Shown piece after piece: positions 1 through 64,000 of a DNA stretch of 64,000 bases. This DNA comes from Clostridia bacterium (GTDB taxonomy: Bacteria; Bacillota; Clostridia; Lachnospirales; Lachnospiraceae): positions 1-64,000 of the forward strand of contig SAAB01000015.1 in the NCBI GenBank assembly GCA_009929615.1, read 5' to 3'. Positions within the stretch are counted from its first letter, which is position 1, and each line of letters begins with the position of its first letter. Both the position numbers and the translations under genes were made by a program. The notes below the pieces were generated by a model. That model worked only from the letters and a program-made list of their open reading frames with translations, ran no database searches and was not told where the DNA came from.

Positions 1-1
1 G

Positions 2-1960
2 GATATCAATGGCTATACATTCGTAAGAGCAGAGGATTTAACTGTAGGAACAAACAATGATGAAAACATCGTTAAAGTATACTACAGCAAAGATGAAAAA
101 GGCCCAGAGGGCGGTTCCGATGATATTCCGGATAGATATCAGGTGACATTCACATATGCAGCTGGAACAAACGGAAAAGTTGAAGGAACAACCACAGAAG
201 TCAAAACGGTACAGGAAATCACAAGAGATTCTGTGACAGGAGAAATCACAAACGTAGGACCAGTTGTAGCGCAGAACCCAACACAGCCATCCACAGTGAC
301 AGCCGATGAAGGATACCGCTTCTACAAATGGAATGACGGAGCAGCAGACTACGCAACAGACGATGCATTGAAAGCAGCAGGCTTCACAACGGATATGACC
401 TTTACTGCAAACTTTACTGAAAGAGAAGACCTTTTTTATGAAGTACATTATTTCTATGATATGGTTGAAGATTCAGCAAGTACAGTAGTAGCAAACAATG
501 GTAAATTCAATGCACAGATTCCTTATGATGAAACTTCGCCTAAGACTTTCGATGGAAAGAATTATATTCTTGAAAGTGTTGAAAAACTGAGTGAAGGAAT
601 CATTACAACAGATTCTGCAAAGAACATCATTAATGTATACTATACATTAGACAATAATGGTCCTGAAGAAGAACCAGATGAGGTTCCAGATAAGATTCAG
701 CATGGAGTAACTTATGACGGCAATGGCAATACATCGGGTACAGTACCGGTAGATGCAGCAATCTACAGCGCAACAGATGATATTACATTAAAGGATAAAG
801 GAGCTCTTGCAAGAGAAAATGCAGTATTCGGTGGATGGTCTTATGAAGCGACAGCTTTACTTGAGACACAGGAAGCAGAAGACGCAGTAAATCTTGTACC
901 AAATCCATTCCGGATTTCTACAGACACAACAGTATATGCTGTATGGGCTGCAGATACAAACGGTAATGAGATTCCGGATTACAAGGAAAGCTATACCTTA
1001 ACCATTAACTACAGTTATGCAGCAGGAAGCAATGGCGACCTTGCAGAACTTCCGGCAACATACACACAGACATTGGGTGTAAATGCTCCTTACAGCGTAG
1101 CTTCCAAGACGATTGAAGGCTTCAACGTAAATACAGCAGTTGTTGAAGGAACAATCGTTGACCATAATGTAACCGTAAACGTTGTTTATACACGTCGTAC
1201 TTATACAGTAACAGTTACAGACCCAGACGGTAACGTAGTTGGTGAAATCGAAGTACCACATGGTGATGATGTAACAGATGATGAGATTATTGATACACTT
1301 CCTGAAGACAAACAGGACAATTACGATGGCGTTACAAATCCGGATGACCTTGTAGATGTTACAGAGGACATTACGATTACCGTAAACTATACGTATACAG
1401 TAACTGTTCAGGATATCAATGGAGCTACAGTTCAGACAATCCGTGTACCTCACGGTGGAACTGCAAATCCTGCAGTACCGGCAGTAGAGGGTCAGACCTT
1501 TACCGGATGGACATTCATCTCTGGAGGAACATCACTTGAGAATATCACAAGCGATATGACAATTCGTGCAGCTTACACAGCAGTTATAATTCCAGCACCA
1601 GTTGACCCAGTCGTACCAGTTGCTCCAACACCGGATGCAACACCAACACCAGCTGTTATACCAGCACCAGCTGCACCAGTTGCAGCAGCTCCTGCAGCGG
1701 TTACAACGATTGCAGAGCCTGAAGTGCCATTAGCAGCAGAACCTGATGACAATGCAGATTATGATTTATCCGTAATTGATGAAGAAGAAGTGCCTCTGGC
1801 AGACATGGACGACCACAAGTGTTGTATCCTTCATTTCCTCCTCTTATGCTTAGGTCTTTTGATTGAAATCTGGTATACACATGACCAGAAGAAACGTCAG
1901 AAGAGAATATTCGAGTTGAGAGAAATGCTTTCAGAGAAAACGAATGGAGAGATCAGATAA
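2..1960 (+). CDS. Repeat-rich cell-surface protein, 5' end outside window
   Basis: The reading frame is open from base 2, so the true start lies upstream; a methionine at 143 is internal. The visible 652 residues consist of repeated beta-rich modules resembling MucBP and InlB B-type repeats (for example [13 protein letters not shown] and [17 protein letters not shown], then [21 protein letters not shown]). Next come a Pro/Ala/Val-rich stalk (about 1590-1700), an acidic segment ending [13 protein letters not shown], one hydrophobic segment [19 protein letters not shown], and a basic tail. There is no LPxTG sortase motif, so I infer anchoring by the C-terminal membrane helix. Probably an adhesin-like protein, but the ligand is unknown. 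A 65-aa membrane gene with a similar juxtamembrane tail follows closely. Confidence 0.8.
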
Positions 1961-1973
1961 AGGAGGAGATAAT

Positions 1974-2171
1974 ATGTTTGCACACACAAGTTTAGGATTT
2001 TGTATGTGGGATATACCGGCACTGATAGTTCTCATTCTTATCATCGTGGTTTTCATTGTGCATCGTCACAATCAGAAGAAACGGGAAGAAGAATTTGAGG
2101 ATCAGTTATTCGAAAAATGGGCCAATGAATCTGTGAATTCAAATAGCACAGACGGTCCAACAGCCCAGTAG
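1974..2171 (+). CDS. Small single-pass membrane protein (65 aa)
   Basis: A longer frame begins at 1944, but the strong AAAGGAGGAGAT ribosome site at about 1959-1970 selects ATG 1974. The product has a short N-terminus, one hydrophobic helix (IPALIVLILIIVVFIVH) and a charged cytoplasmic tail with HNQKKREEEFEDQLF. The tail resembles the juxtamembrane tail of the preceding surface protein ([14 protein letters not shown]). The gene begins 13 bases after the surface protein stop and ends before a terminator, so the two probably form an operon end. No family recognised; the function is unknown. Confidence 0.7.
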   Translation: MFAHTSLGFCMWDIPALIVLILIIVVFIVHRHNQKKREEEFEDQLFEKWANESVNSNSTDGPTAQ

Positions 2172-2192
2172 TTAAAAGTATAAAGTAATATA

Positions 2193-2237
2193 GAGGGTGC
2201 CCTTTGAGTCGAAAAGACTTGAAGGGCACTCTTTTTT
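2193..2237 (+). terminator. Intrinsic terminator after the surface-protein operon
   Basis: A long stem pairs GAGGGTGCCCTT with AAGGGCACTC around an inner TGAGTC/GACTTGA stem, followed by six T residues. Confidence 0.85.
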
Positions 2238-2368
2238 GCTATCATAATCGATAATTTTAAATCGGTTTTTGTTAAAAAATTGTAAAAAACATCTTATGAA
2301 ATTAACTGAAGAATTTAAGCAGATGGTTTGTCTTTGTGAAAAATAGTGTAAAAAATAAGGCAAATACC

Positions 2369-2397
2369 TTTACTTTTGTGACAATTTGATGTAGAAT
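2369..2397 (+). promoter_or_regulatory. Sigma-A-type promoter for crt-hbd
   Basis: TTTACT (2369-2374), a 17-base spacer and TAGAAT (2392-2397), the latter preceded by TG (extended -10 character). It lies 45 bases upstream of the crt start. The DNA between the terminator and this point (2238-2368) is AT-rich and shows nothing else I can support. Confidence 0.5.
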
Positions 2398-2441
2398 GAA
2401 GTTAACGAAAAAATTAACAAAGTAGAAAGGGAGTTTAAACA

Positions 2442-3221
2442 ATGGAAAACGTATTATTTGAGGTTAAAGAGCATGTAGGTATTATTACTATCAATCGTCC
2501 AAAGGCATTAAACGCATTAAATGGAGATGTAATGACTGAACTGATGGCAACTGTTAAAGCAGCAGACGCTAATCCGGATGTTTATGTTATGATCGTTACA
2601 GGCGCTGGAGAGAAATCATTTGTAGCTGGTGCAGATATTGGACAGATGAGTACTATGAGTGCTGAAGAAGGTAAACTTTGGGGAGCATTTGGTAATCAGG
2701 TAATGTTGACTATCGAGAATGCAGCTAAACCTGTTATTGCAGCAGTTAATGGTTTCGCATTAGGCGGTGGCTGTGAACTGGCTATGGCATGTGATATTCG
2801 TATTGCTAGTGAGAATGCCCGTTTCGCTCAGCCGGAAGCAGGCTTAGGAATCACACCTGGTTTTGGTGGAACACAGAGAATGCCTAGACTTCTTGGCCGT
2901 TCTAAAGCTATGGAACTTATTCTTACAACAAACCAGATTAAAGCAGCAGAAGCTAAAGAAATCGGTTTAGTAAGCAAAGTTGTTCCTCTGGAAGAACTTA
3001 TGGATGCAGCTATGGCTATGGCAAAAGATATTTGCAAGAACGCTCAGGTTGCAGTAAGAGAATGTAAAGCTTGTATCAACCGTGGTTTACAGACAGACAT
3101 TTACACAGGTGCTGCTTATGAAGCAGAAGCATTTGGCCTGTGCTTTGCAACTGAAGATCAGAAAGATGCTATGAAAGCTTTCGTTGAGAAGAGAAAGCTG
3201 GATGGATTTAAGAACAAATAA
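2442..3221 (+). CDS. crt: Short-chain enoyl-CoA hydratase (crotonase)
   Basis: This 259-aa protein matches the crotonase family over its full length. Visible features are the oxyanion-hole segments AGADIGQMS and ALGGGCELAMACD, and the catalytic glutamates in the segments PEAGLGITPGFGGTQR and NGFALGGGCE. It hydrates crotonyl-CoA to 3-hydroxybutyryl-CoA in butyrate-type metabolism. An AAAGGGAG ribosome site precedes ATG 2442. The gene lies 28 bases before hbd, and the pair catalyses consecutive steps. The usual companions thl, bcd and etfBA are not in this window. Confidence 0.93.
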   Translation: MENVLFEVKEHVGIITINRPKALNALNGDVMTELMATVKAADANPDVYVMIVTGAGEKSFVAGADIGQMSTMSAEEGKLWGAFGNQVMLTIENAAKPVIAAVNGFALGGGCELAMACDIRIASENARFAQPEAGLGITPGFGGTQRMPRLLGRSKAMELILTTNQIKAAEAKEIGLVSKVVPLEELMDAAMAMAKDICKNAQVAVRECKACINRGLQTDIYTGAAYEAEAFGLCFATEDQKDAMKAFVEKRKLDGFKNK

Positions 3222-3249
3222 TTAAAACATATAACATCAGGAGGACGGT

Positions 3250-4092
3250 ATGAAAAAAGTATTTATTGTTGGAGCAGGACAGATGGGACTGGATATCAGT
3301 CAGGTTATGGCAAAGGCCGGATATCAGGTAGTATTAAATGATATGTCAGATGATATTTTGACAAAAGCCATTGGAAAACTGGAAAAAAGTCTCGATAAGA
3401 TGGTTGCTAAAGGAAGAATGACTCCAGAAGATAAAGCTGGCATCATGGGCAACATCTCCAAACCTGTTGATTTATCTGAAGCAGCTGATGCTGATTTAGT
3501 TATTGAAGCCATTGTTGAGAATGTAAATGTCAAAAAAGAATTATTTGCAAAATTGGATAAGGTTTGTAAACCTGAAACAATTTTTGCAACGAATACATCT
3601 TCTATTTCTATCACTGAGATTGCATCTGGTACAGAACGTCCAGATAAAGTCATTGGTATGCATTTCTTTAACCCAGCCACAGTTATGAAACTCGTGGAAG
3701 TTATTAAAGGTTTGAATACATCTGATGAAACCTTTGAAACAGTTTATAAGATTGCTCAGGAAATTGGAAAAGAACCTGTTGAAGTTAAGGAAGGCCCTGG
3801 ATTTGTTGTTAATCGTATTCTTATATTTATGATTAACGAAGCTGCTGTTGTTCTTGAAGAAGGACTTGCTACAGCTGAGGATATTGATAAGTCTATGAGA
3901 CTTGGATGTAATCATCCTATGGGACCACTGGCACTTGCTGATTTAATTGGTTTGGATACCTGCTTACATATCATGGATACTTTCTATACAGAGACCTGTG
4001 ATTCTAAGTACAGACCTGCACGCATCTTAAGACAGATGGTACGCGCTGGCAAACTCGGAAGAAAGTCTGGCGAAGGCTTCTTCAAATATTAA
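3250..4092 (+). CDS. hbd: 3-hydroxybutyryl-CoA dehydrogenase
   Basis: This 280-aa protein has an N-terminal Rossmann fold (FIVGAGQMGLDISQ) with NAD(P)-binding glycines, the ATNTSSISITEIA and GMHFFNPATVMKLVEVI segments holding the catalytic His/Asn, and the C-terminal helical 3HCDH domain (PGFVVNRI, MRLGCNHPMGPLALADLIGLD). It interconverts acetoacetyl-CoA and 3-hydroxybutyryl-CoA. An AGGAGG ribosome site precedes ATG 3250. Cotranscribed with crt and followed by a perfect terminator hairpin. Confidence 0.95.
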   Translation: MKKVFIVGAGQMGLDISQVMAKAGYQVVLNDMSDDILTKAIGKLEKSLDKMVAKGRMTPEDKAGIMGNISKPVDLSEAADADLVIEAIVENVNVKKELFAKLDKVCKPETIFATNTSSISITEIASGTERPDKVIGMHFFNPATVMKLVEVIKGLNTSDETFETVYKIAQEIGKEPVEVKEGPGFVVNRILIFMINEAAVVLEEGLATAEDIDKSMRLGCNHPMGPLALADLIGLDTCLHIMDTFYTETCDSKYRPARILRQMVRAGKLGRKSGEGFFKY

Positions 4093-4133
4093 TTTGTTTT
4101 CTGCGAAGAGCGGAAGGTTATAAAATGTTTTTT

Positions 4134-4164
4134 ACAGCCGGGGATTTTCCCCGGCTGTATTTTG
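4134..4164 (+). terminator. Intrinsic terminator after hbd
   Basis: Perfect 11-bp stem ACAGCCGGGGA/TCCCCGGCTGT with a TTT loop, followed by ATTTTGTG. Confidence 0.85.
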
Positions 4165-4167
4165 TGC

Positions 4168-4196
4168 TTTACTTTTTGGCGTTTATAGCATAAAAT
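4168..4196 (+). promoter_or_regulatory. Sigma-A-type promoter for purA
   Basis: TTTACT (4168-4173), a 17-base spacer and TAAAAT (4191-4196). The roughly 65-base leader that follows has no riboswitch I recognise. Confidence 0.5.
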
Positions 4197-4261
4197 GGAA
4201 GAGTATGCGAACGTGTCACTGTTTGCAAAATACTGTACGAATACTTTTAAGGAGCTGAGAT

Positions 4262-5563
4262 TTGATTATGGTAAAAGCAATCGTTGGAGCAAACTGGGGA
4301 GATGAAGGAAAGGGCAAGATAACCGATATGCTTGCAGAGAAGTCGGATATTATTGTAAGATTCCAGGGAGGAAGCAATGCCGGTCATACTATTATTAATG
4401 ACTACGGTAAATTTGCTCTTCACATTCTTCCGTCAGGGGTATTTTATAACCACACAACAAGCGTTATAGGTAACGGTGTGGCATTGAATATTCCTTATTT
4501 GGTGAATGAAATTAACTCTCTCGTTGAAAAGGGAGTTCCACAACCTAAGATTCTGGTGTCAGACAGGGTTCAGATTTTGATGCCGTATCACATTTTATTT
4601 GACCAGTATGAGGAAGAACGTCTGGGAGGTAAATCTTTCGGATCAACAAAATCAGGTATTGCCCCATTTTATTCCGATAAATATGCAAAGATAGGTTTCC
4701 AGGTAAACGAACTCTTTGAGGATGAGAGCATTTTGAGAGATAAGGTTTACAGCGTATTGGAAACTAAGAATGTGCTTGTAGAACATTTATATCATAAAGC
4801 TCCGATTGATCCGGAAGCAATTATAAAAGAGCTTTTGGAATATAGAGAGATGATTCGCCCATTTGTGTGCGATGTTTCCGTATTTTTAAGAGATGCTATC
4901 AAAGAAGGCAAGAATATTTTGCTGGAAGGTCAGTTGGGTTCTTTGAAGGATCCTGACTTTGGTATCTATCCTATGGTTACATCTTCATCAACACTGGCTT
5001 CTTATGGTGCTATTGGTGCCGGAATTCCAGGATATGAGATTAAAGAAGTTGTAACAGTTGTAAAGGCTTATTCCAGTGCAGTAGGTGCGGGTGAGTTTGT
5101 TTCTGAAATTTTTGGGGATGAAGCAGATGAACTTCGTCGTCGCGGTGGTGATGGTGGAGAGTTTGGTGCAACAACAGGCCGTCCTAGACGTATGGGTTGG
5201 TTTGATGCTGTTGCTTCCAGATATGGCTGCCGTATGCAGGGTGCAACAGAAGTTGCATTGACAGTTTTAGATGTTCTTGGATATCTGGATGAACTGCCTA
5301 TCTGTGTAGGATATGAGATCGATGGAGAGATTACAAAGGATTTCCCATCCACACCATCTCTGAAGAAAGCTAAACCTGTTTATACAACACTGCCGGGATG
5401 GAAGACAGAGATTCGTGGTATCACAAAGTACGAAGAATTGCCTGAAAACTGCCGGAAGTATATTGAGTTCATTGAGAAAGAACTGGAAGTTCCGATTACG
5501 ATGGTATCTAATGGCCCGGGACGTCATGAGATTATTCACCGTCAGAGCAGTTTGAAGAAATAA
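4262..5563 (+). CDS. purA: Adenylosuccinate synthetase
   Basis: The first committed step from IMP to AMP: GTP-dependent condensation of IMP with aspartate. The protein has the family N-terminus VGANWGDEGKGKITD (P-loop-like), GSNAGHTII with the catalytic His, and the late segments TTGRPRRMGWFDAV and NGPGRHEII. The length of 433 aa is normal. GGAG at 4251-4254 sits 7 bases from TTG 4262 and 13 from ATG 4268, so the TTG is the better-placed start, with ATG 4268 possible. Monocistronic, with its own promoter and terminator. Confidence 0.96.
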   Translation: MIMVKAIVGANWGDEGKGKITDMLAEKSDIIVRFQGGSNAGHTIINDYGKFALHILPSGVFYNHTTSVIGNGVALNIPYLVNEINSLVEKGVPQPKILVSDRVQILMPYHILFDQYEEERLGGKSFGSTKSGIAPFYSDKYAKIGFQVNELFEDESILRDKVYSVLETKNVLVEHLYHKAPIDPEAIIKELLEYREMIRPFVCDVSVFLRDAIKEGKNILLEGQLGSLKDPDFGIYPMVTSSSTLASYGAIGAGIPGYEIKEVVTVVKAYSSAVGAGEFVSEIFGDEADELRRRGGDGGEFGATTGRPRRMGWFDAVASRYGCRMQGATEVALTVLDVLGYLDELPICVGYEIDGEITKDFPSTPSLKKAKPVYTTLPGWKTEIRGITKYEELPENCRKYIEFIEKELEVPITMVSNGPGRHEIIHRQSSLKK

Positions 5564-5575
5564 TTAAAGGATTTA

Positions 5576-5612
5576 GAGCATGAGGATATTGATATCTTCA
5601 TGCTCTTTTTTA
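5576..5612 (+). terminator. Intrinsic terminator after purA
   Basis: GAGCATGAGGATAT pairs with ATATCTTCATGCTC around a very short loop, followed by a run of T. Confidence 0.85.
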
Positions 5613-5794
5613 TTAGATAGGAAATTATTTTACTATTTTCAACGCAAAATGCATTATATTATACAATTTAATGGAAGTATCTGATTACTTTTGGAGAAAA
5701 AACTGTAAAAAGTAGAGAATTGACAAAAAAATATCAAATATTTTGGAAAGACATGAATCTGTGTAAAGTATTGTGTAAAATTGTTAAAAATAAG

Positions 5795-5823
5795 TTTACT
5801 ATTCGGACAATTCGTGTTAAAAT
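5795..5823 (+). promoter_or_regulatory. Sigma-A-type promoter of the ABC importer operon
   Basis: TTTACT (5795-5800), a 17-base spacer and TAAAAT (5818-5823), the same hexamers as the purA promoter. The gene-free stretch 5613-5932 otherwise holds AT-rich DNA and a roughly 100-base leader (5830-5932) with a small GGCTGC-type hairpin near 5896. I could not match it to a known riboswitch. Confidence 0.5.
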
Positions 5824-5932
5824 AAATGTGACAGTAGAGTTTGAGAGAGAATGTCAATCAAGTATTCCTTTCGGCTCTTTTTATGGTTAAGGGGGTTTGC
5901 TGAAATAGGCAGCCAAAAAAGGAGGAGAAACT

Positions 5933-7075
5933 ATGAAAAAGATGACTAAGAAGACGTTAGCAGTGGCATTGACAGCAACGATGTGTCTGGTACTTGCAGG
6001 CTGTGGCGGCGGAACAAAAGAAACAAAGGCAGCAGAAACAAAAGCTGGAGAGACAACGGCCGTTGCCGAAGGAGCAGTGGATTTAAATGCAGCTACTTTG
6101 GACGATATCATTGCCAAGGCTAAAGAAGAAGGTCATGTTGAATCCGTTGGTATGCCTGACAGTTGGGCGAATTGGGGACTTACATGGACAGATTTAAAAG
6201 AAGAGTATGGCATTGACCATGCAGATACAGATATGTCTTCTGCTGAGGAACTTCAGATGTTTTCAACGGAAGGTGAAAAGGGAACGAAAGATATTGGTGA
6301 TGTAGGCTTTGCTTTTGGAACGCAGGCTATCGCAGACGATTTAGTTCAGGGTTATAAGACCTCTTACTGGGACAGCGTTCCGGATTGGGCTAAAGGCGAA
6401 GACGGCAAGTGGATGGTTGCTTATACAGGAGCAACAACATTCCTGACAAACACAGATATCGTACCAACCGCTCCTACATCATGGGCAGATATTGAAGCTG
6501 GTGATTATACCGTAGCTATTGGTGATATCAATGGCGGTACAGCTCAGGCAGCAGTTATTGCTTCTGCATATGCTTTTGGTGGAAGTCTTGAGAATCTTGA
6601 CCCTGCTTTTGAATTCTGGACCAAGATGGCAGAGGACGGAAGAATTAATACTTTAGATATTTTGCAGCAGAACTTTGAAACTGGTGAAGTTCCTGTAGGC
6701 GTTATCTGGAGTTACACAGCAATTCCTTACAAAGATCAGATTACACAGTATAAAATGGAAGCAACAATCCCTTCTGATGGCTCTATCATGAGTGGATATG
6801 CATCTGTAATTAATAAATATGCTCCTCATCCATATGCAGCAGCACTCGCTAGAGAATATATCTTCAGTGATGCAGGACAGGCTAACCTTGCCAGCGCAGG
6901 TGCTATTCCTACAAGAACTGACGTAGAGATTCCGGCAGAGATTCAGGAAGCTACATTTGCTCAGGAAGCATATGCTAATGCTGTTCCTATGGAAGATGCA
7001 GAAGCTTATGCAGCAGCATGTGAAACTGTTGCAACAAGATGGCAGGAAGAAATCATTCCATTGCTTGTTCAGTAA
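5933..7075 (+). CDS. ABC importer substrate-binding lipoprotein
   Basis: This 380-aa extracellular binding protein starts with a lipoprotein signal (basic MKKMTKK, hydrophobic core, lipobox LAGC with the acylated Cys near residue 24), followed by a Gly/Thr/Lys-rich linker. The body has the look of the type II periplasmic binding proteins of spermidine/putrescine, iron or aminoalkylphosphonate importers (ETGEVPVGVIWSY, YIFSDAGQANLASAGAIP). AGGAGG precedes ATG 5933. It heads an operon with two permeases and an ATPase. The substrate cannot be told from sequence alone. A stem-loop in the following spacer probably stabilises this first cistron. Confidence 0.85.
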   Translation: MKKMTKKTLAVALTATMCLVLAGCGGGTKETKAAETKAGETTAVAEGAVDLNAATLDDIIAKAKEEGHVESVGMPDSWANWGLTWTDLKEEYGIDHADTDMSSAEELQMFSTEGEKGTKDIGDVGFAFGTQAIADDLVQGYKTSYWDSVPDWAKGEDGKWMVAYTGATTFLTNTDIVPTAPTSWADIEAGDYTVAIGDINGGTAQAAVIASAYAFGGSLENLDPAFEFWTKMAEDGRINTLDILQQNFETGEVPVGVIWSYTAIPYKDQITQYKMEATIPSDGSIMSGYASVINKYAPHPYAAALAREYIFSDAGQANLASAGAIPTRTDVEIPAEIQEATFAQEAYANAVPMEDAEAYAAACETVATRWQEEIIPLLVQ

Positions 7076-7114
7076 TCAAAACCGATAATACTATTTGGTG
7101 AATGTAAACTATAT

Positions 7115-7148
7115 TTGGGGATGCTGGAATATGCATCCCCAGTCTTTT
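7115..7148 (+). terminator. Intercistronic stem-loop between binding protein and permeases
   Basis: Perfect stem GGGGATGC/GCATCCCC (7117-7124 and 7133-7140) followed by AGTCTTTT. Because the downstream genes have no obvious promoter, it is more likely a partial terminator or mRNA 3'-end stabiliser that keeps the binding protein in excess. Confidence 0.6.
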
Positions 7149-7216
7149 AATCGATGGATGGTTCGTCAGAATATAAGGTTTAGAAAGCCATTTAGCATTA
7201 GATAGGAGTTGAATTC

Positions 7217-8068
7217 ATGAAAAATAAAAAGTATATTTATTTGATCGCCCTCCTTCCTTTTCTGGTGGTTGCATTTCTGTATGAAATCATTCCATTAATT
7301 ATGGTTGTGGTCAACAGTTTTCAACCCGATGCGGGCGGGGCCTTTACATTAGAAAATTATAGAACAGTTTTTTCAAAACTGCTCTACCAGAAAGCAATTA
7401 TTAACAGTATTAAGATATCTCTAACCTCATCTGTTGTGGGCATTATCATTGCCTTTCTCGGTGCCAGAGCAGCACATCAGCACCAGGGAAAACTCAATAC
7501 AGTGTTTATGACAGTTTTGAATATGGTATCTAATTTTGCGGGTATTCCCCTTGCTTTCGCATATATGATTCTCCTTGGAAATGCAGGTTTTATGGTGAAT
7601 GTAGGAAGGGAATTAGGTATTGATTTCCTTGCTAACTATAATCTCTACACCACAAGTGGAATGAGTCTTATCTACATATATTTCCAGATTCCTTTGTCAA
7701 CGTTGCTCTTGATACCGGCTTTTGATGGTATACGAAAAGAATGGAAGGAAGCTTCCACACTGCTGGGCGGCGGTCCGGGGACCTTCTGGAGAAAAGTAGG
7801 TATTCCGGTACTGATGCCGAGTATCCTTGGAACTTTCAGTGTGTTGTTTGCCAATTCTCTGGCAGCTTATGCAACAGCTTATGCGTTGATGATGAATAAC
7901 ATTTCCTTACTGCCGATTCAGATTGCAGGATGCTTTACCGGCGAGGTTCGAATCCGAGCCGGACTGGGAGGTGCACTTTCCGTGGTAATGATGATTATCA
8001 TGGTTGTTATGATTCTGATTACCAACATATTAAGCAAGCGGTTTCAGAAAGGGGTGGCTAAACGATGA
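7217..8068 (+). CDS. ABC importer permease, PotB-like
   Basis: This 283-aa integral membrane protein has about six hydrophobic helices, beginning with YLIALLPFLVVAFLYEIIP. The cytoplasmic EAA loop is visible as EWKEASTLLGGGPGTFWRKVGIP, the segment that docks on the ATPase. AGGAGTTG precedes ATG 7217. Its stop overlaps the next permease start by ATGA, implying translational coupling. It forms the membrane channel with the next gene, taking substrate from the lipoprotein upstream. Confidence 0.88.
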   Translation: MKNKKYIYLIALLPFLVVAFLYEIIPLIMVVVNSFQPDAGGAFTLENYRTVFSKLLYQKAIINSIKISLTSSVVGIIIAFLGARAAHQHQGKLNTVFMTVLNMVSNFAGIPLAFAYMILLGNAGFMVNVGRELGIDFLANYNLYTTSGMSLIYIYFQIPLSTLLLIPAFDGIRKEWKEASTLLGGGPGTFWRKVGIPVLMPSILGTFSVLFANSLAAYATAYALMMNNISLLPIQIAGCFTGEVRIRAGLGGALSVVMMIIMVVMILITNILSKRFQKGVAKR

Positions 8069-8865
8069 AAAAGAATAAAGCTGGTTCTATAGCCGTTATG
8101 GCCCTCGTACTGATTTACCTTTTGATTCCGCTGGTTGTATCCATTGTCTACTCCATGTTTGATAAATGGACAGGAATCGTTCCGGAAGGATTTAATCTGG
8201 AAAATTATGCGACACTATTTACGGACAAAGCCTTTCTGGCAACTCTTGGAAGAACGGTAGCTATGTGTGTTATTCCAATCTGCCTGACGATTATTATTGT
8301 TCTGCTGGCCTTGTTTGTAACAACAATCTATTTTCCAAAGCTGGAAAAATATGTGCAGATTATCTGTATGATACCTTATACGATTCAGGGCGTTATTCTT
8401 TCTGTAAGTATTTTGTCCCTGTACGTATCATCACCAACCTTTTTAAGTAATCGTCTGGTTATGCTGTTTGGTGCTTATTGTATTATTATTCTGCCTTACA
8501 TATATCAGGGTATTCGAAATGGTATGCGGGCAGTTAATATGCCTATGCTGATTGAAGCGGCGGAGATGCTTGGCTCTTCAAAAATATATGCATTTTTCAA
8601 AATTGTTGTACCAAACATCTTATCAGCAATTATTGTATCGTCACTTTTAGCAGTCGGCATTATTTTTGGAGACTATGTTCTTGTACGAAATCTTGCAGGA
8701 ACATCCTTCCCGAATATGCAGATTTTCCTCTATCAGACGATGAAATCTGACAGTACAAAATCCAGTGCCGTATTTGTTATAATTATGCTTGTGACCTTTG
8801 TTATTACAGCGGTTGTATTGTTCTTTAAAAGCCGTGAAGCCAAAGGCCGGGTGCAGAAAAAATAA
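8065..8865 (+). CDS. ABC importer permease, PotC-like
   Basis: This 266-aa six-helix membrane protein is the second channel subunit. Its EAA loop reads IEAAEMLGSSKIYAFFKIVVPNI in outline. The ATGA overlap with the upstream permease and a 14-base gap to the ATPase gene place it in the same operon. The last helix ends in a basic tail. The split into two different permeases is typical of the spermidine/putrescine and iron importer class. Confidence 0.88.
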   Translation: MKKNKAGSIAVMALVLIYLLIPLVVSIVYSMFDKWTGIVPEGFNLENYATLFTDKAFLATLGRTVAMCVIPICLTIIIVLLALFVTTIYFPKLEKYVQIICMIPYTIQGVILSVSILSLYVSSPTFLSNRLVMLFGAYCIIILPYIYQGIRNGMRAVNMPMLIEAAEMLGSSKIYAFFKIVVPNILSAIIVSSLLAVGIIFGDYVLVRNLAGTSFPNMQIFLYQTMKSDSTKSSAVFVIIMLVTFVITAVVLFFKSREAKGRVQKK

Positions 8866-8879
8866 AGGAGTGATGAAAG

Positions 8880-9887
8880 ATGTCATATATTCGATTTGAA
8901 AATTTAAGCAAAAGTTTTGGAAAACATGAAGTATTAACGAATATTGATTTGGATGTGGAGAAGGGTCAGCTGGTTACGCTGCTCGGACCTTCCGGATGCG
9001 GAAAAAGTACATTGCTCCGATGTTTGGCAGGACTTGAAACGGTAACCGCAGGAAATGTTTATCTGGATGGAAAGAATATTACCAATGTCAGTCCAAAAGA
9101 CAGAGATATAGGTATGGTATTCCAGCAGTACAGTTTGTTCCCGAATATGGACGTAGCGCAGAATGTGGCTTTTGGCCTGAAACAGAAGAAAGTACCAAAG
9201 GAAGAAATAACGAAACGCGTTGAAGAGATGGTAGATATCGTTGGACTTACAGACCATCTGCATCATTATCCGGCAGAAATGTCCGGTGGACAGCAGCAGC
9301 GTGCTGCTCTGGCAAGAGCTATGGTTACGAATCCCAAGGTATTGCTTTTGGACGAACCTTTATCTGCGATAGATGCACTGCTCAGACATTCTCTTCAGGT
9401 GGAGATTCGACGGATTCAGAAAGAGATGGATATTACAGCAATCTTTGTAACCCATGACCAGGATGAAGCGATGGTTATGTCAGATGTTATTCATCTGATG
9501 TATAAAGGCAAGATTGAACAGTCTGCCCCACCTACCGAGATGTATACACAGCCGGTTTCAAAATTTGCGGCAACCTTTATCGGTCACTATAATGTGATGC
9601 CGATGGAAATCTTCCGCGATTTGACTGGAAAGCAGGAAGATGCTACCGATGTGGCATTCCGTCCGGAAGTTGTTGAACTTGGTACAGAACCGATAGAGCA
9701 GGAAGGGTATCTTTCAATGAAGGGTACAGTTTCTGTCAGCCTTCCTCATGGAAATGTGCTTCGTTATGCAGTTATCTGCGGTGGTCATCAGGTAGATGTG
9801 GATGTCCTCTTCAAAAAAGCAACGATGATTGAAAATAATACAGATGTCTATTTGTCTTTCAAAGAAGACGATTGTATTTTCCTCTAA
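8880..9887 (+). CDS. ABC importer ATPase, PotA-like
   Basis: This 335-aa ATPase has Walker A GPSGCGKST, Q-loop FQQYSLFP, signature MSGGQQQR, Walker B VLLLDEP and the switch His in FVTHDQDEA. After about residue 235 it continues into the C-terminal TOBE-type regulatory region that marks the PotA/FbpC/MalK group (DVAFRPEVVELG). AAAGGAG precedes ATG 8880. Last gene of the four-gene importer operon; a hairpin follows. Confidence 0.92.
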   Translation: MSYIRFENLSKSFGKHEVLTNIDLDVEKGQLVTLLGPSGCGKSTLLRCLAGLETVTAGNVYLDGKNITNVSPKDRDIGMVFQQYSLFPNMDVAQNVAFGLKQKKVPKEEITKRVEEMVDIVGLTDHLHHYPAEMSGGQQQRAALARAMVTNPKVLLLDEPLSAIDALLRHSLQVEIRRIQKEMDITAIFVTHDQDEAMVMSDVIHLMYKGKIEQSAPPTEMYTQPVSKFAATFIGHYNVMPMEIFRDLTGKQEDATDVAFRPEVVELGTEPIEQEGYLSMKGTVSVSLPHGNVLRYAVICGGHQVDVDVLFKKATMIENNTDVYLSFKEDDCIFL

Positions 9888-9902
9888 TTTTTTAATATAT
9901 AA

Positions 9903-9936
9903 GAAGGGTCCTGGTGATGGTCTGCCAGGGCCTTTC
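9903..9936 (+). terminator. Probable terminator of the importer operon
   Basis: Stem AAGGGTCCTGG/CCAGGGCCTT with a short, poor T-tract (TTTCGTCT). Confidence 0.6.
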
Positions 9937-10058
9937 GTCTGTAGTTTAGGTAATTGTTTTAATTCTTTTTAGAAATTCTTCAGTATTTATACATCATTTT
10001 TTCACATCTTCTGAATATAATAATAAGAGAAGGATAATAATGGGGAAGCGCAGAAAGG

Positions 10059-10709
10059 ATGATAGATAAACATATGGATAGGGAAGTTTACTATGAAAAT
10101 AATAATGTTCTGGACATGAAAGACTACAGACGCATGATTAATTCTATTCAAAATACACCGGAAAATAAACTGAGTAAGGTCAGCTGTATACGAAAGATTT
10201 ACTTTAATGACGAGATTAATTATCTGGAGGATGATTTGGATACATCAGCTGTGGACAAAGATGTTTACAGCATTGTAATGATTGATTTTGATACAGAGCA
10301 TCTGATGGTGGAACGAAAAAGCCGCCGTTCAGGTTTGATTTCCAAGGACTATGCACCGATTACCTTAAACGAATGTTTAAAGATATTCCGGGGAGATGTC
10401 CGTTGGCTGAAAGAGAGCATATACCCAATGCTTAATAATCTATATCTGGAGATTACCATTAATCTTAGAACCATTGGGGTGGTTGTAGATTATGAGCGCC
10501 AGCGTTTCAGAGTGAATCATACCAATGATTACATAGAGTTTGATTTGTCCGTGAAGTCCATATATGGCCGCAGGGGTGATTTGCTCTCAGATACGCTGGT
10601 TATGAAAGAACGGCTGGACTCGAAACATGTTATTATGACATATAAACAGAGTGCCAATATCCCCCCGATGTTTAAGTCCGTGTTGGCTTTGACACCGACG
10701 GCAGAATAG
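10059..10709 (+). CDS. Divergent VTC-domain (polyphosphate polymerase-like) protein
   Basis: The order of segments resembles bacterial VTC domains: an N-terminal helix pair, IRKIYFND (family IRSLYFDD), MVERKSRRSGLISKDYAPIT (family E-K-K then K-x-R), DYERQRFR (family YxRxAY), and a C-terminal acid/Lys strand VMKERLD. VTC proteins make polyphosphate or bind triphosphates in a tunnel fold. Here the usual RITxD strand reads YIEFDLSV, so catalytic residues may be missing and activity is uncertain. The length of 216 aa is slightly short for the family. ATG 10059 or ATG 10074 could be the start; neither has an ideal ribosome site. It stands alone. Confidence 0.5.
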   Translation: MIDKHMDREVYYENNNVLDMKDYRRMINSIQNTPENKLSKVSCIRKIYFNDEINYLEDDLDTSAVDKDVYSIVMIDFDTEHLMVERKSRRSGLISKDYAPITLNECLKIFRGDVRWLKESIYPMLNNLYLEITINLRTIGVVVDYERQRFRVNHTNDYIEFDLSVKSIYGRRGDLLSDTLVMKERLDSKHVIMTYKQSANIPPMFKSVLALTPTAE

Positions 10710-10721
10710 AAAACCTATAGT

Positions 10722-10764
10722 AAAGGCAGGAACAAAGAGAAATCTTTGAACCTGCCTTTTTTTG
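10722..10764. terminator. Bidirectional terminator between convergent genes
   Basis: AAAGGCAGG...CCTGCCTTT with an inner AACAAAGA/TCTTTGAA stem and T-runs on both strands, serving the genes ending at 10709 (+) and 10772 (-). Confidence 0.85.
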
Positions 10765-10771
10765 TATTCGG

Positions 10772-11869
10772 TTATCCGAGTAATTCCCGGATGACTTCTA
10801 TAAGCTCATTATTCTTTTCCGGCATCATGATGCAGAAACGGAAATATTTGTTATTAAGGAATGGAAAATCCGAGCAGTCTCGAATCATAAGTTTCTTCTG
10901 TATAGCTGATTCAAATACATTCTTGGCGGTTACATCATCCTTTAAAATCTTTAGGAGAATGAAATTGGCCTGAGGTTTATAATAGGTAAGACCGCTGAAG
11001 GTATCAAGTTCCCTACAGATACGTTCCCGTTCGGAAGAAATAAGCTCTCGGGTCTGGGCAATATAATCTGTGTCTGTAAACATGATCTCTCCGGCAATGG
11101 CGGCAAGCGTATTAATTGTCCATGGGTCCTGACGGCTGACAACATTTTTCACCAGGTCGCGGTTGCCGCAGATGGCATAGCCGAGACGAAGACCGGGGGC
11201 AGCAAAAAATTTGGAAATGCCTCTCAGTATAATGATGTTATTATAATACTGGGCCAATGGAATCGCAGTGACATCCTGAATCTTATCAGCAAATTCTACA
11301 TAGGTTTCATCCACGAGAACATAGATGCCATATTCTTTACATATATCCAGAATCCGACGCATATCTGCCAGGGAAATAGCAGTGGATGTCGGGTTGTTTG
11401 GGTTGCACATAATCAACAGGTCGATGTTCTGCTTTAACTGTTCCGTCATTAAATCTACATGCACGGAAAAACCGTTGCTTTCATCCAATCGATAGTAGCG
11501 GGAGGTGCCACCGGTCAGGGTGACTTCCCGTTCATATTCCGAATAGGAAGGACCGAGAATTAATGCTTTTTGGGGATTCAGGATCTTAATAAACAGGGAA
11601 ATCAGTTCAGTCGAACCATTTCCTACGATAATATTTTTAAAATCGGCATTCACATAGGAGCCGATACATTTTCTAAGAGAAGTATATTCCCGCTCCGGAT
11701 AGCCTGTGATGTCATCGATGTGCTCTGCCAGAGTTGCGCGGAGTTTTGGTGAAATACCAATAGGATTTACATTGGCTGCAAAACTGGTAATTTCATCCTT
11801 TGGTATATGGTAAATTTCCTCAATTTTCTCAAGGTCGCTGCCGTGAAAATGCTCGGATTTTTCTGTCAT
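10772..11869 (-). CDS. HisC/CobD-like PLP aminotransferase
   Basis: A class I/II fold PLP enzyme of about 365 aa. The N-terminal HGSDLEKI and FAANVNPIGIS match histidinol-phosphate aminotransferase and threonine-phosphate decarboxylase (CobD) proteins. The PLP-binding segments are CNPNNPTS, the Asp in VLVDETYVEF, and the Schiff-base Lys in ILRGISKFFAAPGLRLGY. Two in-frame ATGs exist; AAGGAG at 11878-11883 is 8 bases from ATG 11869 but only 2 from ATG 11875, so 11869 is chosen. No his or cob genes are nearby, so the substrate is open. Confidence 0.82.
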   Translation of the reverse strand: MTEKSEHFHGSDLEKIEEIYHIPKDEITSFAANVNPIGISPKLRATLAEHIDDITGYPEREYTSLRKCIGSYVNADFKNIIVGNGSTELISLFIKILNPQKALILGPSYSEYEREVTLTGGTSRYYRLDESNGFSVHVDLMTEQLKQNIDLLIMCNPNNPTSTAISLADMRRILDICKEYGIYVLVDETYVEFADKIQDVTAIPLAQYYNNIIILRGISKFFAAPGLRLGYAICGNRDLVKNVVSRQDPWTINTLAAIAGEIMFTDTDYIAQTRELISSERERICRELDTFSGLTYYKPQANFILLKILKDDVTAKNVFESAIQKKLMIRDCSDFPFLNNKYFRFCIMMPEKNNELIEVIRELLG

Positions 11870-11895
11870 AATCATTACTCCTTCTATTCTTTTTG

Positions 11896-11925
11896 TTGCG
11901 TCAGTATTCCCTCTAGTGGTATAAT
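11896..11925 (+). promoter_or_regulatory. Sigma-A-type promoter for the DUF5717-DUF5716 genes
   Basis: TTGCGT (11896-11901), an 18-base spacer and a perfect TATAAT (11920-11925). It lies in the divergent region with the aminotransferase gene. Confidence 0.6.
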
Positions 11926-11977
11926 CTATATTAGTACATTTTATTTAAAAATGCAAATGATAAGCGGGAGAGAGACA

Positions 11978-14900
11978 TTGAAAGAAAAGATTAATTTATT
12001 ATCAAAAGGAATATTTGAATATGGCTGTCCGGATATACATGTGTCGGAGCAGAATCTTTATCTTGAAGTTGAAGCTGGCAGCAGTTACAGCGGCGAATTT
12101 CATGTGTATTCAACCAATGGAATTGATGTCAGGGCTAAAATCTTTTCTTCAAATAAACAGATGAGTTGTTCAGAAACGGATATTATCGGAACAGATAATA
12201 GCATCCATTTTACATTTCTGACGGGGAACATGGAGCCGGGAGACCAGGCGGAAGGCAATATCAGTATTATTAGTAATGGCGGTGAATTGCAGATACCTTA
12301 TAAGGTTACGGTGCGTTCACCTTATTGTATGACCAGTATTGGCGAAGTAGGTAATCTTGAGGATTTTGCCAAGCTTGCGTCAGAACATTGGCAGGAGGCT
12401 ATAGGCTTATTCAGGTCCGAGGATTTTCCACGCGTTTTTTTGGTGAACAAGATTCATGCACATACCTATGAGAAGCTTTTGAAGAGCCGGAATGTAAATC
12501 AGGCGATGGAAGAATTCCTTTATACCCTGAAGCAGAAACAGAAGCTTACCTTATCCGTGACCCAGAGGGAGATTGTTCAGAATAATCTGACCGAAGCCCT
12601 CAGTGACAAACTGGTTTTGGAGAAGAATACATGGGGCTATCAGGAGATATTGATTCGTGGGGAAGGGGACTTTTTAAGCGTTTATAAGAAACGCCTGACA
12701 ACCCAGGATTTCCTCGGAAGCTATTATGAGTTGGAATACTTTATTAATCCTGAGTTTTTAAACAAGGGATATAATTATGGCAAGATTATACTGTCCACCT
12801 TTTCCCAGACCATTGAGATTAAGGTGAGCTGTCATCAGGAGGTTTTCAGAGATGAAGAACCACGGCAGTCTATTCGAACAAGTTTATATAATATTGGAAG
12901 AAACTATCTGGAATGGCGGGCCGGCCGTATGGACGACTATGCCTGGACCAGAGAAACCAGAGAAGATGTGGATTGTTGCAGGAATAACAGCGACGATGTT
13001 CGATATGCTCTGTTAGAGGCACATTTTCTGATGACTGCTGGCGATGAGAATGGTGCCAAAGATATTATTGGAGCTATTAATGGCAGGGAATTGCGGAAGA
13101 ATTCTTTGATAGAATACTGTTATTTCATGTACATTACAGCCCTTTACCGCAAGGATGCGGACTACACCCATTATGTTGTAAGCCGTATGTGGGAATTCTA
13201 TGAAGGTCAGTGTGACCGCTGGGAGATTTTATGGATGCTGATTCAGCTGGATGAGCGTCTTATTGATGGAGGTATTCATACATTTAAACGGATTAAAGCC
13301 GAGTTTGAGAAGGGCTGTTCCAGTCCGCTGATGTACTATGAAGCATTGCGGCTGGCTAATGAAGAACCTTCGATGATACGGGAACTGGAAGGCTTTGAGA
13401 TTCAGCTTTTGAATTGGGGAACGCGCCATGATTGCCTGGAAGTATCTTTGGTCTATCAGTTTGCAGATTTGGCACAGAGAGAAAAGACCTATCATCCGTT
13501 GCTTTTATCCGCTATGGAGAAATTATGCGAGAAGCATGAGAATAAAGAACTTCTGGCAGCAGTATGCAGTATGCTCATTAAAGGGCACAAGACAGAAAAG
13601 CCTTATAATCCATGGTATTATAAAGGCATACAGCAGTCTTTGAAACTGACCCGTTTATATGAGTATTATATGCTTTCACTGGACGAAGAGAAGGTGAAGG
13701 AACTTCCGACGGCTGTGTTGTATTATTTTAATTATAATAATCAGCTGGACTGGTCCCGAAAAGCCTTTTTATATCGTTATATTGTAAGCCATCAGCAGAA
13801 TATTGAAAAGATTTATTATTCTTATGATAATATTATAAAAGCCTTTACCTATGAACAACTGGGGCTGGGAAACATTGATATGAATCTGGCTTATCTCTAT
13901 AAGTATTATATTACCAAGGATAAGATGAACAGTAAGCTGGCAGATGAACTGCCGGATATTATGTTTAAATATCAGATTAACTGTAAACATCAGGGGATTG
14001 TCAGCGTGATTGTCACTATGCGTGAGGTGGACCGGGAATTTGTCTATCCGGTTGTGGGTGGCAAGGCCTATGTGGATATTTTCATGGATGAATATAATAT
14101 TACCTTTGAAGATTCTGAGGGTAATCGTTATATAAGAACTGTGGATTATACGATGAATAAACTGATGGATGAATCTGAGTTTATCAAGGAATGTTATGAA
14201 CTGAATCCGGATAATGCAAGAGTTCTGATGAATCGAAGTGAGAGAGCTTTGAAGTATCAGATGATTGATGACACATCCATTGAGATTTTTAAAAGAACCT
14301 TGAGAATACGTTCCATACATAATGAATACAGAAAAAATATTTTAAAGAATTTAATTGATATCTACTATGAGAATTATGAAGGGGAAACTCTTGAGAAGTA
14401 TTTAATCCGCCTGGATATTCATTTGCTCGGCAGCGAAGAGCGGGGAAGCATTATTGAATATTATATTCAGCGGGGATTTTATGATAAGGCCTTTGAAGCT
14501 ATTAGTGAGTATGGCTATGAGGCTATACAGGATAAACGTCTGATGCGTCTCTGTTCCCGAATGATTCGAAAGGTGAATTATGAGGAAGACGCACTGCTTC
14601 TGGAGATTGCTTTTTATACGTTCAGAGCGGGCAAGTATGATGAAGTTATTTTGGAATATCTGAATCAATACTATATGGGAACGACCCGGGATTATATGGA
14701 TATTTGGAATGCAGCGAATGGCTTTGAAGTAGAAGCTCATCAGCTGGAGGAAAAGATGCTCTGTCAGGTGTTATTCACAGAGGACATGGTCTCGGAAAGC
14801 GGCGAAGTTTTTGATTCCTATTATAAGGTACATCCGAATATTAAGATTGTCCGGGCCTATCTGGCATACAGCGCTTACAGTTATCTTGTGAAAAACAGTA

Positions 14901-15517
14901 AGCTGAAGGAGAGTCTGTTCCAGTATATGGAGATTGAGATGGACCAGATGGAACGGGGCCGTGATGTATGCAGCCTTGCCATGTTGAAACATTTTTCGGA
15001 GAGTTATTCTGAGGACGGATCTTACAGCGAGTGGATTCGTAAAGAAGTCCGCCGTTTTATGAGCCGGGGAATTATGCTTCCATGGTTTAAGAAGTTTGTG
15101 AATTTAACAGATATTCCGGAAGAACTGGCGGCACGAACCTTTGTTACCTACACAACGAATCCCGCCCACAGAGTTAAAGTGCGGTATCGGATTGATTCAG
15201 ATACAGAAACCGGTGAATGGAAAGAAGAGAATATGCAGAACGTCTATGGCGGTATTTTTATTAAAGCATGGCCGTTATTTGCAGATGAACATCTGACATG
15301 GCAGGCACTGGATGACGATGGTGAGGATATTACTGTGACTGAAGCCAGGGAAGTCAGCCGGGATGATGAGGATAAGGATAATTTAATCAGCGGTTTAGAT
15401 TATATCAACCGTATGATTCTTCAAAAGGACTTTAATGATTATGATGCTTTTTATCGGACGGCGAATGAATACAGTCGTAGAAAAGCCATTGCAGCAGAAG
15501 TTTTTGACATACTTTAG
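11978..15517 (+). CDS. DUF5717 family protein, very large, unknown function
   Basis: The frame is open from 11807, but GGGAG at 11966-11970 sits 7 bases before TTG 11978, downstream of the promoter, giving 1179 aa. No signal peptide or membrane helix is visible. The first 150 residues look like beta-sandwich modules (YLEVEAGSSYSGEFHVYS, then a second similar stretch at 290-340). The rest is mostly helical with TPR-like periodicity, ending in a beta-rich tail. I recognise it as the Lachnospiraceae family DUF5717. The DUF5716 chaperone-fold gene follows after 27 bases, and I infer the two act together in the cytoplasm. No function is known. Confidence 0.75.
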   Translation: MKEKINLLSKGIFEYGCPDIHVSEQNLYLEVEAGSSYSGEFHVYSTNGIDVRAKIFSSNKQMSCSETDIIGTDNSIHFTFLTGNMEPGDQAEGNISIISNGGELQIPYKVTVRSPYCMTSIGEVGNLEDFAKLASEHWQEAIGLFRSEDFPRVFLVNKIHAHTYEKLLKSRNVNQAMEEFLYTLKQKQKLTLSVTQREIVQNNLTEALSDKLVLEKNTWGYQEILIRGEGDFLSVYKKRLTTQDFLGSYYELEYFINPEFLNKGYNYGKIILSTFSQTIEIKVSCHQEVFRDEEPRQSIRTSLYNIGRNYLEWRAGRMDDYAWTRETREDVDCCRNNSDDVRYALLEAHFLMTAGDENGAKDIIGAINGRELRKNSLIEYCYFMYITALYRKDADYTHYVVSRMWEFYEGQCDRWEILWMLIQLDERLIDGGIHTFKRIKAEFEKGCSSPLMYYEALRLANEEPSMIRELEGFEIQLLNWGTRHDCLEVSLVYQFADLAQREKTYHPLLLSAMEKLCEKHENKELLAAVCSMLIKGHKTEKPYNPWYYKGIQQSLKLTRLYEYYMLSLDEEKVKELPTAVLYYFNYNNQLDWSRKAFLYRYIVSHQQNIEKIYYSYDNIIKAFTYEQLGLGNIDMNLAYLYKYYITKDKMNSKLADELPDIMFKYQINCKHQGIVSVIVTMREVDREFVYPVVGGKAYVDIFMDEYNITFEDSEGNRYIRTVDYTMNKLMDESEFIKECYELNPDNARVLMNRSERALKYQMIDDTSIEIFKRTLRIRSIHNEYRKNILKNLIDIYYENYEGETLEKYLIRLDIHLLGSEERGSIIEYYIQRGFYDKAFEAISEYGYEAIQDKRLMRLCSRMIRKVNYEEDALLLEIAFYTFRAGKYDEVILEYLNQYYMGTTRDYMDIWNAANGFEVEAHQLEEKMLCQVLFTEDMVSESGEVFDSYYKVHPNIKIVRAYLAYSAYSYLVKNSKLKESLFQYMEIEMDQMERGRDVCSLAMLKHFSESYSEDGSYSEWIRKEVRRFMSRGIMLPWFKKFVNLTDIPEELAARTFVTYTTNPAHRVKVRYRIDSDTETGEWKEENMQNVYGGIFIKAWPLFADEHLTWQALDDDGEDITVTEAREVSRDDEDKDNLISGLDYINRMILQKDFNDYDAFYRTANEYSRRKAIAAEVFDIL

Positions 15518-15544
15518 ATTTAGAGAATATACGAGGAAAAGAGC

Positions 15545-17695
15545 GTGTTTATGGACAATCGAGAAAAAGAGCTGATTATCGGATATGATTTGTGCAATGA
15601 CTATATTCAGATAAGCTGCTATAACCAGAAAACACAGGATATGGATACTATCTGTTATATTGGTGAGAAGATGCTGGACCGGATTCCGGCCGTATTGTGC
15701 CGAATCTATAGTGACCGCTCCTGGGTATGTGGCTATGATGCCTGGAAAGCGGTGAACGAGAATAGGGGTATTCTTGTTTCGGATTTTGTAGAGGGAATGG
15801 ATAAGAAGAAAGAGATTGTCGTTGATGGCGATTTTTACTCCAGTGGTGAACTGACACGGATATTTGTTACTGAAAGTTTGAAGATGGTGACAAAGTATTA
15901 TCCTCACTGGCGGGTAAATCATTTGACAATAGCTGTAGAAAAGCTTGGAAAGAATACAGTGGAAGCTCTGCAGCCTCTGGAGGCATCCTTTGAAGAGGGC
16001 GAGAACCGCCTGTCTGTTGTCAATCATGTGTCTGCCTATGAACACTATACCCTGAATCAGAAAAAGGAACTGTGGCAGCATGACGTGGGCCTGTTTGACT
16101 ATTCAAAACGGGGCATGACTTACTACCATCTGAATATTTCAAAGAAAAGGGTACCGGTAGCCGTTATGGCAACAACAGTCCCACTGAATGAATTTTTCGA
16201 TGGCAGTGAGCTTGGAAAGCTGGCGCCACCGGAGATGGACCGGCGTTTCCTGGAAGTTGTACGTAAGGTAACGACAAATAAGATTATATCTACGGTTTAT
16301 TTGACAGGTAAAGGCTTTGAAGGGGATTGGGCAAAGGTTTCTCTAAAGAATCTTTGTCATCATAGAAAAGGATTTATTGGTTCCAATATATTTTCAAGGG
16401 GTGCCTGCTATTACAGTCTTATGGCAGCAGGTCTTTTGGAAAAAGGAAGCTTTATTGCCCTTAATGAGGATGTTGTTTCGAAGACATTGTATATTCGGGG
16501 AAGCAAAGACCGGGAGATGGTCAATGAAGAGATGATTAAGGCCGGACAGGTTTGGTATGATGCGGCTGCGAAGACATCCTTTATTCCGGACCAGATGGAC
16601 CATGTGACGATTCATCTGATGGACTATCTAACCCATAGAGAACGGTCGATAGCTATTTCACTGGAAGCTTTTGCGGAGGATGAAAAAAGACCGGATAAGA
16701 CAAAGCATTTAGAGATGGAATTGAGCTTTGAGGATGCAGCCCATTGTCATGTGCTGATAAAAGATTTAGGTTTTGGAGAATTTTATTCACCATCAGACAA
16801 GGTTGTAGAGCAGACTTTTGACATATATGATGAAACACTGAACGATAAAGAGGTTCATGAACCGGGCCGCTTGATTTTGGCGGAGAACCGTGTGAATATA
16901 GTGCCATTTTATTTCAGTCTCAGCGGTATTCGGATTTTTGATATACAACAGCTTTGCTATTATGTATATAACCATATTTATACAGTCAGTGAAGAAACTT
17001 TCGATGATGATTTATTCTATTGGATAGAGAAAAACCTTGGTGAAAAAGCCCTTGTGAAACGAATGAGGGAAGGGAAAAAGAATCAGAGAACATTGAAAGA
17101 GATGGTGCGCCTTCTGCTGATGGCGGTGGATTACTATTCCAAAGAAGAAGTTGCCGCATTACAGAAAACCATCGAGGATATAGAAGCACAGAACCCTGTG
17201 GAAACGAAGAAAGTAGAAGCGGATAATTATCTGCGGTATGGTCGCTCCATTGAGGCTTTGTCTTCTTATAAAAAAGTGAATCTGATGATGGAAGATTCAG
17301 AAGACAGCGTTACGAATGAATTCAGGGGAAATGTTTATCATAATATGGGCATTGCTTTTGCCAGACTGGCCAATGATGAGGCGGCTTTGGAATGTTTCAA
17401 AAAGGCCTATGATTTAAACGGTTCGGTTACTTCAAGAGACGCATGGTTAATTAGCCTGAAACTTCTTGGCAGAGATGCAGAGATGCTTGAGGAAACGGGT
17501 CATTTGATGCTGTCACCGGATGCGGTGGACCAGATGGAGAGCCGGTTGAAGGAGGCAGAGGACGCTTTCGAAAAACAGCCAGTCTATGAATTGATGAAGA
17601 AATTAAAGGATGTTCACAGTGAAAGTCAGTGGGAGAATATTTCACCGGAAGTGCTTTCATGGCTGGAAAAACAGAAAGAAGAATATCGTCATTAG
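15545..17695 (+). CDS. DUF5716 family protein: Hsp70/actin-fold ATPase-like with TPR tail
   Basis: This 716-aa protein starts with IIGYDLCNDYIQIS, which aligns in position with the phosphate-1 loop of Hsp70/actin-fold ATPases (GIDLGTTNS in DnaK). Further matches are STVYLTGKGFEGDW (phosphate-2/adenosine region) and GSNIFSRGACYYSLMA (terminal helix, GAALQA in DnaK). Residues 560-680 contain TPR-type helices (NVYHNMGIAFARLANDEAAL). Soluble. GAGG at 15533-15536 supports GTG 15545; ATG 15551 is possible. Linked to DUF5717 upstream and, 12 bases downstream, to glpP. I infer an ATP-dependent partner of DUF5717. Confidence 0.75.
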   Translation: MFMDNREKELIIGYDLCNDYIQISCYNQKTQDMDTICYIGEKMLDRIPAVLCRIYSDRSWVCGYDAWKAVNENRGILVSDFVEGMDKKKEIVVDGDFYSSGELTRIFVTESLKMVTKYYPHWRVNHLTIAVEKLGKNTVEALQPLEASFEEGENRLSVVNHVSAYEHYTLNQKKELWQHDVGLFDYSKRGMTYYHLNISKKRVPVAVMATTVPLNEFFDGSELGKLAPPEMDRRFLEVVRKVTTNKIISTVYLTGKGFEGDWAKVSLKNLCHHRKGFIGSNIFSRGACYYSLMAAGLLEKGSFIALNEDVVSKTLYIRGSKDREMVNEEMIKAGQVWYDAAAKTSFIPDQMDHVTIHLMDYLTHRERSIAISLEAFAEDEKRPDKTKHLEMELSFEDAAHCHVLIKDLGFGEFYSPSDKVVEQTFDIYDETLNDKEVHEPGRLILAENRVNIVPFYFSLSGIRIFDIQQLCYYVYNHIYTVSEETFDDDLFYWIEKNLGEKALVKRMREGKKNQRTLKEMVRLLLMAVDYYSKEEVAALQKTIEDIEAQNPVETKKVEADNYLRYGRSIEALSSYKKVNLMMEDSEDSVTNEFRGNVYHNMGIAFARLANDEAALECFKKAYDLNGSVTSRDAWLISLKLLGRDAEMLEETGHLMLSPDAVDQMESRLKEAEDAFEKQPVYELMKKLKDVHSESQWENISPEVLSWLEKQKEEYRH

Positions 17696-17707
17696 AAGGA
17701 GAAAACT

Positions 17708-18268
17708 ATGTTTGATATAGATGTGCTGGTAGATTCACCGGTAATTGCGGCAATAAAGGATGGGCAGGGCCTTGAAGAGTGTTTAAAAACGGATTGCCAG
17801 GTTATATTTGTGTTATATGGCAATGTATGTAATATAGGAGAGATTGTCAAAACGATTAAGGATGGTCATAAGATGGCCATTGTCCATATGGATTTAATAA
17901 CGGGCTTGAGTTCAAAAGAGGTTTCTGTAGACTTTATTAAACAAAGTACCCATGCGGATGGCATTATCAGCACCAAACCGATGATGGTCAAACGTGCCAA
18001 AGAATTAGGGCTTCTGGCAATTCAGAGATTTTTTATGATTGATTCCATTGCTTTGCAGAATGCAAAACGTCAGATTGAGATTTATCATCCAGACTGTGTG
18101 GAGATTATGCCAGGGGTAATGCCAAAGATTTTGAAAGAGATTCGTGATTTTGTCAATGTTCCGGTAATTGCCGGTGGATTGATTACGGATAAAAAAGATG
18201 TTATGAGTGCCCTGTCATCAGGGGCAGATGCGATTTCTACAACAAATAGAGCTTTGTGGAGCATATAA
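17708..18268 (+). CDS. glpP: Glycerol uptake operon antiterminator
   Basis: A TIM-barrel RNA-binding regulator of 186 aa. Family signatures include DSPVIAAIKD near the start, HMDLITGLSSKE, ADGIISTKP, QRFFMIDS, CVEIMPGVMPK and PVIAGGLI. In Bacillus, GlpP bound to glycerol-3-phosphate lets RNA polymerase read through a terminator in the glpD leader. The glycerol-phosphate genes follow directly, behind a new promoter and a terminator hairpin (18357-18406). AAGGAG precedes ATG 17708. Confidence 0.9.
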   Translation: MFDIDVLVDSPVIAAIKDGQGLEECLKTDCQVIFVLYGNVCNIGEIVKTIKDGHKMAIVHMDLITGLSSKEVSVDFIKQSTHADGIISTKPMMVKRAKELGLLAIQRFFMIDSIALQNAKRQIEIYHPDCVEIMPGVMPKILKEIRDFVNVPVIAGGLITDKKDVMSALSSGADAISTTNRALWSI

Positions 18269-18287
18269 AAAATACAAATTTATACCA

Positions 18288-18316
18288 TTGCAATTATGGG
18301 GTGTGCGTGTTATGAT
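18288..18316 (+). promoter_or_regulatory. Promoter of the glycerol-phosphate operon
   Basis: TTGCAA (18288-18293), a 17-base spacer ending in TGT (extended -10) and TATGAT (18311-18316). Transcription would start near 18323, 34 bases before the leader hairpin. Confidence 0.7.
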
Positions 18317-18356
18317 GAATATAAGTATGAATATGTACGCTTTAGAGAATGAGAGA

Positions 18357-18406
18357 GGCGAAATAGGTAGTTCGAAGGGACTATCTGTTTCGCCTTATCT
18401 TTTTTA
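18357..18406 (+). promoter_or_regulatory. Leader terminator, likely GlpP antitermination target
   Basis: GGCGAAATAGGTAGTTC and GGACTATCTGTTTCGCC form a 17-bp stem with a GAAG-type loop, followed by TTATCTTTTTT. It lies between the promoter at 18288 and the first structural gene, whose ribosome site follows. The position immediately downstream of glpP fits the Bacillus glpD leader arrangement. RNA binding by GlpP is inferred. Confidence 0.75.
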
Positions 18407-18424
18407 GAGAATGGGGGAGTCAAA

Positions 18425-19150
18425 ATGACAAAGAATTTGGCACACAGGGGTTTTAGCGGTAAGTATCCGGAAAACACCATACTGGCCTTCCAAAAGGCTA
18501 TTGAGGCTGGTGCGGATGGTATTGAACATGATGTTCATTACACCAAAGATGGCGTTCTTGTTGTCATTCACGATGAACGTGTTGACAGAACAACAGATGC
18601 CACAGGGTATGTAAGAGATTTTACATACGAAGAATTGTCAAAGCTGGACGCTTCTTATAAGTTTAAAGAGTTCGGTGTACAGCGTATTCCAACACTTAGA
18701 GAGTATATGGAGCTGGTAAAGGACAAGGATATTATTACCAACATCGAATTAAAGACGGGGGTTTTTGAATATCCGGGAATTGAAAAGATGGTCTGTGATA
18801 TGATTCATGAGTATGATATCAAGGACAGAATCATTATTTCTTCCTTTAATCATTACTCTGTTCTGAGGATGAAAGCATTGGACCCGACGATGAAGTGTGG
18901 TCTTCTGGAAGAATCCTGGCTGCTTAATGCGGGGGCTTATGTAGCTGCTTCAGGTGTGGAATGTTATCATCCAATGTATAAAAACATGACTCCGGAGATT
19001 GTGACTGAGATTAAATCCCATGGTTTGGAAATCAATACATGGACAGTCAACGAAGCAGATGAAATCCGTGAAATGTTTGAGCGGGGTGTTGACTCTGTTA
19101 TCAGCAATTATCCGGATGTAGTAAATCAGGTAAAGAAAGCTTTTAAATAA
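18425..19150 (+). CDS. Glycerophosphodiester phosphodiesterase
   Basis: This 241-aa GDPD-family enzyme has a catalytic N-terminal segment LAHRGFSGKYPENT, then GADGIEHDVHYTKDG with the metal-binding Glu and Asp, and VVIHDERVDRTT. The later NIELKTG and INTWTVNEADEI complete the TIM-barrel signature. It has no signal peptide, so acts in the cytoplasm, releasing glycerol-3-phosphate from deacylated phospholipids. GGGGGAG precedes ATG 18425. First gene after the GlpP-type leader; the product feeds the dehydrogenase genes downstream. Confidence 0.92.
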   Translation: MTKNLAHRGFSGKYPENTILAFQKAIEAGADGIEHDVHYTKDGVLVVIHDERVDRTTDATGYVRDFTYEELSKLDASYKFKEFGVQRIPTLREYMELVKDKDIITNIELKTGVFEYPGIEKMVCDMIHEYDIKDRIIISSFNHYSVLRMKALDPTMKCGLLEESWLLNAGAYVAASGVECYHPMYKNMTPEIVTEIKSHGLEINTWTVNEADEIREMFERGVDSVISNYPDVVNQVKKAFK

Positions 19151-19179
19151 TATAAATCCAACTATCAGGAGGGAAAAAG

Positions 19180-20616
19180 ATGTACGATATTATTATCATT
19201 GGTGCCGGTGTAGCAGGCTGCGCATCTGCCAGAGAATTATCACGTTATAATGCCAGTATCTGCGTTGTGGATAAGGAAGAAGATGTATGTGCAGGTACTT
19301 CTAAAGCCAACAGTGCCATTGCTCATGCAGGTTATGATGCAGAACCAGGTTCTTTAATGGCAAAGTTAAATGTTCAGGGTAATCAGATGATGGATGAAAT
19401 GTCAAAAGAGCTGGACTTTCCATTTAAACGCAGCGGCTCTTTAGTTGTATGTGTACGTGAAAAAGACAGATATAAATTAGAAGATTTATTAGAGCGGGGA
19501 CAGAAAAACGGTGTGAAAGATTTAAGAATTGTAGATGGCAAAGAAGCTCATGAATTAGAGCCAAATCTGTCAGAGCAGGTTATCGCAGCACTGTATGCGC
19601 CAACAGCAGGTATTGTATGTCCATTTGGAATGAATATTGCTTATGCAGAGAATGCAGCAGTTAATGGTGTCGAGTTTAAATTGAATACAGAAGTGCAGGA
19701 TATTAAAAAGACAGATAAGGGCTATACGCTTACAACCAGCCAGGGTCTTATGGAAGCAAAGGTTGTTATCAATGCTGCGGGCGTTTATGCAGATAAATTC
19801 CACAACATGATAAGTGCAGAGAAGATTCATATCACACCTCGCCGTGGTGATTACTGTCTGTTAGATAAAACAGCCGGACAGCATGTATCCCGGACGATTT
19901 TTCCGCTTCCGGATGAATTTGGTAAAGGTGTTCTGGTTACACCAACGGTTCATGGTAATTTACTGGTTGGACCAACAGCTATTGATATTGAAGATAAAGA
20001 AGCAACAGCCACAACCCAGGAAGGTCTGAACTATCTGACAAGCAAAGCTGGTGAAGCTGTATCGAATCTTCCTATGCGTCAGGTTATCACTTCTTTTGCA
20101 GGACTCCGTGCCCATGAAGATAACCATGAATTTATTATTGGTGAAGTTAAGGATTCCGAAGGCTTTGTAGATGTGGCAGGTATTGAGTCACCAGGACTTA
20201 CAAGCGCACCGGCCATCGGTGTTATGGTTAAAGAAATCGTGGCAAAGATGATGAATCTTTCAGAAAAAGAAGATTTTATTGCAACAAGAAAGGGTATTAT
20301 CAGCCCGGCAGAACTGAGTAAAGAAGAACAGGCAAAGCTTATCGAAGCGAAACCGGAATACGGTAATATTATCTGCCGTTGTGAAATGATTACAGAGGGT
20401 GAGATTCTCGATGCCATTCACAGACCTCTCGGAGCCCGGTCTCTGGACGGCGTGAAACGTCGTACCCGTGCAGGTATGGGACGATGCCAGGCAGGTTTCT
20501 GTTCACCTCGAACAATGGAAATATTGGCCCGTGAACTCCATGTGGGTATGGAAGATATTACAAAATGCGGCGGCGATTCCAAGTTAATTGTTGGAACTGT
20601 CAAAGATGAATTATAG
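19180..20616 (+). CDS. GlpA-like FAD-dependent glycerol-3-phosphate dehydrogenase subunit
   Basis: This 478-aa flavoprotein starts with the FAD-binding Rossmann motif IIIGAGVAGCASARELS. The C-terminus (about 390-460) is a Cys-rich BFD-like [2Fe-2S] domain: CRCEMITEGEI, then GRCQAGFCSPR. This architecture is that of anaerobic glycerol-3-phosphate dehydrogenase large subunits in Firmicutes, also annotated as NAD(P)/FAD-dependent oxidoreductase. AGGAGGG precedes ATG 19180. Cotranscribed with the GDPD gene and with two partner redox genes; together they would oxidise glycerol-3-phosphate to DHAP. Confidence 0.88.
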   Translation: MYDIIIIGAGVAGCASARELSRYNASICVVDKEEDVCAGTSKANSAIAHAGYDAEPGSLMAKLNVQGNQMMDEMSKELDFPFKRSGSLVVCVREKDRYKLEDLLERGQKNGVKDLRIVDGKEAHELEPNLSEQVIAALYAPTAGIVCPFGMNIAYAENAAVNGVEFKLNTEVQDIKKTDKGYTLTTSQGLMEAKVVINAAGVYADKFHNMISAEKIHITPRRGDYCLLDKTAGQHVSRTIFPLPDEFGKGVLVTPTVHGNLLVGPTAIDIEDKEATATTQEGLNYLTSKAGEAVSNLPMRQVITSFAGLRAHEDNHEFIIGEVKDSEGFVDVAGIESPGLTSAPAIGVMVKEIVAKMMNLSEKEDFIATRKGIISPAELSKEEQAKLIEAKPEYGNIICRCEMITEGEILDAIHRPLGARSLDGVKRRTRAGMGRCQAGFCSPRTMEILARELHVGMEDITKCGGDSKLIVGTVKDEL

Positions 20617-20633
20617 GAAGGATGGTGCAGAAT

Positions 20634-21905
20634 ATGTTAACTTATGATTTAGTTGTTGTCGGCGGTGGTCCGGCAGGTTTAGCAGCAGCAGCGTCTGCAA
20701 AGAAAAATGGAATTGACAGCATCATCATTCTTGAACGAGATAATGAGCTGGGTGGTATTTTAAATCAGTGTATTCATAACGGATTCGGTCTTCATACTTT
20801 TAAAGAAGAACTGACAGGGCCGGAATATGCAGGCCGTTTTATTGAAGAAGTTACAGAATTAAAGATTGAGTATAAATTACACACAATGGTTATGGACATT
20901 AATCAGGATAAAGTTGTTACAGCTATGAATAAAGAGGATGGTCTTTTTGAGATTCAGGCAAAAGCTGTTATTCTGGCTATGGGATGTCGTGAACGTCCAA
21001 GAGGTGCTCTGAACATTCCTGGATATCGTCCGGCTGGAATTTATTCTGCGGGAACTGCACAGCGTCTTGTTAATATTGAAGGTTTTATGCCGGGCCGTGA
21101 AGTTGTTATTCTTGGTTCCGGTGATATCGGTTTGATTATGGCACGTCGTATGACTTTGGAAGGTGCCAAGGTTAAGGTCGTTGCCGAATTGATGCCATTC
21201 TCAGGCGGGTTAAAACGAAATATCGTTCAGTGTCTGGATGACTTTGGCATTCCGCTGAAGCTGAGCCATACAGTTGTAGACATTGATGGAAAAGACAGAC
21301 TTAAAGGCATTACTCTGGCACAGGTGGATAATACCGGAAAGCCAATCCCCGGAACTGAAGAACATTATTCTTGTGATACATTACTTCTTTCCTGTGGTCT
21401 TATTCCTGAAAATGAATTATCCAGAGGTATTGGTGTAGATATTGAGCCGATTACCAATGGTCCGATTGTTAATGAAAGCCTTGAAACCAATGTAGAGGGC
21501 GTTTTCGCATGTGGAAATGTTCTTCATGTACATGATTTGGTTGATTTTGTATCTGAGGAAGCTTCTGCAGCAGGAAAGAATGCAGCGAAGTATATTAAAA
21601 ACGGCGGTAAAGAGATGGCGGTAGAACATGAAACAGTAAACCTCTGTCCGGAAGGTATTGTGCGTTACACCGTACCGAAAACCATTAATGTGGACCGGAT
21701 GGATGATGAAATCACTGTTCGTTTCCGAGTGGGTGCCGTTCAGAAAAACTGTTATGTCACGACTTATTTTGATGGTGAACAGGTAATGCGCCGTAGACGT
21801 CCGGTAGTTGCACCGGGTGAAATGGAAGAAGTCAAATTAAAGAAATCAAAACTTCTGGAATATCCGGATTTAAAGAAAATCAGCTTTAAGGTAGAGGAGG
21901 CGTAA
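20634..21905 (+). CDS. GlpB-like FAD/NAD(P)-dependent oxidoreductase
   Basis: A two-dinucleotide-binding flavoprotein of about 423 aa. The N-terminal FAD motif is VVVGGGPAGLAAA, the NAD motif is VVILGSGDIGLIMARR, and VFACGNVLHVHDLVD is the second FAD-binding strand. AGGAAGG at 20615-20621 directly abuts ATG 20622, so ATG 20634 is the likelier start. It sits between the GlpA-like protein and DUF1667. This three-gene set recurs in Firmicutes as an anaerobic glycerol-3-phosphate oxidation module; the electron acceptor is not evident. Confidence 0.87.
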   Translation: MLTYDLVVVGGGPAGLAAAASAKKNGIDSIIILERDNELGGILNQCIHNGFGLHTFKEELTGPEYAGRFIEEVTELKIEYKLHTMVMDINQDKVVTAMNKEDGLFEIQAKAVILAMGCRERPRGALNIPGYRPAGIYSAGTAQRLVNIEGFMPGREVVILGSGDIGLIMARRMTLEGAKVKVVAELMPFSGGLKRNIVQCLDDFGIPLKLSHTVVDIDGKDRLKGITLAQVDNTGKPIPGTEEHYSCDTLLLSCGLIPENELSRGIGVDIEPITNGPIVNESLETNVEGVFACGNVLHVHDLVDFVSEEASAAGKNAAKYIKNGGKEMAVEHETVNLCPEGIVRYTVPKTINVDRMDDEITVRFRVGAVQKNCYVTTYFDGEQVMRRRRPVVAPGEMEEVKLKKSKLLEYPDLKKISFKVEEA

Positions 21906-21909
21906 AAAC

Positions 21910-22278
21910 ATGGAAAAGAAAGAATTAACTTGTATTGGATGCCCTCTGGGATGTGGAATTACAGTAGAACTTAAAGATGGTGAAATCGTCAGTATTACAG
22001 GAAATACATGTAAAAAAGGCGAGGACTATGTTCGCAAAGAATTGACGAATCCTACACGTATTGTAACGTCTATCGTTCGTGTCAAAGGTGGAAAGATTCC
22101 GATGGTATCTGTAAAAACGGAAGCAGATATTCCGAAAGGTAAAATTTTCGATTGCACAAAGGCACTACAAAATGTTATAATGGATGCACCCGTTCATATC
22201 GGGGACGTTGTTTTGGCTGATGTTGCCGGAACCGGCGTGTCAATTGTAGCTACTAAAAACGTAGAAGCGATAAAATAA
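21910..22278 (+). CDS. DUF1667 redox-partner protein
   Basis: This 122-aa protein has an N-terminal CIGCPLGCGITV motif with closely spaced cysteines and a fourth in TGNTCKKGEDY, suggesting an iron-sulphur or metal site. The remainder matches the DUF1667 pattern (TNPTRIVTSIVRVKGG, FDCTKAL, GDVVLADVAGTGVSIVAT). It begins 4 bases after the GlpB-like gene, behind GGAGG. I infer electron transfer with the two upstream flavoproteins. Confidence 0.85.
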   Translation: MEKKELTCIGCPLGCGITVELKDGEIVSITGNTCKKGEDYVRKELTNPTRIVTSIVRVKGGKIPMVSVKTEADIPKGKIFDCTKALQNVIMDAPVHIGDVVLADVAGTGVSIVATKNVEAIK

Positions 22279-22301
22279 TAAAGGACCTGGGGTGATAAGA
22301 T

Positions 22302-23006
22302 TTGGAAATACTCATGGCTATAGATGAATATCTCCATATGTTTAATATTCCTGTCATTATCATCCGGCTGCTTATGGCAACTGTTTGTGGAGGCATCATC
22401 GGCTTCTGTCGAAGTGTAAAGAAGCGTGGAGCCGGATTTAAGACACATATTCTCGTATGTCTTGGTGCAGCGTTGATTATGATGACAGGGCAATACATAT
22501 TTGAGGAAGTATCGGGTGGTACAGGGGATGTGGCCCGTTTGGCAGCACAGGTTGTAAGTGGTGTTGGTTTCCTGGGTGCAGGTACTATTATGGTAACCGG
22601 GCGTAACCAGGTAAAAGGGTTAACCACGGCAGCAGGGCTTTGGGCCTGCTCTGGTATTGGACTGGCTATTGGCATTGGCTTTTATTCAGGTGGTCTTATT
22701 GCTACATTAATTGTATTTTTAGTTTATAATTATATGCAGAAGATTGATGAGATTGCTTATGAACATTCCAGGGTTTACGACCTTTATGTGGAGTTTGAAT
22801 CGAGAAAATACATAACGCCTTTCATGTCAGCGATGAAAGAGCGGGGATTTAAGTTTTTAAGTCTGGAACTTAGCAAGTCTAAGAAGAATAAAGAAGAGAT
22901 TGTCAGCGCGACCATGTCTGTAGAAGTCAGCAGTAAGTCGAAGGGCGTGGATGTGCTTCAGTTTATTGAAGCCCTTGAAGGGGTTAATTCAGTTGAAGAA
23001 ATGTAG
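22302..23006 (+). CDS. MgtC/SapB family membrane protein
   Basis: This 234-aa protein has about four N-terminal membrane helices carrying the family signature: RLLMATVCGGIIGFCRS, GAGFKTHILVCLGAALIM, AQVVSGVGFLGAGTI and GLTTAAGLWACSGIGLA. A soluble C-terminal domain of about 80 residues is ACT-like in length. GGGGTG at 22289-22294 supports TTG 22302; ATG 22314 would be 19 bases away. MgtC proteins relate to Mg2+ or phosphate homeostasis, but the role here is unproven. It closes the glycerol-phosphate transcription unit. Confidence 0.88.
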   Translation: MEILMAIDEYLHMFNIPVIIIRLLMATVCGGIIGFCRSVKKRGAGFKTHILVCLGAALIMMTGQYIFEEVSGGTGDVARLAAQVVSGVGFLGAGTIMVTGRNQVKGLTTAAGLWACSGIGLAIGIGFYSGGLIATLIVFLVYNYMQKIDEIAYEHSRVYDLYVEFESRKYITPFMSAMKERGFKFLSLELSKSKKNKEEIVSATMSVEVSSKSKGVDVLQFIEALEGVNSVEEM

Positions 23007-23010
23007 AATA

Positions 23011-23048
23011 GGAAAGTCCTGTATTTGCAGGACTTTCTTCTTTTTTTC
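23011..23048 (+). terminator. Intrinsic terminator after the MgtC-like gene
   Basis: Stem GAAAGTCCTG/CAGGACTTTC with a TATTTG loop, followed by TTCTTTTTTT. Confidence 0.88.
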
Positions 23049-23057
23049 AATGTCATA

Positions 23058-23086
23058 TTGACTTTTTCTTAATTTTTGCTTAGAAT
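23058..23086 (+). promoter_or_regulatory. Promoter of the valS T-box transcript
   Basis: TTGACT (23058-23063), a 17-base spacer and TAGAAT (23081-23086). Confidence 0.75.
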
Positions 23087-23105
23087 AATGAGGTATATTT
23101 GAAAA

Positions 23106-23352
23106 TGTAGTGAGAAAGAGGAGTAGGAACAAAACCTTTAAAGAGAGGATGGTTCACAGGCTGTAAAACCATCTAAAGAAGTAGGTTCTGAAGGTAGCTT
23201 TTGAACAGGACGGGCGAACCCCTTTTGGGTAAGTAGTCTGTCACGGATAGCTCCGTTAAAGGCTTAGAGATATACAGAGCGTTTTTTCTGTATAATTAAG
23301 GTGGTACCGTGAGCTTTCGCCCTTATTTTTAGGGATGAAGGCCTTTTTTTTA
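23106..23352 (+). promoter_or_regulatory. T-box riboswitch, valine-specific
   Basis: The leader contains the T-box antiterminator sequence AATTAAGGTGGTACCGTG (23294-23311), which reads uncharged tRNA 3' ends, followed by a terminator GCTTTCGCCC...GGGATGAAGGC and a T-run (to 23352). In stem I the GAAC near 23127 pairs with GTTC near 23185, and the triplet just 5' of the latter is GTA (23181-23183), a valine specifier codon. The following gene is valS, so low charged tRNA-Val would raise its expression. Specifier placement is by eye. Confidence 0.93.
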
Positions 23353-23387
23353 CTATAACAATCATAGTATTTTAGGAGGAAGAAAAC

Positions 23388-26045
23388 ATGCAGTTGGAAA
23401 AAACTTATAACCCGGCGGCCATTGAAGACAAGTTATATCAGAAATGGCTGGACAATAAATACTTCCATGCGGAAGTTGATAGAAGCAAGAAACCTTTTAC
23501 AATCGTGATTCCACCGCCAAATATCACCGGCCAGCTTCACATGGGGCATGCTTTGGATAATACCTTACAGGATATTTTAATCCGTTCCAAACGTATGCAG
23601 GGATATAATGCCCTTTGGCAGCCGGGTACAGACCATGCCAGTATTGCAACAGAAGTTAAGATTCTTGAAAAATTAAAGGAAGAGGGCATTTCCAAGAAGG
23701 ATTTGGGACGTGATGCTTTTCTTGAAAGAGCCTGGGAATGGAAGAAAGAATATGGTGGACGTATTATCAGCCAGCTGAAGAAGCTGGGCTCATCCTGCGA
23801 CTGGGACAGAGAACGTTTTACCATGGATGAAGGATGTAACAAGGCTGTTGAAGAAGTCTTTGTACGTCTTCATGAAAAAGGACTTATTTATAAAGGGGCA
23901 AGAATTATCAACTGGTGTCCTGTCTGCAAGACGAGTATCTCGGATGCAGAGGTTGAATACGAAGATCAGGCGGGCCATTTCTGGCATATTAATTATCCGG
24001 TGGTTGGTTCGGATGAAGTGGTTGAAATCGCAACAACCCGTCCGGAAACGATGCTTGGTGATACAGCCGTTGCTGTTCATCCGGAAGATGAGCGTTATCA
24101 GCATCTGATTGGTAAGAAAGTATTGCTTCCAATTGTGAACAAAGAGATTCCGGTGGTAGCAGATGAATATGTTGACCGCGAATTTGGTACCGGCGTGGTT
24201 AAAATTACACCAGCAAACGACCCTAATGACTTTGAAGTGGGTAAGAGACACAATCTGGAACAGATTAATATTATGAACGATGATGCGACAATTAATGAAA
24301 AAGGTGGCATCTACGAAGGAATGGACCGCTATGAAGCCCGCAAGGCGATTGTTGCTGAATTAGACCGTCTTGGTTATCTGGTTCGTATCGAGGACCACAG
24401 CCATAATGTAGGTACCCATGACCGTTGTAAGACAACTGTAGAGCCATTGATTAAACAGCAGTGGTTTGTAAAAATGGAAGAACTGGCGAAACCGGCCATC
24501 GAAGCTCTTAAGAAAGAGGATTTGAAATTCGTGCCGGAACGTTTTGATAAAACTTACCTTCATTGGCTGGAGAATATCCGTGATTGGTGTATTTCCAGAC
24601 AGCTCTGGTGGGGCCATCGTATTCCTGCTTATTATTGTCAGGAATGTGGCGAGATTATGGTTGCCCGTAAGACAGAAGCACCTCATAAGTGTTCAAAATG
24701 TGGAAGTACTCATATTCAGCAGGATGAGGATACATTAGATACATGGTTCAGTTCAGCTCTCTGGCCATTTTCCACATTGGGCTGGCCGGATAAGACAGAG
24801 GATTTGGACTATTTCTATCCAACCAATGTTTTGGTAACAGGCTATGATATTATTTTCTTCTGGGTTATCCGTATGGTATTTTCCGGATTGGAACATATGG
24901 GCGAAGTGCCATTTGATACGGTTCTGATTCATGGTCTTGTACGTGATTCCCAGGGGCGCAAGATGAGTAAATCCCTTGGAAATGGTATTGACCCATTAGA
25001 GGTTATTGATAAATACGGTGCAGATGCCCTCAGATTCACATTGATTACAGGAAATGCACCGGGAAATGATATGCGTTTCTATTGGGAAAAGGTTGAAGCC
25101 AGCCGGAACTTTGCAAACAAAGTATGGAATGCGTCGCGTTTCATGCTTATGAATTTTGAGCAGGCTGAAGAAGCTGGTATTTCTATCGACAATGTTAAAT
25201 TGGAAGATTTGACCCAGGCAGATAAATGGATTCTTTCCAAAGTAAATACTCTGGCAAAAGATGTTACAGCCAATATGGATAAATACGAACTGGGTATTGC
25301 TGTTCAGAAGCTGTATGATTTTATTTGGGAAGAGTTCTGCGACTGGTATATCGAGATGGTGAAACCACGTCTTTATAATGATGAAGATACAACGAAGGCA
25401 GCAGCCCTCTGGACTTTAAAAACCGTTTTGATTCAGGCATTGAAGCTGCTTCACCCATATATGCCATTTATTACAGAAGAAATTTTCTGCAATGTTCAGC
25501 AGGAAGAAGAATCCATTATGGTATCTTCCTGGCCGGAGTATAAAGCAGAATGGAACTTTGAAATGGATGAAAATGCTGTAGAAACCATTAAAGAAGCGGT
25601 TCGTGGTATTCGTAATGTTCGTACAGGTATGAATGTACCACCAAGCAAGAAAGCAAAAGTTATTGTTGTTTCTGATAAAGAAGAAGTACGTCAGATTTTT
25701 GAAGATGGTAAAATATTCTTTGCTACACTGGCCCATGCCAGCCAGGTAGATATCCAGAAGGATGAAACCGGCATTGAAAAGGATGCGGTATCTGCAGTGA
25801 TTCATCAGGCAGTTATCTATATGCCTTTTGCAGAGTTAGTTGATATTGAAGAAGAAAAAGCACGACTTAAAAAAGAAGAAGAAAAACTCCACAAAGAAAT
25901 TGCAAGAGCAGATGGTATGTTAAAGAATCCGAATTTTGTGAGCAAAGCACCGGAAGCTAAGATTCAGGCAGAACGTGACAAGTTGGATAAATACACACAG
26001 ATGCTTAAGCAGATTGAAGAAAGATTGGAAGCTTTAAAAGGATGA
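23388..26045 (+). CDS. valS: Valyl-tRNA synthetase
   Basis: A class I aminoacyl-tRNA synthetase of 885 aa. Visible are the HIGH-type motif [14 protein letters not shown], the large CP1 editing domain ([18 protein letters not shown]), the Cys-rich zinc segments (CQECGE, CSKCGS), the KMSKS motif [14 protein letters not shown], the anticodon-binding helical domain, and a C-terminal coiled coil typical of ValRS. It charges tRNA-Val and hydrolyses mischarged threonine. AGGAGG precedes ATG 23388. Controlled by the T-box upstream; its stop overlaps folC by four bases. Confidence 0.98.
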
Positions 26046-27337
26046 TCGAAGAAATAACCAGATATCTCTATGCTATTCCCCGGTTTGCAAGAACCGGGGG
26101 GCTGGAGCAGACCAAGGAAAGACTCAGACTTTTGGGAAGCCCTGAAAAGAGTTTTCATTATATACATGTAGCAGGGACCAATGGCAAGGGCTCGGTCTGT
26201 GCCTATATGGAATCCTGTCTGCGGAATATGGGCTATAAAACCGGATTATTCACATCGCCCCATCTGATACGAATCAATGAGAGAATTCGTATCGGCAACC
26301 AGGAGATTTCGGATGAGAATTTTGCAGAAGCCTTTTATAAAGTGAAGAATCTGATAGACATTCAAAAAGAACAGGGCATTGCCCATCCGACATTTTTCGA
26401 GTTTATTTACCTTATGGCCATGACTGCCTTTCAAAAAGCCGGCATTGAATATGGGGTTATCGAAACCGGTCTGGGTGGACGTCTGGATTTAACGAATGCT
26501 GTGGAAAAGCCGGATATAACAGTGATTACATCGATTGGTCTGGACCACACGGCTATTCTGGGCGATACTTTTGAACAGATTGCAGCAGAGAAAGCGGGTA
26601 TCATTAAAGCAGGGGTTCCCCTTGTTTATTTGGATGACAGAGAATCTGTTTCTAAAGTTATCCGGGAGAAAGCCGGAGAGGCTTATCCTGTTAAAAAGGA
26701 ATGGATTCATATGGATTCTGTGAAACCGGGAAGACTGGATTTTTCCCTGGAGTGTCCATATTTTGAAAAATATGATATAATGCTAAATACCAACGGGATA
26801 TATCAGACGGAGAATGGAGCACTTGCGGTTACGGCGATGGAAGTGCTGAAAAAATCTTTGAACTGGACTTTGTCCGAGGCAGACTTCCGAAAGAAAATCA
26901 TAGAAGGACTGGCGCGGATGACATGGCCGGGACGTATGGAGGCCGTAGCCAAGGACATTTATGTGGATGGAGCCCATAATGATGATGGGATTCGGGAACT
27001 GGTCCGTTCTGTAGAAACTATTTTTCCGGAGAAGAATATTTATCTGATATTTGCCGTGGCTGAAGATAAGGATTACCGGGAGATGATTCATCATTTGTGT
27101 GGTTTGAAGCATTTGAAGGGAGTCATGGTTACAGAGATTGATAATGGACGCCGCCGCGACTTTCATGAGGTCATGGATATTTTTAAAGAAAACTGGAATG
27201 GAAATATTCAAGGCACATATAATGTAAATGAAGCCATTAGGGCGGAAAGAAGCCGGAAGGGTAAGGATGGCGTGCTCATATGTACAGGCTCTCTCTATCT
27301 GGTTGGCCATGTGAAGGAGATTCTGGGAGGAATTTAG
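26042..27337 (+). CDS. folC: Folylpolyglutamate synthase
   Basis: This 431-aa Mur-ligase-like enzyme has the ATP-binding loop [14 protein letters not shown], the following [28 protein letters not shown] with the family Glu and Asp, and DGAHNDDGI with the metal-binding His. It adds glutamates to folates; some homologues also make dihydrofolate. It starts in an ATGA overlap with valS, so it is translationally coupled and under the same T-box control. Confidence 0.94.
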
Positions 27338-27499
27338 ATGATTAACTTTGATGAAGAATTAAAAAAATACAAACCAAGTCTTGAAGTGGACCAGGCGGAG
27401 GAAGCTATTCAGCAGAATGACCTTAGAGATGTCATTGACATCGTTGAAGAAATGATGCAGGAATTCCATAATGATGCCAAACAGCGGAAGCAGTTTTAG
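27338..27499 (+). CDS. Small acidic protein, 53 aa, unknown
   Basis: An ATG directly follows the folC stop (TAG then ATG), with GGGAGG at 27325-27330 as ribosome site. The sequence starts MINFDEELKKYKPSLEVDQ and ends AKQRKQF. It is highly charged, predicted all-helical and without Cys or a membrane segment. The tight spacing on both sides (12 bases to the next start) and a good ribosome site argue for a real gene in the valS-folC operon. No family recognised. Confidence 0.65.
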   Translation: MINFDEELKKYKPSLEVDQAEEAIQQNDLRDVIDIVEEMMQEFHNDAKQRKQF

Positions 27500-27510
27500 G
27501 AGGGACGTCT

Positions 27511-28962
27511 ATGAATTGTCCAAAATGTCATACGCCTCTTGAAGATACATACCAGTGTCCGAAGTGTCAACATGAAGAACCGACGATGAAACGTATTATC
27601 AGAGCCTCAAATTATCATTATAATCAGGGCCTGAGTAAAGCAAAACTTCGGGATTTGAGTGGTGCGATAACTTCACTTCAAATGAGTTTGAAGTATAATA
27701 AACGGAATATGAATGCGAGAAATCTGCTGGGATTAGTTTATTTTCAGATGGGTGAAACCGTATCCGCTTTAAGTGAATGGATTATTAGTGTGCATTTTCA
27801 CAACCAGGGGAATATTGCCAGAAATTATATAAAAAAAGTTCAGAATAATCCGGGACAGCTTCAGGTTATTAACAATACGATTCAGAACTATAATCTTGCC
27901 CTCAGATATCTGGAGGAGGGTAATGGCGATTTAGCTATTATAGAGTTGAAAAAGGTTGTTAATCTGAATCCTAATTATATACGGGCCTATCAGTTGCTGG
28001 GACTTCTCTATATCCAGCATAAGCAGTATTCTGCAGCCCGGAAGATTTTGTCCAGAGCATTGAAGCTGGACCGTAATAACATAACGACGGTTCGATATAT
28101 GAATGAACTGGCAGGTTATGCTCACTCAAAACGTAAGAATAAGGATATTGAGCGGGAAAAGGCAAGCTATGTTCAGATTAAAGACCCGAATCCGATTGTT
28201 ATAGAGCGGACAGCAGACAGCTATACAGACTTTAATACAAGTACGCTGTCCTTTGTGAATATATTGATTGGTATTATTATCGGTGCAGCAGTTGTTGGAC
28301 TTCTGGCGATACCAGCCATTCAAAAGACAAAAGCGGCCGAGTATAATCAGGCGGTTGTGGAATACAGCAGCCAGATTTCTGAGCGAAATAAAGAAATTAC
28401 GACACTGCAGAATCAGATAGATGCATTGACGGATGAGAATGATTCCCTAAAGAATAATATGGATACAACGGGCAGTCAGGCAGACAGTGGACAGAATGAA
28501 GAACTGCTTATCCAGGCAGTGAAATCTTATCTGGATAATGATTTTGTAACCTCAGGTACAGTTCTTGCAGATGTGGATAAGAGTCTTTTGTCAGGTCAGG
28601 ATGCCCAGGCAGTTTATGACTTTATTCTTTCAAAAACAAGGGATACTGTGGTTAATCAGCTCTATGCGGAAGCATATCAGTATTATGATGACCGGGATTA
28701 TATGAATGCGGTAACTATGTTTAGAAAGGTTCTGAATCTGAATACAGATTCGGTAGAGTCCTGGTACTACATGGGACGTGCTTATCAGTATCTGACAGAT
28801 TTTGAGCAGGCGAGAAACTGTTATAATACGATTATTAATAATTACGGCACCAGCGAATATGTGGATGACGCACAGAGCTATTTGTCTCAGATAGAGAGCA
28901 GAACCTCTGAAACCCAGACCACAGAGACGCAGGCAGCCGAAAGCGGAACATCAGAAACTTAA
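27511..28962 (+). CDS. Zinc-ribbon TPR membrane protein
   Basis: This 483-aa protein starts with a zinc ribbon (CPKCHTPLEDTYQCPKC), followed by several TPR units on the cytoplasmic side (about 35-210, for example YIRAYQLLGLLYIQHKQYSAA). One membrane helix lies near 245-270 (ILIGIIIGAAVVGLLAIPAI). A coiled coil (about 280-320) and further TPR units follow outside (SWYYMGRAYQYLTDFEQA), ending in a Thr/Glu-rich tail. AGGAGG precedes ATG 27511. It may scaffold protein complexes at the membrane; the partner is unknown. A terminator follows. Confidence 0.8.
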   Translation: MNCPKCHTPLEDTYQCPKCQHEEPTMKRIIRASNYHYNQGLSKAKLRDLSGAITSLQMSLKYNKRNMNARNLLGLVYFQMGETVSALSEWIISVHFHNQGNIARNYIKKVQNNPGQLQVINNTIQNYNLALRYLEEGNGDLAIIELKKVVNLNPNYIRAYQLLGLLYIQHKQYSAARKILSRALKLDRNNITTVRYMNELAGYAHSKRKNKDIEREKASYVQIKDPNPIVIERTADSYTDFNTSTLSFVNILIGIIIGAAVVGLLAIPAIQKTKAAEYNQAVVEYSSQISERNKEITTLQNQIDALTDENDSLKNNMDTTGSQADSGQNEELLIQAVKSYLDNDFVTSGTVLADVDKSLLSGQDAQAVYDFILSKTRDTVVNQLYAEAYQYYDDRDYMNAVTMFRKVLNLNTDSVESWYYMGRAYQYLTDFEQARNCYNTIINNYGTSEYVDDAQSYLSQIESRTSETQTTETQAAESGTSET

Positions 28963-28974
28963 ACACACACATAC

Positions 28975-29019
28975 AAAAGATGAAACTCATGATATCATGG
29001 GCTTCATCTTTTCTTTTTT
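28975..29019 (+). terminator. Terminator before the spoIIA operon
   Basis: AAAAGATGAA...TTCATCTTTT with an inner CTCATGATATCATGGG stem, followed by a long T-run. The spoIIAA ribosome site AAGGAGG follows within 20 bases, so the spoIIA promoter must overlap or precede this hairpin. Confidence 0.8.
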
Positions 29020-29034
29020 TAAGGAGGAATTTTT

Positions 29035-29373
29035 ATGGAATTAGAATATCAGATACAGGGACCTTATTTGATTCTAAAGGTGGGAAAAGAACTGGACCAT
29101 CACCGGGCGGAGCAGATTCGCCAGATAATTGAAGGTATCAGCAGAGAACGGACCATAAAAAATATTATTTTCGATTTTTCGGATACTGTATTTATGGACA
29201 GTTCAGGTGTGGGATTAATTATCAGCCGTTATCGGGATTTATCTATGGATGGTGGAAGCGTATGTGCGGCTGGGGTATGCCCGGCGGTCGAGAAGCTTTT
29301 TTATGTATCAGGCCTTCATAAAATAATAGGGGTGTACCCGGAAGTGGAGGACATCATTCATGGGCAAAAATGA
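29035..29373 (+). CDS. spoIIAA: Anti-sigma-F antagonist SpoIIAA
   Basis: This 112-aa STAS-domain protein has the phosphorylatable serine in [14 protein letters not shown], the family's exact signature. In sporulation, dephosphorylated SpoIIAA binds SpoIIAB and frees sigma F in the forespore. AAGGAGG precedes ATG 29035. The gene overlaps spoIIAB by 14 bases, the canonical three-gene order with sigF. Confidence 0.95.
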
Positions 29374-29785
29374 AATGAAAGTTATCTTTGAAAGCTGCTC
29401 TGAAAATGAAAGTTTTGCACGGATGGTCATAGCCGCCTTTGCAGCCCGGCTGGATCCCACATTAGAAGAATTAGCAGATATTAAAACAGCTGTTTCAGAA
29501 GCGGTGACAAACAGTATTATTCATGGCTATGGCGGTGGTGAAGGAAGTATAGAGATGCGTGGAATGATTGATGGGATGGAGGTGACCGTGGAGATTGTGG
29601 ATTTTGGTGTGGGAATTGAAGATATACCGAAGGCCATGGAGCCAATGTTTACAACACGGCCGGATATTGACCGGTCGGGTATGGGATTCGCTTTTATGGA
29701 AGCGTTTATGGATGAGTTAAAGGTGGAATCTGAGCCGGGAAAAGGGACAAAGGTCTGTATGAAGAAAAGACTGAGTGAGGTCTGA
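29360..29785 (+). CDS. spoIIAB: Anti-sigma-F factor and kinase SpoIIAB
   Basis: This 141-aa GHKL-fold serine kinase has an N-box with [13 protein letters not shown], the ATP-lid motif DFGVGIEDI and the G2 motif [11 protein letters not shown]. It holds sigma F inactive and phosphorylates SpoIIAA. GTGGAGG near 29343 supports ATG 29360 inside the end of spoIIAA; a second ATG at 29372 is less likely. Confidence 0.95.
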
Positions 29786-29791
29786 TTATTT

Positions 29792-30505
29792 ATGGAATTT
29801 CTTGAATTGCTTTTAGCTGCAAAATCAGGAGATAAAAAGGCAAGAGATTTACTCGTAGAGAATAATATGGGACTGGTATGGAGTGTTGTTCGGCGATTTT
29901 CCCATAGAGGCTATGAACTGGATGATTTATTTCAAATCGGTGTTATTGGTCTTATTAAAGCGATTGATTATTTTGACACGGGCTATGATGTGAAATTTTC
30001 TACCTATGCCGTCCCCATGATATCCGGGGAGATAAAAAGGTTTCTGAGGGATGACGGCATGATAAAGGTGAGCCGTTCTTTAAAAGAATATTCCTGGAAA
30101 ATTCAAAAGGCCAGAGAAGAATTAAGTCATAAGAATGGACGGGAAGCTTCCCTGAGTGAATTGTGTGCCTGTACCGGGCTGGAACCGGAGGATGTGCTTT
30201 CAGCCATGGAGGCCGGGTGTGAGGTGGAGTCTTTAAACAAAGTCATTTTTCAAAGTGATGGACAGCCTGTATGTCTTGAAGATAAACTGGTGGAGAAGAA
30301 GGATTATCACAGGGAATTACTGGACCATCTTCTTATTGAGGAACTGATGGAGAATCTAAATGACCGGGAAAAGGAATTGATTATACTGCGATATTACTGC
30401 AATGAAACCCAGAGTAAAATTGCTGAATATTTTGGGGTTTCCCAGGTTCAGGTATCCCGCATGGAGAAACGGGTGCTGAAGCAGCTGCGGGAGAAAATTA
30501 TGTAA
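29792..30505 (+). CDS. sigF: RNA polymerase sporulation sigma factor F
   Basis: A sigma-70 family factor of 237 aa. Region 2 is seen in VVRRFSHRGYELDDLFQIGVIGL and FDTGYDVKFSTYAVPMI, and region 4 in LNDREKELIILRYY followed by the helix-turn-helix SQSKIAEYFGVSQVQVSR in outline. It directs early forespore transcription. The start is 6 bases after spoIIAB. In Bacillus spoVA follows directly; here about 10.6 kb of unrelated genes intervene. Confidence 0.96.
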   Translation: MEFLELLLAAKSGDKKARDLLVENNMGLVWSVVRRFSHRGYELDDLFQIGVIGLIKAIDYFDTGYDVKFSTYAVPMISGEIKRFLRDDGMIKVSRSLKEYSWKIQKAREELSHKNGREASLSELCACTGLEPEDVLSAMEAGCEVESLNKVIFQSDGQPVCLEDKLVEKKDYHRELLDHLLIEELMENLNDREKELIILRYYCNETQSKIAEYFGVSQVQVSRMEKRVLKQLREKIM

Positions 30506-30506
30506 G

Positions 30507-30561
30507 AAGGATGTGTTCCTGGAAAGCCGTGAAATGCTTTCTAGGAACACATCCTTTTTTT
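30507..30561. terminator. Bidirectional terminator after sigF
   Basis: AAGGATGTGTTCCTGGAAAGC pairs with GCTTTCTAGGAACACATCCTT, followed by TTTTTTT. It separates sigF from the oppositely oriented flavin reductase. Confidence 0.9.
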
Positions 30562-30564
30562 GAT

Positions 30565-31077
30565 TTATGCAGGCACAAGGGTACGGAAGATATCTGCAAT
30601 ATACATGTCGTGGTAGTCTTTTAGCGGATAGTAATCCGATTCGGTCTGTTTATTTACGAAGTCAGTTTCTTTGTAAGGACTACAGTAAAGATTCCGGCAG
30701 AGAAAAACAGTATGAGCTTCTTCAAAATAAGGAATTCCATCGTGTTTGTTCAAAGTGAGGCCACAACGTTCAATTTTGTTTTCGTCCCGTCCTGATGTGT
30801 TCCCAAGATAACCGAGAATTTTTTTGTTTTCAGGGGTATTTTTGAAAAAAGAGAGTGAAAATTCTCCGGCCTGATCTACAAAAGATTTTGTGTATCTGGT
30901 TGGCCGGATGTTGATATAAGCCACGTTTTTTCGAAACATATGGCCAAGGGCACCACTGGCGGCCGTCATCGTGGATGTTTTGCCGTCATATTCTGCGGTG
31001 ATGAGAAACCAGTCGTCTTCAATCATGGAAAAGGGATTGAACATTAATGATTTTGTGGGTATTTCTTTAAAACTCAT
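30565..31077 (-). CDS. Flavin reductase-like FMN-binding protein
   Basis: A longer frame exists, but GAGGAGG at 31084-31090 selects ATG 31077, giving 170 aa. Segments FNPFSMIEDDWFLITAEYDG, TMTAASGALGHMF and INIRPTRYTKSFV fit the flavin reductase/split-barrel FMN-binding family common in anaerobes. The function is probably FMN-dependent reduction; the substrate is unknown. It overlaps the end of the regulator gene by 11 bases and is cotranscribed with it and the peptidase gene. Confidence 0.82.
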   Translation of the reverse strand: MSFKEIPTKSLMFNPFSMIEDDWFLITAEYDGKTSTMTAASGALGHMFRKNVAYINIRPTRYTKSFVDQAGEFSLSFFKNTPENKKILGYLGNTSGRDENKIERCGLTLNKHDGIPYFEEAHTVFLCRNLYCSPYKETDFVNKQTESDYYPLKDYHDMYIADIFRTLVPA

Positions 31078-32302
31078 AAAAATCCTCCTCAAATGTTTCG
31101 GCCGTTTCCTCCATGAGATTATCAAGTTTCCAGAGAATGATCGCAAGATGGAGTTTTGCGGCATCCTTAAAGTGCTGCGGATGAAAACCGGTAAGTTCCT
31201 GAATTCTGGAGAGGCGAAACAGCAGGGTGTTTCTATGTATAAATAAAGCTTTTGCTGTATTTACAATACTGGTATCCAGATTAAAGTAGGTTTCCAGAGT
31301 GAAAATCCAGTGATGTGTATCTTTGTCATCAGGTGAGAGTAAAGGACCGATAATGTCCTGATAATAGGATTTTCGTTTTTTTGCAGGAATAGAAAGGGCC
31401 ATGTATTCGGTATAGACATCAGAAAAATAGATAATCTGCTCTTCTTTTGCAAAGAGTGTTGCCAGTTTTAATGTATAAATAGCATGGCGATAGTGTTTGT
31501 GGATATCTTTCATACTGGAAGAAATACCACCAATAGCTATTCTGGATGAAACGTTTAAATTTTGTTTAAGTATAAAGTTTAGGTCAGAGATAAATTTTTG
31601 AATAAATTTTTGCTGTTCACTTTCAACCTCCACAAAACAGGGAACCATGAGAAAGATGTATTTAGGTTTGACAGCAATCTGGATACCCGTATAGTGAAGA
31701 CTGAAATAGAGGCGTTCAGTCAAGCTGTTTTTTCGATGTTCATAATCAGATGGCATATATTCTTCACCGGGAACGGCTTTGAAAATCTCCAGAGATTCAA
31801 CGGCGACAATAAGATAGGATTGAGAAATATCAAAATCGTTCTGCTCAATCTGGTGTGTAAAGTAGGAGGTATTGCTGTGCCAGCTTTCACTGAGAAGTCT
31901 TTGAAGAAACTCTTCTTTAACATGCTTTTCGGCCATTAGTTCTTCTTTCATATAAAACTGTTCCAGCAAAAGTTCGGTGGTATATTGAATAAAAGAACCA
32001 TAGGTTTTTGCAGATTCAGAACCGCTTCCAATACCGATGACACCAAGAATCTCATCGTTGAAACGTATAGGCAGAGAAATGCCAGGAATAACAGAAGCAT
32101 ATTTTGGAGCTTCATTTTCATCCATAATGTAAGCCTGGTTTGTTTCCATAACCCGTTTGGCCCCGTGATGAAATTCACCAACGCGCGAAGGGTCGCTGGA
32201 GGCAATGATGATAGCATTCGGGTCCATAATATTGATGGTATAATCAATAATCTGGTGGGTACGGTCGATAATTGACTGAGCAAGTTCTAAACTGAGTTTC
32301 AT
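31067..32302 (-). CDS. CdaR/PucR-type transcriptional regulator
   Basis: The N-terminal 130 residues match the sugar-diacid-recognition domain of CdaR (ELAQSIIDRTHQIIDYTINIMD, SVIPGISLPIRFNDEILGVIGIGS). The C-terminus is a PucR-type helix-turn-helix (DTSIVNTAKALFIHRNTLLFRLSRIQELTG in outline). About 411 aa. AAAGGAG lies 7 bases from ATG 32302 and only 2 from ATG 32308, so 32302 is used. It is divergent from the ABC transporter and catabolic operon at 33.3 kb, which it probably activates in response to a small acid or ureide. Confidence 0.88.
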   Translation of the reverse strand: MKLSLELAQSIIDRTHQIIDYTINIMDPNAIIIASSDPSRVGEFHHGAKRVMETNQAYIMDENEAPKYASVIPGISLPIRFNDEILGVIGIGSGSESAKTYGSFIQYTTELLLEQFYMKEELMAEKHVKEEFLQRLLSESWHSNTSYFTHQIEQNDFDISQSYLIVAVESLEIFKAVPGEEYMPSDYEHRKNSLTERLYFSLHYTGIQIAVKPKYIFLMVPCFVEVESEQQKFIQKFISDLNFILKQNLNVSSRIAIGGISSSMKDIHKHYRHAIYTLKLATLFAKEEQIIYFSDVYTEYMALSIPAKKRKSYYQDIIGPLLSPDDKDTHHWIFTLETYFNLDTSIVNTAKALFIHRNTLLFRLSRIQELTGFHPQHFKDAAKLHLAIILWKLDNLMEETAETFEEDFYEF

Positions 32303-32320
32303 AGGCATTCTCCTTTGATT

Positions 32321-32977
32321 CTACTGAGCCGCTCCACATATTAAAGAAATGTCTTCGTTGGTTTCAATAGCGGTAATGGCTGCAAGTTTTATTGCCTGTA
32401 TCATGTTGTTCAATGACATAGAAGGCATATCAGAGCCCTTCGTTATAGCCATATCTGGTGTATAAGGGACATGAAGCATTCCCGCCCGTATATCCAGGTT
32501 GTTCTTTTTAATATAGTTTAATGTGCCATACATAAGCATGTTGCAGCAGTAGGTACCTGCGGAATTAGACACATAGGCAGGGATACCCGCCTGCTGTATA
32601 TTTTTCATAATAGCACGAATGGGCAGTGTCGAAAAATAAGCTGTATCTCCGGTGGGGTCGATAGACTCATTCAAAGCAATATAACCTTCATTATCAGGAA
32701 ATGGAAAATCTGCAATATTAACAGCAGTACGCTCAATGGATATGGCGGCACGACCGTAGGCCAGACCTGTACAGATTACGATTTCCGGCTGGTAACATTG
32801 AATCGCTTCAATCATTGTAGGTACACATTTTTGGCGATTGACTGGAATTTTTGCATATTGAAATACGAAGTCTTTATAAACTGTACCACTTAGGGTTTTG
32901 GCAAGATCCAGAGAGGGGTTTACTGCATCGCCGCCAAAGGGCTCATAACCTGTGATTAAAATATTTTTTTGATTCAT
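32321..32977 (-). CDS. pcp: Pyroglutamyl peptidase I
   Basis: This 218-aa C15 cysteine peptidase starts ILITGYEPFGGDAVNPS. The catalytic triad is visible: Glu in SIERTAVNI, Cys in SNSAGTYCCNMLMYG and His in AGMLHVPYTPD. It removes N-terminal pyroglutamate (5-oxoproline) from peptides and can open other five-membered cyclic amides only rarely. GAGGAGG precedes ATG 32977. It is the first gene of the minus-strand unit with the regulator and flavin reductase, facing a gene set for cyclic amide hydrolysis. Confidence 0.92.
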   Translation of the reverse strand: MNQKNILITGYEPFGGDAVNPSLDLAKTLSGTVYKDFVFQYAKIPVNRQKCVPTMIEAIQCYQPEIVICTGLAYGRAAISIERTAVNIADFPFPDNEGYIALNESIDPTGDTAYFSTLPIRAIMKNIQQAGIPAYVSNSAGTYCCNMLMYGTLNYIKKNNLDIRAGMLHVPYTPDMAITKGSDMPSMSLNNMIQAIKLAAITAIETNEDISLICGAAQ

Positions 32978-33034
32978 ATAGAAACCTCCTCGAATTTAAT
33001 GACTAAATTCTGTCATAAAAGCAGGAGAGTGTAA

Positions 33035-33052
33035 ATTGTATAAAAGTACAAT
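33035..33052. promoter_or_regulatory. Inverted repeat, candidate operator
   Basis: Perfect ATTGTA-N6-TACAAT in the 323-base divergent region (32978-33300) between pcp and the ABC operon. TACAAT recurs at 33115, 33168 and 33196. AAAAGTACAAT occurs twice (33042-33052 and 33163-33173), each downstream of GTAAATT. A perfect 12-bp palindrome TGAACATGTTCA lies at 33203-33214. Binding by the adjacent CdaR-like regulator is inferred. Confidence 0.4.
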
Positions 33053-33172
33053 ATCAGAAAACCCTGTAAAATTAAAGGTTTTTTGGAGGAATGCAGGCAT
33101 AGAATTCAAAAAAATACAATATAAAGAGTAAAAATGAGCGAAAAAATATGGTAAATTAGTGCAAAAGTACAA

Positions 33173-33201
33173 TTTACAAAGACTTGTCCGGAGCATACAA
33201 T
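33173..33201 (+). promoter_or_regulatory. Promoter of the ABC/catabolic operon
   Basis: TTTACA (33173-33178), a 17-base spacer and TACAAT (33196-33201). The predicted start falls inside the 12-bp palindrome TGAACATGTTCA (33203-33214), a natural operator position. Confidence 0.6.
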
Positions 33202-33237
33202 GTGAACATGTTCAAAATTGAATCCGAAACAACAATA

Positions 33238-33277
33238 CAAAGATGTATGACAAACCCAAGTCATGCATCTTTTTTTA
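33238..33277 (+). terminator. Leader terminator before the ABC operon
   Basis: AAAGATGTATGAC pairs with GTCATGCATCTTT across AAACCCAA, followed by TTTTTTT. It stands 24 bases before the first ABC gene and about 30 bases after the predicted transcription start, so it may attenuate the operon. Confidence 0.7.
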
Positions 33278-33300
33278 CTAGTGGAAGGAGACTATACATT

Positions 33301-34086
33301 ATGGAAATGAAAGTTAAAATCGATATTCAGAATTTATATAAGCATTATGATAATGATGATAAAAGAGCCAAGGATGCACCTACAAAGAATGTTTTAACGG
33401 ATTTAAATATCCAAATCAGAGCTCACGAGTTTGTATGTGTTCTTGGAAAGAGTGGATGTGGAAAAAGTACTTTATTAAATCTGCTTGCTGGTTATATCAA
33501 ACCAGACAAGGGTGCCATAATGGTTGATGGTGAAAAAATCACAGGGGCAGGAAAAAACAGAGGAGTTGTTTTTCAGGAGCATGCACTTTTCCCATGGTTG
33601 ACTGTTGAGCAAAACATTGGATTTGGACCAAAGGTATGTAAGAAGACTAAGGAGCAAATCAAAAGCATTTGTCAAAAGTATATGGCCATGGTTGGATTGG
33701 AAAAATACAAGGATTATTATCCAGATCAGTTATCCGGTGGTATGAAGCAGAGAGTTGGTATTGCTCGTGCATTTGCTAATGAAGCAGCAATTCTTCTTAT
33801 GGACGAACCTTTTTCCGCTTTGGATAATTTTACCAGAGAGATGATGCAGACAGAGTTGTTAAATATATGGGAAAAGAGTATGACAACGATTGTGTTTATT
33901 ACTCATAGTATTGAAGAGGCTGTGTTTTTGGCAGATCGTGTCATTGTCTTAGGTCAGGGAAATGTACTTGCAGATACAAAAATAAATTTAGAAAGAAAAA
34001 GAGATGTATATGACCCTAAATTTATTGAATATGTCAATGAGTTTAATCATTTGATTGAACAGCAGAGAAATCAGGAAGAGGCATAG
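33301..34086 (+). CDS. ABC importer ATPase, SsuB/TauB-like
   Basis: The frame is open from 33184, but GGAAGGAG at 33283-33290 selects ATG 33301, giving 261 aa. Walker A is GKSGCGKST, Q-loop VVFQEHALFPWLTV, signature LSGGMKQR, Walker B ILLMDEP and H-loop FITHSIEEA. ALFPWLTV is characteristic of nitrate/sulfonate/taurine-type importers. It partners with the next permease. The matching binding protein is the broken gene at 37037. Confidence 0.92.
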   Translation: MEMKVKIDIQNLYKHYDNDDKRAKDAPTKNVLTDLNIQIRAHEFVCVLGKSGCGKSTLLNLLAGYIKPDKGAIMVDGEKITGAGKNRGVVFQEHALFPWLTVEQNIGFGPKVCKKTKEQIKSICQKYMAMVGLEKYKDYYPDQLSGGMKQRVGIARAFANEAAILLMDEPFSALDNFTREMMQTELLNIWEKSMTTIVFITHSIEEAVFLADRVIVLGQGNVLADTKINLERKRDVYDPKFIEYVNEFNHLIEQQRNQEEA

Positions 34087-34098
34087 GAGGAAGGACTT

Positions 34099-34887
34099 AT
34101 GAAAAAGAAAAAAAGCAGTGCAGTTGTACGATGCATTTCAGTCATTGCATTTATTTTGATATGGCAGGTTTTCTGTATGTATAATCAGACAGCAGAGGTC
34201 ATTAATCCGGTATTTCTTCCGGCACCAAGTGAAATTTTGCAGACAATGATTTCCTATTTTAAACAGGGGCTTTTGTTTAAAAATGTTTTCGCGAGTTTAG
34301 GCAGAATCGGAAAAGGGTATATCCTGGGTGTCAGTCTAGCGGTTATCGTTGGATATTTTATGGCAAAGCAGCAACTGTTAAATGATATTCTGGATCCAAT
34401 CTTTGGTATTATCAGCAGTATCCCACCGTATGCTTTCTGTCCTCTTTTTATTATCTGGTTTGGTATTGGCGAGTCGTCAAAGGTTATTTTGATTACATAT
34501 ACAACATTTATGCCAATGATTTCCTACACCGTTCAAGGTGTTCGAAGTGTAGATCCACTGCTGATTCGCTCAGCAAAGAGTCTGGGTGCCAATGAGTTAC
34601 AGGTTTTTTCAAACGTGGTTGTCCCTTCGGCTCTTCCATTTATTTTAAATGGTATGAAAGTATGTCTTGGACTTACATTTGCAGCCCTTATCGTAGCAGA
34701 AATGATGGGTGCAAGTTCTGGTCTTGGTTATATTATCGTCAATGCAAGAAACTGGTTCCTTGTTTCAGATATGTTCCTTTCAATGGCGTTAATCGCATTG
34801 ATTTATACGATTATCAAACAGATTCTCTGCCTGATTGAAGCAAGAGTAACACGGTGGAAAAAATCCGGTATGGATGCGATTGAATAG
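34099..34887 (+). CDS. ABC importer permease, SsuC/TauC-like
   Basis: This 262-aa protein has six hydrophobic helices and the EAA loop IRSAKSLGANELQVFSNVVVPSALP in outline. The VFLPAPSEI motif before the second helix is typical of the nitrate/sulfonate/taurine permease class. AGGAGG precedes ATG 34099, 12 bases after the ATPase gene. Substrate unknown; the enzyme genes that follow suggest a cyclic amide, hydantoin or ureide. Confidence 0.9.
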   Translation: MKKKKSSAVVRCISVIAFILIWQVFCMYNQTAEVINPVFLPAPSEILQTMISYFKQGLLFKNVFASLGRIGKGYILGVSLAVIVGYFMAKQQLLNDILDPIFGIISSIPPYAFCPLFIIWFGIGESSKVILITYTTFMPMISYTVQGVRSVDPLLIRSAKSLGANELQVFSNVVVPSALPFILNGMKVCLGLTFAALIVAEMMGASSGLGYIIVNARNWFLVSDMFLSMALIALIYTIIKQILCLIEARVTRWKKSGMDAIE

Positions 34888-34896
34888 GAGAGTCAT

Positions 34897-36165
34897 ATGA
34901 TAGGACTTTATGATGGAATGCTCGTAACAATGAATGAGCAGAGAGAGATATTAAAAAACAGTGCCCTAATCATAGAAAATAATCGGATTTTAGATATAGG
35001 AACGACAGGGGCGATGCGGTCGAAGTATTCGGAGGATGCAGTGGAGTGGATTTCCTGCAAAGGAAGAGTTCTTTTTCCTGGATTTATAAACAGTCATATT
35101 CATACATCCCAGTCTATTGTGAGAGGTGTGGCCGAGGACATGGGCAGGGCTCCTTCCTATACATCTTCCGTTCCTCAAGGTGATGATTTATCCGATGAGG
35201 AGAGTTACATATTCAGCCTTCTGGGTGCAGCTGGAGCCATGAGGTTTGGTTCAACCTTTATCAGTGATAATTACGCACATGGGATGGTTAACAGTAAAGC
35301 TTTTAAAACCTTGGGTATTCGGGCTGTGGTCAGTGAACGTGTTCACGATATGGATTTTCATGGTTTGGGAAGAAAAGAGTACCGAAAAGACGAAGCACTT
35401 GGTGAAGAATTACTGAATAAAAATATTGAATTACTGGAGACACTGGGAACGGATAGGAACAATTTAGTTACAGCGTGTCTGGGACCACATGCACCGGATA
35501 CCTGCAGTAAAGAACTACTTTTAAAGATACGGGAGTTGACGGATAAATATCCGGTTCCGATAACCACCCATCTGGCACAAAGTCAAATGGAACTGGATTA
35601 TGTAAAAGCTGTTTACAACAGGTCATCCGTTGAATATCTGGATGAATGTGGCCTGCTAAACGATAAACTTTTGGCAGCCCATGGTGTTTTCTTGAAAGAT
35701 GAGGATATGAAACATTTAGCCGATAAAGGTGTTCATTTAATTCATATTCCTGAAGGAAATGCGAAAGCCGGAGCCATTGCAGCTGTAGGAAAAATGTCCG
35801 CTATGGGAATTAACGTTGCCATAGGAACAGATAATGGAGCAGCTAATATTATAGAAAATATGCGTATGGCACTGGTATCTGGAAGGATTTATAATCATTC
35901 AATTACTGAGCCGAATCCAGAAAAAATTCTTGAAATGGTCACTATCAATGCAGCAAAGGCCTTAGGTATGGAAAAAGAGATTGGCAGTTTAGAGATTGGC
36001 AAGAAAGCAGATATTGTCATTGTCAATTACAATCAGTTTCATTTGACACCGTGTACGAATGTTATTGGAAATTTAGTGCATCTGGCTTTGGGAAATGATG
36101 TGGAAACGGTCTATATTGATGGAAAAAGGACTGTGGAAAATGGCCATGTTCTGGGGACTGGATGA
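34897..36165 (+). CDS. SsnA/8-oxoguanine deaminase-like amidohydrolase, C-terminus frameshifted
   Basis: This metal-dependent deaminase-type amidohydrolase carries NSHIHTS (HxH metal ligands), ACLGPHAPDTCS, TTHLAQS (metal His), AAHGVFL and GTDNGAAN (metal Asp). The class removes ammonia from guanine-, melamine- or hydroxy-purine-like rings. The frame stops at 36165 after NGHVLGTG with only 422 residues. The next frame continues with LDEGKIMEEARQIAERKW to 36259, matching the helix that ends this family, so a one-base insertion in the GGGG run at 36153-36156 appears to have truncated it. Active-site residues are all upstream of the damage. Confidence 0.82.
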   Translation: MIGLYDGMLVTMNEQREILKNSALIIENNRILDIGTTGAMRSKYSEDAVEWISCKGRVLFPGFINSHIHTSQSIVRGVAEDMGRAPSYTSSVPQGDDLSDEESYIFSLLGAAGAMRFGSTFISDNYAHGMVNSKAFKTLGIRAVVSERVHDMDFHGLGRKEYRKDEALGEELLNKNIELLETLGTDRNNLVTACLGPHAPDTCSKELLLKIRELTDKYPVPITTHLAQSQMELDYVKAVYNRSSVEYLDECGLLNDKLLAAHGVFLKDEDMKHLADKGVHLIHIPEGNAKAGAIAAVGKMSAMGINVAIGTDNGAANIIENMRMALVSGRIYNHSITEPNPEKILEMVTINAAKALGMEKEIGSLEIGKKADIVIVNYNQFHLTPCTNVIGNLVHLALGNDVETVYIDGKRTVENGHVLGTG

Positions 36166-36259
36166 GGGGAAAATTATGGAAGAAGCACGTCAGATTGCTG
36201 AAAGGAAATGGCAGAAAGCGAATCCGGCGTTAAATAAAAAATATATGTATGTATTCTAG
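36157..36259 (+). pseudogene. Out-of-frame C-terminal tail of the amidohydrolase
   Basis: Read in the frame of 36158, this gives LDEGKIMEEARQIAERKW, then NPALNKKYMYVF and a stop (36257-36259). Deleting one G from 36153-36156 joins it to the upstream gene as ...HVLGLDEGKIM.... An internal ATG (36176) has no good ribosome site, so I do not call it a separate gene. Confidence 0.7.
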
Positions 36260-36271
36260 AGGAGAGATACT

Positions 36272-37018
36272 ATGATAAAAACATTTAGTGATGCTGCAGA
36301 GCAGAAAAAAATAGGCATGTTGACACCATCGTCAAACACCACGCTGGAACCGATTTGTTCCAAGATGGTCAGCGGCCTTGAAGACAAAGTAACCATGCAT
36401 TATGGGCGATTTAAGGTGACTAAAATTTCCTTAGAAGATGATGCCTTAAACCAATTTGATTTTGAACCTATGCTTGATGGGGCCAGAATGCTGGCTGATG
36501 CAGATGTGGATGTTATTGCATGGAATGGAACATCCGGTGGATGGCTGGGATTTGACATGGATAGACAGTTATGTGAAAGAATTGAAGATGCTACAGGTAT
36601 TCCTGCAACAACAAGTATGCTGTCCCAGGTTAAGGCTTTTCAGGATTTTAATGTCCAGAAAATACATATGATTACACCATATCTTCAGCCAATTAATGAA
36701 CTAATACGCAAGGAATATGCAAAATGCGGTGTTGAAGTTATTAATGATGTCTGTCTGAATCAGAGTGTCAATCGTTCTTTTAGTCGAGTGCCTCAGGAAA
36801 AAATAAGAAGTATGTTTGAAGAGGTGTGTACAGAACCAGCGGATGGTATCAGTGTTGTATGCACAAATTTTCCGGCAATGTGGAGCGTACCCGATATGGA
36901 AGAAAAGTATGGAATTACCGTTTATGATACCATTAACACAGTGGTTTGGGAAGCTATGGAAATGGTTCATATAAATCCGGCATTGATAAAAGGCTGGGGA
37001 AATTTATTTAGCAAGTAA
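36272..37018 (+). CDS. AMDase-like member of the Asp/Glu racemase and maleate isomerase superfamily
   Basis: This 248-aa protein starts IGMLTPSSNTTLEP, the usual substrate-binding loop. Racemases and maleate isomerases have two catalytic cysteines. Here the first site reads WNGTSGGW, with Gly where Cys is expected, while the second is present in VVCTNFPAMW. A GTS first motif with a single second Cys is the arrangement known for arylmalonate decarboxylase. A one-cysteine decarboxylase-type reaction is therefore more likely than racemisation. AGGAGAG precedes ATG 36272. It lies amid hydantoin/ureide hydrolases. Confidence 0.78.
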   Translation: MIKTFSDAAEQKKIGMLTPSSNTTLEPICSKMVSGLEDKVTMHYGRFKVTKISLEDDALNQFDFEPMLDGARMLADADVDVIAWNGTSGGWLGFDMDRQLCERIEDATGIPATTSMLSQVKAFQDFNVQKIHMITPYLQPINELIRKEYAKCGVEVINDVCLNQSVNRSFSRVPQEKIRSMFEEVCTEPADGISVVCTNFPAMWSVPDMEEKYGITVYDTINTVVWEAMEMVHINPALIKGWGNLFSK

Positions 37019-37036
37019 AAAAGGAGGATAAAGATT

Positions 37037-37392
37037 ATGAAAAAAATGAGTTTATTTTTAGCAGGTGTTATGGCAGTGACTGCATTACTTGGAGGATGTG
37101 GTGGAAAAACAGAGGAGACCAAAGCAAAGGGCGAAACAACGGCAGCAACAGCCGATGGTGGCCCTGAAACAACAGATGTAACATTTTATGGTGTTAATGA
37201 CCCTCAGATTTCTGCAGCACAGATTATCGCAGATAAAATACCTATGTAGATACGACAATTGCTCTTGAGGAGTTCATGGTTGCTGAAAATATCACACCGG
37301 GTGGAAAATCTATGGCATTTGAAGAATACCATGATTTCTCATTACTTCGTGAAGCGGTACCTGACAAATATACAGCATCTAAAGAATATTAA
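37037..37392 (+). pseudogene. ABC binding lipoprotein (NMT1/SsuA type), internally deleted
   Basis: AGGAGG precedes ATG 37037. A lipoprotein signal (lipobox LGGC) and linker are followed by TDVTFYGVNDPQISAAQIIADKIPM and a stop at 37247-37249. From 37246 another frame encodes DTTIALEEFMVAENITPGG and then HDFSLLREAVPDKYTASKEY, ending at 37392, which looks like the C-terminus of a binding protein. Only about 350 of the expected 1,000 or so bases remain, so the ligand-binding core is gone. This leaves the SsuBC-type importer without its own receptor in this window. Confidence 0.75.
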
Positions 37393-37415
37393 TTAATTTG
37401 CAGGAGGCGGATGAC

Positions 37416-38777
37416 ATGGATACATTGGACATGCTGATTGTCAATGGAACAATCGTAACGGATAAAGAAAGTTTTCCGGGAACGATAGGCATTAAGGACG
37501 GACGGATTGCAGCTGTCTGTGGACCTGGTGTCTACCCGGAGGCGCTTGAAACAGTGGATGTCCGGGGCAACTACATTTTGCCGGGAGCTATTGACCCTCA
37601 TGTGCATTTTCAAGACCCGGGATTTACAGAACGGGAAGATTTCAAACATGGAACAATGGCAGCAGCGGCGGGCGGTATGACCTGTGTCCTGTCTCATCCT
37701 TTGGATAATCCGCCAACTACAACTTTTGAAAATCTAAAGGTTAAAGAGGATGCCTATGAAGGAAAAGCCTTTGTAGACTATGGTATTCATATTGGTGCTA
37801 CATCCGATAATCTGGAAGTTCTGGGTGCTCTGTGGAATGAAACAGGTGCCACCTCGGTTAAAATGTTTATGTGCTTTTCGGTGAAAGAGTTTCCCTTTGT
37901 GGAAGATGAGGCTATGTTAAAGGCATTAAAAATTGTAGCTGAAAATAATGCTGTTGCGATTATACATGCTGAAAATGATGGCATATTGTCAATGATGACT
38001 AAAGAAATGCATGAAGCTGGAAGAAAAGATGGTGTGGCTTATAATTTAAGCCATCCAGCTGAAGCAGAAATTGAAGCTATCAAAAGGGCCTTGTATTTTC
38101 TGGAAATCACAGGTGCTACAGGTGTTATTCTCCATGTGAGTACAGCACAAGGCCTGGAATTGATTCACGCAGCGAAGGAGAAGGGTGTTAAGGTTTATGC
38201 TGAATCTGCCCCCCATTTATTTCAATTTACTGTAGATGACATGGTAGAAAAAGGACCTTATTTAAAATTTTCACCAGTAATGCATGATAAAGAGAATCAG
38301 AAGAAAATGTGGGAGCTTATTCAAAAAGGATATGTCGATTATATTGGCAGTGACCATTCGCCTTATACAAAAGAAGAAAAGCAGGTTGGTGAAGATGACA
38401 TATGGAAAGCACCAAATGGAATTCCGGGGATTGAAACAAGTTTGGCTGTTTTTTTAAACGGTGTAAATGAAGGAAAGCTGACATTGAATCAGGTTGCAAA
38501 AATGACCAGTAAAAATACGGCCCGGATATATGGCTTGTCACCGGATAAAGGAACGATAACACCTGGAACGGATGCAGATTTTACCATTGTAGATATGAAT
38601 CTTAAAAAAAGTATAAAGTCTGAAGAACTAAAGTCAAAATGTAAGTGGTCGCCTTATGAAGGTGTTGAACTGAAGGGATGGCCGGTGATGACTATTGTTC
38701 GTGGCAAAGTTGTATATGACCATGGAAAGATAGCAGGTGAGGCAGGATATGGAAAATATGTGCAGAGAAAAAAATAA
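37416..38777 (+). CDS. Hydantoinase/allantoinase-type cyclic amidohydrolase
   Basis: This 453-aa dihydroorotase-superfamily enzyme has the metal site DPHVHFQDPGFTERED, the carboxylated-Lys region SVKMFMCF, metal His residues in AIIHAEND and VILHVSTAQG, and Asp in IGSDHSPY. It hydrolyses the ring amide of hydantoins, dihydropyrimidines or allantoin. A TTG-started frame opens at 37398, but AGGAGG at 37402-37407 lies 8 bases before ATG 37416. It overlaps the next gene by 29 bases; that enzyme would take its N-carbamoyl product. Confidence 0.87.
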   Translation: MDTLDMLIVNGTIVTDKESFPGTIGIKDGRIAAVCGPGVYPEALETVDVRGNYILPGAIDPHVHFQDPGFTEREDFKHGTMAAAAGGMTCVLSHPLDNPPTTTFENLKVKEDAYEGKAFVDYGIHIGATSDNLEVLGALWNETGATSVKMFMCFSVKEFPFVEDEAMLKALKIVAENNAVAIIHAENDGILSMMTKEMHEAGRKDGVAYNLSHPAEAEIEAIKRALYFLEITGATGVILHVSTAQGLELIHAAKEKGVKVYAESAPHLFQFTVDDMVEKGPYLKFSPVMHDKENQKKMWELIQKGYVDYIGSDHSPYTKEEKQVGEDDIWKAPNGIPGIETSLAVFLNGVNEGKLTLNQVAKMTSKNTARIYGLSPDKGTITPGTDADFTIVDMNLKKSIKSEELKSKCKWSPYEGVELKGWPVMTIVRGKVVYDHGKIAGEAGYGKYVQRKK

Positions 38778-40029
38778 AGCATATCATTTAGAGCAAATCA
38801 CAGGCAATATAGAAAAAGAACTGGGTATTCTTAAAGGCTTTAGCAAAACAAAGGAGGCGGGGATAACCCGTCTCCCTTTTTCTGATGAGGCAAGAGAAGC
38901 GGCTCAATATTTGAAAGAAAAAATGCAGGAAGCCGGAATGGATTCATGGATTGATTTAGTAGGGAATGTCCGAGGAAGACTTGAAGCAACCGTTGCCGGA
39001 GAAGCGGCAGAGGAAACGGTTATGATAGGTTCCCATTATGATACAGTAAAATCCGGAGGTGCTTATGATGGCATTGCCGGTGTGGTTTGTGGTATCGAGA
39101 TTGCCCGTCTTATCGCAGAATCAGATAAACCCAGAAAAAAAGCCTTGGAAGTGATTGCATTTAATGATGAAGAGGGTATGATGTTTGGTTCGGGATGTCT
39201 TGGAAGTAAGTCTTTGACAGGTCAGGTAGACCATCAATATATTTCCGAACTGGAAGATGAAAATGGCATTACTATCGAAGAGTGGATGAAACGCTGGGGT
39301 TCAGATCCGGAAAAAATGGCCGAGCAGAAACTGGACTTGAGCAAGAGAAGCAGCTTTTTCGAAATCCATATTGAGCAGGGACCTGTCTTGGAAAAAGATG
39401 GAAAAGAAATTGGAATTGTGGATTGCATTGTAGGCCTTGTTCGGTGTATGATAACTATTGAGGGAAGAGCCGACCATGCAGGTACAACACCTATGGAGGT
39501 TCGACAGGATGCCATGCTTATGGCTTCAAAAGTTATCAGTCATTTAGATGAGATAGCGGCGGCAGAGATGAACGGTTCTGTTGCTACCTGTGGCTTTATA
39601 AGAGCCTACCCAAATGCGATGAATGTTGTTGCCGGCGGCGTGGAATTCACCTTGGATTTCCGCTCTCCACAGCAGTCATCCATTGACAGCATGTGGGAAA
39701 AGATTAAATATATGCTTGATGAACAGGTATCTCACACAGGCGGATCATGGAAGGTTGATATGAAGTTAAAACAGCCGCCGGTATATATGGCTGAAAGATT
39801 CATTGAAAGTCTGGAAGAACGCTGTAAAGAATATGGGTACAGTTATAAAAAGATGCTCAGCGGAGCCGCCCATGATGCTATGATATTTGCCGATAAGATA
39901 GATACAGCTATGGTTTTTGTGCCAAGTAGGGGTGGACGCAGTCATTGTCCGGAGGAGTATTCGGACTGTTCGCATCTGGCAAAGGCAGTGATCGTTACCT
40001 GCGAAGTGATTTCTGAGCAGATACAATAA
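38749..40029 (+). CDS. N-carbamoyl-amino acid or allantoate amidohydrolase (M20 family)
   Basis: This 426-aa dizinc hydrolase shows the family motifs GSHYDTVKSGG (first metal His and Asp), FNDEEGMMFG, FEIHIEQGP, GRADHAGTTPM and SGAAHDA, and the final RGGRSHCPEE. It cleaves the carbamoyl or ureido group from the product of ring opening, releasing CO2 and ammonia or urea. AGGTGAGG at 38735-38742 selects ATG 38749 over GTG 38737. It is translationally linked to the cyclic amidohydrolase upstream. Confidence 0.9.
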   Translation: MENMCREKNKAYHLEQITGNIEKELGILKGFSKTKEAGITRLPFSDEAREAAQYLKEKMQEAGMDSWIDLVGNVRGRLEATVAGEAAEETVMIGSHYDTVKSGGAYDGIAGVVCGIEIARLIAESDKPRKKALEVIAFNDEEGMMFGSGCLGSKSLTGQVDHQYISELEDENGITIEEWMKRWGSDPEKMAEQKLDLSKRSSFFEIHIEQGPVLEKDGKEIGIVDCIVGLVRCMITIEGRADHAGTTPMEVRQDAMLMASKVISHLDEIAAAEMNGSVATCGFIRAYPNAMNVVAGGVEFTLDFRSPQQSSIDSMWEKIKYMLDEQVSHTGGSWKVDMKLKQPPVYMAERFIESLEERCKEYGYSYKKMLSGAAHDAMIFADKIDTAMVFVPSRGGRSHCPEEYSDCSHLAKAVIVTCEVISEQIQ

Positions 40030-40049
40030 ACATGAGGAGGATATTTAGA

Positions 40050-41003
40050 ATGAAAATCAGTTTACTTGAACCAATCGGAGTACCACAGGGAGTGTTGGAT
40101 GACCTGTCCAAAGGACTTAAAGATAAGGGACATGAATTTACTTCCTATGATACAAAAACGACCGATGTGGAAGAACTTAAGAAAAGAACAGAGGGATGCG
40201 ACATTGTCATGATTGCAAACAATCCATATCCGGCAGAGGTTGTGGAAGCGGCAGATAAGTTAAAGATGATTTCCGTAGCATTTACAGGAATCGACCATAT
40301 TGGAACTGCAGCATGTAAAGACAAAGATATAATGATTTGTAATGCAGCAGGTTATTCCAACCAGACGGTAGCTGAACTCGTTATCGGTATGGCTATTGAT
40401 GGACTTCGTAATATTGCAAAAGCCAATGATGTTGTGAGAAATGGTGGCACAAGTGCAGGTATTGGCGGCCGTGAAATCTGTGGACGTACAGTAGGTATTA
40501 TTGGACTTGGTAAGATTGGTATGGTTGCAGCGAAGCTGTTCCAGGCCTTTGGGGCAAAGGTTATTGCTTATAACCGCAGCCAGTCTGAAGAAGCAAAAGC
40601 TTTAGGTATTGAATATAAGTCTTTGGACGAAGTCCTTTCCCAGAGTGATATTATCTCTTTGAATATGCCTTTAAATGACAGTACACGTGGATTCATAAGC
40701 GCTGAGAAGATTGCATTGATGAAATCAGATGCTGTATTTATCAACTGTGCAAGAGGCCCTATCGTGGATAATGCTGCATTAGCGAAAGCGTTGAACGAAG
40801 ACAAGCTTGGATTTGCATGTGTGGATGTTTTTGATATGGAACCTCCGATTCCTGCAGACTATCCATTGCTTTCGGCAAAGAATACACTGCTGACACCACA
40901 TCAGGCATTTATTTCCGAAGAATCTATGGTTCGCAGAGCTAAAATCGTTTTTGATAATGTATATGCTTATCTTGACGGAGCACCTGTTAACGTATGTAAA
41001 TAA
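40050..41003 (+). CDS. D-isomer 2-hydroxyacid dehydrogenase
   Basis: This 317-aa NAD-dependent dehydrogenase has the Rossmann motif GRTVGIIGLGKIGMVAA. Catalytic Arg lies in INCARGPIVD, Glu in DVFDMEPP and His in LLTPHQAFIS. It may reduce a 2-oxoacid from the ureide pathway (for example a glyoxylate-type product), but substrate choice is not visible. AGGAGG at 40035-40040 selects ATG 40050. Last gene of the island operon, closed by a long terminator. Confidence 0.9.
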   Translation: MKISLLEPIGVPQGVLDDLSKGLKDKGHEFTSYDTKTTDVEELKKRTEGCDIVMIANNPYPAEVVEAADKLKMISVAFTGIDHIGTAACKDKDIMICNAAGYSNQTVAELVIGMAIDGLRNIAKANDVVRNGGTSAGIGGREICGRTVGIIGLGKIGMVAAKLFQAFGAKVIAYNRSQSEEAKALGIEYKSLDEVLSQSDIISLNMPLNDSTRGFISAEKIALMKSDAVFINCARGPIVDNAALAKALNEDKLGFACVDVFDMEPPIPADYPLLSAKNTLLTPHQAFISEESMVRRAKIVFDNVYAYLDGAPVNVCK

Positions 41004-41021
41004 TATTTAGAGTTTTTCTTT

Positions 41022-41070
41022 AATACATCTTTTGAAAAAGTGGAGATTTTTTCAAAAGATGTATTTTTTT
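41022..41070 (+). terminator. Terminator ending the catabolic island
   Basis: AATACATCTTTTGAAAAA pairs with TTTTTCAAAAGATGTATT, followed by TTTTTT. Confidence 0.9.
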
Positions 41071-41110
41071 GTGGAGGAAAGGAATAATAAGGCTCAAAGG
41101 AGTGATAGAA

Positions 41111-41299
41111 ATGTGCAAAACAAAAGGTTTTAAGATTTTAATGTGCCTGATATTAACATTCATCGGTGTTATGTTGTGGATGTATGTGCAGCATTCAATA
41201 ATGGCTAGTGCCGGTCAGAAAAAATATGAATGGGCTGTATTTGTAGAACGCCCCGGAGCACCGTCAGAAGAAGGTGTAGGCATCCGGTGGAAACTGTAA
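41111..41299 (+). CDS. Small membrane-anchored protein overlapping spoVAA (62 aa)
   Basis: AAAGGAG at 41096-41102 precedes ATG 41111. One N-terminal hydrophobic segment (FKILMCLILTFIGVMLWMYV) could be a signal anchor, followed by about 35 residues including EWAVFVERPGAPSEEGVG. The gene ends 13 bases inside spoVAA. It may be a genuine small sporulation gene coupled to spoVAA or the stump of a longer gene lost when the island entered. No family recognised. Confidence 0.5.
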   Translation: MCKTKGFKILMCLILTFIGVMLWMYVQHSIMASAGQKKYEWAVFVERPGAPSEEGVGIRWKL

Positions 41300-41916
41300 A
41301 AGAGGACATTTATATCAAACTGGATAATCATGTGCGGATTGAGAAGAATGATGTTTCTTTGGGAGATATGGCCAGTGTCTGTTGCAATGATGAGGTATTG
41401 AGGCAGCAGGCGGAAGGGACAATAATCTTTTCCTTTGAAAAGGAGAAAAAGGAAGTCGTTTCGATTTTATATATTTATGAGAGACTTTATCAGGAGCTGG
41501 GAGAGAAGCTTCGCTTTTATTCTATTGGTGAAACCGATTGTGTTGTGGATTTGACAGAAGCGAAAGGCCAATCTGAAATCTGGGGGAAAGTTCAGGTTGT
41601 TTTTGTGAGTCTGATAACCTTTTTTGGAGCGGCCTTTTCGATTATGACCTACAATGAGGATGCGGGGGTGGCGGATGTATTTAAAAAGCTTTATCAATTA
41701 TTCCTGGAGGAGGGGGCTGGGAATGGTGTGCTGGAAGGTGCGTATTCGATTGGCATCGCAATGGGGGTGATATTGTTTTTTAATCATTTTGAAAATAAAA
41801 AGCGGAGAGACCCGACCGCTATGGAAATCCAGATGAATAAATATGAGAAGGATGTTGTTGAAGCCAGTGTTAAAGCGTCAGACCGAAGAGGCAAATCTTT
41901 GGATAGTGAGGGTTGA
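41287..41916 (+). CDS. spoVAA: Stage V sporulation protein AA
   Basis: The product from GTG 41287 (209 aa, the family's usual length) begins ETVKEDIYIKLDNHVRI and has the LGDMASVCC segment of SpoVAA. The C-terminal half contains hydrophobic helices (VVFVSLITFFGAAFSIMTY, AMGVILFF). The frame is open from 41230, but the extra N-terminus reads as unrelated basic sequence. SpoVA proteins form the dipicolinic acid channel of the spore inner membrane. First of the spoVA series here. Confidence 0.85.
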   Translation: METVKEDIYIKLDNHVRIEKNDVSLGDMASVCCNDEVLRQQAEGTIIFSFEKEKKEVVSILYIYERLYQELGEKLRFYSIGETDCVVDLTEAKGQSEIWGKVQVVFVSLITFFGAAFSIMTYNEDAGVADVFKKLYQLFLEEGAGNGVLEGAYSIGIAMGVILFFNHFENKKRRDPTAMEIQMNKYEKDVVEASVKASDRRGKSLDSEG

Positions 41917-41922
41917 TTTTTC

Positions 41923-42330
41923 GTGAAAACACTAGTCTTGATATTTATTGGCCTTGCATCCGGCTTTACTGTTGCTTCGGCCCTGTTTGCGCTGATTGTT
42001 ACAGTAGGTGTATTAAACCGGCTGGCCCGGGTTACACATAGTGCAAAATCAATGGGTTGGTATGAAAGCTGTTTTGCATTGGGAGGCATTATTGGCAATG
42101 TGGTTTATCTGTATCAAATTCCCTTCAATGTTAGCGGGCTTTTTAGGATAGGGTTTATGGGGCTGTTCTTTGGAATTTATATCGGCTGTTTTATCGGAGC
42201 TTTGGCAGAGGTTGTCAATGTGTTTCCGATAATGTTTCACAGGCTCAGACTGCGTCAGGGATTGAAGGCTTTGATATGGTCAGTGGCTCTGGGAAAAGCT
42301 GCCGGGGGTATTCTGCACCTCATATACTGA
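41923..42330 (+). CDS. spoVAB: Stage V sporulation protein AB
   Basis: This 135-aa membrane protein has about four hydrophobic helices and family segments IGLASGFTVASALFALI, WYESCFALGGIIGN and GCFIGALAEVVNVFPI. The start is GTG 41923 with GAGGG ten bases upstream. It belongs to the dipicolinic acid transport complex and lies 6 bases after spoVAA. Confidence 0.9.
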   Translation: MKTLVLIFIGLASGFTVASALFALIVTVGVLNRLARVTHSAKSMGWYESCFALGGIIGNVVYLYQIPFNVSGLFRIGFMGLFFGIYIGCFIGALAEVVNVFPIMFHRLRLRQGLKALIWSVALGKAAGGILHLIY

Positions 42331-42346
42331 AAAGGAGAATTGTAAA

Positions 42347-42793
42347 ATGAATCAAAAAGATTATCAAACTTATGTGGAACAGGTGACGCCAAAGGTAAAC
42401 GGCTGGGTGTCTTTTTTTAAAGCTTATATCAGCGGAGGTATTATCTGTGTTATTGGCCAGTGCCTGTATACCTGGTTTAAATCCCAGGGAATGCTTCACA
42501 CTCTGGCAAACAGCTATACGATACTTGTGCTGATTCTGGTGAGTGTTCTTTTGACAGGTTTTAACCTTGTGGGACCATTGACAAAAACGTTTGGTGCGGG
42601 GTATCTGGTGCCTATTACCGGCTTTGCTAATTCATTAGCATCCTGTGCCATTGAATTTAAGAGGGAGGGGCAGGTCTTTGGCGTGGGAAGTCAGATATTT
42701 ACCATTGCCGGGCCGGTCATACTCTATGGCATATTAACAAGCTGGCTGTTTGGGTTTATTTATTGGATATTGTTGACCGTTGTCTGGTGGTAG
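42347..42793 (+). CDS. spoVAC: Stage V sporulation protein AC
   Basis: This 148-aa polytopic membrane protein starts with YQTYVEQVTPK and has the family glycine-rich helices AYISGGIICVIGQCLY and GFNLVGPLTKTFGAGYLVPITGF. SpoVAC acts as a membrane channel for dipicolinic acid. AAAAGGAG precedes ATG 42347. Confidence 0.95.
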   Translation: MNQKDYQTYVEQVTPKVNGWVSFFKAYISGGIICVIGQCLYTWFKSQGMLHTLANSYTILVLILVSVLLTGFNLVGPLTKTFGAGYLVPITGFANSLASCAIEFKREGQVFGVGSQIFTIAGPVILYGILTSWLFGFIYWILLTVVWW

Positions 42794-42801
42794 GAGATGA
42801 A

Positions 42802-43842
42802 ATGATGGCAGGAAAAAGACAGGGAAAATATACCGTTGTATTTGAAAATCCACCATTAATACGAAGCTATGCTGCAGTGGTGGGGCAGAAAGAGGCCGAA
42901 GGGCCCCTGGGAAGTTATTTTGAGAATGTATGTGAAGACCCTATGATGGGCAGAAAGAGCTGGGAAGAGGCCGAGGGTGAACTCCAATATGCCGCCGTGT
43001 TAAAAGCACTGGATAAGGCGTTTCTGAGGCCTGAGGATATAGAATATCTCTTTGCAGGGGATTTGCTGGGGCAGTCTATAGCCACGTCCTTCGGGGTCAT
43101 GGAATTGCAGATTCCACATTTTGGACTTTATGGGGCATGTTCTACAATGGGAGAATCCTTAAGCCTTGGGGCAATGAGCCTGGATGGCGGTTTTGCCCGG
43201 CGGGTTATCTGTGTCACATCAAGCCACTATGCCAGTGCGGAAAAACAATTTCGATTTCCACTGGATTATGGAAATCAGCGGTCTCTGGCAGCTTCATGGA
43301 CAGTGACAGGAAGCGGTGCTCTTGTGTTGGAGCACCCTTCAGAATGCTCGGAAAAGGCTGCGGAAAAATGTATTCGAATTATAGGGATTACAACAGGTAA
43401 GATAATGGTTTACGGTATTAAAGATTCACAGAATATGGGAGCCTGCATGGCACCGGCGGCTGCCTTTGTCATTGGCGGGCATCTAAGGGATATGGGACGT
43501 AAACCGGAGGACTATGACAGAATTATTACCGGAGACCTGGGAACTGTAGGACAGAAAATTCTTTTTGAACTTCTACAGGAAGATGATATTGATATCAGAG
43601 CCCGGCATATGGACTGTGGCATTGAAATTTTTGATGGAGAAAGTCAGGACACCCATGCCGGAGGCAGTGGCTGCGGATGTTCTGCAGTGACATTGTGCAG
43701 CTATATTATGAATCAGATGGAGTCAGGAAAATGGAAGCGGGTTCTGTTCGTTCCGACAGGGGCATTGCTCTCAAAAATAAGCTTTAACGAGGGAATGACG
43801 ATTCCGGGGATTGCCCATGGTGTTGTTTTGGAAAATAGTTGA
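42802..43842 (+). CDS. spoVAD: Stage V sporulation protein AD
   Basis: A soluble thiolase-fold protein of about 346 aa that binds dipicolinic acid. Family segments are GPLGSYFENV, the thiolase-like GLYGACSTMGESLSLG, VTSSHYASAEKQFRFP, and DTHAGGSGCGCSA. TAGGAG at 42791-42796 selects ATG 42802 (or 42805) rather than the longer frame from 42763 that runs into spoVAC. In Bacillus the next gene is spoVAE; here an aminotransferase intervenes. Confidence 0.95.
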   Translation: MMAGKRQGKYTVVFENPPLIRSYAAVVGQKEAEGPLGSYFENVCEDPMMGRKSWEEAEGELQYAAVLKALDKAFLRPEDIEYLFAGDLLGQSIATSFGVMELQIPHFGLYGACSTMGESLSLGAMSLDGGFARRVICVTSSHYASAEKQFRFPLDYGNQRSLAASWTVTGSGALVLEHPSECSEKAAEKCIRIIGITTGKIMVYGIKDSQNMGACMAPAAAFVIGGHLRDMGRKPEDYDRIITGDLGTVGQKILFELLQEDDIDIRARHMDCGIEIFDGESQDTHAGGSGCGCSAVTLCSYIMNQMESGKWKRVLFVPTGALLSKISFNEGMTIPGIAHGVVLENS

Positions 43843-43866
43843 TATTTCCAGGAATTCGTCTATAAT
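43839..43866 (+). promoter_or_regulatory. Sigma-A promoter of the aminotransferase inside the spoVA cluster
   Basis: TTGATA (43839-43844), a 16-base spacer and a perfect TATAAT (43861-43866), starting four bases before the end of spoVAD and 40 bases before the aminotransferase ATG. Confidence 0.7.
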
Positions 43867-43905
43867 AAAAGCAATAAGATAAAACGTTTACGAGGAGCGA
43901 TAGAG

Positions 43906-45078
43906 ATGAAATTTCATTATGCGAAACGTCTGGATACATTTCAGGCAGGAATATTTTCCATACTCAATGAGAAGAAAGAAGAATTGATAAAACAGGGCCG
44001 CACAGTCTATAATCTGTCAGTGGGAACGCCGGATTTTAAACCGGCACCCCATGTGATGGAAGCATTTCAGAAAGCCTGTGCAGACCCGGAGAATTATAAG
44101 TATTCATTGACAGATATGCCGGAACTTTTAGATGCGGTGGCTGGTCATTATCAGAGACGCTATGGCGTTCATGTTGAATCGGATGAAATTATGTCTATTA
44201 ACGGTTCGCAGGAAGGTATCGCTCATATTGCACTGGCTTTGTGTGATACAGATGATGTGGTGCTTGTGCCAAATCCGGGTTATCCGATTTTCAGTGTAGG
44301 ACCATTTCTGTGCGGAGCCCAGATTGAAACCTATGATTTGAAGAAGGAGAATCATTTTCTTCCGGATTTTAACAGTATTCCCGAGAACATTGCCAGAAAG
44401 GCTAAGTTTATCATCGTGTCCTATCCTTTGAATCCGGTATGTGTGACAGCAGATGATAAGATGTACGAAGAATTGATTGCTTTTGCTAAGAAGTACGAGA
44501 TTATTGTCCTTCATGACAATGCTTATTCGGATATTATTTATGGTGGCAGAAAAGGAGGTTCATTCCTTGCCCATGAAGGGGCCTTTGATGTTGGCGTGGA
44601 ATTCTATTCCCTTTCAAAATCCTATAATCTGACAGGTGCAAGAATTTCCTTTGTTGTAGGTAACAGTGAGGTTATTAAGAAGTTCCAGACCATTCGGTCC
44701 CAGATTGACTATGGTGTGTTTAAACCGGTTCAGTATGGTGCTATCGCCGCTTTGAATGGACCGCAGGACATGGTTCTTGACCAGTGTGCGGAATACGAGC
44801 GTAGAAATAAAGCCCTTTGTGGCGGACTCCGGAATATTGGCTGGAATGTACCGGACAGTGAAGGAACGATGTTTGTGTGGGCACCTATTCCTGAGAATTA
44901 TACATCATCCGAAAAGTTCTGTATGGAATTGGTAGAGAAAACAGGTGTCTTGTGTACGCCGGGAAGCAGCTTCGGAAGTCTGGGCGAAGGGTATGTACGG
45001 TTTGCCCTTGTACGGGACGTACAGGCCATCGAAGAAATGGTTTGTGTTATTGACGAGAGTGGTATTTTAAAGAAATAG
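43906..45078 (+). CDS. LL-diaminopimelate aminotransferase-like PLP enzyme
   Basis: This 390-aa class I/II aminotransferase has VYNLSVGTPDFKPAPHV near the start, GSQEGIAHIALAL, PNPGYPIFSVG, SYPLNPVCV, HDNAYSDIIYGG and the PLP Lys in FYSLSKSYNLTGARI. These resemble DapL/AspB-type enzymes of Clostridia. The substrate could be LL-diaminopimelate (lysine, peptidoglycan and dipicolinate precursors), but this is an inference. GAGG precedes ATG 43906. It lies between spoVAD and spoVAE yet has a housekeeping promoter. Confidence 0.85.
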   Translation: MKFHYAKRLDTFQAGIFSILNEKKEELIKQGRTVYNLSVGTPDFKPAPHVMEAFQKACADPENYKYSLTDMPELLDAVAGHYQRRYGVHVESDEIMSINGSQEGIAHIALALCDTDDVVLVPNPGYPIFSVGPFLCGAQIETYDLKKENHFLPDFNSIPENIARKAKFIIVSYPLNPVCVTADDKMYEELIAFAKKYEIIVLHDNAYSDIIYGGRKGGSFLAHEGAFDVGVEFYSLSKSYNLTGARISFVVGNSEVIKKFQTIRSQIDYGVFKPVQYGAIAALNGPQDMVLDQCAEYERRNKALCGGLRNIGWNVPDSEGTMFVWAPIPENYTSSEKFCMELVEKTGVLCTPGSSFGSLGEGYVRFALVRDVQAIEEMVCVIDESGILKK

Positions 45079-45140
45079 ATACATAATTTTGGGAATCCTA
45101 CACATACTTCATATAGAATTATATGGAAAGGAAGAGGGCT

Positions 45141-45497
45141 ATGATGTTTCTGAAAGCCTTCCTGGTGGGAGGATTAATTTGTGGCTTAATCCAGATTTTG
45201 ATGGACAGAACAAAGCTTTTGCCGGGACGTATCATGGTATTGCTTGTCTGTCTGGGTGTTGTAGGTGGCGTCCTGGGATTGTATAAACCCTTGGTTGATT
45301 TTGCCGGAGCGGGAGCGACCGTTCCCCTAAGTGGTTTTGGTTACAATCTCTGGGAAGGGGTCAAAGGTGCTGTCAATGAAGAAGGGTTTATAGGTATTTT
45401 CAAGGGCGGTTTTGATGCTTCGGCAATAGGAATCAGTGCTTCGTTAATCTTTTCCTATCTGGCATCGTTGATTTTTAATCCAAAGATGAAGAAATAA
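45141..45497 (+). CDS. spoVAE: Stage V sporulation protein AE
   Basis: This 118-aa polytopic membrane protein has family segments FLVGGLICGLIQILMDRTKL, GATVPLSGFGYNL, and GFDASAIGISASLIFSYLA. AAGGAAG upstream supports ATG 45141 rather than ATG 45123. Dipicolinic acid channel component, apparently read through from the aminotransferase transcript or from spoVAD. Confidence 0.92.
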   Translation: MMFLKAFLVGGLICGLIQILMDRTKLLPGRIMVLLVCLGVVGGVLGLYKPLVDFAGAGATVPLSGFGYNLWEGVKGAVNEEGFIGIFKGGFDASAIGISASLIFSYLASLIFNPKMKK

Positions 45498-45498
45498 A

Positions 45499-45553
45499 AA
45501 AATGAGTAAAAGGCAAAGAGAAAATTTTCTCAGGCTTTTTACTCATTTTTATT
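45499..45553. terminator. Bidirectional terminator between spoVAE and DUF554 gene
   Basis: AAAATGAGTAAAA...TTTTTACTCATTTTT with an inner AAAGAGAAAATTTTCT stem, with T-runs on both strands. Confidence 0.85.
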
Positions 45554-46285
45554 TTATAAAATATTCTGCAGTGGAAGAAAGGCGATGACAACAGCGAAGA
45601 CAATGGCCGGCAGCAGGTTTGCAACCCGGACCTTTTTGCCCCAGACCAGATTCAGTCCCACGCAGAAAATCAGAATCGAGCCAATTAAGGATAGATTTCC
45701 TAAGGCGGAGGCGGTCATAATCGGTTTAATAAACCGGGCCAGGACGGTAATGGCACCCTGGAAAATACCAACAGGGATGGCAGCAAATACACAGCCCTTT
45801 CCCATGGAACAGGTCATGACCATAATAATAATGAGGTCAAGAATCGCCTTTGTTGCCAAAATGGAATAGTCACCATAAATTCCGTCTTCGATGGAGCCCA
45901 CAATAGCCATGGCACCAATACTTATAGTCAGAGAAGCGGTTACAAAACCATCAACAAAAGAGAGGTCTTTTGCATTTCCGGTCTTAATTTTCAGCCATTC
46001 GCCAAATTGTTCAAATTTTCCTTCAATGTCAAGGATTTCTCCAATGAATGCACCTAAGACGAGACAGGCAATAATCAGCATGGATTTGCCGCTGGTTACT
46101 GAACTGCCATTAATCGACAGCATTCCTTCTAATGCACCACCAATGCCGATAAATAAAACACTGATACCACATACGGTATTTAATGTATCCTGACATTGAT
46201 CGGAGAGAAAACTTCCGAAAAACTTTCCAAAGATACCACCTAATAAAACACCGGTTACATTTATAATTGTGCCAAGTCCACTCAT
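45554..46285 (-). CDS. DUF554 family membrane protein
   Basis: This 243-aa protein has about seven hydrophobic helices and DUF554 signatures: GLGTIINVTGVLLGGIFGK at the start, ISVLFIGIGGALEG, ACLVLGAFIGEILDIEGK and FVTASLTISIGAMAIVGSIEDG. The family is widespread and of uncertain transport function. It has a GGGGAAA-type ribosome site on the minus strand and stands alone. Confidence 0.9.
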   Translation of the reverse strand: MSGLGTIINVTGVLLGGIFGKFFGSFLSDQCQDTLNTVCGISVLFIGIGGALEGMLSINGSSVTSGKSMLIIACLVLGAFIGEILDIEGKFEQFGEWLKIKTGNAKDLSFVDGFVTASLTISIGAMAIVGSIEDGIYGDYSILATKAILDLIIIMVMTCSMGKGCVFAAIPVGIFQGAITVLARFIKPIMTASALGNLSLIGSILIFCVGLNLVWGKKVRVANLLPAIVFAVVIAFLPLQNIL

Positions 46286-46360
46286 GATGAGTTTCCCCTT
46301 TCTGTTAAGATTTTTATATCCAAGACGTATATTTTAACACAGAGATTCTTTTATCTCAAT

Positions 46361-46392
46361 AGAAAAGGCATAGCCGAAGCTATGCCTTTTTT
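46361..46392 (-). terminator. Intrinsic terminator after the PBP1A gene
   Basis: AAAAGGCATAGC and GCTATGCCTTTT form a near-perfect hairpin with T-rich flanks on both strands, just beyond the PBP stop. Confidence 0.8.
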
Positions 46393-46408
46393 GAAAAAAC
46401 GTTCTATA

Positions 46409-49009
46409 TCAGCCTACAGGTGTAGGTTCTGTTGCTACCGGAGGAGTTGTTGAAGGTTCTGTAGCCGATGTTGTCGGTGTCTCGGTAGCCGGTGTAGAAT
46501 CTGTGGAACTTGTTGCTCCCGAAGAATCTGTAGCATCTGAAGCATTTGTAGCATAAGTCTGTGCTGTACATGTACAGTAGAAGCTTGGAATGCTGGATGC
46601 GGAAGAGTATTCCTGGTAGTAGGTGCTTGGAGAATTCGATGTTGCAAGTCCTCCGCATACACCACAGATAGTTGCTCCGATATGGTCGTTACAGTATCCG
46701 GATGGCAATGCTGAAAGATCAAAGTATTCGGTAACCGGGGTACAAGCAGAAGTTCCTACAAGTTTACCGGATTTGGAACAAACGGTTCGGGTTCCAATGT
46801 TATCAGGAACCGTGAAGGAAGCTGTTTCGTAGCCGACTTCTGAATCAATTCGACGCATTATAGCTGCCCACAAATATTCATGGGTTGCATCCAGACCCAT
46901 ACCATCCATAGAGTAATTCTGGTCATATCCAAGCCAGATGCCGGCTGTCAGATATGGTGTATATCCTACGAACCAAAGGTCCTTTGTATCGGAGGTTGTA
47001 CCTGTTTTACCGGCTGTAGCCATACCATCATAGAGCTGACATGCAGTACCGGTACCTCTGGTAATAACATCTTCCATAGCACTTGTTAAAAGATAAGCGG
47101 TTGTTTCTTTAAGAACCTGTTCACCCTGCGGATTCGTGTTATCAAGGATAACGTTTCCGTCACGGTCAACAACCTTCGTATAAAAGACTGGGCGTACGTA
47201 GGAACCATGATTTGCAATAGCAGCATAAGCACCGGTCATCTCTACATTTGTAACACCATGTGTTAAACCGCCGAGAGCAAGAGATTCTACATAATCGTCA
47301 TCGGTCAGTGTTGTAATACCAAGTTTACGACAATATTCAATAGCCAGAGAAGGCGTTACATCTTCAACAAGGAATTTAGTCGTTACAACGTTCATAGAAT
47401 TAATGATTGCCTGACGAACGGTTGTAAGTCCACGATAGCCGCTGTACCAGTTGCTTGGTGTGTAACCAGCAGGTGTAGTGTATGGAGCATCGGTTTTGGA
47501 ACTTGCCAATGTCATTCCGGCAGCATCCATTCCTGGAAGGTAACAAGCAAGAATCTTGAAACAGGAACCAGGCTGTCTGGTTGACTGGGTTTCACGGCTG
47601 AAGGATAAGCTTTCACGTTTTTCATTACGTCCACCGGCAATAGCCTTAACTTCGCCAGTTGCCTGATCCATCAGTACGAAAGAGGACTGAAGTGCATATG
47701 GCTGGTCAAAGGACTCAGCAAGCAGATTTTCAGGAGTAATTCCCATAGCCTCTTTATAGTAATTAATATCAGCCCATGCCTCATCAGCGTTGTTGTAAAG
47801 CATCTGGAAACTGTTATCTACATTATTCCAGTACCAATACTGCATGGTCATCTGGTCATAGTTGGATGTGGTACCGTCTTCTTCCAGAACGGAACATTTC
47901 CATACAAGACCAAGGGTATTTACATAAGCAAAATTCGAATCATCATGATATTCTTCATCAACAATAGCCTGCATCTGATTATCCTGTGCAAGGTATACCC
48001 GGAGACCGCCGCCGTAAAGACGATTGATGGCCTGATCTTCAGTATAACCAAGCTGGTCCTGAAGGTCCTGAATAACCTGACGAATAGCAGCATCTTCGTA
48101 GTAAGTGAAGATTTCCTGATTTGTACCCTGCTCTTCAGCACGGGCAGCAATACGGCCGTAAACGTCATCTGCAACAGCAGCGTCATATTCTTCTTGAGTC
48201 AAATAACCCTGGCTCAACATGTTGTCTAAAGTTTTAATTTGACGTTCTCTGTTGTTATCAGGATAATAAATCGGGTCGAAGTAAGTAGGGCTGTTGGCAA
48301 TACCGGCAATAACGGCTGCTTCAGAAGCGGTAACTTCAGAACAGGATTTGCCGAAGTATCTCTGGCAGGCAGCTTCAACACCATAAGTGGAAGCACCAAG
48401 GTTAATCGTATTCAGATAAGCTTCCAGAATCTGGTCTTTGGTCATTGTCTTTTCAAGTTCCAGGGCTAAGAACTGTTCCTGGAATTTACGTTTGAATTTT
48501 AAAAGCAGAGAAGATTCTTCACCGCCGCCAAAAACGTTAATCTTTAAAAGCTGCTGGGTAATCGTACTGGCACCTTCAGAAAAATCACCGGAAGTGATAC
48601 CTACGAAGAAAGCACGGACAATACCTTTTGGGTCAATGCCGTTATGGTCTCTAAAACGTTCATCTTCAAGGGCAATAAAAGCATTCTGCAAAACTGCAGG
48701 AATTTCGTCAATACTCTTTTGGATACGGTTAGTTTCCGGCTGATAAAGCTGAGTCAGGAGATTACCGTCCCTATCATATATGAAGGATTTATATCCTTCC
48801 GGCATAACGTCTTCAACAGTGATTTCGGGAGCACTGTCAAGAATACCCCGCATACCTCCGATACCTGCTGCGATGCCCATGACACCAATGGTTATTAACG
48901 CGAAAATAAAAACGCGGAATATATTAAAACTGACTTTATGCTTTGCTTTGGAAATATCAGAACGTATATGTTTTTCTTTTTTCTGGGTTCCATGTTTACT
49001 GTAGTCCAT
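46409..49009 (-). CDS. Class A penicillin-binding protein (PBP1A type)
   Basis: A bifunctional peptidoglycan synthase. GGAGG at about 49020-49024 selects ATG 49009, giving 866 aa. A basic cytoplasmic N-terminus and one membrane helix (VFIFALITIGVMGIAAGI) come first. The glycosyltransferase domain follows with the catalytic Glu in ALEDERFRDHNGID and EGASTITQQLLK, then the transpeptidase domain with SxxK in QPGSCFK, SxN in INSMNVV and KTG in AGKTGTT. The C-terminus is a Cys-containing, Ser/Thr/Pro-rich tail. It polymerises and cross-links the wall outside the membrane. Confidence 0.94.
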   Translation of the reverse strand: MDYSKHGTQKKEKHIRSDISKAKHKVSFNIFRVFIFALITIGVMGIAAGIGGMRGILDSAPEITVEDVMPEGYKSFIYDRDGNLLTQLYQPETNRIQKSIDEIPAVLQNAFIALEDERFRDHNGIDPKGIVRAFFVGITSGDFSEGASTITQQLLKINVFGGGEESSLLLKFKRKFQEQFLALELEKTMTKDQILEAYLNTINLGASTYGVEAACQRYFGKSCSEVTASEAAVIAGIANSPTYFDPIYYPDNNRERQIKTLDNMLSQGYLTQEEYDAAVADDVYGRIAARAEEQGTNQEIFTYYEDAAIRQVIQDLQDQLGYTEDQAINRLYGGGLRVYLAQDNQMQAIVDEEYHDDSNFAYVNTLGLVWKCSVLEEDGTTSNYDQMTMQYWYWNNVDNSFQMLYNNADEAWADINYYKEAMGITPENLLAESFDQPYALQSSFVLMDQATGEVKAIAGGRNEKRESLSFSRETQSTRQPGSCFKILACYLPGMDAAGMTLASSKTDAPYTTPAGYTPSNWYSGYRGLTTVRQAIINSMNVVTTKFLVEDVTPSLAIEYCRKLGITTLTDDDYVESLALGGLTHGVTNVEMTGAYAAIANHGSYVRPVFYTKVVDRDGNVILDNTNPQGEQVLKETTAYLLTSAMEDVITRGTGTACQLYDGMATAGKTGTTSDTKDLWFVGYTPYLTAGIWLGYDQNYSMDGMGLDATHEYLWAAIMRRIDSEVGYETASFTVPDNIGTRTVCSKSGKLVGTSACTPVTEYFDLSALPSGYCNDHIGATICGVCGGLATSNSPSTYYQEYSSASSIPSFYCTCTAQTYATNASDATDSSGATSSTDSTPATETPTTSATEPSTTPPVATEPTPVG

Positions 49010-49074
49010 AAAAATATAGCCTCCTTTACAAGGGTACATTATAACAAAGATACGGCTCGAAAGCAAAGAAAATT

Positions 49075-49103
49075 TTGAAATATCCTCTATTTAATGCTAC
49101 AAT
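49075..49103 (+). promoter_or_regulatory. Sigma-A-type promoter for the YigZ-family gene
   Basis: TTGAAA (49075-49080), a 17-base spacer and TACAAT (49098-49103). Confidence 0.6.
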
Positions 49104-49144
49104 AGAAAAGATTTTTGAGTATTTTATCGAAAGGATAGTAGAAG

Positions 49145-49792
49145 ATGGATGGATATAAAATCGTTTACAGGGGCGGCGAGGGTGAAATAATCGAAAAAAA
49201 ATCCCGCTTTATAGCTACAGTGTGCCCAATAAATACAGAAGAAGATGCGGTTTCTTTTATCGAAAGTATGAAAAAAAAATACTGGGATGCCAGACATAAC
49301 TGCCATGCCTTTGTTATTGGTGAGCGAAATGAGGTATCCAGATGCAGTGATGATGGCGAACCCTCAGGAACTGCAGGTAAACCCATGCTTGACGTGCTCC
49401 TTGGAGCCGGTGTGCACAATGTCTGCGTTGTTGTTACGAGATATTTTGGTGGCACCCTGCTTGGAACAGGGGGGCTGGTTCGGGCATACAGCCGTACGAC
49501 CATGGCTGGTCTGGAAAATAGTATAATTATAGAAAAGGTTCTGAGTCATAGGATAAAAATTCATACAGATTATAATGGCATAGGAAAGATTCAGTATATT
49601 CTTGGCAAGAGCCAGGCAATGACAGTGGGTTCTGAATATACGGATGAAGTGACGGTAGAAATACTGATAGATAGGGATTTTTCTGAGGCTTTATGCAAGG
49701 AGATTACAGAGGTAACAAGCGGTAAAGCGGGTATTGAAATTCTGGAGGAATGTTACTGTGCAAATGCCGATGGAGAAGTCATTGTGTTTTAA
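49145..49792 (+). CDS. YigZ/IMPACT family protein
   Basis: This 215-aa protein carries the family core: IIEKKSRFIATV, ARHNCHAFVIG, RCSDDGEPSGTAGKPML and VVVTRYFGGTLLGTGGLVRAY. The N-terminal half is the UPF0029/IMPACT fold and the C-terminal half a DUF1949-like domain. The biochemical role is not settled; related proteins interact with the translation apparatus. Monocistronic. Confidence 0.93.
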   Translation: MDGYKIVYRGGEGEIIEKKSRFIATVCPINTEEDAVSFIESMKKKYWDARHNCHAFVIGERNEVSRCSDDGEPSGTAGKPMLDVLLGAGVHNVCVVVTRYFGGTLLGTGGLVRAYSRTTMAGLENSIIIEKVLSHRIKIHTDYNGIGKIQYILGKSQAMTVGSEYTDEVTVEILIDRDFSEALCKEITEVTSGKAGIEILEECYCANADGEVIVF

Positions 49793-49813
49793 TACATTTC
49801 CATAGGGAAATAC

Positions 49814-49843
49814 TTGCATTTTATACAGCATTCATTGTATACT
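49814..49843 (+). promoter_or_regulatory. Promoter of the amino acid importer operon
   Basis: TTGCAT (49814-49819), an 18-base spacer and TATACT (49838-49843), 41 bases before the first start. Confidence 0.5.
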
Positions 49844-49883
49844 GTAGGTTGTTAAATATTTAGTTATTTCAGGAGGAGAGAAA

Positions 49884-50693
49884 ATGAAAAAAATATTAAG
49901 TTTAGCATGTGTATGTGCACTGGCTGTTTCTATGATGGCTGGATGCGGTAGTAAAAAGGAAGAAACAACTGCAGCAGCAACAACTGCTGAAACAACAGAA
50001 GCTGCTGGAGAAACAACAGCTAAAGATTCCGGTAAATTAATCATGGCTACAGAAGCTGGATTCGCACCATATGAATATACGGAAGATGGACAGACTGTTG
50101 TTGGTGTTGATGTGGATATTGCAAACGAAATTGCAAAAGCAATGGGTAAAGAACTTGAAGTTCAGAACATGACTTTTGATGGTGCATTACTTGCTGTACA
50201 GCAGGGTGTTGTAGATTTTGCAGCTGCTGGTATTTCCGTAACACCAGAACGTCAGGAACAGATGGATTTCTCTATCGAATATGCAACTTCTAAACAGGTT
50301 GTAGTTGTTAAAAAAGATGCAGGAAAAATTACAAAACCAGAAGATGTTACTGAAGGTACCGTTGTTGGTGTTCAGATGGGAACAACGGGTGATTTCTACT
50401 GTACAGATGATTTAAAATGTGAAGTAAAACAGTTCAACAAATATGCAGAAGCAGCTATGGAACTTAAGAACGATAAGATTGAATGTATCGTTATGGATTC
50501 CCTGCCAGCAGAACAGCTGGTTGCAGCTAATGAAGATTTAGAGATTCTTGAAGGTGAATTATTCACAGATAAATATGCGATTGCAGTTAAGAAAGGTAAC
50601 GAAGAACTTCTTAACGAAATCAATCAGGTATTGCAGACATTGGTAGATGAAGGCAAAGTTGATGAATTTACAATCAAACATACAGCAGAATAA
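49884..50693 (+). CDS. Polar amino acid ABC importer binding lipoprotein
   Basis: This 269-aa family 3 binding protein has a lipoprotein signal with lipobox MAGC and a Thr/Ala/Glu linker. The core reads LIMATEAGFAPYEY, VGVDVDIANEIAKAMGKELE, AAGISVTPERQEQMDFS and VGVQMGTTGDFY. This is the cystine/glutamine/histidine group. AGGAGGAGAG precedes ATG 49884. First gene of a three-gene importer operon. Confidence 0.94.
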   Translation: MKKILSLACVCALAVSMMAGCGSKKEETTAAATTAETTEAAGETTAKDSGKLIMATEAGFAPYEYTEDGQTVVGVDVDIANEIAKAMGKELEVQNMTFDGALLAVQQGVVDFAAAGISVTPERQEQMDFSIEYATSKQVVVVKKDAGKITKPEDVTEGTVVGVQMGTTGDFYCTDDLKCEVKQFNKYAEAAMELKNDKIECIVMDSLPAEQLVAANEDLEILEGELFTDKYAIAVKKGNEELLNEINQVLQTLVDEGKVDEFTIKHTAE

Positions 50694-50729
50694 TTTTGCA
50701 GAAGAAAATAAATGAACGGAGGTAACGGC

Positions 50730-51443
50730 GTGGGCGACTGGTTTATGTCAGTTTGGAAAAGTTTTGAACAGGCATTTTTAGAAAGTGATAGATATATCGC
50801 TTATCTGGAGGGTTTTAAGACAACTCTGATTTTATCATTCTTTGCAGTATTATTGGGTGTGGCTATCGGACTTATAATGGCGATTATCAAATATACGGCA
50901 AATCATATGGAAAAGAATATTGTAATATCTGTTCTGAACTGGATAGCCAATATTTATATTGCGATTATCCGGGGAACGCCGGCCTATGTTCAGTTATTGA
51001 TTATTTACTTTATTATTTTTGCAAAGATGGATACATCACCAATTGTTGCAGGTATTGTCTGTTTTGGTATTAATTCCAGTGCTTATGTGGCAGAAATTAT
51101 TCGTGCCGGTATTGAAGCAGTGGATGCCGGACAGATGGAAGCCGGACGGTCTCTGGGACTTGGATGGACTCAGACAATGATTAGCATCATTATGCCGCAG
51201 GCTATTAAGAATATCCTTCCTGCTCTGGGCAATGAGTTTATTGTACTGATTAAGGAAACAGCTATTGTTGGAACCATTGCTGTTCGAGATGTAACCAAGG
51301 CCGCACAGAATGTAGGTGCAATCACTTATAATTATTTACCGCCACTTTTGATTACGGCGGGTATGTATCTGGTTGTTGTCATCATACTGACAAAATTACT
51401 GAATGTATTTGAGAGGAGGCTGGCACAAAGTGATAGACGTTAA
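50730..51443 (+). CDS. Polar amino acid ABC importer permease
   Basis: A membrane protein of 237 aa with the family N-terminal region [34 protein letters not shown] and the EAA loop [21 protein letters not shown]. The frame is open from ATG 50712, but GGAGGT at 50718-50723 lies inside it and points to GTG 50730 (7-base spacing). It overlaps the ATPase start by 14 bases. Confidence 0.92.
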
Positions 51444-52155
51444 GCAGCTGAATAAATCATTTGGCGAGAACCATGTGCTTAAGGATTTAAATGAGCATAT
51501 CGAAAAAGGCGAAAAAGTTGTTATCGTTGGTCCTTCCGGCTCCGGTAAAAGTACATTTTTAAGATGTTTGAATCTGATGGAAAAGCCAACTTCAGGTCAT
51601 ATCGTTTTTGAAGGTAAGGATATTACCGAAGCAAAATCCAAAGAAGTTAATCAGATTCGTCAGAAGATGGGAATGGTGTTTCAGCACTTTAATTTATTTC
51701 CGCATCTGACAATTATGGATAATATCACACTGGCACCGGTCAAATTAAAGTTGATGACCAAAGCCGAGGCAGATGTCAGAGCAATGGAACTTTTAAAACG
51801 TGTTGGTTTGGAAGATAAAGCCCAGGCTTATCCGGCACAGTTGTCCGGTGGACAGAAACAGCGTATTGCTATTATACGAAGTCTGGCCATGAATCCGGAA
51901 GTAATGCTCTTTGATGAGCCAACTTCAGCTCTTGACCCTGAGATGGTCGGAGAGGTTTTGGATTTAATGAGACAGCTGGCAGAAGAAGGCATGACGATGA
52001 TTGTTGTTACTCATGAGATGGGGTTTGCCCGGGAAGTGGCATCAAGAGTTATGTTTATGGCAGATGGCTGTGTGCTTGAACAGAACACACCGGAGGAATT
52101 CTTTAAAAATCCTCAAAATGAACGATTAAAAGATTTCTTATCAAAGATTTTATAA
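51430..52155 (+). CDS. Polar amino acid ABC importer ATPase
   Basis: This 241-aa ATPase has Walker [11 protein letters not shown]-loop [11 protein letters not shown], signature LSGGQKQR, Walker B VMLFDEP and H-loop VVTHEMGFA, all standard for the GlnQ/HisP class. GAGGAGG at 51413-51419 selects GTG 51430 over the in-frame ATG 51403. Followed by a terminator shared with the thioredoxin gene. Confidence 0.95.
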
Positions 52156-52163
52156 GGAATTAA

Positions 52164-52214
52164 AAAAAGGTTATTCTGATGGCCCTGAGGCTTTTCAGAA
52201 TAACCTTTCTTTTT
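52164..52214. terminator. Bidirectional terminator between importer and thioredoxin genes
   Basis: AAAGGTTATTCTGA pairs with TCAGAATAACCTTT, with an inner GGCCC/GGCTT segment and T-runs on both sides. Confidence 0.88.
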
Positions 52215-52221
52215 AGAAAAT

Positions 52222-52530
52222 TTAGTCAAGCATCTTTAAAATGCTGGCCTTTGATGATGCACCAACCATTTTATTTGCAAGTTCGCCGTTCTTCATGACA
52301 ACCAGTGTAGGTACGCTCATAACCTGGAATTTCTTAGCTAAATCCAAATTCTTGTCGACATCCAGTTTACATACTTTAATATCGGAACGCTCTTGTGCAA
52401 TCTCATCAATCATCGGTGAAACCATCTTACAAGGGCCACACCATGTTGCAAAGAAATCAATAAGTACTGGTTTATCGGATTCGATGACTTCTTTCTGATA
52501 GTTCTCCTGAGTAATCTCAATAACAGACAT
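52222..52530 (-). CDS. trxA: Thioredoxin
   Basis: AAAGGAG upstream selects ATG 52530, giving 102 aa. The redox motif WCGPCKM, the cis-Pro in SVPTLVVM and the buried Asp in VLIDFFATWCG are all present, so it is a standard cytosolic dithiol reductase. Monocistronic on the minus strand; no reductase gene is adjacent. Confidence 0.96.
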   Translation of the reverse strand: MSVIEITQENYQKEVIESDKPVLIDFFATWCGPCKMVSPMIDEIAQERSDIKVCKLDVDKNLDLAKKFQVMSVPTLVVMKNGELANKMVGASSKASILKMLD

Positions 52531-52643
52531 AATATATACTCCTTTCTGTTGATTAATCTTCCCACCCATAAAAAGTTTATACATAATAAGGACTCATGCA
52601 TTCATCTTATCATGGGAAAGACTTTGTGGCAATGAAAATCATA

Positions 52644-52672
52644 TTGAAAATCTTTTTCAAATGCTTTATAGT
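52644..52672 (+). promoter_or_regulatory. Promoter of the aldo/keto reductase gene
   Basis: TTGAAA (52644-52649), a 17-base spacer and TATAGT (52667-52672). Confidence 0.65.
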
Positions 52673-52713
52673 AGAGAACATAAAATGGATGTAAAAAGAA
52701 CAGGAGTGACGAT

Positions 52714-53721
52714 ATGGAATATGTAACACTTGGAAAGACCGGATTAAAGATATCACGTATGGGCTTTGGCGGTATCCCAATTCAGAGAATTGATGCAGCA
52801 GGAACGAAAAAGCTGATGGAATCTTTAGTAGAAAAAGGCATTAATTTTATTGACTCTGCAAGAGGCTATACAGTGAGTGAAAGCTATATTGGTGAAAGCA
52901 TCGAAGGCATGCGGGATAAATTTATTCTTGCTACAAAAAGTATGTCTCGTACTAAAGAAGCTATGGCTAAAGATATTGAAATTAGTCTGGGAAATTTCCG
53001 CACAGATTATATTGATTTATACCAGATACATAATCCAAGCATGGAACAGCTTGATCAGGTTGTCGGAGCAGATGGTGCTCTCGAAGCGTTGATGGAAGCA
53101 AAAGCAGCAGGGAAGATTGGTCATCTGGGATTGACAGCGCACTCTCTGGACGTTTTTAAAAGAGCGCTGGAGATGGATTGGGTAGAAACCATCATGTTCC
53201 CTTATAATATCGTAGAACGTCAGGGTGAAGATTTGATTCATCAGTGCCGTGAGAAAAATATTGGTTTCATCGATATGAAACCTTTGGCAGGCGGTGCTAT
53301 TGAAGACGGACATCTTGCACTTCGTTTTATTTGTGCAAATCCGGATGTAACGGTAGTTATCCCTGGAATGTATGATGTTTCTGAGATTGAAAAGAATATT
53401 GAAGCTGTTGAAGAGAAAACACCGTTGACTGCAGAAGAACTTGAAGGTATGGAAGCTATCAGAAAACAGCTCGGCACTAATTTCTGCCGCCGCTGTAACT
53501 ACTGTCAGCCATGTACAGTGGGTATTAACATTTCCGGATGTTTCCTGTTCCACGGCTATCTTGACCGTTATGGTTTAGAGGATTGGGCGAGAGACCGCTA
53601 TGCAACATTAGAGGTGAAAGCCAGCGCCTGTATCGATTGCGGTGCCTGTGAAACACGCTGCCCATACAATCTTCCAATTCGTGAAATGTTGAAGAAATGT
53701 GCAGAAGGTTTTGGCGAATAA
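52714..53721 (+). CDS. Aldo/keto reductase with C-terminal 4Fe-4S domain
   Basis: The first 270 residues form the aldo/keto reductase barrel (LGKTGLKISRMGFGG, FIDSARGYTVSE with the catalytic Asp/Tyr pair, IDLYQIHNPS). The C-terminus adds cysteine clusters CRRCNYCQPC and ACIDCGACETRCPYN, i.e. ferredoxin-like Fe-S binding. This fusion is common in anaerobes and may couple the barrel to ferredoxin; the substrate is unknown. AGGAG precedes ATG 52714. Confidence 0.92.
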   Translation: MEYVTLGKTGLKISRMGFGGIPIQRIDAAGTKKLMESLVEKGINFIDSARGYTVSESYIGESIEGMRDKFILATKSMSRTKEAMAKDIEISLGNFRTDYIDLYQIHNPSMEQLDQVVGADGALEALMEAKAAGKIGHLGLTAHSLDVFKRALEMDWVETIMFPYNIVERQGEDLIHQCREKNIGFIDMKPLAGGAIEDGHLALRFICANPDVTVVIPGMYDVSEIEKNIEAVEEKTPLTAEELEGMEAIRKQLGTNFCRRCNYCQPCTVGINISGCFLFHGYLDRYGLEDWARDRYATLEVKASACIDCGACETRCPYNLPIREMLKKCAEGFGE

Positions 53722-53734
53722 ATTATAAAAAAGT

Positions 53735-53781
53735 CTGCCCGTCCGGAAGCTGTGAAATGCTTTCAGGCGGGCAGTTTTTTT
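53735..53781. terminator. Terminator between aldo/keto reductase and interrupted gene
   Basis: CTGCCCG...CGGGCAG with an inner GGAAGC/GCTTTC stem and a TTTTTTT run. Confidence 0.85.
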
Positions 53782-53799
53782 GAAAAGCTACTCGAATAT

Positions 53800-54564
53800 T
53801 TAATTTTCCACAGCCGAATCAATCGCCTTATAGCTGGAAAGTTTATGCCACTCGATATCTTCTTTAAGTGAATATATGTTTAGAATTTCATTATACAGTT
53901 CCTCGTCGATTTCTCTGGCTTCTATTTCGCCAAAGACATTGCCGTAATACTGGTTTTCATATATGCTGGCACTTTCTAAATAGGTTAATTCAGTAGCATC
54001 TTCTTTTAATAGGTAAAATGAAGTGGTGATTGATGGCTCATTTTCAAATTTCTCTTCTTTTATTATGCCATCATCGCAAATATAGCATTGTACATTGCCG
54101 CCTAAATAAAATTCATTCGATAGTTCAAGCAATGGCCATACCTGAAAATCACTTTTGGAAATAGAATAGGCACCGTATATCCTTTGCGTATCGCCAATAA
54201 AAAGTTCTGGAATACCGTCATTTGCTAAATCGATAACTGTGTAATAAAGTTCTTTATCGAATCCGGAAGGAAAATATGTCGGGTCAGAAAATATTGGGTT
54301 GATAAACTCCAGACCGGTTTGGGAAAATCCTTCGGCTTCCTGTTCTTTGTAATATTCTAAAAAATCATTGTAATATGTTTCGGCAAGTTCTTCGATAGAC
54401 GAACGACGAACATCTTCTTCAGATTCGGATTCAATAGCACTGTCGGAAGAAGCAGGAGTGTCCGCGGTTGTCGTCTCTGTTTCAATGGTTTTAGTGCTAT
54501 TAGGTTCATTGTTGTTATTCTTTTTGAGCAAAAGTACTAGGATTAGGCTATTTTTATCACTCAA
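53800..54564 (-). pseudogene. Hypothetical secreted/lipoprotein-like gene, 5' end removed by prophage
   Basis: About 250 residues remain. The frame starts inside the prophage endolysin tail with only a TTG (54564) and no ribosome site. The first residues after the junction, LILVLLLKKNNNN, look like the end of a signal or membrane helix whose start is missing, followed by a Thr/Ser/Glu-rich linker and a globular domain (LEFINPIFSDPTYFPSG, VIDLANDGIPELFIGD). I infer that integration near 54520-54560 separated this gene from its 5' end, which should lie at the far prophage end outside this window. Confidence 0.65.
54520..54560. other. Inferred prophage-host junction (attachment region)
   Basis: Phage-type coding sequence (endolysin tail) stops at 54557, and host-type coding resumes in the TM-like segment encoded around 54520-54550. 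The core should be a short direct repeat also present at the other prophage end, which is not in this window, so the exact core cannot be named. Confidence 0.45.
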
Positions 54565-54728
54565 CCCATGCTTGAATCTTATCTATGGCACAACCCTTTA
54601 CTCCTGCATAACCGTCTTGGTCACTATCAGTTTCATCGTCATGCTGATAAGGATAGAAGTGCTCATGATTGGTGTCACTAACGCAGTATACAGCCTTTTT
54701 AAACGCATAACCATCTGGTGTATTGTAA
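54557..54728 (-). pseudogene. Out-of-frame C-terminal domain of the endolysin
   Basis: In the frame ending at 54557 the sequence reads YNTPDGYAFKKAVYCVS, then QDGYAGVKGCAIDKIQAWVE. This is a typical C-terminal module of clostridial phage amidases. Removing one T from TTT (AAA at 54727-54729 on the plus strand) joins it to the endolysin as ...EAVMLYYNTPDGY.... Confidence 0.7.
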
Positions 54729-55622
54729 ATACAGCATGACAGCTTCAATAGGGCTTCCATCGCCTAATACGCCGTTCTCAAGGTCATTGATGTCGTATGT
54801 ATTACTGAACGTCAGCTTAGGCAACCAACCATTAGCCTGTGTGTAAACCTGTCCAGTAATGGTTCCTTTGCTTACACATACAGCTAAATATCTAATCGGT
54901 TCACCGTCACCAGCACCAGCCCAATCCTCACGATTTCTAACAGCGTCCCACCATCTATCAGCATATGCCTGATAAATACAATCTACATTTCCAAGGTCAT
55001 TCGTTCTATCTGGTTCAACAGGTGTAGGTTCTGGCTGATGTGCTTCAGGAGCCGGTACAGGAGCATCATTGACATCTCCATTACCATCCATAGACATTCC
55101 TAAAGTTTCTAAAATGCTTCTGGCAATCAAATTAACCATTTCATTATACTTATTAACGAATAAGCTGTTATCATATCCATTGTCAATAAATCCTAACTCC
55201 ATTAATACAGCTGGCATATCTGTAGAATTAAGCACGTATAAATCAGTTCTGATTTTCGTGCCACGATTAGTATAACCCAAAGATTCCATTCCAGAATTCA
55301 TTTTATCTGAAAAGACTTTGGCATAACCTTGATTTGAGTATACGCATGTTTCATAGCCAGCAGCACCAGCACCAGATGCGTTTCTATGGAATGACACAAA
55401 GAAGTCACAGCCTTCTTTGTTAACCTGTGGTACATAATTTGCCATGTGAGCATCAGCACCACCGTTTGTAGTACGTGTATAAGCTACTTCTAAGCCATTT
55501 GAAGACAGTATTCTGCCAACAGTGAGTGCTACACCTAATACATCATCTGCTTCTCTACGTCCAAATCCGCATGCACCTGGGTCATCGTCCCCGTGTCCGG
55601 GGTTTAAATATACTTTCGTCAT
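54699..55622 (-). CDS. Phage endolysin: N-acetylmuramoyl-L-alanine amidase, frameshifted
   Basis: An Amidase_3 domain occupies residues 1-175: the Zn ligands His in LNPGHGDDDPG and Glu in GRREADDV, His in VSFHRNASG, and the catalytic Glu in VLMELGFID. A Pro-rich linker and a C-terminal wall-binding-like region follow. The frame stops at 54699 after LQYTRWLCV, whereas the natural C-terminus continues in another frame to 54557. The catalytic domain is intact, so activity may persist with impaired wall binding. GGAGG precedes ATG 55622. Last gene of the prophage lysis module. Confidence 0.88.
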   Translation of the reverse strand: MTKVYLNPGHGDDDPGACGFGRREADDVLGVALTVGRILSSNGLEVAYTRTTNGGADAHMANYVPQVNKEGCDFFVSFHRNASGAGAAGYETCVYSNQGYAKVFSDKMNSGMESLGYTNRGTKIRTDLYVLNSTDMPAVLMELGFIDNGYDNSLFVNKYNEMVNLIARSILETLGMSMDGNGDVNDAPVPAPEAHQPEPTPVEPDRTNDLGNVDCIYQAYADRWWDAVRNREDWAGAGDGEPIRYLAVCVSKGTITGQVYTQANGWLPKLTFSNTYDINDLENGVLGDGSPIEAVMLYLQYTRWLCV

Positions 55623-55657
55623 ATAGTTCCTCCTTATTTTTTTTGTCTACATCAGTT

Positions 55658-56209
55658 TCAATCTGAGAAATCTGGAAAGAACAGCTCTTTGTATCGCTTC
55701 AAGATATACTCATATGTAATATCCATTCGTCCGTTTTCCAGACCTTTCTCAGCAATAACCTGTTCATACCATGCATGTTTTTCAATAATATTGTCATAAG
55801 CCTCTTTGTCGTAATCCCTTTTCTTAATGGCATTACCGAATGCCAATATCGTCCACCGCACGTTATCAATGCGGTCAGCCAAATATTTATCATCATTTTC
55901 TCTAAGTTTTTCTATTAGTTCATTAATTTTCTGGTCTTGTTCATCTAGCTTCTTCACCAAATCTGTCATTCTCTCATCTTGTTCAATGAGTTTTTCTTTA
56001 ATACACTTCATGGACTCGTCAATAATCTTTTTTAAAAACTTACTGATGCCAGCGGATATCTGCTTAAAAATCCATCTAACAGGGTTAATTTTTATCCATG
56101 GATTAAAGTCAATACCGATTCCAAGTAGAGCAAGCACGGCAATAGTCCATCCAAAATAGTCTTTAATAACAGGCAGGGTGTCTTTTAAAAAACTTAAAAT
56201 ATTGTTCAT
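55658..56209 (-). CDS. Prophage membrane-anchored coiled-coil protein
   Basis: This 183-aa protein has one N-terminal hydrophobic segment (YFGWTIAVLALLGIGIDF), a basic stretch and a coiled coil at about 70-115 (LIEQDERMTDLVKKLDEQ). The C-terminal 60 residues are globular and charged. Such proteins are common next to holin and endolysin genes of clostridial prophages. A lysis or membrane-associated role is inferred; no defined family was recognised. Confidence 0.65.
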   Translation of the reverse strand: MNNILSFLKDTLPVIKDYFGWTIAVLALLGIGIDFNPWIKINPVRWIFKQISAGISKFLKKIIDESMKCIKEKLIEQDERMTDLVKKLDEQDQKINELIEKLRENDDKYLADRIDNVRWTILAFGNAIKKRDYDKEAYDNIIEKHAWYEQVIAEKGLENGRMDITYEYILKRYKELFFPDFSD

Positions 56210-56254
56210 TTCTACATCCGACCATTCCTTTCCAATTTAAAAAGAACTGTATTT

Positions 56255-56692
56255 CTACAGTCCCTCAAATAAGCGGTATCTAGGTTTTTCTTCATCGAAT
56301 AGCCAGTACCTTAAATAGTCATCAACCACAATAGCAACAGCGGACAAGAAGTACCAGATAACGCTAAATGGAGCACATATCTGTCCCATAAAATTTAACG
56401 GAACATTGGAGTAATCCCAAATATTAAGCCCAAGCCATACATTCAGAATTAATCCGGCTACCAATTCACCAACAGTTACAATAATGGCTCCTAAAAACAT
56501 CTGGAGAGTTAATGGCGTATCCCAAGGAATATACTCATTTATCTCGCCAACTAGTAAGCACAGAAAGAACGACAGTACCCACATAGAAATATCTGAATAT
56601 CCTCTGTAAAGCACTTCAATGCACACATACACAGTGGCAGGAATAGCACCTAAAACAAAATACTTAACAAGCCATTTATACGGATGTTCCAT
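56255..56692 (-). CDS. CmpB-like 'putative ABC transporter permease' (PF06541 type), holin-position protein
   Basis: About 145 aa with four hydrophobic helices and the family segment VPLNFMGQICAPFSVIWYFL. Despite the family name it has no ATPase partner and lies where phages keep holin genes, so a membrane role in lysis is plausible but unproven. ATG 56692 follows GGAGG at some distance (15 bases); TTG 56704, overlapping the upstream gene, is the alternative start. Confidence 0.7.
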   Translation of the reverse strand: MEHPYKWLVKYFVLGAIPATVYVCIEVLYRGYSDISMWVLSFFLCLLVGEINEYIPWDTPLTLQMFLGAIIVTVGELVAGLILNVWLGLNIWDYSNVPLNFMGQICAPFSVIWYFLSAVAIVVDDYLRYWLFDEEKPRYRLFEGL

Positions 56693-56693
56693 T

Positions 56694-58271
56694 CTAATTA
56701 TCAATTACCTCCACTTCACTAGGTGGTATAACTTCTACGTCTGGATTTACAGGTTCAGTCATCTGAGCTATGTAACCTTCGATTGTGGCATTAAGCTGAG
56801 TGAGGATAGATGTCATATGTTCTTGTAAGTCAGCTGGTAAGCTAGAATTGGATGTAATAGCCATAACTTCGTCATTCATTGTACATCTGCGAATCCACAC
56901 ATTGTAGGAATTGATTAAAGTCGTAAACTGTGTGACATAAGCATCCGCAACAATAGATATTAAAGCTAATTCTTTTGGAGTGTAGAATTTACAGGCAAAT
57001 TTATCAGAGTGATAAGGCAAAGATACCTGTAGCTTGTCAGAACGTCGTTCCAGCTTATCAATATTAATCTGGTCAAGTGTAGTGAGAGAGAAGTGTTCCA
57101 TGCCACTCGGCAATTCAACGTCAACACCAGATTCAATAATGTCTGAGATTTCTTTCTGTATTTCCTTACACTTAAATTCTTTTAACTCGTCTAAAGTCAT
57201 CTGCGACGGGTCAATTACAGAGTCAATCTTTTCAGCTAATTCAGCCACCTTTTCTTCAAGCATTTTCCGCTTGGTAAGACTTGAATCAAGTTTCTGAGTA
57301 ATCTCGTCATATTTCTTGTCGATTTCATCCTCTAATTCATCATACCCATTAAGTATCATGTCATAGTTTCTATCTTCAACAAGTTCTTGACGTTCTTCTT
57401 CAAGTTCTCTTAACTGTGCTTGCAATTCGCGACGTTTGCGTTCAGCTTCAGCACCAGTCTGTCCATCTAATACTGCAAGCTGAGACTGAATCGAAAGAAT
57501 ATCTTTATTCTTATCACGAATTTTCTTCTGATAGTCATCGTATTCTTTTTGAGTCCGAAGAGCCTCTTTACGTCCACTAATGAGTTCTTTCTGTGCATCT
57601 ACCTGTTTTTCAATACCTTCTTTGGTAAGTTCTACCATGGCTTTACGGTATTCATTAACATCATCCGCCGCAGATTGAGATTCATCACGATAATCCCTAA
57701 GAAGTTCTGTATACTCTGACTGAGTAATATTTCCCTTCTTTAAGTCGTCATTTAACTTATTGATGGCATTTTCATACTCCGCAACCTGCTTCTTTGCTGT
57801 ATTCAGTTGTTGACCTAAAAGGGCATATTTAGTAAGCCCCTCACTTGTAAGACCTCCATCTTCGGTGAAGAAATTATCTTCGTTTAGAAGGTCAATAGCA
57901 CGTCCAAGCTCATCAATCTTATCTTTATTAGCTTCAACGTTTTTGGTAAAATTATCCCAATTTGCCTCGTGAACATTATCCTTAACATCCTCAAGTTCAA
58001 GATTTACATCTGCGATTTCGTTTTTAAGCGACATCATGGTTTCTTGCATCTCAAACCATTTGTCCGTTCCAACAAAACCTTCCTGATTTTTCATCAGATT
58101 ATCATATTCAGCTTGTAAAGTTTTGAGCTCTTTCTCTCGATTATCCTTTATGGCGTTATTATATTTAATAACATTGTCATAGTCTTTTGCGGTTAAAGTC
58201 TTTCCTTGCTTTTCGGCAAGCTTGTTTATAACCTCGTAATTCTTCAAGATTTCGCTCAAGTGAGAATTCAT
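56694..58271 (-). CDS. Tape measure C-terminal region fused to a tail-protein (DUF4376-like) C-terminus
   Basis: Residues 1-325 are heptad-rich coiled coil (ELKTLQAEYDNLMKN, ERKRRELQAQLRELEEE) of the kind ending clostridial tape measure proteins. From about 335 the text changes to EEKVAELAEKIDSVIDPSQM, then TLDELKEFKCKEIQKEIS and PYHSDKFACKFYTPKELALI. That pattern belongs to a small accessory tail protein (DUF4376-like) normally encoded several genes downstream. The ATG 58271 lies in an ATGA overlap, but the upstream frame continues sensibly (DFKYEKIDNIVDDFDN) and joins the preceding ORF if one base is added at 58346-58348. So this is most likely the 3' part of one gene. Confidence 0.6.
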   Translation of the reverse strand: MNSHLSEILKNYEVINKLAEKQGKTLTAKDYDNVIKYNNAIKDNREKELKTLQAEYDNLMKNQEGFVGTDKWFEMQETMMSLKNEIADVNLELEDVKDNVHEANWDNFTKNVEANKDKIDELGRAIDLLNEDNFFTEDGGLTSEGLTKYALLGQQLNTAKKQVAEYENAINKLNDDLKKGNITQSEYTELLRDYRDESQSAADDVNEYRKAMVELTKEGIEKQVDAQKELISGRKEALRTQKEYDDYQKKIRDKNKDILSIQSQLAVLDGQTGAEAERKRRELQAQLRELEEERQELVEDRNYDMILNGYDELEDEIDKKYDEITQKLDSSLTKRKMLEEKVAELAEKIDSVIDPSQMTLDELKEFKCKEIQKEISDIIESGVDVELPSGMEHFSLTTLDQINIDKLERRSDKLQVSLPYHSDKFACKFYTPKELALISIVADAYVTQFTTLINSYNVWIRRCTMNDEVMAITSNSSLPADLQEHMTSILTQLNATIEGYIAQMTEPVNPDVEVIPPSEVEVIDN

Positions 58272-61200
58272 ATTGTCAAAATCGTCAACAATATTATCAA
58301 TTTTCTCATACTTAAAATCAGTGATATCCTGTGAGAGTTGCCGTATTTCATGAGAGCAGCTGTCTGTGCGGCAGACAAGATTATATCGCCTTTTTTAAGC
58401 TTTTCTTGATGCATGCCAGGTGGAAGAAGTTCCCATTTTCCACTGCGAATTCGTGATTCACGTCCGATTTCATTCACCAATGCAACTTCATCCCTTGGTA
58501 AAGAAACTTTTCCAGTTCCATAGGCATGTGCTTGCGATAACATTGTTGGCGACATTGTGCCACTTGCTTGAGCAGGAGAGAACATCGTGCCCGTTGCTTT
58601 TTGCTCAACAATAGTTCTAAATACAGTTTGGAAAATTGGAGGCAAGTAGCTAGAAATATCTTCTATAACACTTCGAATAACGCCCTGAGATGCCGAAGGA
58701 GCTTCTGTTGGTACAGGGTCAGTAACTTCCTGACTGACACCTTGAGTTGCGGGGTCAACTTCTTCTGGTGGCGGATTTACGACCTCATAGGTGATAGTAC
58801 CGTCTTTATGTTGAACTTGTGCGACTTCTTGTATAACGCCTCCGACATTTGCAGTGTATATAACAGAACCGTCCGTATTTTTGATAACATTTACTTCTGC
58901 TTGAACACCGTCAACATTTGCATCAAATGTAATAGTGCTTCCGATTGTCATTGCATCAATCTGCGACTGTAATTCATTCTGGTCAACTTCACCTTCAAAT
59001 TTTAAATGAATAGGGTCAGGCGTGATTCCGCCCAAATCGGTTCCGAGAAGTTGTGCAAGTTCTTCTCTTGTAATTCCTGCACTTTTAGCAACTTCATTTA
59101 AAACGTCTTGTGCCTTGTCGGAATTCAGATATTCTTCCCAGTCGGCTACTTCTCCATTCGCAAAAGCGTCCTGATAAGCGTTTTGAACATCATAAATACC
59201 ATCAATCTGCTTCTGTACAGCAACTTTCTGGTCGTCTGTGATATTGTCGTCAAGCTGTTCCTGCAATGTGAGAATATTGTCCGTTGCTTGTTCATATGAT
59301 TTGCTGTCTTTACCGTCGTATCCGGTTTCACCCTCACGTTGGCTTCGATATTTCTTATTCGCAACGTTTACAGATGCCCAGTCCTTGTTTTCACCACTAG
59401 CCTGAGCCTCTTCTTGTAAATCCGCAATCTGTTGACGAAGATTTGCCATATCATATTCAAATTTAATCTTTACGATTTGCTCCTCAGATAATCCTGCGAG
59501 GTCTTCTTCTAATCCGGCATATTCATTGTCGTACTGCTCAAGCATGTTGCCAAGCCAATCTTTATACGCACCGTCCTCTAAAGAATTGAAAATGTCACGA
59601 ATTCCTTCAAGATTTCCTTTGTATTCTTCGATACCTTCGCCGCTGAATACTACGTCATCAAATTCCGCACCGTAGGCTTCCATACCGTGAAGCATAGCCT
59701 CTGTAACTTCCAAACTTTGACCAAGAGCATCAGCCGCTTCAGCAGTATTCTTGAATTTCCACTCCATGCCATTTTCGCCATCAGACAGCAATTCGGCACC
59801 ACGTAAATCGTCTGTGAAGTTTACGAGTCCTTGGAGTGGGTCTTCGTTGCCAAAATATCGTGCAACTGAATCACGAGCATTTTCCCAAGCCTCCACATAT
59901 CCGTCCGCATCATATACGTAATCATCTTCATTGATTTTATATGGTGAGAACATCTGAGTGAGAGATTGGAAGTCGTCTGTACCGACAAGACCAGCGTTGT
60001 AAAGCTCATTGCCTTTATTATAGTACTCCATCATTTTTGAGTAATTAGCGTCCTGATTTTCGGTTTCAAACGCAGCATCAACCGTTGACAGTTTTCCGTC
60101 AAAGCCAGAAATGGCTTCTGAAACACCATCGGCAGAAGATTTCGCTTCGTCAAGATATCTTTTCAGGGTGCTGATATTTTCAACACCGATATCATCAAGA
60201 CTAATACCCATACTATCTAAAGCATCTCTGAGTTCCGTCGTAGAATCTGATGCATCCATCAATTCTTCTTTCAGGAATTTTCCACCTTTAGAATTATCGA
60301 AGAATTTGTTTAAATTATTCAACTCTCTCTCGGCAGGAGACAAGTCAATGTTATTTACACTCTCAAAAGCTTCCTCGTATTGTTTGGCTAATCCTGCGTA
60401 TTGTGGGTCCCCAAGAATGGCTTCATAATTTTTTGACGCAGCTTCTACACGAGTAGATAAATCAGCATTTAAGTCTGCTTGATATTTGCTTAACGACTCA
60501 ATTTCTTTTTGATATTTTTTAACTTCCTTTGGGTCGGTTGCGGCGGCTTGAGCATCTTTCATATTTTCAAGCTGATTGTTTACATTTACGATCTCGTCAG
60601 CAGTTGTCTTGATTTGCTCGGCATCGGTGAGCCAATCCGCAGAATTCCCATTGCCATCTGCATAAGCCATGCCATAAAGGTTGTTATCTACTTTATTTTT
60701 ATAAACATCATCTTCAGATGTGGTCGACAATGCAAGAGCAGCGGCAGAACCTGCTGCAACTTTTTGAGCATTTGCCATGTTCTCAAGTAAGGTTTTCTTT
60801 CTTTCAAGTTCATTATTTTGTTCTTGAAGTCTTGACAATTCGGCTTCGTCAGACAAAGATATGGAATCTTGAGCATTTATTTCGGCAATTTTCTGTTGAG
60901 TTGTTGATAACTCGGAATTCACAGATTCCAATTCTGATGTAGTAGACGTGTAATCATCAATCGCTTTTGAGGCACTTTCAAGGTTGGTTCCATAATCTAC
61001 TTTAAATACGTTTTTATTGAGACGATCAAAAACAGAGGATAAGAAAGTCAATCCACCAATTAGACCAACCGCTCCAAGCGTAGCCATTCCTGTACCTGTT
61101 TTTGCCCAATCAACAAATGCTGTTTTAGCACCTTTTACGACATTTGTTAATCCCGAAAATCCTTTTTTGGATTTATCTATTTCGTGCATCCTGGTAATAA

Positions 61201-61411
61201 CATCGGAAACATTGTCGCTAAGTCCGATTGTTTCTAAGGCAGCTTTTGCAATATCATCAGACACTCCACCAAAATTTAAAACCTTTGCTATGTCACCGAT
61301 ATCATCAATTGATCTGATAATATCAGAAACCTTCGACGCATCATCTGCGACTTCTGAAATATTGGAAAATGTATTTACCAAATCCCCCATCATACCTATA
61401 TTTTTGAGTGA
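58268..61411 (-). CDS. Phage tail tape measure protein, third coding segment
   Basis: About 1,047 residues. A hydrophobic stretch (GMATLGAVGLIGGLTFLSSVF) is followed by long coiled-coil and helical regions, a beta-rich insert (GSTITFDANVDGVQAEVNVI), a Pro-rich linker, and LKKGDIILSAAQTAALM near the end. Annotated alone it would start at ATG 61420, which lies inside the upstream insert. The true coding resumes at 61411 (SLKNIGMMGDLVNTFSN). The last residues (HRISLILS to the stop) are out of frame after the T-run at 58346-58348. Sets virion tail length if functional. Confidence 0.75.
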   Translation of the reverse strand, partial: SLKNIGMMGDLVNTFSNISEVADDASKVSDIIRSIDDIGDIAKVLNFGGVSDDIAKAALETIGLSDNVSDVITRMHEIDKSKKGFSGLTNVVKGAKTAFVDWAKTGTGMATLGAVGLIGGLTFLSSVFDRLNKNVFKVDYGTNLESASKAIDDYTSTTSELESVNSELSTTQQKIAEINAQDSISLSDEAELSRLQEQNNELERKKTLLENMANAQKVAAGSAAALALSTTSEDDVYKNKVDNNLYGMAYADGNGNSADWLTDAEQIKTTADEIVNVNNQLENMKDAQAAATDPKEVKKYQKEIESLSKYQADLNADLSTRVEAASKNYEAILGDPQYAGLAKQYEEAFESVNNIDLSPAERELNNLNKFFDNSKGGKFLKEELMDASDSTTELRDALDSMGISLDDIGVENISTLKRYLDEAKSSADGVSEAISGFDGKLSTVDAAFETENQDANYSKMMEYYNKGNELYNAGLVGTDDFQSLTQMFSPYKINEDDYVYDADGYVEAWENARDSVARYFGNEDPLQGLVNFTDDLRGAELLSDGENGMEWKFKNTAEAADALGQSLEVTEAMLHGMEAYGAEFDDVVFSGEGIEEYKGNLEGIRDIFNSLEDGAYKDWLGNMLEQYDNEYAGLEEDLAGLSEEQIVKIKFEYDMANLRQQIADLQEEAQASGENKDWASVNVANKKYRSQREGETGYDGKDSKSYEQATDNILTLQEQLDDNITDDQKVAVQKQIDGIYDVQNAYQDAFANGEVADWEEYLNSDKAQDVLNEVAKSAGITREELAQLLGTDLGGITPDPIHLKFEGEVDQNELQSQIDAMTIGSTITFDANVDGVQAEVNVIKNTDGSVIYTANVGGVIQEVAQVQHKDGTITYEVVNPPPEEVDPATQGVSQEVTDPVPTEAPSASQGVIRSVIEDISSYLPPIFQTVFRTIVEQKATGTMFSPAQASGTMSPTMLSQAHAYGTGKVSLPRDEVALVNEIGRESRIRSGKWELLPPGMHQEKLKKGDIILSAAQTAALMKYGNSHRISLILSMRKLIILLTILTI

Positions 61412-61483
61412 CATTAACATGGTAGAATGATATAATTAAATAAACAACTTGTTGTTATTGAATATTAATACAGGAGGAATAAA

Positions 61484-62263
61484 ATGGCTTTAATAAATTG
61501 TCCAAAATGCGGAAGAGAAAATGTATCAGATATGGCTGAAAAATGTCCTGAATGCGAATTTGAAATAAAATCATATTACCAAAATATCGAAAAAGAAGAA
61601 TTACGTAATAAAAAAGAGCAAGAATTATTAGAAAAACAGAAAAAAATAGACGAACAAGAAGCAAGAAGGATAGAAGAAGAATCAAAAAAGCAAATAAAAT
61701 GCCCAGAATGTGGTACGTACTTTTATGAAAAATTGAGAATATGTCCTAATTGTGGATTTTCAATGGATGATACAGAAAATATTAATAAACTTAAAATAAT
61801 TGAAGACTTGAAAAACGAAGCGGATAAAAAAACATGGACATGGTTCCTTGCCTTGGCGATAATATTTGGAGCGGGGTGCATTTTTATGATTTATGAGGGG
61901 GGCGGTATACTTATACTATTAGGTGGCGTGATGACCTTAATATGGACATTTTTAGCATGGTCATTCGCACAAGATAAAGTAGAAAATAAAAACAAACTCA
62001 ACTTAGCTTTAGATGATTATCAAACATACAAAGAAAAATACGGAAATAAACGTCCAATTCAATCTGTAGAAATCACTCTCAAAGACATGAAAGAAATCCA
62101 GCGAGTCAGAGAAAATAGAGGTGTCAAATGTCCATATTGCAGCTCAACCAACATTAAAAATATTTCAGGCACTTCCCGTCTGGCATCAGCTGTGACTTTT
62201 GGAATCCTGTCTAAGAAGATAGGGAAGCAGTGGCATTGTAATAACTGCAAGAGCGATTTTTAG
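61484..62263 (+). CDS. Zinc-ribbon membrane protein carried by the element
   Basis: This 259-aa protein has three zinc ribbons: Cys 6/9/21/24, Cys 73/76/87/90 and Cys 216/219/252/255. Between the first two is a highly charged coiled coil (about 30-70). Two membrane helices follow at about 118-138 and 140-163 (WFLALAIIFGAGCIFMI, GGGILILLGGVMTLIWTF). All ribbons would face the cytoplasm. AGGAGG at 61472-61477 precedes ATG 61484. It is the only gene on the plus strand of the prophage part and is AT-richer than its surroundings, suggesting cargo with separate origin. Function unknown. Confidence 0.8.
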   Translation: MALINCPKCGRENVSDMAEKCPECEFEIKSYYQNIEKEELRNKKEQELLEKQKKIDEQEARRIEEESKKQIKCPECGTYFYEKLRICPNCGFSMDDTENINKLKIIEDLKNEADKKTWTWFLALAIIFGAGCIFMIYEGGGILILLGGVMTLIWTFLAWSFAQDKVENKNKLNLALDDYQTYKEKYGNKRPIQSVEITLKDMKEIQRVRENRGVKCPYCSSTNIKNISGTSRLASAVTFGILSKKIGKQWHCNNCKSDF

Positions 62264-62344
62264 AATTGGAGAACTTATAAACCAATATTATTGAAGAAAA
62301 TAGTGTATTTTTATTTTTTCTCTCTTTAACAAACGTATCTAATA

Positions 62345-62645
62345 GCAGGAGAGTGATGCTACTAGAGACGTGTGGTCTACCACAATATATACCTTGGAAC
62401 ATTCATTAAGAGCATACACAATATGGCTTGTATATACTCCGAGGAAGGGTGCTCTCTCTACTCCTCCCAAGACTAATATCTTTACCCCGTCACCACGATT
62501 TAACGTAGTTGTTGCTAACGGATTATATGATAAAACTTTCGCTCTTGGGTTGGCTCGTGCGTTGCCACGGGACATGTTTCCATGCTTTTATTTCACCCGA
62601 TTCACTACTATATAATAGTAGAATAGTGGATTCGACGAATTATTC
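62345..62645 (-). ncRNA. Candidate structured RNA (HEARO/omega-RNA-like, or group I-like)
   Basis: Read on the minus strand: hairpin CTACTAT-TAT-ATAGTAG (62621-62605); GNRA-capped CATG-GAAA-CATG (62584-62573); GAGCCAACCCAAGAGCGAAAG; then CGTTAGCAACAACTACG and GTTAAATCGTGGTGACGGGG, followed by TAAAGATATTAGTC. Further on, an 11-bp stem pairs GAGTATATACA with TGTGTATGCTC, and GTGG-TAGA-CCAC forms another hairpin. The block TTAAATCGTG...GGTAAAG-TATTAGTC resembles what I recall of HEARO (IscB/IsrB) omega RNAs. AAGATATTAGTC also resembles the group I intron S element. Class not settled. Confidence 0.5.
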
Positions 62646-62759
62646 CTCTATTTATTTTAGAACCCTATTCTCACTGCATTGAATTATCACGCCTTTATGT
62701 GATTTTCTCTGCAATAATAGACCCACTCAATAGTATAAGTGTAGCCGGGAATTTGGCCA

Positions 62760-63311
62760 ATCTAGGTTCTTTACGAATTTGGCAATTCCAATACCACCTA
62801 AAATCGGTTTTAAAATTCCAAATTGGTCTATAAGTTGCGTTATAATTCCTAAAAGTCCGGTTCCGCTATCAATCAATCCTTTAAATAAATCCGATGATAT
62901 CGCTGTAGTTGAAAACTCCTGGAACTGAGCTTTAAACTGTTGCTGTTTGGCTTCGATGCTCTGCATCCATCGGTCTTGCTCGGCTTGTGCTGAACCTTCA
63001 GAATTCAGCGTTGCCTGATATGCTTTTTCAATCTGTCCTGACTGGAACGCCTGAATAATTGCAGCACCTTGATTTCCTCTTTGTTTTCCAAAAAGTGTTT
63101 CTAACAAGTCTGCCTGAGCGGTAGATTCAAGTTCATCGTATACCTCGGATACGCCTTTAAGGATATCGTAGTAATCTTTAAATTTAGACGGGTCGGCATC
63201 ATTCATGATTTTTACTTGACCTTTGGTAAGATTCAAAATATGTGTCTGAATTTTGCTTACTGACTCAAGTCCTTCGGATTCCTCTCCGAGTTCCTCAAGT
63301 TTACCCTTCAT
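62760..63311 (-). CDS. Phage tail tape measure protein, second coding segment
   Basis: Codes from MKGKLEELGEESEGLESVSK to GIAKFVKNLD. The central part, DYYDILKGVSEVYDELES, ETLFGKQRGNQGAAIIQAF and SGQIEKAYQATLNSEGSA, is highly characteristic of TP901-1-type tape measure proteins. Bounded by the two inserts at 63312-63647 and 61412-62759. Both junctions fall between codons and join smoothly to the neighbouring segments (VMG|MKGKLE and KNLD|SLKN). As it stands the segment has no start codon with a ribosome site. Confidence 0.8.
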
Positions 63312-63647
63312 CAACCTGTTACTTTCGGCATGACTGCCTACTGACCATAATGGATATGGCGACATGTCATTTCTGGCATGTTCTCACGTTTCTTTTATTT
63401 TGTGATTATTGCGTGAGGTCGGACTGTATATCACCGTTTCCTTTTTAAAATTGGAGAGCGGAATAACTTAAATATGTATGTTACCATACATATCTGGCAG
63501 TCTCTGAGGATATTTGCAAATTGCAAATCTTTCCTAAGTCTCTGGTGTCACATCACCCTTTGACTTATATAGTTATTGTGCTGTGTATTTTATTTATACT
63601 GCGAGACACAGATTATTATTTTCATAATAAGGGGGCATGAATTGTTT
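63312..63647 (-). ncRNA. Group I intron in the tape measure gene
   Basis: A 336-nt insert between GGT (exon, ending in U at 63648) and ATG AAG (exon 2 from 63311), with G as its last base. P1: exon GGGU pairs with GCCC (63636-63633), with U-G at the splice site and an 11-nt loop. P7: R-like CAGAGACTGCC (63506-63496) pairs through GACTG with CAGTC of the S-like GATATACAGTCC (63432-63421). P8: perfect hairpin ATATGTATG-GTAA-CATACATAT (63493-63472). P9: CTCACG...CGTGAG. No ORF inside. Precise removal gives the continuous reading QMRVMGMKGKLEELGEE. Confidence 0.78.
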
Positions 63648-64000
63648 ACCCATAACTCGCATCTGACCGATTTTTAAGGCGTTTCCCATCTCATCTGCTG
63701 ATTGCGTTATCTCCGCACCGCCAGTTATTAATGCAAGGGATTTGTTAATATCCATTCCGCCAAGAGCGAGAGCGGAAGCAGAACGTGATAATCCTGATCC
63801 AAGGTCGGCAGACGAGGTTGCAAACTCATTTCCAAGCTTATTGAGTTTATCTACGACTGTTTCGGCTTGTGATGTATCAATATCAAAAGCCTTTAAAACT
63901 GCAACAATATCAGATACAGCTGTCTGGTCATCTACTTCGCCTACATTGGCATATATAGAAGAAACTTTCGCAAGTTCACTACTCTGTGACAAACTATATC
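63648..64000 (-). CDS. Phage tail tape measure protein, first visible coding segment (5' end outside window)
   Basis: The frame is open to the window edge. It contains SELAKVSSIYANVGEVDDQ, GMDINKSLALITGGAEITQS and MGNALKIGQMRVMG, the conserved tape-measure core of TP901-1-like siphophages. After GGT at 63648 the frame runs into the group I-like insert and soon stops. Upstream head and tail genes should lie beyond 64000. Confidence 0.8.

Follow-up and report, generated by a model that had tools for sequence, protein, structure and literature searches.

The described systems that come closest to the gene pair analysed here are the yeast ribosome-associated complex of Ssz1 and Zuo1, in which Ssz1 binds ATP without hydrolysing it according to passages of two papers (PMC7083937, PMC8476630), the DnaK-DnaJ-GrpE chaperone system, and the GAP1-N2 gene neighbourhoods, which in the relevant portion of an eLife 2020 paper (PMC7159879) contain HSP70, GrpE, a second HSP70 and an FNIII protein fused to TPR or DnaJ. 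The two proteins of the pair are themselves members of the Pfam families DUF5717 (PF18983/PF18984) and DUF5716_C (PF18980), entries that carry no function.

The pair is encoded in a stretch of 64,000 nucleotides (hereafter the window) from a Clostridia bacterium of the family Lachnospiraceae. A sequence-only reading had taken it for a dedicated ATP-driven two-protein machine. Both genes are real, with open reading frames of 1,179 and 716 codons whose products match PF18984/PF18983 and PF18980 and exceed the curated Pfam cut-offs (931.8, 280.2 and 266.2 bits for the DUF5717/DUF5716 models), and their proposed tight coupling is borne out by a spacing of 27 nt on the same strand. The promoter-like site at 11896–11925 was absent from a consensus scan with a threshold of 4/6 per hexamer. 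The glpP-type gene probably shares a transcript with the pair; as a component of the system it was rejected, being found in the window only with no other member in 40 other clustered loci. The divergent aminotransferase gene is a synteny marker outside the system, neighbouring 8 of 19 large-operon loci (described below) and 6 of 21 loci of the window's family. The coordinates of all features are given in Table 1.

Table 1. Features of the DUF5717-DUF5716 locus in the window.
Feature	Coordinates	Strand	Basis
Divergent aminotransferase	10772..11875	-	blastp cluster 4; L080 copy matches Aminotran_1_2
Putative promoter TTGCGT-18-TATAAT upstream of DUF5717	11896..11925	+	spotted by eye
DUF5717 protein, 1179 aa, TTG start	11978..15517	+	PF18984 1-868, E 4.4e-280; PF18983 871-1176, E 2.6e-83
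First beta-sandwich, PapD/MSP/ASH-like, residues 19-114	12032..12319	+	AF2 model of residues 1-324
Five-helix linker domain, about residues 125-185	12350..12532	+	model secondary structure
Second beta-sandwich, about residues 190-290	12545..12847	+	model; VIA match to 4zmh
Rest of DUF5717, presumed helical repeats and C-terminal domain (PF18983)	12848..15517	+	inference; TPR_19 in orthologue L080
DUF5716-TPR fusion, 716 aa, GTG start	15545..17695	+	PF18980 126-426, E 3.8e-79
Pseudo-Hsp70 nucleotide-binding domain, about residues 8-300	15566..16444	+	model, Foldseek, VIA, motif table
SBD-beta-like part, about residues 310-430, conserved DLGFGE motif	16472..16834	+	model strands; alignment
TPR part, residues 441-715	16865..17689	+	stand-alone TPR HMM of the window's family, E 3.1e-59; large-operon TPR HMM, E 2.6e-31
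glpP-type antiterminator gene	17708..18268	+	PF04309 E 1.7e-69; 12 nt 3' of DUF5716 gene
Terminator-like hairpin (19 pairs) and T-run at end of unit	18355..18396	+	sequence scan

In the following, f1 denotes the window's family, f4, f8 and f22 are other families of its order, and L-numbers are loci. A tally of profile matches, not inspected match by match, found both genes in 193 of 200 f1 genomes among the matches listed, DUF5717 only in 3, DUF5716 only in 2 and neither in 2, with one copy of the pair in nearly all genomes and an identity within the family of 22–29%, which indicates fast sequence divergence. Across 196 genomes of the order both genes were matched in 87, DUF5717 only in 7, DUF5716 only in 2 and neither in 100, a count that mixes DUF5716 with a second protein, Hsp70-B, because the PF18980 match is Hsp70-B in some f22 genomes; hence 87 of the 96 order genomes with either gene have both. 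One gene without the other, which would have spoken against a joint machine, is thus seldom seen in family or order and the co-occurrence is strong. The supposed restriction mainly to Lachnospiraceae is too narrow: the two Pfam families are near-universal in the window's family, and numerous other families of its order have them as well. A membrane-anchored coiled-coil gene (cluster 2) follows the pair in 16 of 21 f1 loci; it was rejected as an obligatory subunit, being absent beside 5 of the 21, the window included, and a search of the window's own genome (run without a positive control) returned no match to it at E 0.01. That genome encodes one DnaK-type Hsp70 and one GrpE. No candidate client gene was linked in all loci.

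The predicted structure of the DUF5716 protein confirms the Hsp70/actin-type fold. The model, of mediocre quality (pLDDT 66.8, much of residues 165–220 below 50; 15-row alignment at 15–22% identity), matched DnaK 2v7y in Foldseek (E 1.4e-16) and the nucleotide-binding domain (NBD) of Hsc70 2qwo in VIA (Z 20.0, 282 residues, 3.9 Å), with Ssz1 4gni also among the VIA matches (Z 19.4); neither MreB nor ParM was found among the best 50 rows of structure matches. The DnaK alignments extend to residues 428–442 of the model, at a high rmsd over two domains. PF18980 covers only residues 126–426 of the window protein and also matches the SBD-beta-like region of Hsp70-B at locus L080. The TPR repeats, for which single Pfam TPR models stayed below cut-off in the window protein, were recovered by a profile match of residues 441–715 to the family's stand-alone TPR protein (E 3e-59). 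The large operon and the other f1 loci encode this part as a gene of its own, whereas the window gene unites DUF5716 and the TPR protein of the operon in one reading frame.

The ATPase landmarks claimed for DUF5716 were not confirmed. The window protein has V, H and G at the catalytic columns Lys71, Glu175 and Thr204, and lacks Thr13 and the phosphate-2 glycines as well, most of these positions also being lost in nearly all family orthologues, although the loss of the lobe II positions rests on a difficult alignment because the model is mediocre and identity low. None of the 36 readable DUF5716 rows retains Lys71 and none of the 21 rows from f1, f8 and the window retains Glu175, while all readable rows of 17 HspA, 18 HspB and 16 HspVWA proteins of the large operon keep Lys71/Glu175 (the motif table and the tree below are without the DUF5716 of L089, missed by ORF calling; one short HVWA fragment, L062, was omitted, as was the divergent row L118 of 15 rows in DUF5716 alignment A6). 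The window protein also gave no PF00012 match at E 1, whereas its L080 orthologue does match (E 1.4e-17). Asp15 of phosphate-1 is kept in the window protein, and the phosphate-1 and phosphate-2 Asp residues in most DUF5716 rows, so that nucleotide binding and even weak hydrolysis may be conceivable from the retained residues.

Outside f1, families of this order carry the pair's orthologues within a seven-part block: DUF5717, Hsp70-A, a GrpE fusion, DUF5716, Hsp70-B, Hsp70-VWA and TPR. The order of this block was invariant across the 37 non-f1 loci scored, and the whole seven-gene run was present in 14 of 19 loci (L061–L080 without L073; L071 and L078, single blocks of a split operon, are counted within the 19) and in 8 of 18 loci (L104–L121). 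At L080, Pfam searches returned HSP70 (E 5.1e-76), GrpE (3e-13), DUF5716 plus HSP70 (1.5e-26, 1.4e-17), a further HSP70 (7.4e-63), HSP70 plus VWA (4.5e-96, 1.9e-10) and TPR, with no DnaJ among the eight genes searched. The GrpE domain lies at the C-terminal end of a larger protein, mostly 560–650 aa long, and the catalytic motifs are intact in the three Hsp70s and degenerate only in DUF5716. Among the L080 proteins, two Hsp70s and the TPR protein matched PADLOC weakly. We found no description of such a multi-Hsp70, fused-GrpE layout in open-licence PMC papers.

That the window protein is an ortholog of the operon's DUF5716 and not of its Hsp70-B is shown by profile scores (144.7 vs 24.0 bits); f1/f8 DUF5716 proteins reach 48.5–174.5 bits with the DUF5716 HMM of the large operon and do not exceed 44.3 with that of Hsp70-B, and hhalign gave E 3.5e-55 for DUF5716 and 3.9e-28 for TPR. 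In the DUF5716 tree, f1 forms one clade (99) nested within the large-operon sequences with f4 (99) and f22 (96); this was a quick search with SH-aLRT support only, holding 8 of 18 Hsp70-B rows, and the f1 branches are long. The nesting argues, with high confidence, for the pair having arisen by reduction of an ancestral multi-Hsp70 operon, of whose parts the scaffold, the pseudo-Hsp70 and the TPR protein survived. The sequence-only reading was correct that grpE and dnaJ do not adjoin the pair in the window (ORF lists; Pfam on the neighbours 10059–10709 and 17708–18268), but this was misleading: in sister families a GrpE-domain protein is encoded in the orthologous operon together with three intact Hsp70s, and therefore the pair is not a self-contained two-part engine.

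For DUF5717, the suggested beta-sandwiches were found at residues 19–290 of an AF2 model of residues 1–324 (pLDDT 81.8), in which the N-terminus is two PapD/MSP/ASH-like beta-sandwiches. Residues 19–114 matched PapD-type chaperones, MSP and the ASH domains of HYDIN and CEP192 in VIA (Z 11–12; about 92 residues, 1.8–2.2 Å for most rows), and the second sandwich matched the GH115 enzyme 4zmh (Z 12.0, 101 residues, 2.8 Å); sharing a PapD-like fold does not by itself reveal a function. Beyond these, helical repeats are weakly hinted at by TPR_19 in the L080 orthologue (E 0.059). Searches for relatives elsewhere returned none in viral contigs (family alignments; window DUF5717 alone), no match to the pair in PLSDB plasmids, none in PHROGs, none in PADLOC for the window proteins, nothing above cut-off in NCBIfam and, by sequence in the PDB, only matches taken for chance, such as globins.

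Taken as a whole, we consider it an even call that the pair is a reduced multi-Hsp70 core acting as a non-hydrolysing, client-binding scaffold. The original proposal, in which DUF5716 as an active Hsp70-type ATPase powers DUF5717, could draw on the Hsp70 NBD fold, the phosphate Asp residues kept in most rows and the near-constant presence of the genes together; with the catalytic Lys and Glu and the residues of the phosphate loops gone in the window protein and nearly all orthologues, no PF00012 match and the intact sites carried by the other Hsp70s of the large operon, "ATP-driven" is unsupported for DUF5716 and we judge this proposal unlikely. Equally improbable is an actin-like assembly, in which DUF5716 would be part of a cytoskeletal filament or ring on a scaffold of DUF5717 and TPR, and the large operon would encode a mixed Hsp70/actin-fold polymer: the actin-type fold, several adjoining actin-fold paralogues, the likeness of the PapD/ASH-like domains to those of ciliary scaffold proteins and the frequent membrane coiled-coil neighbour would suit it, but the nearest structures are Hsp70s and include an SBD-beta-like part, and MreB and ParM do not appear in the best 50 rows, though a longer list could still hold them.

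That the window's family has a reduced form of a GTPase-centred conflict or defence system, of the GAP1-N2 type with HSP70 and GrpE, appears very unlikely: its parts list, as given in the portion of PMC7159879 concerned, is similar, but GAP1, GTPase, FNIII and DnaJ had no match in the eight L080 genes (Pfam, E 1), the window proteins lack PADLOC matches and the pair is near-universal instead of patchy in the family. A narrower form of the scaffold explanation would make the pair a housekeeping factor that helps to assemble one particular abundant complex or envelope structure; conservation would then attach to the client and not to folding in general. Its presence in 193 of 200 genera (among the matches listed), usually in one copy, and the membrane-anchored neighbour in most f1 loci are consistent with this, but the absence of a client gene linked in all loci, the missing coiled-coil match in the window genome at E 0.01 and the fast divergence weigh against it, so that it is rather less likely than not.

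For the mechanism of the non-hydrolysing scaffold our confidence is moderate to low. DUF5717 would serve as a scaffold in the cytosol, its beta-sandwiches and repeats binding a client or the tail of another protein; DUF5716, a pseudo-Hsp70, may bind ATP without hydrolysing it, and its SBD-beta-like part would be a client site that is constitutively available and turns over slowly, with the TPR part recruiting a partner. The ATP-driven steps in sister families would fall to the three Hsp70s and the built-in GrpE. As these are gone in the window's family, turnover there would either proceed without ATP or depend on the housekeeping DnaK/GrpE, much as Ssb has the support of Ssz1 in yeast; recourse of the pair to the one housekeeping DnaK is pure conjecture, and we assume that function was unchanged after the loss of the ATPase partners. 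In its fullest form, we tentatively picture a cytosolic multi-Hsp70 machine of one Clostridia order, with three active Hsp70s (one with VWA), GrpE in a large subunit, a pseudo-Hsp70, a PapD/ASH-plus-repeat scaffold and a TPR subunit, stripped in the window's family to a near-core remnant working without its own ATPase, a picture with somewhat less than an even prospect of being right.

Through the operon, a gene pair that is near-core throughout a bacterial family gains an origin, and the link yields testable predictions: no ATPase activity, a DUF5717-DUF5716 complex and possible dependence on housekeeping DnaK. If true, bacteria would here provide an Hsp70 that is catalytically dead yet was retained when its active partners were lost, and nature a chaperone machine that has outlived its own motor.

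Like DnaK-DnaJ-GrpE, the locus has the Hsp70 fold, and its large-operon form encodes Hsp70s as well as a GrpE domain, but DnaJ is missing from the eight L080 genes, GrpE is fused and the retained Hsp70 is catalytically degenerate. The likeness to the GAP1-N2 neighbourhoods, as far as the portion of the source extends, lies in the HSP70, GrpE, extra HSP70 and beta-sandwich-plus-TPR-type protein of the large operon, absent in the window; the differences are that L080 has no GTPase/GAP1, that gene order is fixed with a VWA-fused Hsp70, and that the pair is near-core in its family. The likeness to Ssz1 with Zuo1 lies in the Hsp70 NBD, with what may in DUF5716 be an SBD-beta without the usual lid, a partner protein, a housekeeping Hsp70 available in the cell, and no ATP hydrolysis by Ssz1, for which motif loss suggests a parallel in DUF5716. 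Ssz1/Zuo1 is nevertheless eukaryotic, Zuo1 has a J-domain whereas DUF5717 shows only DUF5717 models in Pfam, and the ribosome link belongs to Ssz1/Zuo1, none being known for DUF5717-DUF5716. By analogy, and with moderate to low confidence, the pair may work like yeast Ssz1/Zuo1 without being one.

The two window genes lie on the same strand with 27 nt between the ORFs (see table). The 716-aa product is a fusion of DUF5716 to a TPR protein: its residues 441-715 match stand-alone TPR proteins (E 3.1e-59), with weak Pfam TPR matches at residues 588-625, and at least one second fused-size frame (713 aa, genome G920) is found among the matches listed for the window's own family (f1; Lachnospiraceae in the sequence-only reading). 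Sequence searches linked neither protein to a convincing relative with a solved structure. At 17708-18425, the glpP-type gene is followed by a strong hairpin and T-run directly before a glycerophosphodiester phosphodiesterase gene, making the hairpin a candidate GlpP-controlled attenuator; a 216-aa ORF at 10059-10709 has zero Pfam or NCBIfam matches at E 1.

Features of the gene pair and its surroundings in the window
Feature	Position	Strand	Remarks
Putative promoter TTGCGT-18-TATAAT	11896-11925	+	read by eye; absent from promoter scan output
DUF5717 gene	11978-15517	+	1179 aa, TTG start; Pfam DUF5717_N + DUF5717 cover full length
DUF5716 gene	15545-17695	+	716 aa, GTG start; Pfam DUF5716_C at residues 126-426
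glpP-type gene	17708-18268	+	starts 12 nt downstream of DUF5716 gene
Hairpin, 19 pairs, plus T-run	18355-18396	+	closes the unit

Among 200 f1 genomes from 200 genera, 193 carry both genes, three DUF5717 alone, two DUF5716 alone and two neither; of the genomes with just one of the genes, four are 67-70% complete and the fifth (G951) 99%. Of 196 genomes from across the order, 89 match PF18980 and 94 match PF18984; 87 match both, 9 one alone and 100 neither. Part of the PF18980 matches in family f22 are Hsp70-B cross-matches rather than DUF5716. Wider draws gave matches in 5 of 398 phylum and 11 of 291 class genomes, all from f1 save one weak match (E 8e-5). Four human faecal scaffolds recorded as 'Bacteriophage sp.' (unverified), among them MT835486.1 (at 5332-8871), also carry DUF5717 at 26-29% identity and are probably bacterial DNA within virome assemblies.

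Comparison of 20 neighbourhoods from 20 genomes (one, G102, from f1) and 20 further ones (19 from f1, one from f8) revealed two layouts. In f1, DUF5717 is followed, at a gap of -4 to 31 nt, by DUF5716 (377-450 aa) and then a TPR protein (260-301 aa), whilst other families exhibit a large operon: DUF5717 (one or two ORFs), Hsp70-A, a GrpE-domain protein (mostly 560-650 aa, GrpE domain C-terminal), DUF5716, Hsp70-B, Hsp70+VWA and a TPR protein. In the L080 copy every part name is backed by Pfam, and DnaJ, GAP1 and GTPase gave no Pfam match. Gene order is unbroken in all 37 non-f1 loci scored; the seven-part run is complete in 14/19 loci of one set and 8/18 of the other, many incomplete loci being cut by contig ends or having the operon split into blocks. 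Separate blocks with unrelated genes around them, for example HspA-GrpEx-DUF5716 alone, were seen in some Defluviitaleaceae-labelled or f5 genomes (L107, L110, L120, L071, L078). Where a carrier is named among the 18 best loci, it is a MAG bearing the label Defluviitaleaceae, Eubacteriaceae, Clostridiales or Clostridia. At least two GrpE matches occur in 19/19 non-f1 genomes, against one in 19/22 and two in 3/22 f1 genomes; the window's own genome has a single DnaK-type Hsp70, plus a second frame, of 338 aa, which matches HSP70 in part and is a putative MreB. A divergent aminotransferase gene flanks 8/19 large-operon and 6/21 f1 loci.

Using HMMs built from large-operon loci only, the window DUF5716 scored 144.7 bits on DUF5716 versus 24.0 on Hsp70-B, and other f1/f8 proteins 48.5-174.5 versus at most 44.3; profile-profile comparison gave E 3.5e-55 for DUF5716 and 3.9e-28 for TPR. 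In a quick-search tree of 38 DUF5716 and 8 Hsp70-B rows, f1 DUF5716 forms one clade (SH-aLRT 99) with the f8 row inside, joining f4 (99) and f22 (96) within large-operon DUF5716. The simplest reading is that the two-/three-gene form derived from the large operon by losing its active Hsp70s (A, B and VWA) together with the GrpE fusion.

The catalytic columns are intact in all readable rows of Hsp70-A (17), -B (18) and -VWA (15 or 16), whilst DUF5716 (Hsc70 numbering) has Lys71 in 0/36 readable rows, Thr204 in 1/38, and Glu175 in 3/17 large-operon but 0/21 other rows; the phosphate-1 Asp persists in 36/38 and the phosphate-2 Asp in 33/38, lobe II positions resting on a hard alignment. Comparison of large-operon with other rows indicates that degeneration started in the large operon and advanced further in f1. 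The sequence-only reading had proposed a chaperone-like, ATP-driven machine; judged from these residues, nucleotide binding by DUF5716 may persist, but ATP hydrolysis is unlikely.

The DUF5716 model (residues 1-442, pLDDT 66.8, pTM 0.52) has DnaK as top Foldseek match (E 1.4e-16), aligns with Hsc70 (Z 20.0, 282 residues, 3.9 A) and Ssz1 (4gni, Z 19.4), and all of the best 50 rows listed are Hsp70-type chains. In the DUF5717 model (residues 1-324, pLDDT 81.8) helices link two beta-sandwiches, the first reaching Z 11-12 to PapD-type chaperones, MSP, HYDIN and CEP192 domains, with ciliary central-pair proteins as top Foldseek rows. For both models, such matches indicate fold, not function.

Most likely, DUF5717 would act as a scaffold carrying DUF5716, an Hsp70 that does not hydrolyse ATP, with the TPR part as recruiter. 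In sister families the cycle would be driven by the three further Hsp70s and the built-in exchange factor; with these lost in f1, client release there would be passive, or powered by housekeeping DnaK. A membrane coiled-coil gene downstream in 16/21 f1 and 5/19 large-operon loci hints at an envelope-near site for the system, but this gene is absent near the window pair and has zero matches at E 0.01 in the window's own genome. A 354-466 aa protein with apparent membrane helices and coiled coil (read by eye) lies upstream of DUF5717 in 5/19 large-operon loci (L064, L065, L070, L076, L077); by hhalign it is unrelated to the downstream gene.

Searches of open-licence PMC papers gave no description of the large operon and no mention of DUF5717 by name, whilst DUF5716 has one incidental mention there, in a paper on an unrelated topic; 'VWA' and 'Lachnospir' are both absent from the main text of a 2024 DnaK duplication study (PMC11019930). 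In Anaerovibrio lipolyticus (NZ_JADYTY010000001.1, 1555-17594) an Hsp70-VWA protein again accompanies a degenerate Hsp70; in this second setting, these and a further Hsp70 lie beside baseplate-hub/VgrG-like and DUF4280 genes and are possibly linked to a contractile injection apparatus. The closest published parts list is the HSP70/GrpE theme of GAP1-N2 systems (PMC7159879), but these have GTPase and GAP1 parts, neither of which was found in the L080 copy of the large operon; we rate the operon as belonging among Hsp70 systems. According to PMC7083937 and PMC8476630, yeast Ssz1 binds ATP without hydrolysing it and assists another Hsp70. It serves as a working parallel for the proposed mode of action and not for membership, as DUF5717 has no J-domain match.

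Follow-up and report, generated by a model that had tools for sequence, protein, structure and literature searches.

The insert at positions 61412-62759 of the window, the 64,000-nucleotide stretch of DNA analysed here (C73:1-64000 of a 3.5-Mb genome), is, judging from its sequence, almost certainly a group I intron, situated within the tape-measure (TMP) gene in a prophage of Lachnospiraceae. On its opposite strand lies a gene encoding a zinc-ribbon protein (ZnR). The best explanation, and a highly probable one, is a group I intron in the TMP gene that carries an accessory gene expressed in lysogeny. The novelty would lie in the cargo, a conserved antisense non-nuclease gene within a phage group I intron. 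No account of such a gene in phage introns was found in the open-licence literature, in agreement with an earlier reading made from the letters of this DNA (the sequence-only reading), which had suspected an undescribed arrangement.

The tail region of the prophage occupies the minus strand in the last 8 kb of the window. The exon directly upstream of the insert matches the tape-measure family PHROG 4211 (E 3.4e-27). Free of the insert, the exons read ...AACCTAGAT|TCACTCAAA... on the minus strand; joined in silico they give GAT|TCA, that is, FVKNLD|SLKNIG, in frame and with no target duplication. Both the ends, which are sharp, and the scarless junction had been placed exactly so in the sequence-only reading, and they are as expected of group I splice sites. 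The insert is single-copy within its own genome and contains no transposase, TnpB, IscB or HNH gene. The coordinates of all features are collected in Table 1.

Table 1. Features of the predicted TMP intron, its flanking exons and its antisense gene. Positions are those of the window.
Feature	Position	Strand	Basis or remark
Predicted group I intron, 1,348 nt	61412..62759	minus	P1/P10 pairing; 9 further introns compared
Intron splice sites	5' site follows U at 62760; last intron base is G at 61412	minus	
TMP exon between two introns, ends FVKNLD	62760..63311	minus	PHROG 4211 tape measure
TMP exon 3' of intron, starts SLKNIG	58268..61411	minus	ORF listing and exon alignment
P10 strand GAGUGG	62723..62728	minus	pairs with 3' exon UCACUC; two-sided changes in 4/6 pairs, 10 introns
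Internal guide GUCUA	62718..62722	minus	pairs with 5' exon UAGAU (P1), U.G at splice site
P3 5' strand GAGGA	62644..62648	minus	pairs with 62441-62445; invariant, 10/10 paired
P4 5' strand UUCGU	62635..62639	minus	CG to GC double changes
P7 5' strand GAGAGCA, bulged A (G-binding site)	62450..62456	minus	first pair GC to AU double change
P3 3' strand UCCUC	62441..62445	minus	
P8 hairpin	62410..62439	minus	two-sided changes in 8/11 pairs
P7 3' strand UGUUCC	62396..62401	minus	
Antisense ZnR gene, 259 aa	61484..62263	plus	N-terminal ribbon, middle ribbon, two hydrophobic stretches, C-terminal ribbon CPYCSS..KQWHCNNCKSDF
ZnR ribosome-binding site AGGAGG	61472..61477	plus	sequence
Promoter-like site GTGACA-17-TATAAT (TG-extended)	61408..61436	plus	intron 3' end, reads into ZnR
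Palindrome AACAACTTGTTGTT	61443..61456	plus	ZnR leader, downstream of -10; possible operator

The structured, conserved RNA suspected at one end of the insert is borne out. Its 5' part (507 nt, 62264-62770, minus strand) has a folding z-score of -4.36 relative to shuffles, none of 100 being equally stable. Over ten homologous introns, 96.1% of the cells of 49 base pairs form pairs. Two-sided, compensatory changes are found in 25 of the 49 pairs, compared with 16.2 in shuffles and with only 2-7 when the partners are slid by 1-3 columns, and double-change cells number 80 against 26.1 in shuffles. The helices P3, P4, P6, P7 and P8 stand in the canonical group I order, and the P3-P7 pseudoknotted core is present with its bulged base and conserved G-C pair. 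P7 is paired in all cells; its outer pair changes from GC to AU in four sequences, and the G-C pair at the guanosine site is invariant. P3 is also completely paired, yet it is invariant and itself contributes no covariation. P4 and P8 were judged by count and P6 by eye, because the automatic alignment of that helix is off by one column: CCCAAGA/UCUUGGG of the window corresponds to CCCUAUC/GAUAGGG and CCAUGUC/GACAUGG in other introns.

The splice sites are conserved in the same way. The final U of the 5' exon and the terminal G of the intron (omega-G) occur in ten of ten introns, as does the U.G pair of P1 at the cleavage site, and position -2 varies between AU, GC and CG in step. For P10, 88% of the cells are paired in the ten introns; the 3' exon CAACUU co-occurs with the guide AAGUUG or UAGUUG (AAGUCG in L185). 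This bears on the plus-strand flank GTGA, previously taken for a fixed target. It is the complement of UCAC in the 3' exon, where homologues show CAAC, TCGA or TCGT, and it is variable because it belongs to P10, changing in step with the guide. Sequence and covariation demonstrate the fold of the intron, its splice sites at both ends and the antisense gene linked to it.

Homologous elements occur in many other genomes. When 299 genomes of the family were searched by BLASTN, the RNA turned up in Frisingicoccus caecimuris, a different species of the same genus that has two tandem copies with 76-77% identity, and in Hungatella hathewayi WAL-18680. DNA patterns and a profile, applied to viral and genome collections, added homologues in viral contigs (L010/L011, L039, L070, L023, L061, L030, L035, L151-L154), Clostridium sp. 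12(A) and HBUAS56010. Searching with the joined exons as a profile retrieved further members, among them divergent introns (L218, L198, L216, L196, L188, L183, L204) together with intron-free TMP genes. The 5' exon ends equivalently in nearly all homologues, with FVKN-x-[DAG]| or a close variant. Empty sites are also available, with a continuous gene and no duplication, in L205-L210 and L278. The former are TMP homologues with one open reading frame across the insertion site; being divergent, they demonstrate the continuity of the gene, not the exact junction. The cleanest is L278, which is 54% identical over the joined exons and reads ...GLGAFIKNFD|NLKN... unbroken. The exact junction follows from P1/P10, the intron-bearing alleles and L278. 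No match was obtained in a DNA similarity search among named phages or with the fused TMP as a query against plasmids.

Some further observations concern the TMP genes themselves. A second TMP intron, 336 nt long and without an ORF, lies at 63312-63647 of the window (minus strand), with the boundaries GGU|AAAC...GUUG|AUGAAG. Joining its exons gives MRVMG|MKGKLEELGEE, in agreement with MRVMGMKGALEELGEE, which is uninterrupted in L039; a group I-like P7, CAGAGACUG...AUACAGUCC, is present, and this intron is likewise unmatched in Rfam. Two TMP-like genes stand in tandem in F. caecimuris (L007, 3824-13999), and both contain an intron copy and an antisense ZnR gene or genes of their own. Another intron is found upstream of the homologue in L153 (2734-3112), with an RF00028 score of 36.9 bits at a gathering cut-off of 50. 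On the 3' side of the intron, the TMP frame of the window is broken at about 58,325 (within approximately 58,250-58,350, minus strand); in comparison with L007, about 100-150 codons appear to have been deleted, with a shift of frame after LMKYG. This may reflect either a defective prophage or an assembly that collapsed at this point.

Rfam scans of the window and its homologues, with the HEARO and group I models included, gave no family for the intron RNA. In particular, the group I model RF00028 matched neither the window nor its close homologues; the long P5/P6 extensions and the divergent P7 probably account for this. We treated this miss as insensitivity of the model, which is a detection tool and not a defining feature of the class; the structural features of group I introns are present.

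The origin favoured by the sequence-only reading, an IS200/IS605-type element of the IStron or HEARO class, here one that has lost its transposase, can be given almost no weight. It would account for the sharp ends without duplication, and IStrons do combine a group I intron with IS605/IS607-type genes and IS ends (PMC4227781), carry their cargo between the core and the 3' splice site, and occur in clostridia and phages, like the TMP intron. However, the flank is not fixed but covaries with the guide. TnpA/TnpB, relics included, and a fixed tetra- or pentanucleotide target were not found. The palindrome read as a subterminal recognition hairpin does exist, yet the 3' ends of the homologues examined did not show it, so that there is no conserved terminal hairpin. 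The lineage does not end in TCAG, unlike IStron group A (PMC4227781), and its introns occupy one equivalent codon of the TMP gene, compared with the scattered insertions of IStrons. The cargo is antisense and not a transposase. Membership among HEARO or IscB omega RNAs was rejected as well, as the HEARO model is unmatched and there is no IscB.

ZnR is the only sizeable gene of the insert with a good ribosome-binding site. The oppositely oriented zinc-ribbon cargo was correctly recognised in the sequence-only reading, and the protein has three CxxC-type zinc-ribbon motifs. The C-terminal ribbon is common to ZnR proteins and follows the pattern CPxCxSxN..KIS......FGxF....K..C.NCxxxW/F. An N-terminal ribbon starting with MALIKCPECG is frequent, and the middle of the protein is variable. 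Outside the ribbons the proteins diverge greatly, and hydrophobic helices occur in only some of them, that of the window included, which does not favour a single membrane exclusion mechanism. The ZnR genes of L152 and L154 have a dN/dS ratio of 0.14, which points to purifying selection on the protein. The AlphaFold model has a mean pLDDT of 61. In the intron copy of L008 the gene is frameshifted; its row of the ZnR profile was written across the frameshift and was used in the search profile only. Three tandem copies are found in L204, with identical C-terminal ribbons and differing N-terminal parts. In L275 approximately nine ZnR-like genes follow one another and resemble an expanding array; they are antisense to an upstream TMP-like N-terminal piece.

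The gene is tightly linked to the intron. Antisense ZnR is the intron gene closest to the 3' splice site in all 19 readable introns of the lineage (the window, two introns of L007, L008, L010, L035, L039, L061, L152, L154, L183, L185, L188, L196, L198, L204, L216, L218 and L219), counting four (L035, L198, L216, L219) in which the contig or locus ends within or just past ZnR and the 3' junction lies outside the sequence, and counting L219, whose RNA was not scored by the profile. L107 has neither ZnR nor the TMP 3' exon within 5.8 kb.

The ZnR profile has matches in 25 of the 299 genomes of the family. Many of them lie antisense between two pieces of a gene in the TMP position, some in other group I lineages, which were recognised by eye and not by a model. 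TMP group I introns outside the lineage of the window that contain antisense ZnR are those of L258/L269/L272/L273, L271/L262, L266, L310, L322 and L296. What marks such lineages is their P7 strands, for example GUUCAGAGACUGU...GAGACAGUCC in L258/L269/L272/L273 and GUUCAGAGACUAU...GGAUAGUCC in L266. When the more distant loci were compared with PHROG, using the ORFs that lie 3' of ZnR, only L272 gave a TMP match; in the others the name tape measure rests on position and size. In IMG/VR, a giant ORF on the opposite strand (400 aa or longer, opening -250..+500 nt from the start of ZnR) adjoins ZnR in 35 of 51 loci, compared with 5 of 56 control genes of similar size from the same loci; the former count is to be read with three further loci cut by the locus end, with L308, which is among the 35 although it is unlike TMP, and with a few near-duplicate contigs such as L338-L340. 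A strict text descriptor of P7 was too insensitive in viral ZnR loci, with matches on the sense strand in 13 of 49 and on the other strand in 11 of 49, and was set aside as evidence. Many ZnR genes are located outside introns. Some of them stand alone next to the repressor or integrase gene of a prophage (L267, L351, L352), which fits a gene of lysogeny.

The region between the ribozyme and ZnR is variable and in some introns encodes a PemK-type toxin, Bro-N, NYN or choline-binding-repeat proteins. The longest size reported for the lineage is the 11.5-kb intron of Clostridium sp. 12(A) (L185), which has an IS66-like transposon at 4845-7248 (oriented coordinates) beside tail-fibre-like genes. 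In L070 two tandem skipping-rope RNAs (RF02924) are found at 54-240 (minus strand), downstream of the ribozyme and sense with TMP; they may be intron cargo.

The promoter-like site at the intron 3' end is the best of its region, with 11 of 12 positions matched and no equal in 200 shuffles, and its -35 box straddles the splice junction. Over 18 loci, the sites upstream of ZnR score 9.9 on average compared with 8.4 in shuffles, a modest enrichment; for the 17 genes other than that of the window they are on average slightly better than chance.

What ZnR does may be explained in several ways. One possibility is that the ZnR protein helps to maintain or mobilise the intron, as a maturase or as a homing protein that has escaped recognition, and does not serve the lysogen. 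Zinc ribbons commonly bind nucleic acids, ZnR accompanies TMP introns nearly without exception and in several group I lineages, and HNH endonucleases do sit in the TMP introns of Thomasclavelia phages. On the other hand, ZnR is below every cut-off for the nuclease families, and no homing endonuclease was found, ZnR being the sole gene inside the insert, so that the description of a nuclease-less intron-type element stands. Moreover, the transcript to be spliced is the late one, from which an antisense gene is not produced; ZnR relatives without an intron exist; and a highly variable N-terminal half and tandem copies would be awkward for a maturase. We therefore regard such a factor as unlikely.

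It is still less likely that antisense transcription itself is functional, running through the ribozyme and the upstream exon and repressing TMP in the lysogen. The promoter-like site would serve this, and no terminator-like site was found in 61200-62800. However, purifying selection acts on the protein, and the C-terminal motif is kept where the spacing and the RNA differ, which indicates that the ZnR protein matters. An ordinary moron inserted by chance, accompanied by an RNA of no further relevance, would agree with the variable cargo between the ribozyme and ZnR, in which the IS66-like genes may be counted, but it is hardly credible, as the RNA and the splice-site pairing are held by compensatory changes and the position of ZnR is conserved.

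We consider ZnR probably to be an accessory gene ("moron") expressed in lysogeny. Upon prophage induction, late transcription would yield a TMP pre-mRNA from which the intron would excise itself, by guanosine attack at U|U and ligation of the exons via P1/P10, resulting in a whole tail protein. In the lysogen, with the late genes silent, the promoter at the intron 3' end would drive ZnR from the opposite strand. The intron would thereby house an accessory gene within an essential structural gene at low cost, genetically tied to the TMP allele. ZnR would act in the lysogen against superinfecting phages, possibly upon the incoming TMP itself. This role is suggested by the invariably antisense orientation within introns, the position adjoining the TMP 3' exon, the tandem diversification, and the stand-alone relatives beside repressor or integrase genes. 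Superinfection exclusion directed at TMP is a tentative proposal, made by analogy. It best fits the linkage, the antisense position and the tandem diversification because there is a precedent, the superinfection-exclusion lipoprotein Ltp of phage TP-J34, which targets TMP (PMC3952083). Ltp is a prophage gene expressed in lysogeny with a reported TMP target, which is the logic proposed for ZnR; unlike ZnR, it is an unrelated lipoprotein and is encoded beside the integrase, not inside TMP.

Group I introns of bacteria and phages are commonly regarded as selfish homing elements. Those in phage genes are well known and usually contain a homing endonuclease or nothing (PMC3984707, PMC11878797). Phage group I introns with homing endonucleases (such as the HNH-bearing ones in TMP of the Thomasclavelia phages TR-TP1/TR-TP2, and those of T4-type phages and Bastillevirinae, PMC11878797) share with the TMP intron the ribozyme class and core, the location in structural genes, and the U|...G| splice sites. 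The TMP intron has no endonuclease but a conserved antisense ZnR instead, and some of its relatives have further variable cargo. In L220/L221 (3080-10909; TR-TP1/TR-TP2) TMP is annotated as separate genes, apparently with two HNH-bearing introns between them. Antisense homing endonuclease genes are found in nuclear rDNA group I introns of Didymium (PMC9548176). There, as in the TMP intron, the gene lies opposite the ribozyme strand and presumably has its own promoter; the Didymium gene encodes an endonuclease in eukaryotic rDNA, whereas the gene described here is a non-nuclease gene in phage tail genes.

The repeat of this arrangement in dozens of related phages suggests that introns keep useful lysogeny genes within an essential structural gene. 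A recurrent antisense non-nuclease family in several intron lineages missed by Rfam, all in one gene, would make introns safe harbours for genes of the phage or the lysogen, and many "split" TMP genes of clostridial prophages may be intact, their introns having been overlooked. The ZnR family provides new candidates for superinfection exclusion, positionally tied to TMP. It is possible, though we put it forward with reserve, that these are a diversifying family of exclusion genes placed antisense in self-splicing TMP introns, with an immunity-like gene co-inherited with the tail protein that is its target. If so, clostridial temperate phages would hold a nested, self-splicing locus of target plus immunity.
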